From assembly GCA_018813805.1 (NCBI GenBank), contig JAHJAP010000090.1, forward strand, positions 1 through 21,568: DNA of 21,568 bases, written 5' to 3'. Shown piece by piece: positions 1 through 21,568 of this stretch. How positions within the stretch are numbered: position 1 is the first letter of the stretch; each line of letters opens with the position of its first letter. The notes under the pieces are model-generated. The model worked only from the letters and a program-made list of their open reading frames with translations, searched no databases and had not been told where the DNA came from. The stretch comes from Patescibacteria group bacterium (GTDB lineage: Bacteria > Patescibacteriota > Patescibacteriia > Patescibacteriales > GWC2-42-12). The position numbers were made by a program, and so were the translations under genes.

Positions 1-209
1 TAGCAATTAAATTATCCATGGTGTTTCTTGTTCGCATATAATTTATGGTAGTTATTAATTAAATAATCTTGCCACCATATTGTATGCGATCTAAAACCAA
101 AAGGTAACCCTAATTGCTGCAATTGTAACAAATATTGTCAAGATATTAAAAACATAATTATAATATTTCTTGATTTTATTGTTATTTTTGTTTAATTTTA
201 ATAATTTTT
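1..209. other. Non-coding stretch downstream of alaS
   Basis: No gene that I can support. The stretch is very AT-rich and follows the alaS stop codon on the minus strand. No clear hairpin-plus-T-run terminator is visible. On the plus strand, bases 67-195 are open after a stop and encode a short cysteine-rich string (NPNCCNCNKYC), but there is no start codon and no recognisable family. It may be the decayed end of a neighbouring gene lying outside the window. Confidence 0.4.
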
Positions 210-2003
210 TTAGTCCAATATAGCTTTAATTCTTCTAACTCCAGCGCTTGAACTTTCTTCTTTTTGAATTTTAAATCTACCTAAAATACTTGTTTGTTTA
301 ACATGAGGACCATTACAAATTTCTTTACTAAAAACATTATTATCTTGATCTTGACCAATAGTATAAACCTTAACTCTTTCTCCATATTTAGACTCAAACA
401 CGCCAATAGCGCCAATTTGTTTAGCCTGTTCTAGGGTTAATTCCTCGCAAGTAACTTTTAAATTTTGCTTAATAGCTTGATTAACTAAATCCTCAACTTG
501 TTGTAATTGCTCCTTAGTCATTTTTTCATTATATAAAAAATCAAAACGTAAACGTTCAGCAGTTATATTACTACCCCTTTGAATAACTTCTTTTCCCAAA
601 ACTTGGCGCAAAGCAGCCAAAAGCAAATGAACTGCTGTGTGATATTTAATTGTTTCTGGCAAAGCATTAATTAAACCGCCTTTAAACATACCAGCTAAAA
701 CAGTACGAGAAAGTTTTTGATGTTTAATTAATTCCTGCTTATAACCAACCTCATCAACGCTTATCCCCTTTTCTTTTGCTAATTCTTGCGTTATCTCAAT
801 AGGAAAGCCATAGGTTTGATATAAATTAAACGCAGCTATACCGTCTATTGTTTTATTATTAGTTAATTCAACAAATTTTTTAAGGCCATGTTCCAATGTT
901 TTATTAAATTTTTCTTCTTCTTTATTAAATTGAACAATAACAAAATTAATATTTTTTTGCACTTCAGGATAAATACTTGCATAATCATGAGCAACGATTT
1001 TAGCAATTTCCTTAATCCACAAAACCTGACTAATACCTAATTGTTTTCCATAACGAATGGCTCGCCTAATTAAACGACGAACAATATATCCCTGATTTGT
1101 GTTAGATGGTGTTATTGACTTATCATCAGCAATAATAAAAGCTGCTGCTTTAAGATGATCAGCAATAATACGCATTGCTTTAGTAATTTCGTTGCTAGCG
1201 TTATATTTTTTGTTTGATAAATATTCAATTTTAAAAATTATATTAGAAAATAAATCAGTTTTGTAATCATCGTTTAAATTATTTAATATAGATAATATTC
1301 TTTCTAATCCCATGCCAGTATCAACATTTCTTTGTTTTAACAATTCATATTTACCTTCAGCAATTTTATTATACTGCATAAAAACATTATTCCAAATTTC
1401 AACCCACAAAGAATTGTTACTATCAAAAACCTCTGGCACGCATTCTGAAGTGCCAACCCAATAAAATATTTCTGTGTCAGGTCCGCAAGGACCAGTTGAG
1501 TCAACAGGATTCCACCAATTATCTTTTTTGGGTAATTTAGCAATTTTTTTCTTTGAAATTTTAATTTTATTTTCCCAAATATCATAAGCTTCTTGATCAA
1601 ATAAAACATCGTTGTCGCCAGCAAAAACTGAAACAGCAATTCTATTTTTATCTAAATTTAACCATTGAGGTGAAGTTAAAAATTCCCAACTCATTGCAAT
1701 CGCTTCTTCTTTGAAATAATCACCCAAAGACCAATTACCCAACATTTCAAAAAAAGTATGATGCGTTATATCCCCAACTTCGTCAATATCATTAGTTCGT
1801 ATACATTTTTGTGCATTAGTTAAACATTTACCTGCAGGATGTTTTTCTCCAAACAAATAAGGCACCAACGGATGCATACCTGCTGTAGTAAATAAAATTG
1901 TTGGATCATTCTCAGGAATCAAAGAAGCGCTAGAAATAATTGTATGTCCTTTAGTTTTAAAAAAATCCAAATATTTTTGACGTAATTCCTTTGAAGTTAT
2001 CAT
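210..2003 (-). CDS. alaS: Alanyl-tRNA synthetase, short form
   Basis: Charges tRNA-Ala with alanine and clears mischarged tRNA; cytoplasmic. The N-terminal class II catalytic core is clear: the family start ELRQKYLDFF, then TTAGMHPLVPYL near residues 39-50 and RTNDIDEVGD near 69-78. The C-terminal third is the editing domain with its zinc/catalytic ligands: HTAVH (H455, H459) and CNGPH (C563, H567). The CxxxH site reads CNGPH, where CGGPH is commoner. The protein ends at SSSAGVRRIKAILD, so the C-Ala oligomerisation domain is absent. The middle segment jumps from FKGGL almost straight to HTAVH, so the beta-barrel part of the editing region is missing too. At 597 residues, against roughly 870 in E. 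coli, this is the compact form found in many CPR bacteria. The ATG start at 2003 gives the expected N-terminus. It lies 15 bases downstream of mnmA, probably in one transcript. Confidence 0.95.
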   Translation of the reverse strand: MITSKELRQKYLDFFKTKGHTIISSASLIPENDPTILFTTAGMHPLVPYLFGEKHPAGKCLTNAQKCIRTNDIDEVGDITHHTFFEMLGNWSLGDYFKEEAIAMSWEFLTSPQWLNLDKNRIAVSVFAGDNDVLFDQEAYDIWENKIKISKKKIAKLPKKDNWWNPVDSTGPCGPDTEIFYWVGTSECVPEVFDSNNSLWVEIWNNVFMQYNKIAEGKYELLKQRNVDTGMGLERILSILNNLNDDYKTDLFSNIIFKIEYLSNKKYNASNEITKAMRIIADHLKAAAFIIADDKSITPSNTNQGYIVRRLIRRAIRYGKQLGISQVLWIKEIAKIVAHDYASIYPEVQKNINFVIVQFNKEEEKFNKTLEHGLKKFVELTNNKTIDGIAAFNLYQTYGFPIEITQELAKEKGISVDEVGYKQELIKHQKLSRTVLAGMFKGGLINALPETIKYHTAVHLLLAALRQVLGKEVIQRGSNITAERLRFDFLYNEKMTKEQLQQVEDLVNQAIKQNLKVTCEELTLEQAKQIGAIGVFESKYGERVKVYTIGQDQDNNVFSKEICNGPHVKQTSILGRFKIQKEESSSAGVRRIKAILD

Positions 2004-2018
2004 AAAAAAATGTAAAAT

Positions 2019-3191
2019 TTATAGACTTATCACTCCCCCTCCAAGCACCTCATTGCGATTGTAAAAAACAACGCTTTGGCCAGGAGCAATAGCTCTTTGA
2101 GATTGGAAAAATTTTACTAATAAATAATTTTTACTTTTATTTTTTGTAAATAAAGTTACAATACATTTTACTGGTTTATGACCATAACGTATAACTGCAT
2201 TACATTTTAACGGAAATTTAAGTTTAATGCCAGCAACCCAACTAACATTTTTAGCAATTAACTTATTATTATATATAATTTTATCATTGCCATTATTAAC
2301 AACATATAAAACATTAGTCTTGTAATCCATTTTAGCAACATAAAATGGTCCAATACCCCCAACCTCCACGCCTTTTCTTTGACCAATAGTATAGAGAGGC
2401 AGACCATGATGATTACCAATAATTTTATTATCCAACGTTTTAATTTTACCTGGAATTAATTTTAAATGCCGTTTTAAAAATTCATTATGCTTTTTTTCAG
2501 GGATAAAACAAATTTCTTGACTTTCTTTTTTTTCTGCCACTGATAATTTAAATTTTTTAGCTAATTGCCTTACCTGTTGCTTAGTGTAATCACTCAATGG
2601 AAAAAGTAAATGTTTTAATTGTTTCTGATTTAAAGTATATAAAAAATATGATTGATCTTTATTTTTATCTTTTGCTTTATATAACTTCTGAATTACTTTT
2701 GACTTTTGACTTTCGCTTGCCACGCAGCATCCAGAATGGATTGCTTTGGGAACGATTGACTTTTTTACATAATGTCCGCTCGCAACATAATCAAAGCCTA
2801 ATTTTTTTGCCTGTTCAATTAAATAACCAAGTTTAACTAGTTTATTACATCTAACACAGGGATTTGGCGTTTTTCCTTGCTTGTATTCATGTAAAAAATT
2901 ATTTACTACTTGTTTTTTAAAATTTTTTGAAAAATTTAAAGTATATAAGGGAATGTTAATTTTATCGCAAACTCGCCTAGCATCTGTAAGAGCTTCTATT
3001 GAACAACATTTATTTTCAAAATTTTCAACGCCTTTAAAATTTTCTTTCCAAAAATGCAAAAAAATACCAACAACCTCATAACCTTTATCAACTAATAACT
3101 TCGCGGCCACTGATGAATCAACACCACCAGACATAGCCATAATAACCTTGGGTTTATTGATATTTTTATGTTTATTCCAAATTCTTTCCAT
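2019..3191 (-). CDS. mnmA: tRNA 2-thiouridylase MnmA
   Basis: Thiolates U34 of the tRNAs for Lys, Glu and Gln, using ATP and sulfur relayed from a cysteine desulfurase. The PP-loop SGGVDSS is at residues 21-27. The two catalytic cysteines are in place: C112 in NPCVRC and C228 in SQEICFIP. DKNKDQSYFLY near 175-185 and GLPLYTIGQRKGV in the second half are further signatures, and a C-terminal beta-barrel completes a full-length protein of 390 residues. Residues about 145-168 are extra compared with the usual protein. This stretch, with a GCCVASES string and a short tandem repeat in the DNA, lies between the ASGHYVKKS strand and the KDKNKDQSY motif. The ATG at 3191 is used; it lies 15 residues before the first beta strand. 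It precedes alaS closely and follows the sigma4-HARE gene, separated by a palindromic repeat. Confidence 0.95.
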   Translation of the reverse strand: MERIWNKHKNINKPKVIMAMSGGVDSSVAAKLLVDKGYEVVGIFLHFWKENFKGVENFENKCCSIEALTDARRVCDKINIPLYTLNFSKNFKKQVVNNFLHEYKQGKTPNPCVRCNKLVKLGYLIEQAKKLGFDYVASGHYVKKSIVPKAIHSGCCVASESQKSKVIQKLYKAKDKNKDQSYFLYTLNQKQLKHLLFPLSDYTKQQVRQLAKKFKLSVAEKKESQEICFIPEKKHNEFLKRHLKLIPGKIKTLDNKIIGNHHGLPLYTIGQRKGVEVGGIGPFYVAKMDYKTNVLYVVNNGNDKIIYNNKLIAKNVSWVAGIKLKFPLKCNAVIRYGHKPVKCIVTLFTKNKSKNYLLVKFFQSQRAIAPGQSVVFYNRNEVLGGGVISL

Positions 3192-3211
3192 TTTGTTGAA
3201 TCTGTCATTAA

Positions 3212-3248
3212 GAGTCTGTCACCGAATACCGTATTCGGCAACAGACCC
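3212..3248. mobile_element. 37-bp palindromic mini-element, copy 1
   Basis: A near-perfect palindrome. The left arm starts GAGTCTGTCACCGAATACC and the right arm ends GGCAACAGACCC. It is flanked by a perfect 5-bp direct repeat ATTAA (3207-3211 and 3249-3253), as expected of a transposed element with a target duplication. The right-hand ATTAA contains the stop codon of the upstream gene (TTA at 3250-3252 on the plus strand), so the element went in exactly at that gene's stop and left it intact. As RNA it would form a strong hairpin right after the stop. Confidence 0.8.
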
Positions 3249-3249
3249 A

Positions 3250-4467
3250 TTAAATAGTTTTTTTCAATTGATATTTGTTGTCACTGAGTCGTTCAAATTT
3301 ATCTTTATTCATTAAAGCTAAATTAATAGTAGTTTTTTTAACCATTCTCTTACTTAAAACTCTATCAATTATTTCATTACGACTTAAAGCACTATTAACT
3401 TGCTCTAATATTTCTTGTATAACTTCAATCACAGTTCCTTTATTATACCCCCATTCTTTCAAGCCATATAAGCCACGGCCAACTAAAATATATTTATCAT
3501 CTACAATTAATTCATTATGAACAGTAGCAGCGTTAGCTTGTTTTTCATCAAAATTAATTTGATTTATTTTATTAGCTATTTCCGCAAAATGCATTGGCTT
3601 ATTTTGGTTTTTCAAAATAAGATAAATTTTATCATTAATTGTTTTAGGATTAATTTCACGCCAATTATCTATTCCCCAATAACCAAATTTATTTTGTTCA
3701 ATATTTTGAGCAACTCGAAAAATAGAATAAATAGCTTTATTAGTATTTATTAAATCTGCTTTTTCTGAAAATAAATCATTATTTAAAATAGAAACAATGT
3801 CTATATTGTTAAACATTTTAAATTTTTCTTCACAATTTTTGTAACTACTTAATTTTTTTGTCAAATTAATTAGCTCTTCAGTTGTTAATGTTTTTTTAAT
3901 TTCCTTAATTTTTTCCAATAATTCCTCAATTAAGGGCTCTAAATGTTCTAAAGATTGAAATTTTAATTTAAATAAATTTTTAAAATATTTTAAATTTTTC
4001 ATTTCTTCAAGCTCATCAGGCAATATTTTAGAAATCAAAAAATTAAAATGGCTGCGATGAACATTAGTAGCCTTATCTTGCGCTTTGTAAAAGCCCGTTG
4101 AAATACCAACCAAACTATCAATCATGTATTCTTTTTCCATTAAACCGCCATGTTCTTCTAATAATTGAACAATAACTTTCTTTAAACCACTAACATAATT
4201 ATTTAAATTTTCTAATTGTTTTAATTTTTTAATACTAAAAGTTTCTATTTGTCTAATACGCTCACGAGTTAATTGATGAACTTGACCTATTTCTTCTAAT
4301 GTTTCTTTATTTTTGCCATGCAAACCAAAGCGCCTGATTAATACATCGCGCTCTCTGTTGTTTAATTCATTGAATAAATCACTAATTAATTCAATAACAT
4401 CCAAGCGAGATATTTCTTCAGCTTGTTGATTAACGATTATTTGATCTAATATTGATTCACTGCTCAT
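3250..4467 (-). CDS. Sigma-70 region 4 / HARE-HTH protein
   Basis: Likely a transcription-associated DNA-binding protein, not a complete sigma factor. From the ATG at 4467, residues about 34-85 are a sigma-70 region 4 helix-turn-helix (NNRERDVLIRRFGL, TLEEIGQVHQLTRERIRQIE), which in sigma factors contacts the -35 box. Regions 2 and 3, needed to open promoters, are absent. The middle (about 90-270) is helical and charged and I do not recognise it. Residues about 275-341 match a HARE-HTH winged helix (KPMHFAEIANKIN, YILVGRGLYGLKEWG), as in the RNA polymerase delta subunit, and a second winged-helix-like segment ends the protein. An upstream TTG at 4524 would add 19 hydrophobic residues from duplicated and repeat-flanking DNA, so I reject it. 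This domain pairing is known in Patescibacteria; the role is inferred. Confidence 0.8.
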   Translation of the reverse strand: MSSESILDQIIVNQQAEEISRLDVIELISDLFNELNNRERDVLIRRFGLHGKNKETLEEIGQVHQLTRERIRQIETFSIKKLKQLENLNNYVSGLKKVIVQLLEEHGGLMEKEYMIDSLVGISTGFYKAQDKATNVHRSHFNFLISKILPDELEEMKNLKYFKNLFKLKFQSLEHLEPLIEELLEKIKEIKKTLTTEELINLTKKLSSYKNCEEKFKMFNNIDIVSILNNDLFSEKADLINTNKAIYSIFRVAQNIEQNKFGYWGIDNWREINPKTINDKIYLILKNQNKPMHFAEIANKINQINFDEKQANAATVHNELIVDDKYILVGRGLYGLKEWGYNKGTVIEVIQEILEQVNSALSRNEIIDRVLSKRMVKKTTINLALMNKDKFERLSDNKYQLKKTI

Positions 4468-4507
4468 AAATATAAAATTTAAAAAGAAGGTCAATAAAAA
4501 ATTGCCC

Positions 4508-4538
4508 AAAAACCTAAATAACAAATTTCCTTATAAAG
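4508..4538. repeat. Copy of the murB 3' end
   Basis: These 31 bases match 5105-5135, the last codons of murB, at 27 of 31 positions, in the same orientation; all four differences are transitions. Read on the minus strand it would encode LYKEICYLGF where murB has LCEEICYLGF, and the match stops at the murB stop codon. The two copies bracket the repeat/IS30/maf scar. Confidence 0.7.
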
Positions 4539-4652
4539 GACCTGTTGCCGAATACCGTATTCAGGGGACTGTCGCCGAATGCTCTTTCGGATAGAAATTT
4601 TCATAATTTCAAGGAAATTTTTTACTCGAATAGAATATTCAACGACAAATCC
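4538..4652. mobile_element. Composite 115-bp palindromic element
   Basis: Long member of the same palindromic family, flanked by perfect 5-bp direct repeats ATAAA (4533-4537 and 4653-4657). The left end, GGACCTGTTGCCGAATACC, is a diverged terminal repeat. At 4565 a second left end begins (GGGACTGTCGCCGAATGC), so one element seems to sit inside another. The right end, AATATTCAACGACAAATCC, pairs with the inner left arm over about 35 imperfect positions. The interior (GATAGAAATTTTCATAA) resembles the repeat fragment at 11119-11175. Confidence 0.65.
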
Positions 4653-4704
4653 ATAAAAACATAGGATTTGCTAAGTGTCAATAATATACTATATTTTTTT
4701 ATAT

Positions 4705-4750
4705 AAGTCAAGTACAATGCTGACAAGTTCAATGATCAAGTGCAACGCCT
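4705..4750 (+). mobile_element. Probable left end of an IS30-family element
   Basis: Three direct repeats of CAAGTNCAAYG begin at 4709, 4724 and 4737, just upstream of the IS30 transposase fragment. The string TTCAATGATCAAGTGCAACG resembles the known IS30 terminus, which contains TTCAATTGGTCAACGCAAC. This is the expected place and orientation for the 5' end of the element. The outer boundary cannot be fixed because the other end is missing. Confidence 0.45.
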
Positions 4751-4786
4751 GGCAAAAATTACCGATTTAGGGCATACTAATTGATT

Positions 4787-5053
4787 ATGAAAAAATCATA
4801 CACACAATTAAGCCTAGAAGAGCGAGAAAAGCTCCATTACATGATTTGGGATAAATTACCCATCAGGGAGATGGCAAGAAGGCTGAATCGAAACCCTTCG
4901 ACTATCAGCCGGAAGATTAAAACCAAAGAACCAATGGATAAGGCTGGTACTTTTGCTGTTCAAGGTATTGGGGCAGTCATTGTTAAAAAATTAGTGCGTT
5001 ATAAAGGGTCTGTCGCCAAATACCATATTCGGTATTCGGCGACAGACCCATAA
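4787..5053 (+). pseudogene. IS30 transposase 5' fragment joined to maf remnant
   Basis: An 88-residue open frame made of three unrelated pieces. Residues 1-45 are the N-terminal helix-turn-helix of an IS30-family transposase (YTQLSLEEREK, IREMARRLNRNPSTISRKIK); the catalytic DDE domain is absent. Residues about 46-69 (KEPMDKAGTFAVQGIGAVIV) match the conserved C-terminal motif of Maf/YhdE nucleotide pyrophosphatases, whose usual form is EPMDKAGAYxIQG. The remaining residues are read through a palindromic repeat (5006-5049). Neither gene is complete, so a functional product is unlikely. It is the only plus-strand reading frame on the bacterial side. maf often sits next to mreBC in bacteria, so the shred may be what is left of the original local maf gene. 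The start is ATG 4787; a TTG at 4781 is in frame. Confidence 0.7.
5006..5049. mobile_element. 44-bp palindromic mini-element, copy 3
   Basis: Left arm GGGTCTGTCGCCAAATACC, right arm GGTATTCGGCGACAGACCC, with 6 bases between the arms. It is flanked by perfect 5-bp repeats ATAAA (5001-5005, 5050-5054). It lies between the maf shred and the end of murB and truncates the maf reading frame. Confidence 0.8.
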
Positions 5054-5102
5054 AAAGTTCGGTTTATTATAACATTTCTAAATTGCCTTGACGAAGTTTA
5101 TT

Positions 5103-6047
5103 TTAAAAACCTAAGTAGCAAATTTCCTCACAAAGTTGAATATTGTATCTTTCTTTGGCTTGTTGTTTAATAAAATTAATTAAATCAATTATATTTTGAG
5201 ACTTAGCTTGCTCATTATTTAAAATAAAGCCAGCATGTTTTTCGCTAATTTTAGCAAAACCTATTTGCTTGCCTTTTAATCCCAATTTATCAATTATCCA
5301 ACTAGCTGCTATTTTGTTTGCTTTAACCGCGCCTGCTTCTTCAGCTTGTTGCGCTAAATTTTGATTAACAGATCTTATATATTCAATAGTTAAATTTTTA
5401 AAAATACTACCTGCGCTAAAACTTTTGGGTTGTGAATTATTTCTATAAGTTAAATACTGATTAGTTAATTTTTTAATCTCAATTAATTGGCCAGCAACTA
5501 AGACTAGGCAAACTTTAGTAATAATTAAATTATTTTTTTGTTTAAAAACAGATTCACGATAATCAAATTGACATTGTTGATTACTTAAAATAAAAACAGT
5601 ATTATTCTTCATGTCATAAACTTCAACATTTTTAACAATCATTGCCATGTTGCTACCAAAAGCCCCAGCATTACCATAAACACTTCCACCAATTGTTCCT
5701 GGAATGCCCGTTGCCCATTCCAAGCCAGTTAAATTATTACCAATTGCAGCTCTAACAGCTTGTGCTAAACTAACCCCCGCATCACAAATTAATTCATTAT
5801 TATCAACTATTAAATTCGCGTTAGATAATTTAATCACCAGACCATCTACGCCTAAATCATTAATTAAAACATTACTGCCACCACCCAAAATATTTATTTT
5901 TTCTTTTTTTATTTTTGCCCAATTAACAGCTTCTATTAAATCTTCAGTACTTTTTATTTCTATAAAAAATTTAGCAGGTCCGCCAATTTTAAAAGTTGTT
6001 AATGGTGCTAAAATTTTATTTTTAATTATTTTTTTTTCATTAAACAT
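5103..6047 (-). CDS. murB: UDP-N-acetylenolpyruvoylglucosamine reductase MurB
   Basis: Reduces UDP-GlcNAc-enolpyruvate to UDP-MurNAc with NADPH and bound FAD, an early cytoplasmic step of peptidoglycan synthesis. FAD-binding motifs are visible: GGGSNVLI at residues 55-62 and GIPGTIGGSVYGNAGAFG at about 114-131. The catalytic Arg (FDYRES, R164), the proton-donating Ser (SAGSIFKN, S214) and the C-terminal Glu (about 307-308) are all present. KLGLKGKQIGFAKISEKHAG is typical of the family. At 314 residues it is the shorter form common in Gram-positives, without the E. coli-type extra domain. The ATG at 6047 lies 3 bases after the mreC stop, so the two are translated from one message. Its last 31 bases are duplicated at 4508-4538. 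Confidence 0.95.
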   Translation of the reverse strand: MFNEKKIIKNKILAPLTTFKIGGPAKFFIEIKSTEDLIEAVNWAKIKKEKINILGGGSNVLINDLGVDGLVIKLSNANLIVDNNELICDAGVSLAQAVRAAIGNNLTGLEWATGIPGTIGGSVYGNAGAFGSNMAMIVKNVEVYDMKNNTVFILSNQQCQFDYRESVFKQKNNLIITKVCLVLVAGQLIEIKKLTNQYLTYRNNSQPKSFSAGSIFKNLTIEYIRSVNQNLAQQAEEAGAVKANKIAASWIIDKLGLKGKQIGFAKISEKHAGFILNNEQAKSQNIIDLINFIKQQAKERYNIQLCEEICYLGF

Positions 6048-6050
6048 AAT

Positions 6051-6881
6051 TTATGGTAATAAAACAGCGACAATTATTAAATCATCAAAATTAATTAATG
6101 GCTCTAAAATAGAACTTTGCCATAATTCGTTATTATTTTTAACAATATCAATTACTTTGCCAATAACTAGGCCTTGTGGAATATTTTGTTCTAAACCTGA
6201 AGTAACTACTATATCACCTTTATTTATTTTTTGCGTCTGTGGAATAAACTCCATTTTAACAGTTAAACCTAATTCACCGCTAACAATACCATTGATTTTT
6301 GTTTGACCCAACAATGAACCAGCCAATTTACAATTTTGATTATTTAGCAAACAAACTTCTGATAAATTATTTTTTACTGTAACAATTTTACCAATAATTA
6401 ATCCTTGATTTTCAGAACCATAAAAATCCGAACTAACCACTGGCAATCCAGGAAATAAGCCATCATCTGACCCTTTATCAATAATAATAATTTTATTCCC
6501 CTTAACTAAATCAATAGGTTCTCCGCGAGAAATTATATTAGCCATTGCATAATGATATTGACTTTTAATCAAAAATTTTAAATTTTGCCGTAAAGCTTGA
6601 TTTTCTTCTTCTAAAATTTTCAACTTAACATTATCAATTATTGATTTATTTAATTGATTTTCTAATTGTTTAATTCTGCTAGTTAAATCACTTTTATTAA
6701 TATGCTCATTATAAGTCAAACGCAAACCAGAGCTAAAAGAATAAAAATTTCTAAATAAAGGACTAAGCCAATAACTAATTGTTGACTCAAAAGGAGATAA
6801 AATTCCAATAAAATGAAAAAAAATAAGCAGTGCAACAACTGCTCCAACTATAATATGTTTTTTAACACTAAATTTTAGCAT
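6051..6881 (-). CDS. mreC: Rod-shape protein MreC
   Basis: Extracytoplasmic scaffold of the elongasome, linking MreB to wall synthesis. From the ATG at 6881 (276 residues) it has a short basic start, one membrane helix (about residues 8-27, IIVGAVVALLIFFHF), a coiled coil (SRIKQLENQL to EEENQALRQNL) and the paired beta-barrel domains (IISRGEPIDLVKGNKIIIID, GLFPGLPVV, GDIVVTSGLEQNIPQGLVIG). An in-frame ATG at 6938 would add 19 residues, but that extension is encoded by the palindromic element at 6900-6936 and is not MreC-like, so I use 6881. There is no strong ribosome-binding site for either start. mreD is not next to it. It is followed by murB after 3 bases. Confidence 0.9.
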   Translation of the reverse strand: MLKFSVKKHIIVGAVVALLIFFHFIGILSPFESTISYWLSPLFRNFYSFSSGLRLTYNEHINKSDLTSRIKQLENQLNKSIIDNVKLKILEEENQALRQNLKFLIKSQYHYAMANIISRGEPIDLVKGNKIIIIDKGSDDGLFPGLPVVSSDFYGSENQGLIIGKIVTVKNNLSEVCLLNNQNCKLAGSLLGQTKINGIVSGELGLTVKMEFIPQTQKINKGDIVVTSGLEQNIPQGLVIGKVIDIVKNNNELWQSSILEPLINFDDLIIVAVLLP

Positions 6882-6899
6882 ACATTTTAGATCTATTAC

Positions 6900-6936
6900 G
6901 GGTCTGTCGCCGAATACCGTATTCAACGACAGACCC
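6900..6936. mobile_element. 37-bp palindromic mini-element, copy 4
   Basis: Arms GGGTCTGTCGCCGAATACC and TTCAACGACAGACCC, flanked by perfect 5-bp repeats ATTAC (6895-6899, 6937-6941). It sits in the mreB-mreC gap and supplies a false upstream start codon for mreC. As RNA it would form a hairpin within the operon. Confidence 0.85.
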
Positions 6937-6961
6937 ATTACAGAATGCTCAAAATTTTTTA

Positions 6962-8005
6962 CTAATATTCTTCATTAGCTGATGAAATAACTTTTTTTAG
7001 CAACTCTGAATTAGCTAAAAGAACACCAGTACCTCTAACTACGCTAGTTAAAGGATCGTCAGCAACTCTAATTGGAATTTTGGTTGCCTGAGCTATTTCT
7101 AAATCCAGGCCACGCAACAATGCCACGCCACCTGTTAAAACAATTCCATACTCATAAATATCAGCAACTAATTCAGGCGGAGTTATTTCTAGAGTAATTT
7201 TAATATTCTCAATTATCTGACGAACAATTCTAGACATTGCTTCTCTAACATGCGCATCGGTTATTATTACTTCTCTTGGCAAGCCATTAATTAAATCTCT
7301 GCCACGAAGAGGCATTTCTAATGCTTCTTTCAAAAAAGCAGCTGAACCAATTTTTATTTTAATATTTTCCGCTACTTGTTCGCCAATTAAAATATTAAAC
7401 TCTTCTCTAACATACTGAATTATATCATTATCCAAGGCATTACCAGCTAATCGTAAAGTTTTCCATGTAACTACGCCTCCTAAAGAAATAACTGCAATTT
7501 CCGTAGTGCCACCTCCAATATCAACAATCATAGTAGCTTTTGGATCAGTTACAACAAATCGCGTTCCAATCGCAGCAGCCATAGATTGTTCAATTAAAAA
7601 TACTTCTCGAGCTCCAGCTGACTTAGTTGCATCTTTAACTGCTTTTTTTTCAACCTCAGTAATATCTAACGGAATGCCAATAACTATTCGCGGACGAGGA
7701 ATTAAAGTAAAATATTCCGAATGAACTTTGTCAATAAAATATTTTAACATTTTTTCAGTTACCTCAAAATCAGAAATTATCCCATCAACCAACGGTTTAA
7801 TAACTTGAATATGTCCAGGTGTTTTTCCAAGCATTTTTTTAGCCTCAGTTCCTATTGCTAGAATTTCATCAGTCCGCATATTTATTGCCACGACTGATGG
7901 TTCGTTAATAACAATTCCTTTTTCAGGAACATAAACCAATGTATTTGTAGTTCCTAAATCAATGCCTAAATCTTTACTAAATTTTCCTAAAAATTTATTA
8001 AACAT
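6962..8005 (-). CDS. mreB: Rod-shape actin homologue MreB
   Basis: Actin-like ATPase forming membrane-attached filaments that guide lateral wall synthesis. The actin-fold nucleotide motifs are present: phosphate-1 LGIDLGTTNTLVYV (about residues 13-26), phosphate-2 MIVDIGGGTTEIAVISLGGV and the adenosine loop GIVLTGGVALLRGL. IPRPRIVIGIP and the EQSMAAAIG helix are strongly conserved MreB segments. Length (347) is normal, and the N-terminal FNKFLGKFSKDL could serve as the membrane-binding segment. The ATG at 8005 is preceded by an 86-base gap after secF that probably holds its promoter. mreC follows after about 80 bases, with a palindromic element between. Confidence 0.97.
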   Translation of the reverse strand: MFNKFLGKFSKDLGIDLGTTNTLVYVPEKGIVINEPSVVAINMRTDEILAIGTEAKKMLGKTPGHIQVIKPLVDGIISDFEVTEKMLKYFIDKVHSEYFTLIPRPRIVIGIPLDITEVEKKAVKDATKSAGAREVFLIEQSMAAAIGTRFVVTDPKATMIVDIGGGTTEIAVISLGGVVTWKTLRLAGNALDNDIIQYVREEFNILIGEQVAENIKIKIGSAAFLKEALEMPLRGRDLINGLPREVIITDAHVREAMSRIVRQIIENIKITLEITPPELVADIYEYGIVLTGGVALLRGLDLEIAQATKIPIRVADDPLTSVVRGTGVLLANSELLKKVISSANEEY

Positions 8006-8052
8006 GACTTAAGTAGTTAAAAGTTAAAAGCTGTAATTTACCAAAAATTAAA

Positions 8053-8083
8053 AATTTAAGCTAAATATAGCATTTCCAACAAA
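8053..8083 (-). promoter_or_regulatory. Possible mreB promoter region
   Basis: On the minus strand this reads TGC-TATATT (the -10-like hexamer is at 8064-8069), an extended -10 form, 59 bases before the mreB start. No convincing -35 box is seen. A similar 30-base sequence, sharing AAATTTAAGC on the plus strand, lies upstream of secD at 11158-11187, so it may be a shared regulatory segment or another repeat fragment. Confidence 0.35.
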
Positions 8084-8091
8084 CTCTTATT

Positions 8092-9000
8092 TTACTTTTT
8101 CCATTTCTCCCAAACAACCAACATTGGTGAAGCTACAAAAATAGATGAATAAGTTCCGATAAATATACCAATGGCCAAAACCATGGCAAATGTTCTGATA
8201 GAAGAACCACCAAAAATAATAATTGATGCTAAAACCAATAATATTGTTAATGAGGTGTTAATAGAACGCACTAAAGTTTGATTTAAACTAACATTAACAG
8301 TCCCTTCAAAATCTTCATTGCTTTTAGGTAAATTTTCACGCAAACGATCAAATACCACAATAGTATCATGAACTGAATAGCCCAAAACAGTTAAAATCGC
8401 TGCCACAAATGAAGTATTAATTTCTATATTATAAAATTTACCCAAAACAGCGAAAACTCCTAAAACAATAATAGCATCATGAACCAAGGCGATTAAAGCG
8501 CTTATGCCATATTTCCATGAAGCAACTGGCTTAGAAACTTTTCTAAAAACATAAGTAATATAAAATAAAATTGCTAAAAGAACAAATATAATAGCATAAA
8601 CAGATCTTTTTTTAAGTTCAGCTCCAATAGATGGACCAATTGAATCAAAGCGTAATTCTTCAATAACTGCTTGCTTGTCATTAGACTGAACTAACTGATT
8701 TAATTTTATTAAAATTGCTTGATGTTTTTCTTCGCTAGTTTCTTGAAATTTAAAAATCATATCATTTTCACCAACTGGTTGAATAATCAAACTGCTCAAA
8801 TTCAAATCAGCTAAATTTTTTTCCAACTCGCTAACTATTAACCGAGTTTTAGAAAATCTAACTTCCAATAAACTACCGCCGGTAAAATCAATGCCATATT
8901 TAAAACCCCAAATAAACAGAGCTACTGCGGAAATAATAAATAAAATAGCAGAAATAGATAACCAAAACTTCCTTTGTTGAATTATTTTATAATTAGTCAT
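8092..9000 (-). CDS. secF: Protein translocase subunit SecF
   Basis: RND-type membrane protein that works with SecD and uses the proton motive force to help pull secreted proteins across the membrane after SecA-driven export. The first helix (about residues 12-33) is followed by the family motif GIDFTGGSLLEVRF. A periplasmic domain (about 40-130) follows, then IGPSIGAELKKRSVYAI and five more helices, with SVHDTIVVFDRLREN in the conserved fourth and NTSLTILLVL near the C-terminus. At 302 residues it is a complete SecF of normal length. The ATG at 9000 lies 24 bases after the secD stop, in the usual secD-secF order. Confidence 0.96.
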   Translation of the reverse strand: MTNYKIIQQRKFWLSISAILFIISAVALFIWGFKYGIDFTGGSLLEVRFSKTRLIVSELEKNLADLNLSSLIIQPVGENDMIFKFQETSEEKHQAILIKLNQLVQSNDKQAVIEELRFDSIGPSIGAELKKRSVYAIIFVLLAILFYITYVFRKVSKPVASWKYGISALIALVHDAIIVLGVFAVLGKFYNIEINTSFVAAILTVLGYSVHDTIVVFDRLRENLPKSNEDFEGTVNVSLNQTLVRSINTSLTILLVLASIIIFGGSSIRTFAMVLAIGIFIGTYSSIFVASPMLVVWEKWKK

Positions 9001-9024
9001 AATTTTTTTAATTGAAGTAATTAG

Positions 9025-11055
9025 CTAAGATTTTTTTTCTAACCATCTAGCGGGAATTAAATTTAAAAAATTTCTAGTAATAAAAATCGCTGTGAACATT
9101 GAAATTATTACACCCAAAGCTAATGTTATAGCAAATCCTCTAACTACACTCGTGGTAAATTGAATTAAAATAAAACAAGTTATTAGAGTTGAAATATTAC
9201 TATCACGAATTGATGTCCATGCTCGCCTAAAACCTTCTTCTATGGATCTAGTTAACGGCTTACCATTAATGGTCTCTTCTTTCATTCTAGAAAAAATTAA
9301 AATATTAGCGTCAACAGCCATGCCAATGGAAATAATAAAGCCAGCTATTCCAGATAAAGTTAAGGTTATTGAACACAACTTAAAAATTGCCAAAACTAAA
9401 ATACTATAAATAATTAAAGCAAAAACAGCCAACAAGCCTGGTAATCTATAAATAAATATCATAAATAAAGCAATAACAAAAAAACCAATGATTCCGGAAC
9501 GTAAGCTATCAGAAACTGATTGTTGTCCAAGACTTGGACCAATGGTTTGTTGACTAACCAAGCTAATTGGCACAGGCAAAGCGCCAGCGTTTAATCTTTG
9601 AGCCAATAATTTAGCCTCTTGAATATTAAATTTACCTGAAATAACAGCTTTACCACCGCTAATTTTTTCATTAACTGTTGGCATACTAATTGAATATCCA
9701 TCCAAATAAATAGCTACTGGTTTGCCAACATTGCGATTGGTAATATTTTCAAATATTTTAGCTCCTTCGTCATCAAATTCCATAGAAACTTCTGGTAAAT
9801 TACTATTAGAATCAAATTGAACAATTGTCTTCTTTAAATTTTTGCCAGTTAATTCAGTGTTTTGCCAATCACTTTGCTTGCCAACAATATCTTCTTTAGT
9901 TTTAATTTTAACTAAAATATGTCGAATTTTATATTCTTCAATATTTCTTTCGCTTTGTTTATATATTAAATGATAACCAAACTCTGTTTCAACAACATTA
10001 GAAATAGAACCTATTGCTTGGCTAAAAACAGTATCTTCAAAAGACTTGACCATTTGACCTCTTTTAAACCAACCCAAATCACCGCCAGTTTGACTAGCGC
10101 CTGGTTCAGTTGAATTTTGTTTAATTAAATCAATAAAATTTTTAATATTAGCTTGTTCTTTTAGTTTTTTAATTTTTTCATTGGCCTTTTCTTTTGTTAA
10201 ACCATTTTTACAATCAGCAACACCGTCAAAACAAATTAATAAGTGCGAAGCTTTAACTTCTTTTTCTTCTTTATTATTAAAAGAATCTTTTCTATTTCTC
10301 TTGTCTTCAAGTTTAATAATCTCATATCCAAAATCGCCAACAACTAAATCAGTGGTGGTTTTACCAACTAAAATTTTTCTAGATGCTTCAGCTAATTTGT
10401 AATTATTTTCAGAATTTATCCAGCCTAAATCACCATTATTATCTTTAGTTTTTTCATCTTCACTAAACTGTTTAGCTAAAGCGCCAAAATCACCACCAGA
10501 CATAACCTTACCCAACGCTTCTTCAGCTCGTTGTTCTGCTGATTTATTAAAATCATTAAGTTGTTTTGTTTCTTCCTTAGTCATCTGTCTTAACCCTGGA
10601 TTTTGCTCTTTAAATTCCAGCAAAGGCGTTTCACCAATCATTTTTATAGCTTCTTTAATATCCTTAACTCCAGCTAATTCTACTAAAACTCGAAAATCAC
10701 CATCTGCGGTTTTATTAACCTGAATATTGGGTTCGCTAACACCAAAAACATTAACTCGTCGCTCAATAACATCCCTAACACCCTCAACAGCAATATTACG
10801 ATCCTGTAATGGCACAGCAGCAACATTGGCTTGATAAATTAATTGAGTACCACCTATAAGATCCAGCCCTAATTTAAATAACACCTCCTTGACGTGTGGT
10901 AATGGTAATTGAAATTTATTAATTAATTTATTATAATATTGACCAAAATCAATTAAAGCCCCAAATAAAGTTAGAATTATAATAAAAATAAAGGTTTGCC
11001 AAATTTTACCTCGCTGGCTAGGATGAAGAATTTTTTGTAATACATTATCTGACAT
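9025..11055 (-). CDS. secD: SecD with inserted parvulin-type PPIase modules
   Basis: SecD of the SecDF export complex. From the ATG at 11055 (676 residues) it has an N-terminal helix (about 20-38), the start of the P1 domain (GLDLIGGTQLIYQ, GETPLLEFKE), then a large insert, and then normal SecD again (TGKNLKKTIVQF, AIYLDGYSISMPTV, LNAGALPVPI, TIGPSLGQQSV) with helices from about 515 and GMAVDANILIFSRMKEE. The insert (about residues 158-400) is parvulin-like. A complete module spans about 269-368 (ASHLLICF, TGGDLGWFKRGQMVKSFED, EFGYHLIY). A partial one spans about 170-251 (FGALAKQFSEDEK, NGDLGWIN, DFGYEIIKLED) and lacks its first strand. A lone first-strand motif (YKIRHILVKI) follows at about 375-385. 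It probably acts outside the membrane as a foldase or holdase on emerging chains; this is inference. A TTG at 11073 could add 6 residues. Confidence 0.93.
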   Translation of the reverse strand: MSDNVLQKILHPSQRGKIWQTFIFIIILTLFGALIDFGQYYNKLINKFQLPLPHVKEVLFKLGLDLIGGTQLIYQANVAAVPLQDRNIAVEGVRDVIERRVNVFGVSEPNIQVNKTADGDFRVLVELAGVKDIKEAIKMIGETPLLEFKEQNPGLRQMTKEETKQLNDFNKSAEQRAEEALGKVMSGGDFGALAKQFSEDEKTKDNNGDLGWINSENNYKLAEASRKILVGKTTTDLVVGDFGYEIIKLEDKRNRKDSFNNKEEKEVKASHLLICFDGVADCKNGLTKEKANEKIKKLKEQANIKNFIDLIKQNSTEPGASQTGGDLGWFKRGQMVKSFEDTVFSQAIGSISNVVETEFGYHLIYKQSERNIEEYKIRHILVKIKTKEDIVGKQSDWQNTELTGKNLKKTIVQFDSNSNLPEVSMEFDDEGAKIFENITNRNVGKPVAIYLDGYSISMPTVNEKISGGKAVISGKFNIQEAKLLAQRLNAGALPVPISLVSQQTIGPSLGQQSVSDSLRSGIIGFFVIALFMIFIYRLPGLLAVFALIIYSILVLAIFKLCSITLTLSGIAGFIISIGMAVDANILIFSRMKEETINGKPLTRSIEEGFRRAWTSIRDSNISTLITCFILIQFTTSVVRGFAITLALGVIISMFTAIFITRNFLNLIPARWLEKKS

Positions 11056-11118
11056 AAATATTGTTTTAAACAAAATTTAAATATTATACTATAAACCTAC
11101 TGTTAAATGCTGTTTTTA

Positions 11119-11175
11119 GGGTCTGTCACCGAATACTCTTTCGAGTATAAAATTTCTAAATTTAAGCGAAATATG
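11119..11175. repeat. Left part of long palindromic element
   Basis: GGGTCTGTCACCGAATACTC begins at 11119, and the interior that follows matches that of the composite element at 4565-4620. No right end or target duplication is found, so the copy is truncated. It lies upstream of secD in the 265-base gap between aspS and secD. Confidence 0.6.
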
Positions 11176-11301
11176 ACATTTAACACCATATTAATTAATT
11201 CCTATTTTTTTATTCTAAAGTAAAATTATATAAAAAGCAAATAAATATATAAGCCCAACACATTCTGAACGCCAAGTTATTTTTAATTAAATAATCCAAT
11301 A
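11176..11301. other. AT-rich spacer between aspS and secD
   Basis: Together with the flanking repeat fragments this fills the 11056-11320 gap. I see no open frame or RNA gene in it. The secD-secF promoter probably lies in the lower half of the gap, but no clear -35/-10 pair can be picked out. Confidence 0.4.
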
Positions 11302-11319
11302 GGGTCTGTCGACAAACCC
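11302..11319. repeat. Minimal palindrome of the same family
   Basis: GGGTCTGTCGACAAACCC, an 18-base near-perfect palindrome made only of the outer parts of the two terminal repeats. It ends one base from the aspS stop codon. No target duplication is seen, so it is probably a deletion remnant. It could act as a hairpin at the 3' end of aspS. Confidence 0.6.
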
Positions 11320-11320
11320 C

Positions 11321-13123
11321 TTATTTTATTATTTTTATATTTAATTCTTTTAATTGCTCTTCGCTAACTTCGCTTGGCGAATCCATCATAATATCACGTC
11401 CCTTGCCATCTTTTGGAAAAGCGTAAATATCTCGAATAGAATCCCAATCATTTAAAATCATTAATATTCTATCAATGCCAGGAGCGTTTCCTCCATGAGG
11501 CGGAGCGCCATATTCAAACGCATTAATCATTGCTTTAAATTTTTTATCAACTTCTTCTTTGGAATAGCCTGCTATTTCAAACGCTTTATACATAATTTTT
11601 AAATCATGATTTCTAATTGCCCCACTTGAAACTTCATAGCCGTTTAAAACTAAATCAAATTGATAAGCTAAAATATCTAAAGGATTTTTTTTATTTAATA
11701 CCTCCATGCCTCCTTGTGGCATTGAAAATGGATTATGTCCAAAATCAATTCTTTCTTCTTCTATTTCAGAATAAGCATACATTGGAAAATCAACAACCCA
11801 GCACCAAGCAGCCTTAGTATTATCTTTTAAACCAAGTTTTTCTGCTACAACATTTCTAATAGTTCCTAAAACTTGGCAAACAATATCCAATTTATCAGCT
11901 CCAAAAAATATTATATCCCCTGCCTTGGCTTTTACTTCTTTTAAAATCTTTTGAGCTAACTCATCTCCTAAAAATTTTATAATTGGACTAATTAATTTAT
12001 ATCCATTTACTTCTTGCTCAATTTTAATGTAAGCCAAGCCCTTAGCTCCTTTGCTTATAGCGATCTCTGTAAGTTCATCAATGTCTTTTCGGCTAAACTT
12101 AGCGCCATTATCAACTTTTAAGGCATGCACAACGCTATTATTTTTTAAATCTGCCATATCAGCAAAAACCTTAAATCCACAGCCTTTTACTAAATCTGTA
12201 ATCGGTGTTATTTCTAATTCAAAACGCAAATCAGGTTTATCTGTTCCATATTTATTCATTGAGTCTTTATAAGAAATTTTTTTAAATTTATTATTTTTAT
12301 CAAGATTAACTATTTTCTTTTTAGAAAACTCTTTAGTAAGTTCTAACATTAATGGTTCCATAATTTCAAAAATATCTTCTTGCTCCACAAAACTCATTTC
12401 CATATCAAGTTGATAAAATTCTCCATAATGACGATCTGTGCGCGAATCTTCATCACGAAAACATGGCGCAACTTGAAAATATTTATCAAGTCCGCCTACC
12501 ATTAATAACTGCTTAAACTGTTGTGGAGCTTGTGGTAAGGCATAAAATTTTCCTTGATGCAATCTTGATGGAATCAAAAAATCTCTAGCCCCTTCTGGAG
12601 ATGAATTAGCTAAAATTGGAGTTTGAATTTCAATAAAATCATTATTATGAAAATATTTTCTTATATAACGTATAAATTTATCTTTAGTTGCCAGCATTTC
12701 TTGAACTTTTTTTCTTCTTAAATCAATAAAACGATATTGCAAGCGAATTGCTTCGCCAGCTTCTTTGGCTTTTTCTTCATTAATCTCAAATGGTAAAGTT
12801 TTAGATTGAGATAAGATGTTTATTTCTGAACAATCAACTTCTATTTCACCAGTTTTTAATTTTGGATTAATCATGTCAGTTGGCCTAGCAATAACATTAC
12901 CTTTAATTTTAATAACCCACTCATTTCTTAATTTATTAGCTGTTTGCCATGAATCTTTGCTAATTTTTGGATCAAAGGTTAATTGTGTTAAGCCATAACG
13001 ATCGCGTAAATCAATAAAAATCACATTTCCATGATCACGACGACAATGAACCCAGCCAGCCAACTCAATGGTTTTGCCAACGTCTTCTTTCCTTAATTGA
13101 TTGCAAGTATGTGTTCTTAACAT
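11321..13123 (-). CDS. aspS: Aspartyl-tRNA synthetase, bacterial type
   Basis: Charges tRNA-Asp (possibly also tRNA-Asn in an organism using the indirect Asn route). The N-terminal OB fold recognises the anticodon (LAGWVHCRRDHGNVIFIDLR). Class II motif 2 is FRDEDSRTDRHYGEFYQLDM and motif 3 is GNAPGIDRILMIL. The roughly 110-residue GAD domain between motifs 2 and 3 marks the bacterial type. The C-terminus carries FPKDGKGRDIMMDSPSEV. Length (600 residues) is normal for bacterial AspRS. I use the ATG at 13123: it is preceded by GAGGGA at 6-base spacing and gives the family start MLRTHTCNQLR. Upstream GTG/ATG codons at 13153/13150 would add about 10 unrelated residues. It is the last gene on the bacterial side before the break. 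Confidence 0.96.
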   Translation of the reverse strand: MLRTHTCNQLRKEDVGKTIELAGWVHCRRDHGNVIFIDLRDRYGLTQLTFDPKISKDSWQTANKLRNEWVIKIKGNVIARPTDMINPKLKTGEIEVDCSEINILSQSKTLPFEINEEKAKEAGEAIRLQYRFIDLRRKKVQEMLATKDKFIRYIRKYFHNNDFIEIQTPILANSSPEGARDFLIPSRLHQGKFYALPQAPQQFKQLLMVGGLDKYFQVAPCFRDEDSRTDRHYGEFYQLDMEMSFVEQEDIFEIMEPLMLELTKEFSKKKIVNLDKNNKFKKISYKDSMNKYGTDKPDLRFELEITPITDLVKGCGFKVFADMADLKNNSVVHALKVDNGAKFSRKDIDELTEIAISKGAKGLAYIKIEQEVNGYKLISPIIKFLGDELAQKILKEVKAKAGDIIFFGADKLDIVCQVLGTIRNVVAEKLGLKDNTKAAWCWVVDFPMYAYSEIEEERIDFGHNPFSMPQGGMEVLNKKNPLDILAYQFDLVLNGYEVSSGAIRNHDLKIMYKAFEIAGYSKEEVDKKFKAMINAFEYGAPPHGGNAPGIDRILMILNDWDSIRDIYAFPKDGKGRDIMMDSPSEVSEEQLKELNIKIIK

Positions 13124-13218
13124 AATAATTCCCTCAATAACTGCACTCATCACAGCTTTTTATACTTTTCTAAATTTTTAACTAAAATTAGGTAGTGCTT
13201 CAGGATAATAAATATTAA
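13124..13218. other. Break between bacterial-type and archaeal-type DNA
   Basis: The genes to the left are bacterial (AspRS with GAD domain, SecDF, MreBC, MurB), and the gaps there carry the palindromic repeat family. To the right the genes are of archaeal character, no repeat copies are seen, and arginine codons shift to AGA (the left uses many CGT/CGC/CGA). The first about 12 bases right of the aspS start still hold its ribosome-binding site, so the join should lie between about 13,136 and 13,218. No mobile element, tRNA or attachment site is visible there. Confidence 0.6.
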
Positions 13219-14415
13219 TTACCAATTCTTTATTAATTTTTTAACAACTTCTTTTGTTTTTTCCATGCTTTTTATACTGACATATTCATTGTCTGCGTGC
13301 ATGTTTTCACCATGAGGACTGTATCCTATGCACGGAATTCCTTTATAGCTTAACAATCTCATATCAGTCCCCCCACTCAGCATAACTCCTTTGCCTTCTT
13401 TCTTGTACACTTTCTTAATGGCTTGCAAGAAATTGTCCTCTAAAGAATTCTTGTGTTTGCGTATAGCATCAAAAAAATCTAACACTTCAAAATCAATCTT
13501 TAATTCAGAATCTTTTCTCTTTGCGCGTTCAAAAACATCCAATATTTCTTTCTTCACTTCAATCATGTTTTCTTCAGGCAAGAAACGCCTATCAATGGTA
13601 AATGAAAAAAAATCAGGTATAGTATTGACTTTTCCGCAACCATTAACTTCTCCACCTAAAACCATTGAAGCTTTTTTCTCATTCTCTGATTGAACAGTAT
13701 AGCTAGAGATTCTTTTAACAATTTCTGACTTTAAACTATTAAGTTCAACAAGTAAGGCTATGGCTTTTTCAAAAGCATTAACACTTGGAAGAACATTATC
13801 ATAAGCTGCATGAGCTGATTTACCTCTAATGTTAACTCTTAAATGTAATGTTCCTTTGCCTGAATTCTGAAAGAAAGTGTTTGAAGGACCTTCACCAATT
13901 GCATAATCCGCCTTTACAAATTCTTTATCAACTATATATGAGAAACCTGCTTTTCCACCTGTTTCTTCATCAGGCACAAACGACAATTGCAAATTCACCT
14001 TTGGTTTGAAACCTTCTTCCTGTAATTCTTTTATTGCAAACAAGTAAACAACAAATTGACACTTAACGTCATATGCTCCTCTACCATAAGCTTTATCTCC
14101 TTTAATTACTAGTTTAAAAGGATCTGTTTTCCAATTCTTTGTAGGGGGAACAACATCATAATGAGCATTTAAATGAAGCCATTCCTTACTACCAGAATCC
14201 CATTCTGCCAATAAATTTATTCTTTCACTTCCTATGCTGCTAGACCATAAGTGTTTTGGCGGAACAACTCGTCTAGTTTTCAAACCTAAATCTATACACT
14301 TTGTTTCCAAAATATCAATTACTCTGTCATAATTATCTCCTGGAGGATTACTAGTGTCAATATTAACTAATAACTTAAGAAAAGATAACATTTCCTGCAA
14401 ATTAGAATTTTTCAT
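13219..14415 (-). CDS. M20-family metallopeptidase (ArgE/DapE-like)
   Basis: A zinc-dependent amidohydrolase/peptidase, cytoplasmic, acting on small peptides or N-acylated amino acids; the substrate cannot be read from sequence. Metal and catalytic residues are visible: HYD (H85, D87), GRGAYDVK with bridging D116, PDEETGG with E150 and E151, and a C-terminal GENMHADNEYV His. The lid or dimerisation domain lies in the middle (RGKSAHAAYDN). The residue after DVK is Cys where Gly is usual (DMKGG). Length (398) is normal. The ATG at 14415 lies 2 bases after the stop of the MBL-fold gene, so the pair is one transcript. Alternative names in this family are succinyl-diaminopimelate desuccinylase and acetylornithine deacetylase; without pathway neighbours I would not choose. 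Confidence 0.88.
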   Translation of the reverse strand: MKNSNLQEMLSFLKLLVNIDTSNPPGDNYDRVIDILETKCIDLGLKTRRVVPPKHLWSSSIGSERINLLAEWDSGSKEWLHLNAHYDVVPPTKNWKTDPFKLVIKGDKAYGRGAYDVKCQFVVYLFAIKELQEEGFKPKVNLQLSFVPDEETGGKAGFSYIVDKEFVKADYAIGEGPSNTFFQNSGKGTLHLRVNIRGKSAHAAYDNVLPSVNAFEKAIALLVELNSLKSEIVKRISSYTVQSENEKKASMVLGGEVNGCGKVNTIPDFFSFTIDRRFLPEENMIEVKKEILDVFERAKRKDSELKIDFEVLDFFDAIRKHKNSLEDNFLQAIKKVYKKEGKGVMLSGGTDMRLLSYKGIPCIGYSPHGENMHADNEYVSIKSMEKTKEVVKKLIKNW

Positions 14416-14417
14416 AG

Positions 14418-15044
14418 TTATATAATCTCCACATTACAATGTGCTCTCTGCTTGAAAGTCTCTGCATCACCATTAGTTCCAATAATAGAACCATAATGCA
14501 TAGGTATAGCTAATCGTGGATTTATCAACTTACAGGCCTCAGCTGCTTCCATAGAGGTCATAACGTAAGTTCCTGATACTGGTAGAAGAGCAACATCTAT
14601 ATTTTGCAATTCTTTCATCTCAGGAATCAAATCTGTGTCTCCTGCATGATAAATTCTTTTGCCATCAATTGTCAACACAAATCCAACCCATAGATTCTCT
14701 TTAGGATGAAAAGTTTTGTTAGTGTTATAAGCTGGAACAACCTCAAGCATTAATCCTAACAATTCTAATTTATCACCCGGTGCAACCAAAGTGACATTTT
14801 TAACTTTTAAACCTGAAAGTTTACTTTGACAATCAGGAACAGTAACTACAATAGTGTTTTCATCTGACAATTTCTCAATATCTCTTGGACTGCAATGATC
14901 AAAATGCTCATGAGTAATCAAAACCAAGTCTGCTTTGTCAGTTACTTCACTAACTTGATAAGGGTCAATGTATACAATCTTGCTGCCTTTTATCTTAAAA
15001 GATGAGTGACAATTTCTTTCAATAATTATTCCTTCATAATTCAT
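14418..15044 (-). CDS. Metallo-beta-lactamase-fold hydrolase, UlaG-like
   Basis: A metal-dependent hydrolase of the group often annotated as UlaG-like or 'Zn-dependent hydrolase of the beta-lactamase fold'. Ligands are clear: ITHEHFDH (H45, H47, D49, H50), then H133 and D136 in YHAGDTD, and H183 in PMHYGSI. Length is 208 residues. I use the ATG at 15044, which follows AGAGGTG at a 6-base gap; the GTG at 15053 is part of that ribosome-binding site. It is the first gene of a two-gene unit with the M20 peptidase. A TATA-like box lies at about 15079-15088. The substrate is unknown; small single-domain proteins of this type are common in archaea. Confidence 0.85.
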   Translation of the reverse strand: MNYEGIIIERNCHSSFKIKGSKIVYIDPYQVSEVTDKADLVLITHEHFDHCSPRDIEKLSDENTIVVTVPDCQSKLSGLKVKNVTLVAPGDKLELLGLMLEVVPAYNTNKTFHPKENLWVGFVLTIDGKRIYHAGDTDLIPEMKELQNIDVALLPVSGTYVMTSMEAAEACKLINPRLAIPMHYGSIIGTNGDAETFKQRAHCNVEII

Positions 15045-15078
15045 TATTAACACCTCTAAAGATTATAACTAACTTTGA

Positions 15079-15088
15079 ATTTATAAAA
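15079..15088 (-). promoter_or_regulatory. TATA-like box for the MBL-fold gene
   Basis: The minus strand reads TTTTATAAAT here, about 35-45 bases before the ATG at 15044. An archaeal start site about 25 bases downstream would give a short leader that includes the AGAGGTG ribosome-binding site. Confidence 0.45.
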
Positions 15089-15102
15089 TTTTTGTGAGTA
15101 TA

Positions 15103-15190
15103 GTAAAAGACATTTAAAATTAGATGTTTTATCAGTCTTTTACAACATAGAAAATGAGATTAAACATCCAATAAATTATTTCATTTTCTA
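15103..15190. other. Three interleaved inverted repeats
   Basis: In order: A, GTAAAAGAC (15103-15111); B, GATGTTTTATC (15123-15133); A' (15135-15143); C, TAGAAAATGA (15148-15157); B', GATTAAACATC (15158-15168); C' (15181-15190). A/A' is 9/9, C/C' is 10/10, and B/B' is 10/11. Gaps between arms are 23, 24 and 23 bases and the centres are about 23 bases apart. The order A-B-A'-C-B'-C' cannot fold as simple nested hairpins. It lies between divergent genes, upstream of a TATA box. Confidence 0.6.
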
Positions 15191-15214
15191 GTATCTTAAA
15201 AAATAATCAAAACA

Positions 15215-15223
15215 TTTATATAT
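15215..15223 (+). promoter_or_regulatory. Archaeal TATA box, membrane gene cluster
   Basis: TTTATATAT centred about 30 bases before the ATG at 15249. Transcription from the usual 25-27 bases downstream would start at the ATG or just before it, giving a leaderless message; there is no ribosome-binding site before the ATG, which agrees. Confidence 0.55.
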
Positions 15224-15248
15224 TAATCAGTCAATAATTTGTATTAGA

Positions 15249-15809
15249 ATGACAGAGACTGTGCTAGGCGGAACCCTAGCTTTTTTGAATGAACTTGGAT
15301 TATATGACGTTATACTTCCATTCTTATTAGCGTTCACAATAATATTTGCAATTCTGGAAAAAACAAAAATATTTGGTACAGAAAAAATTGGGGACGTTCA
15401 AGTCACTAGAAAGAATATGAATGCAATGGTTGCATTTGTAATAGCCTTCTTCGTTGTTGCCTCGTCTAAAGTTGTCGCTTTGATAAACATGGTTGCAAGC
15501 CAAGCATTCTTGCTAGTGTTCTTATTTGTGTTATTCTTGATATTGGCAGGGGTACTTCAAAAAGAAGGAGAATACGAACTCGAGAAAGGTTGGAGAAACG
15601 CTTTCATGATAGTCGCTCTAATCGTGCTCATACTAATTTTCTTGAATGCGATAGGATGGCTTTCACAGATTTATGAATTCCTAGTAAAATATTGGGATTC
15701 ACAAGCAGTTTCAGCAGTAATATTATTAATATTAATAGTTTTATTCATGGCTTGGATTACTAAAAGTAAAACAACAAAAAAAGATGATAAAGAGAAAAAA
15801 GGTGATTAA
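15249..15809 (+). CDS. Five-helix membrane protein, paralogue 1
   Basis: No family I can name. The 186 residues have predicted membrane helices at about 19-37, 58-73, 84-104, 117-136 and 152-171 and a strongly basic tail (TKSKTTKKDDKEKK). The first helix carries the core shared with the next two genes: DVILPFLLAFTIIFAILEK, then TKIFG, then a second helix starting NMNAMVAFVIAFFVVAS. It is the first gene of three plus-strand tandem copies, with 2 bases to the next, and seems to have its own TATA box and a leaderless start. The position close to an archaellum-like ATPase suggests a membrane component of that machine or another envelope complex; this is inference only. Confidence 0.75.
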   Translation: MTETVLGGTLAFLNELGLYDVILPFLLAFTIIFAILEKTKIFGTEKIGDVQVTRKNMNAMVAFVIAFFVVASSKVVALINMVASQAFLLVFLFVLFLILAGVLQKEGEYELEKGWRNAFMIVALIVLILIFLNAIGWLSQIYEFLVKYWDSQAVSAVILLILIVLFMAWITKSKTTKKDDKEKKGD

Positions 15810-15811
15810 TA

Positions 15812-16429
15812 ATGGTTTGGTCTTTTGAAAGTTCAATATATGCACTTTGGGATATAGGAGTTGTAGATGTCATACTTCCATTTTTGATAATATTCACACT
15901 TGTTTTTGCTGCTCTTGAAAAATCTCACATATTAGGAAAAGACAGCAAAAAATTTAACGTTGTCATAGCTTTATGCATGGGTTTTTCAGTTATAATACCT
16001 CACGTGTTATGGGGTTCAAGAGACCCTTCAAATGCATTTTTAGGTAATGGAATGCTGGATGTTGTCAACATAATGAACAAAGCATTACCTGACGTTTCAT
16101 TAGTTCTAATAGCATTTGTGATGGTTATGCTTATATTGGGAATAATCGGAGGAGATGTCAACTTTGCAGGAACTAGTCTTGGAGGTATAGCTATGGTTAT
16201 TGCAATAATAGCTGTATTAGTTGTGTTCCTGTCAGCAGCCAATGTTTGGAGAACACTTCCATGGTGGCTTCGTTGGGTGCAGGATCCTTACGTTAAAGAA
16301 GTAGTTGTAGTTTTATTAGTGTTTGGAATAATAATAGGTTTCATAACCAAAGATGATAAAAACAGCAAAGAAAAAGGATTTAAGCACTTCATGGAGGACT
16401 TAACAAAGATATTCCCTGGCAGAAAATAA
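15812..16429 (+). CDS. Five-helix membrane protein, paralogue 2
   Basis: The 205 residues have helices at about 18-35, 48-67, 95-112, 124-142 and 162-178. The core is VVDVILPFLIIFTLVFAALE, then KSHILGK, then a helix starting NVVIALCMGFSVI. Compared with its neighbours it has an extra loop between helices 2 and 3 (GSRDPSNAFLGNGMLDVV) and a tryptophan-rich loop before helix 5 (WRTLPWWLRWVQDPY). It ends in a charged cytoplasm-type tail. It starts 2 bases after gene 1 and ends 7 bases before gene 3, so translation is probably coupled. Function unknown. Confidence 0.75.
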   Translation: MVWSFESSIYALWDIGVVDVILPFLIIFTLVFAALEKSHILGKDSKKFNVVIALCMGFSVIIPHVLWGSRDPSNAFLGNGMLDVVNIMNKALPDVSLVLIAFVMVMLILGIIGGDVNFAGTSLGGIAMVIAIIAVLVVFLSAANVWRTLPWWLRWVQDPYVKEVVVVLLVFGIIIGFITKDDKNSKEKGFKHFMEDLTKIFPGRK

Positions 16430-16436
16430 TTGTAAA

Positions 16437-17021
16437 ATGGCTACATTCATGGATATCGGAATAATTCAACATTTCTCAATAGTATTTGTATTTCTGCTAA
16501 TATTTGCCTTAGTCTATGCTATTATGGAGTACACTAAGCTTTTTGGTAAAGATATGAAAGGAATTCATGCTATAATAGCTTTAGCACTTGCAATACTTAT
16601 TGTTATATCAAAACCTGCTGTTGCAGTACTCAACGTAATCACTCCTTGGTTTCTGGTATTGTTCCTTTTCATTTTCTTCATAATATTCGGTGTAAGAATG
16701 TTTGGAACTTCAGAAGCAGACACAATCTCTCTTATAAAAGATACTAGATTCTACCCATATTTAATAGTAATAGTTATAATAATAATGATTGCAGGATTTG
16801 CATCTACTTATGGTCAGAACCTTTTAGAGAAAGGAACAGGTGTTGAAGCAGAAGATGGAGATAGTGTTGTTTTACCAGGAGACATTCCTGGAGGCTCAAC
16901 TAAAACAACTAGTTTTGGGACAAATGTTTTAAACACTTTGATACATCCAAAAGTTCTTGGATTAATAGCGATACTTTTAATAGGATTATTCACAATCATA
17001 TTTTTAACAAAAACAAGTTAG
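16437..17021 (+). CDS. Five-helix membrane protein, paralogue 3
   Basis: The 194 residues have helices at about 12-31, 43-62, 69-88, 107-123 and 172-190. The core is FSIVFVFLLIFALVYAIMEY, then TKLFGK, then IHAIIALALAILIVIS. Between helices 4 and 5 there is a soluble acidic and Gly/Ser/Thr-rich segment (about 124-171, EAEDGDSVVLPGDIPGGS) absent from the other two; it may lie on the outer face. It ends 2 bases from the stop of the convergent coiled-coil gene, so there is no room for a separate terminator. Function unknown. Confidence 0.75.
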   Translation: MATFMDIGIIQHFSIVFVFLLIFALVYAIMEYTKLFGKDMKGIHAIIALALAILIVISKPAVAVLNVITPWFLVLFLFIFFIIFGVRMFGTSEADTISLIKDTRFYPYLIVIVIIIMIAGFASTYGQNLLEKGTGVEAEDGDSVVLPGDIPGGSTKTTSFGTNVLNTLIHPKVLGLIAILLIGLFTIIFLTKTS

Positions 17022-17023
17022 AA

Positions 17024-17704
17024 CTAATTTTTCTTCTTGAATGCTTCAGCGACTCTTGACAAATCATTAACTTTCTCTGTGAATACAGGTAAAACCTTAG
17101 AAAAAACTTTTTCCATAGCTCTGACTTCTGCACCAACATTTAATATGTTTTTGTCATACTCACCTATTTTTCCTATAACTGCTTGGTGTAACTTGTCAAA
17201 ACTTTCTTTCATACTTGAAAATTCTTGTTCTAAAGAGTTAATTTTAGATTCAGAGTTGTTTTTCCATTCAATTATTTTATTAATATCCTTAACTAAATCA
17301 TTCCATTTCTCTTCTATAACAGACTCCACTAATTCTTCGACTTCAGAAGAATTTTGCTTATAAACAGGTATATTCGTTGGTTCTTCATGTGGCCTTTTAA
17401 AACTTGAATTAGAGTAATCAGGTGATGAAACTGTTTGTTGAGGCTGTCGAGGCTGTTGAAGCTGTTCTTCAACTGGATCAAAATTTTGGGTTATTTCTTT
17501 ATCAACATCTTCAGGAGAAACATCAGTGACTGCAGGCCTTGTATCTGCCTCGTTCATAGCCTCAAATATTTGAGAAGATGAATAACCATCTCTTTGAAGT
17601 GTCTGAATTATTCTATTATTATCTATTCCTTGCTGTCTCATGGTTAATACTTGATCAACCGGAGTACCTTTCATAGCAGATTTATTTCTTCCAAAAAAAG
17701 CCAT
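17024..17704 (-). CDS. Coiled-coil protein with N-terminal helical domain
   Basis: Not a family I can name. The 226 residues divide into three. Residues 15-54 form a compact helical module (PVDQVLTMRQQGIDNNRIIQ, GYSSSQIFEAMNEAD), which resembles a small UBA- or HTH-like three-helix fold. Residues about 55-120 are a low-complexity, Gln/Pro-rich linker (EEQLQQPRQPQQTV). Residues about 122-226 are a long coiled coil (VESVIEEKWNDLVKDINKII, LEQEFSSMKESFDKLHQ) ending EAFKKKN. The ATG at 17704 follows AGAGAGGT with a good spacing. No membrane segment or signal is seen, so it is probably cytoplasmic. Next to the FlaC-like gene and the filament ATPase, an adaptor role like that of archaellum FlaC/D/E is plausible but not shown. 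Confidence 0.75.
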   Translation of the reverse strand: MAFFGRNKSAMKGTPVDQVLTMRQQGIDNNRIIQTLQRDGYSSSQIFEAMNEADTRPAVTDVSPEDVDKEITQNFDPVEEQLQQPRQPQQTVSSPDYSNSSFKRPHEEPTNIPVYKQNSSEVEELVESVIEEKWNDLVKDINKIIEWKNNSESKINSLEQEFSSMKESFDKLHQAVIGKIGEYDKNILNVGAEVRAMEKVFSKVLPVFTEKVNDLSRVAEAFKKKN

Positions 17705-17758
17705 TTATTACCTCTCTTTTCAGATATTTTAATATCAAGATTCTATTTAAATGTTTCT

Positions 17759-18163
17759 TTATTTGTTTTTTAAAATCTTACTTAACTCGTCTCTAGTTAC
17801 AAAACTCATAGGTTCCCACATATCAACATATTTCTCAATAACCTTAAAATCTGACTGCTTGACTGATTTAGACAGTTCTGAAGACATCTGAATAAGATTG
17901 TCATTAATTTCACCAATAGACCTTTTTATATCGAGTAAATCTTGATTTAAAAGTCTTATTTCTTGCCTGATATCTCTCTCAAACTCCAGGACATTTTGAT
18001 CCATCATTTGATTTTTCTTTCTTATATTAGAATATCTTTCTTCTAAAACTCTCAATCTAGAACCTACAACAGTTACATTTTTTGAAACGGTTTGAAAAGG
18101 AGAGTCTGCCTTGTCATTTTTTTTCTGCGATTCCTGTTGTGTTATAAAATCTTGTTCAGCCAT
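17759..18163 (-). CDS. FlaC/ArlC-like coiled-coil accessory protein
   Basis: The 134 residues are mostly one coiled coil (about 30-108: LRVLEERYSNIRKKNQMMD, EIRLLNQDLLDIKRSIGEIN) followed by a short conserved-looking tail YVDMWEPMSFVTRDELSKIL. A coiled coil with a tail of this kind resembles the archaellum accessory proteins FlaC/FlaE (ArlC/ArlE), cytoplasmic proteins that sit around the FlaI/FlaJ motor and receive chemotaxis signals. The resemblance is weak on sequence alone. Context supports it: the gene diverges from the filament ATPase across 88 bases. Its ATG at 18163 has no ribosome-binding site and a TATA-like box lies about 20 bases upstream, so the message may be leaderless. Confidence 0.65.
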   Translation of the reverse strand: MAEQDFITQQESQKKNDKADSPFQTVSKNVTVVGSRLRVLEERYSNIRKKNQMMDQNVLEFERDIRQEIRLLNQDLLDIKRSIGEINDNLIQMSSELSKSVKQSDFKVIEKYVDMWEPMSFVTRDELSKILKNK

Positions 18164-18251
18164 ATTATTTCAAAAGTTTTATAAAGGTATTTTTGTACAA
18201 TTAATATTCATAGATGTTAATATAAAGTTTTCGGCTTGAGGTGAGTGATTA
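18164..18251. promoter_or_regulatory. Divergent promoter region
   Basis: Minus strand: CCTTTATAAAAC at 18176-18187, a TATA-like box for the FlaC-like gene. Plus strand: two AT boxes, TTAATATT (18201-18208) and TTAATATAAA (18217-18226). The first leaves room for a leader carrying GAGGTGA (18238-18244), a good ribosome-binding site 7 bases before the ATPase ATG. Which plus-strand box is used is not decidable. Confidence 0.5.
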
Positions 18252-20534
18252 ATGAATAATGATGTGTTTTCTTATGAAACACTAAAACAAGGAGAAGATA
18301 ACGTTCTGAAAATAAACTGTGACAAGATAACTAGAGCACCATCTATAGAGGATGATGAACTATACATGTCTAAAACTGTAGAATTTCTAATTGAAAATCC
18401 TGGAACTACAAAAATAGTTTTTTCTCAAAAAAGAGATTATGAATATGATTATGCTCAGACAGTTATACTTACAGAAATAGCACATTTATACAATGAATTG
18501 TTGAAAAATAAAGACTTATTCAGCCATGAATCCTTTAGAAACTACGACGAAGGAGGAATGCAAGATACAAAGTTTAATGAGATTAGAAACACAATCTTCA
18601 ACATGTTGAAACAGGACCCTATGGGTTGTTACGTTACTCTCAAAAGAATTCATCGCAGAGAAAACATTTTTTTGGATAAAAGCAAAGACAAAAAAAGCTT
18701 GTCTGCTCATAAAAAATATATTCAACTATTAGAATATCTTATAAGCTTGCTGGAAAACACTAAACTCATAGCTGTTCTAAGACCATTCTCTGCAGGCCAC
18801 AAAGTAGGCTCCAGAGACATCTATAGGAAAGTGTTCAACCCAACAATAAAGCCTGATTTTATGTTTACAAAATTAATGGCTACATTCCCTAAAGATGCTG
18901 TTGAAATAGATAATTATGATGTTAAAGATTCTGAAGTTGTTATATTTGAACTAAGTGATAATATACAATACTTATATCATGTTACCCCACCAGAGTTCAA
19001 ACTTGATGAGGACAAGTATGAATTATTGGATTTGGCCAGAAATATCATGGCAGAACACAAGCCTGAAAAACAAGATTTTGTGAATCCACAAAGAATGAGA
19101 GAAGTCTTTTACAATGTAGGTCATGATTTAATAGAAGAATTGGCAAACTATAGAAATATTAAACTTTCCAAAAAAGAAGTTAACGAACTAACTCAAATAC
19201 TTATAAGGTACACAGTAGGTTTTGGATTGATAGAAGTCTTACTTGAGGATCCTAAAATACAAGACATAACCGTTAACAGTCCTATGGGTCAAATACCAAT
19301 ATTTATTGTTCATCAAGATTATGGCGAGTGCAAAACAAATATTCTTCCATCCATTGATGATGGAGAATCATGGGCTTCTAAATTAAGATTAATATCAGGA
19401 AGACCTTTAGATGAAGCAAACCCTATTCTTGATACTGAAATAGAGATTCCTCTAATTGCAAATTCTAGAGTTGGAGTGATTGCACCTCCATTAAATCCAA
19501 CAGGTATAGCTTATGCCTTTAGAAGACACAGAGACAAACCATGGACAATACCTCTTTTTATGAAGAACAATATGTTAACCCCACTTGCAGCAGGATTATT
19601 AAGTTTTATTATTGACGGCAGCAGAACCATGCTTATAGCTGGAACAAGAAGTGCTGGAAAAACATCATTACTAGGATCATTAATGGTTGAAATTATGAGA
19701 AAATATAGAATTATAACTATTGAAGATACTTTAGAGTTGCCAACATCTTCTCTGAGAAGATTAGGTTACAATATTCAATCAATGAAAGTTGCATCTGCGC
19801 TTTCAAAGGGAAGTTCTGAAGTTCCTGCTAGCGAAGGTATTAGAACAACACTGAGACTTGGAGATTCAAGCTTGATTGTTGGAGAGGTCAGGAGTTCTGA
19901 AGCCAAAGCACTCTATGAAGCTATGAGAGTCGGTGCGTTGGCAAATGTTGTTGCAGGAACAATACATGGTGACAGCCCTTACGGAGTGTTTGACAGAGTG
20001 GTTAATGACTTGGATGTGCCAAGAACAAGTTTTAAAGCTACAGACATAATTGTTGTTGCCAATCCTATAAAGAGTGCTGACGGACTTCATAGATGGAGAA
20101 GGATTACACAAATAACAGAGGTCAGAAAACACTGGGAGGATGATCCTTTAAGAGAAGGCGGTTTTGTTGACCTTATGAAGTACAATTCAAAAACTGATCA
20201 ATTAGAACCAACTGATGAATTAATAAATGGAGAATCAGAAATCTTAAAGTCTATAGCTGGAAATGTTAAGGAGTGGGCTAGCAACTGGGATGCTGTATGG
20301 GATAATATTCTACTAAGAGCAGATATGAAGGAGAACTTGCTGAAAACTGTTGAAAAAAATAAAAATTATGATTTGTTAGAAGCTCCATTTGTTATTAGGT
20401 GTAATGATGAATTTCATAGAATTAGTTATCGTGTTAAAGATAAAACTGGTGAGCTTGATTCTAAAAGAATACTGTTTGAGTGGAACGAGTGGTTAAAGAA
20501 AGAGGTTCGTAAAAATAGCTCAAAAAATGGATGA
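18252..20534 (+). CDS. Archaellum/type-IV-filament secretion ATPase (FlaI/TadA-like)
   Basis: Hexameric ATPase of the VirB11/GspE/FlaI superfamily that powers assembly or rotation of a type IV filament-like machine from the cytoplasmic side of the membrane. The ATPase core is complete: Walker A GTRSAGKTS (G464-S472, K470), Asp-box-like ITIEDTLELP, Walker B LIVGEVRS (E545) and His box GTIHGDS (H572), then VPRTSFKATDIIVVANPI. An N-terminal subdomain with LLEDPKIQDITVNSP precedes it. At 760 residues it is longer than FlaI (about 550); residues 1 to about 280 are charged and I do not recognise them beyond a FlaI/TadA-like arrangement. The C-terminal about 120 residues after the core (EVRKHWEDDPLREGG onward) are helical. 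The ATG at 18252 follows GAGGTGA. Its stop overlaps the next gene's start by 8 bases, so the ATPase and platform protein are made together. Confidence 0.9.
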   Translation: MNNDVFSYETLKQGEDNVLKINCDKITRAPSIEDDELYMSKTVEFLIENPGTTKIVFSQKRDYEYDYAQTVILTEIAHLYNELLKNKDLFSHESFRNYDEGGMQDTKFNEIRNTIFNMLKQDPMGCYVTLKRIHRRENIFLDKSKDKKSLSAHKKYIQLLEYLISLLENTKLIAVLRPFSAGHKVGSRDIYRKVFNPTIKPDFMFTKLMATFPKDAVEIDNYDVKDSEVVIFELSDNIQYLYHVTPPEFKLDEDKYELLDLARNIMAEHKPEKQDFVNPQRMREVFYNVGHDLIEELANYRNIKLSKKEVNELTQILIRYTVGFGLIEVLLEDPKIQDITVNSPMGQIPIFIVHQDYGECKTNILPSIDDGESWASKLRLISGRPLDEANPILDTEIEIPLIANSRVGVIAPPLNPTGIAYAFRRHRDKPWTIPLFMKNNMLTPLAAGLLSFIIDGSRTMLIAGTRSAGKTSLLGSLMVEIMRKYRIITIEDTLELPTSSLRRLGYNIQSMKVASALSKGSSEVPASEGIRTTLRLGDSSLIVGEVRSSEAKALYEAMRVGALANVVAGTIHGDSPYGVFDRVVNDLDVPRTSFKATDIIVVANPIKSADGLHRWRRITQITEVRKHWEDDPLREGGFVDLMKYNSKTDQLEPTDELINGESEILKSIAGNVKEWASNWDAVWDNILLRADMKENLLKTVEKNKNYDLLEAPFVIRCNDEFHRISYRVKDKTGELDSKRILFEWNEWLKKEVRKNSSKNG

Positions 20535-21568
20535 CAAAGGCGTTGACAACATAAAAAAAAAGTATCAGACTAAGATTAATTCTGAGCTTAAACAAGAACA
20601 TAATATTTTAGAACCAATCACTTCTAATGATTACAACAGTTTTAAAAAAGAGTATCTTCCAAAACACTTATCTTTTTATGAAAAAGCTTGTAATTTTTCA
20701 GAAAAAATTTTCAACATAAAAGCTGATAAACCTAAAATTCCCCAATATCAAGAAGCTATTGATATTTGTCATTTAAACATAAGTCCTACAGGAGCAGCTA
20801 GTTTTCCTATAGCAGTATTCATGTTTTTTCTGCTTCTAGGATTATTTATGGGTGTGATAATTCCTTACTTATTCGGTGGAGACATCAGTTATTTTATGAT
20901 AGTTATGGCTTTATTAGCAGGTGTAATATTGATGATGCCCCTTGGAAACCTGCCTTTTTTCTTTGCTGATAACTGGCGTATGAAAGCCAGCAACCAAATG
21001 GTTTTATGCATTTTTTACATAGTAACTTATATGAGGCACACGTCCAATTTTGAACTAGGAATAGATTTTGCTGCTGAACATTTATCTCCTCCGCTTTCAA
21101 TTGATTTGAAGAAAATTGTTTGGAATATTGAAAGTGGAAAGTATCATTCTATAAAAGAATCAATGGATGATTACTTAGAAAGTTGGAGAAAATGGAATTT
21201 AGAATTCATAGAAAGTGTTCATTTAATCGAGTCTTCTCTTTATGAATCTTCTGAGGACAGAAGGATAAATGCATTAGACAAGTCTCTTAGTGTAATGTTA
21301 GAAGAAACTTATGAGAAAATGCTTCACTACGCACAAAATCTGCAGTCACCTCTAACAACCTTGAATATGCTTGGAATAATGCTTCCAATTTTAGGCTTGG
21401 TAATACTTCCATTAGTTGTTAGCTTTATGCCAGAAGTTAAATGGTATCACCTATTCACTTTATATAACATAATCATACCTTCGGCAGTTTATTATCTTGG
21501 AAAAACAATTCTTTCAAAGAGACCTACTGGTTATGGCAACACAGATATTTCTGAAACTAATAAAGATA
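20527..21568 (+). CDS. FlaJ/TadC-like platform membrane protein (partial)
   Basis: Membrane partner of the filament ATPase (T2SSF / GspF superfamily). It is open to the window edge, 347 codons visible, 3' end missing. The start is ATG 20527, inside the last codons of the ATPase gene; another ATG at 20531 hits a stop after 7 codons. About 95 soluble residues come first, then a pair of helices (AASFPIAVFMFFLLLGLFMG and MIVMALLAGVILMMPLG), a cytoplasmic helical domain with F-domain-like features (MRHTSNFELGIDFAAEHLSP, IVWNIESGKYHSIKESMDDY), and a further helix pair near the end (LGIMLPILGLVILPLVVSF, LYNIIIPSAVYYLG). FlaJ and TadC proteins have this layout. As in archaellum operons, it directly follows the ATPase. 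Confidence 0.87.
   Translation, partial: MDDKGVDNIKKKYQTKINSELKQEHNILEPITSNDYNSFKKEYLPKHLSFYEKACNFSEKIFNIKADKPKIPQYQEAIDICHLNISPTGAASFPIAVFMFFLLLGLFMGVIIPYLFGGDISYFMIVMALLAGVILMMPLGNLPFFFADNWRMKASNQMVLCIFYIVTYMRHTSNFELGIDFAAEHLSPPLSIDLKKIVWNIESGKYHSIKESMDDYLESWRKWNLEFIESVHLIESSLYESSEDRRINALDKSLSVMLEETYEKMLHYAQNLQSPLTTLNMLGIMLPILGLVILPLVVSFMPEVKWYHLFTLYNIIIPSAVYYLGKTILSKRPTGYGNTDISETNKD

Follow-up and report, generated by a model that had tools for sequence, protein, structure and literature searches.

The window, which is the entire contig C39 of 21,568 bases, very probably represents an assembly chimera, in which a segment from a Patescibacteria (CPR) bacterium (bases 1 to ~13,123) is joined to a segment from a member of the Woesearchaeota (~13,219 to 21,568) of the same dataset. 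C39 belongs to a CPR bin that comprises 121 contigs and 688,760 bases and that is estimated from marker genes to be 93.4% complete with 0.92% contamination. Genes of two lineages lie on this one contig and meet at a single sharp boundary, and the misassembly of a CPR bacterium with a DPANN archaeon, which the initial annotation had preferred, is the best supported explanation. Approximately 8.3 kb of archaeal-type DNA is contained in the longest contig of a bin that marker genes rate as good, and a naive reading of C39 would lead to an inter-domain transfer and to an archaeal secretion-type system in Patescibacteria. Neither tRNA genes nor RNA families were found in the window.

Two gene sets of different composition on one contig

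The left segment (1..13123) contains alaS, mnmA, a sigma4/HARE gene, murB, mreC, mreB, secF, secD and aspS, whose products are assigned by Pfam to AlaRS, MnmA, a sigma-70 region 4/HARE protein, MurB, MreC, MreB, SecF, SecD and AspRS, respectively. Its CPR relatives, its codon and Markov scores and a palindromic repeat likewise place this segment in CPR. The separation of a bacterial gene set on the left from a different set on the right, described at the outset, holds for nine genes on each side by Pfam and by composition. Specifically, in a per-codon score trained on 420 ORFs from the bin's other contigs against 78 ORFs from loci L032-L036, in which positive values are CPR-like and negative values woesearchaeal, the nine left genes range from +0.11 to +0.19 and the nine right genes from -0.002 to -0.194. 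The two right-side genes nearest the boundary, which encode an M20 peptidase and a metallo-beta-lactamase-fold hydrolase (MBL), score -0.002 and -0.018; both values lie within the overlap of the two distributions (5th and 1st percentiles of bin genes, -0.014 and -0.077; 95th percentile of woesearchaeal genes, +0.006) and are not decisive alone. The right side had also been called rich in AGA arginine codons, and the counts bear this out, with AGA and AGG making up 84/95 arginine codons on the right versus 68/137 on the left (Fisher p = 3e-10).

A Markov score is positive in all 26 windows of 500 bases before 13,000 and negative in all 16 from 13,000 on. The score reflects the nearest relatives in particular, as values for other woesearchaeal loci (L037-L059) range from -0.05 to +0.04 (5th to 95th percentile). 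The composition change point, located from the cumulative score under three model orders, falls at 13,236-13,312, slightly to the right of the gap that separates the aspS start from the M20 stop (13124..13218). This gap itself has a mildly CPR-like Markov score of +0.018, although the MBL-TM1 gap, which is on the archaeal side, scores +0.023. The position of the change point and the mildly CPR-like gap both count against the assembly chimera.

A palindromic repeat of ~36 bases forms 119 clusters over the 617,815 readable bases of the bin, and its copies in the window lie in several left-side gaps (3206-3252, 4532-4563, 5000-5046, 6894-6940 and 11114-11159); the same pattern read backwards gave zero occurrences. 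The initial annotation had stressed that no repeat copies occur to the right of the gap. The count of zero stands, but it is weak evidence alone, with ~1.6 copies expected and P(0) ~0.20, and the absence of the repeat was rejected as proof of a chimera on this ground. An ORF of 90 aa at 4781-5053, which has copies of the palindrome on either side, encodes an HTH_38 domain and a Maf-like fragment that scores below the Pfam cut-off, and its sole match elsewhere in the readable bin comprises 24 residues on C7.

The last CPR gene is a bacterial-type aspS

The last CPR gene before the junction is aspS (11321..13153, minus strand), which encodes a bacterial-type aspartyl-tRNA synthetase and likely starts at 13,123, corresponding to methionine 11 of the listed ORF. 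AspRS scores 670 bits against the bacterial equivalog TIGR00459 (cut-off 374), contains the GAD domain (PF02938) and is a member of that family. Its identity is 69-75% in 11 of the 12 same-family genomes, the twelfth (G011) having a 52-residue piece only, and its best named database relatives include Patescibacteria and Falkowbacteria (74%), which assigns the left side to Patescibacteria. When AspRS was divided into 30-residue segments and compared with its counterparts, 29 from CPR and 21 from Woesearchaeota, the best CPR identity exceeded the best woesearchaeal identity in 19/20 segments, and the two were level at residues 271-300 (0.67 vs 0.68; medians 0.58 and 0.48). A junction within aspS was considered and is not supported: no segment is clearly woesearchaeal, and no change of origin is seen in the gene.

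SecD is present in 40/41 genomes, the window's own included. Because the best secD and the best aspS matches share a contig in 0/40 relatives, the secD-aspS adjacency in C39 is not conserved, and another join in the CPR DNA itself is conceivable. The flanks of aspS from 29 CPR relatives, several of them shortened by contig ends and one (G018) mis-cut such that it matched aspS itself, were searched against the bin. The upstream neighbour was found for G006 and G001 only, on C34; the downstream neighbour of G006 also matches C34 (237-584 and 893-1102), and the downstream flanks of G002, G007, G031 and G027 match C71. The genes that flank aspS in G006 lie close together at C34:237-1102 of G000 (L215), with no aspS between them. 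The position of aspS in the bin therefore differs from that in the relatives, and the missing-neighbour test gave no true continuation.

The right segment matches a conserved woesearchaeal gene cluster

From 14,418 to its end, the contig carries a gene cluster that is also found in Woesearchaeota. MBL (14418..15053, minus strand; Pfam PF13483) is 76% identical to its counterpart at the same position in the woesearchaeal locus L032. It is followed by three membrane-type proteins on the plus strand, TM1 (15249-15809), TM2 (15812-16429) and TM3 (16437-17021), which are 82%, 79% and 67% identical in L032, and by two coiled-coil-type proteins on the minus strand (17024-17704 and 17759-18163; 68% and 76% identical), whose order and strand are the same there. 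The membrane and coiled-coil proteins have no Pfam match above cut-off, and their labels come from reading of the sequences. The cluster continues on the plus strand with a FlaI-like type II/IV secretion (T2SSE) ATPase (18252..20534; Pfam PF00437), which shares 87% identity with a Woesearchaeota protein, and with a FlaJ-like partner (20527..21567; 81% identical in L032), whose frame is open at the contig end.

Overall, the succession from MBL to the FlaJ-like partner agrees with L032 in order and strand at 67-87% protein identity. The same order and strand are kept in L033, L034 and L036 and also in L035, but there the MBL is unmatched. At the DNA level, two blocks that together run from MBL through the contig end match the L032 genome at 75% identity. 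This is the best value among 194 woesearchaeal genomes, in which the source archaeon was not found. The cluster of MBL, three membrane-type proteins, two coiled-coil-type proteins, FlaI-like ATPase and FlaJ-like partner is conserved over loci L032-L111, often with aspS upstream. Unlike the woesearchaeal cluster, C39 has the M20 gene between MBL and aspS, and its aspS is the CPR one.

Of the names proposed for this region, FlaI-like is correct insofar as the protein is a T2SSE ATPase (44.9 bits against PF00437, gathering cut-off 24.9). The archaellum motor ATPase FlaI (NF058587) is its best NCBIfam match, but at 125 bits against an equivalog cut-off of 550, which does not make it an archaellum FlaI. 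Similarly, the proposed FlaJ-like partner and FlaC-like coils are proteins with woesearchaeal counterparts, but they match no NCBIfam family. A scan of genome contigs recovered 157 relatives of the ATPase, and the titles of the best 80, which were kept, read archaeon in 79 cases and Aminicenantes bacterium in one. Among CPR genomes, 34/98 have a match at E <= 0.001, and these, besides the window's own full-length match, cover part of the protein at 25-39% identity; a close homologue was found in none of the 97 closest other CPR genomes, and a match at E <= 1e-20 in none of 191 other genomes of the phylum (1/192 is the window's own). ATPases of the woesearchaeal type also occur in records labelled Aminicenantes (L077), Methanosarcinales (L102) and Bacteroidota (P0014, 84% identical), which are possibly mis-binned contigs. 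As labelled, the Bacteroidota and Aminicenantes records count against the assembly chimera.

The M20 peptidase and the placement of the junction

The first gene to the right of the junction encodes an M20 (ArgE/DapE-like) peptidase (13219..14415, minus strand; Pfam PF01546; TIGR01910, 271 bits vs 218). No close homologue was found in 40 CPR genomes (best 32%) or in 20 woesearchaeal genomes (32% at the best E-value), and counting the window's own genome, 2/41 CPR genomes have a match, the other one at 32%. The lack of a close woesearchaeal homologue is a point against the main explanation. It also favours a variant that is compatible with it, in which the right side is itself composite, with M20 derived from a third organism and woesearchaeal DNA beginning at MBL. 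In line with this variant, Omnitrophota, at 40-47%, account for most of the named relatives of M20 among the best 120 of 476 proteins, and Planctomycetota/Phycisphaeraceae for two; among the matches listed, DNA matches to Woesearchaeota start at the MBL stop; and the codon score of M20 is neutral. On the other hand, M20 starts on the strand of MBL, two bases past the stop of the latter, and its Markov score of -0.031 is woesearchaeal-like. We consider a third source for M20 unlikely on balance.

The placement of the junction interval at 13124..13218 in the initial annotation is confirmed by two database proteins that bracket it. On the left, P0241 (600 aa) is exactly the window's AspRS from methionine 11 and is encoded on a 72,246-base contig outside the bin, which we infer to belong to another assembly of the same organism; because this contig has AspRS from the methionine, CPR DNA extends leftward from ~13,123. 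On the right, P0122 combines a KefB-like N-terminus with 221 residues that match the C-terminus of the window's M20 exactly, and because it includes this C-terminus through the last residue, the right-side DNA presumably reaches the M20 stop at 13,219. Judged from its sequence, P0122 is the same M20 DNA joined to a different partner, and it may itself be an assembly product.

For the ATPase, P0020 is identical from residue 140 and comes from a 2,900-base contig, whose length equals that of positions 18,669-21,568 of the window. P0122 and P0020 have one member sequence each, so no full-length copy is concealed in their clusters. An exact full-length M20 was absent among the best 120 of 476 proteins, which are headed by P0121 (59%) and P0122, and an exact full-length ATPase was absent among the best 120 of 6323. 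If M20 and the ATPase followed on the 72-kb contig, full-length copies identical to those of the window would be expected at the top of these lists, which is not the case; this contig might end beside aspS. The full-length M20 and ATPase that C39 encodes are likewise missing from the protein database, which therefore covers the dataset only in part.

A shared word at the aspS start as a candidate point of joining

In Woesearchaeota, aspS is often a neighbour of the cluster. Among 80 woesearchaeal loci, 54 have TM1, and aspS lies upstream of the cluster within 7 kb and in the orientation of the window in 21/54 of these, which corresponds to 21/37 of those with a flank of at least 5 kb. Altogether, aspS was found in 22/37 flanked loci, being displaced in one (L105), and was not found in 15/37. 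The aspS start is 40 bases from the MBL end in L033, and in L032 other genes intervene between aspS and TM1, which are 3.4 kb apart. Because of this frequent upstream location, the CPR aspS in C39 may occupy the position of the archaeon's own aspS, a circumstance that lay beyond the reach of the initial annotation.

The first 21 bases of aspS (13103..13123, minus strand) are the proposed shared word. They occur exactly in 1/194 woesearchaeal genomes (G131), at an aspS start and on a contig that also has an ATPase match. Additionally, the CPR locus L135 contains a 24-base copy that spans the aspS start, and the longest match to the aspS start among the 80 woesearchaeal loci is 15 bases (L032). 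A short word of this kind could plausibly have acted as assembly glue. Among the contigs of the bin, five pairs share an overlap of exactly 141 bases, in agreement with a de Bruijn assembler whose final k is 141; one further pair overlaps by 98 bases and three by 21-28. MEGAHIT runs from a k of 21 to a final k of 141. We propose that such an assembler would have left the archaeal sequence and entered the CPR aspS via a short word that is identical in both at the conserved aspS start, at a point where archaeal coverage may have been low. In a benchmark (PMC11261854), chimeric contigs per genome numbered 22.15 for megahit versus 2.63 for SPAdes. Several observations count against this account, namely that aspS was not found in 15 of the flanked loci, that in L032 aspS does not directly adjoin the cluster, that a single woesearchaeal genome contains the 21-base word, and that the bin overlaps are not all of 141 bases.

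The GUNC paper (PMC8201837) describes a similar contig-level chimerism, with genes of distant lineages on one contig and a bin that passes marker-gene checks, and names misassembly as the source of chimeric contigs. Its authors regard misassemblies as rare relative to mis-binning, which weighs against the assembly chimera, and, unlike the chimerism described there, the join in C39 is located at a gene with orthologues in both sources. Owing to this location, the gene order on the archaeal side looks natural, which makes an error of such kind harder to spot.

A chimera made physically, during amplification or library preparation rather than by the assembler, is improbable. The in-frame fusion of the same M20 to a KefB-like protein on another contig is what chimeric template molecules could give, but this fusion is possibly an assembly product itself, there is no direct evidence of amplification, and the location of the junction, where each source has an orthologue of the gene, fits joining through a shared word. 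A real inter-domain transfer, in which at least 8.3 kb of archaeal DNA would have entered the CPR bacterium, perhaps by homologous exchange through the conserved aspS start, is scarcely credible. Homologous recombination could likewise give a join at aspS, which in Woesearchaeota is often found beside the cluster and in the orientation seen here, and the junction sequence contains no N. However, a close homologue of the ATPase was found in none of the 97 close CPR relatives and a match at E <= 1e-20 in none of the 191 other genomes of the phylum, the right side retains woesearchaeal codon usage and is 75% identical in DNA to the L032 genome, and AspRS recurs on the 72-kb contig with exact full-length M20 and ATPase absent among the best 120 matches of each.

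Other contigs of the bin

When 1180 ORFs from the 80 woesearchaeal loci, all of them genes near the ATPase, were searched against the bin, with 29 contigs shorter than 3 kb masked and left out, the only other contigs matched at >=50% were C21 and C25. The gene on C25 matches no NCBIfam name and presumably resembles an antirepressor. Independently of these matches, three contigs, C23 (L204), C4 (L185) and C55 (L235), have codon scores as low as that of the right-side M20 or lower, unlike the rest of the bin. No RNA families were found in C23, which has a GC of 0.50; C4 carries glyS, and C55 encodes two radical SAM proteins.
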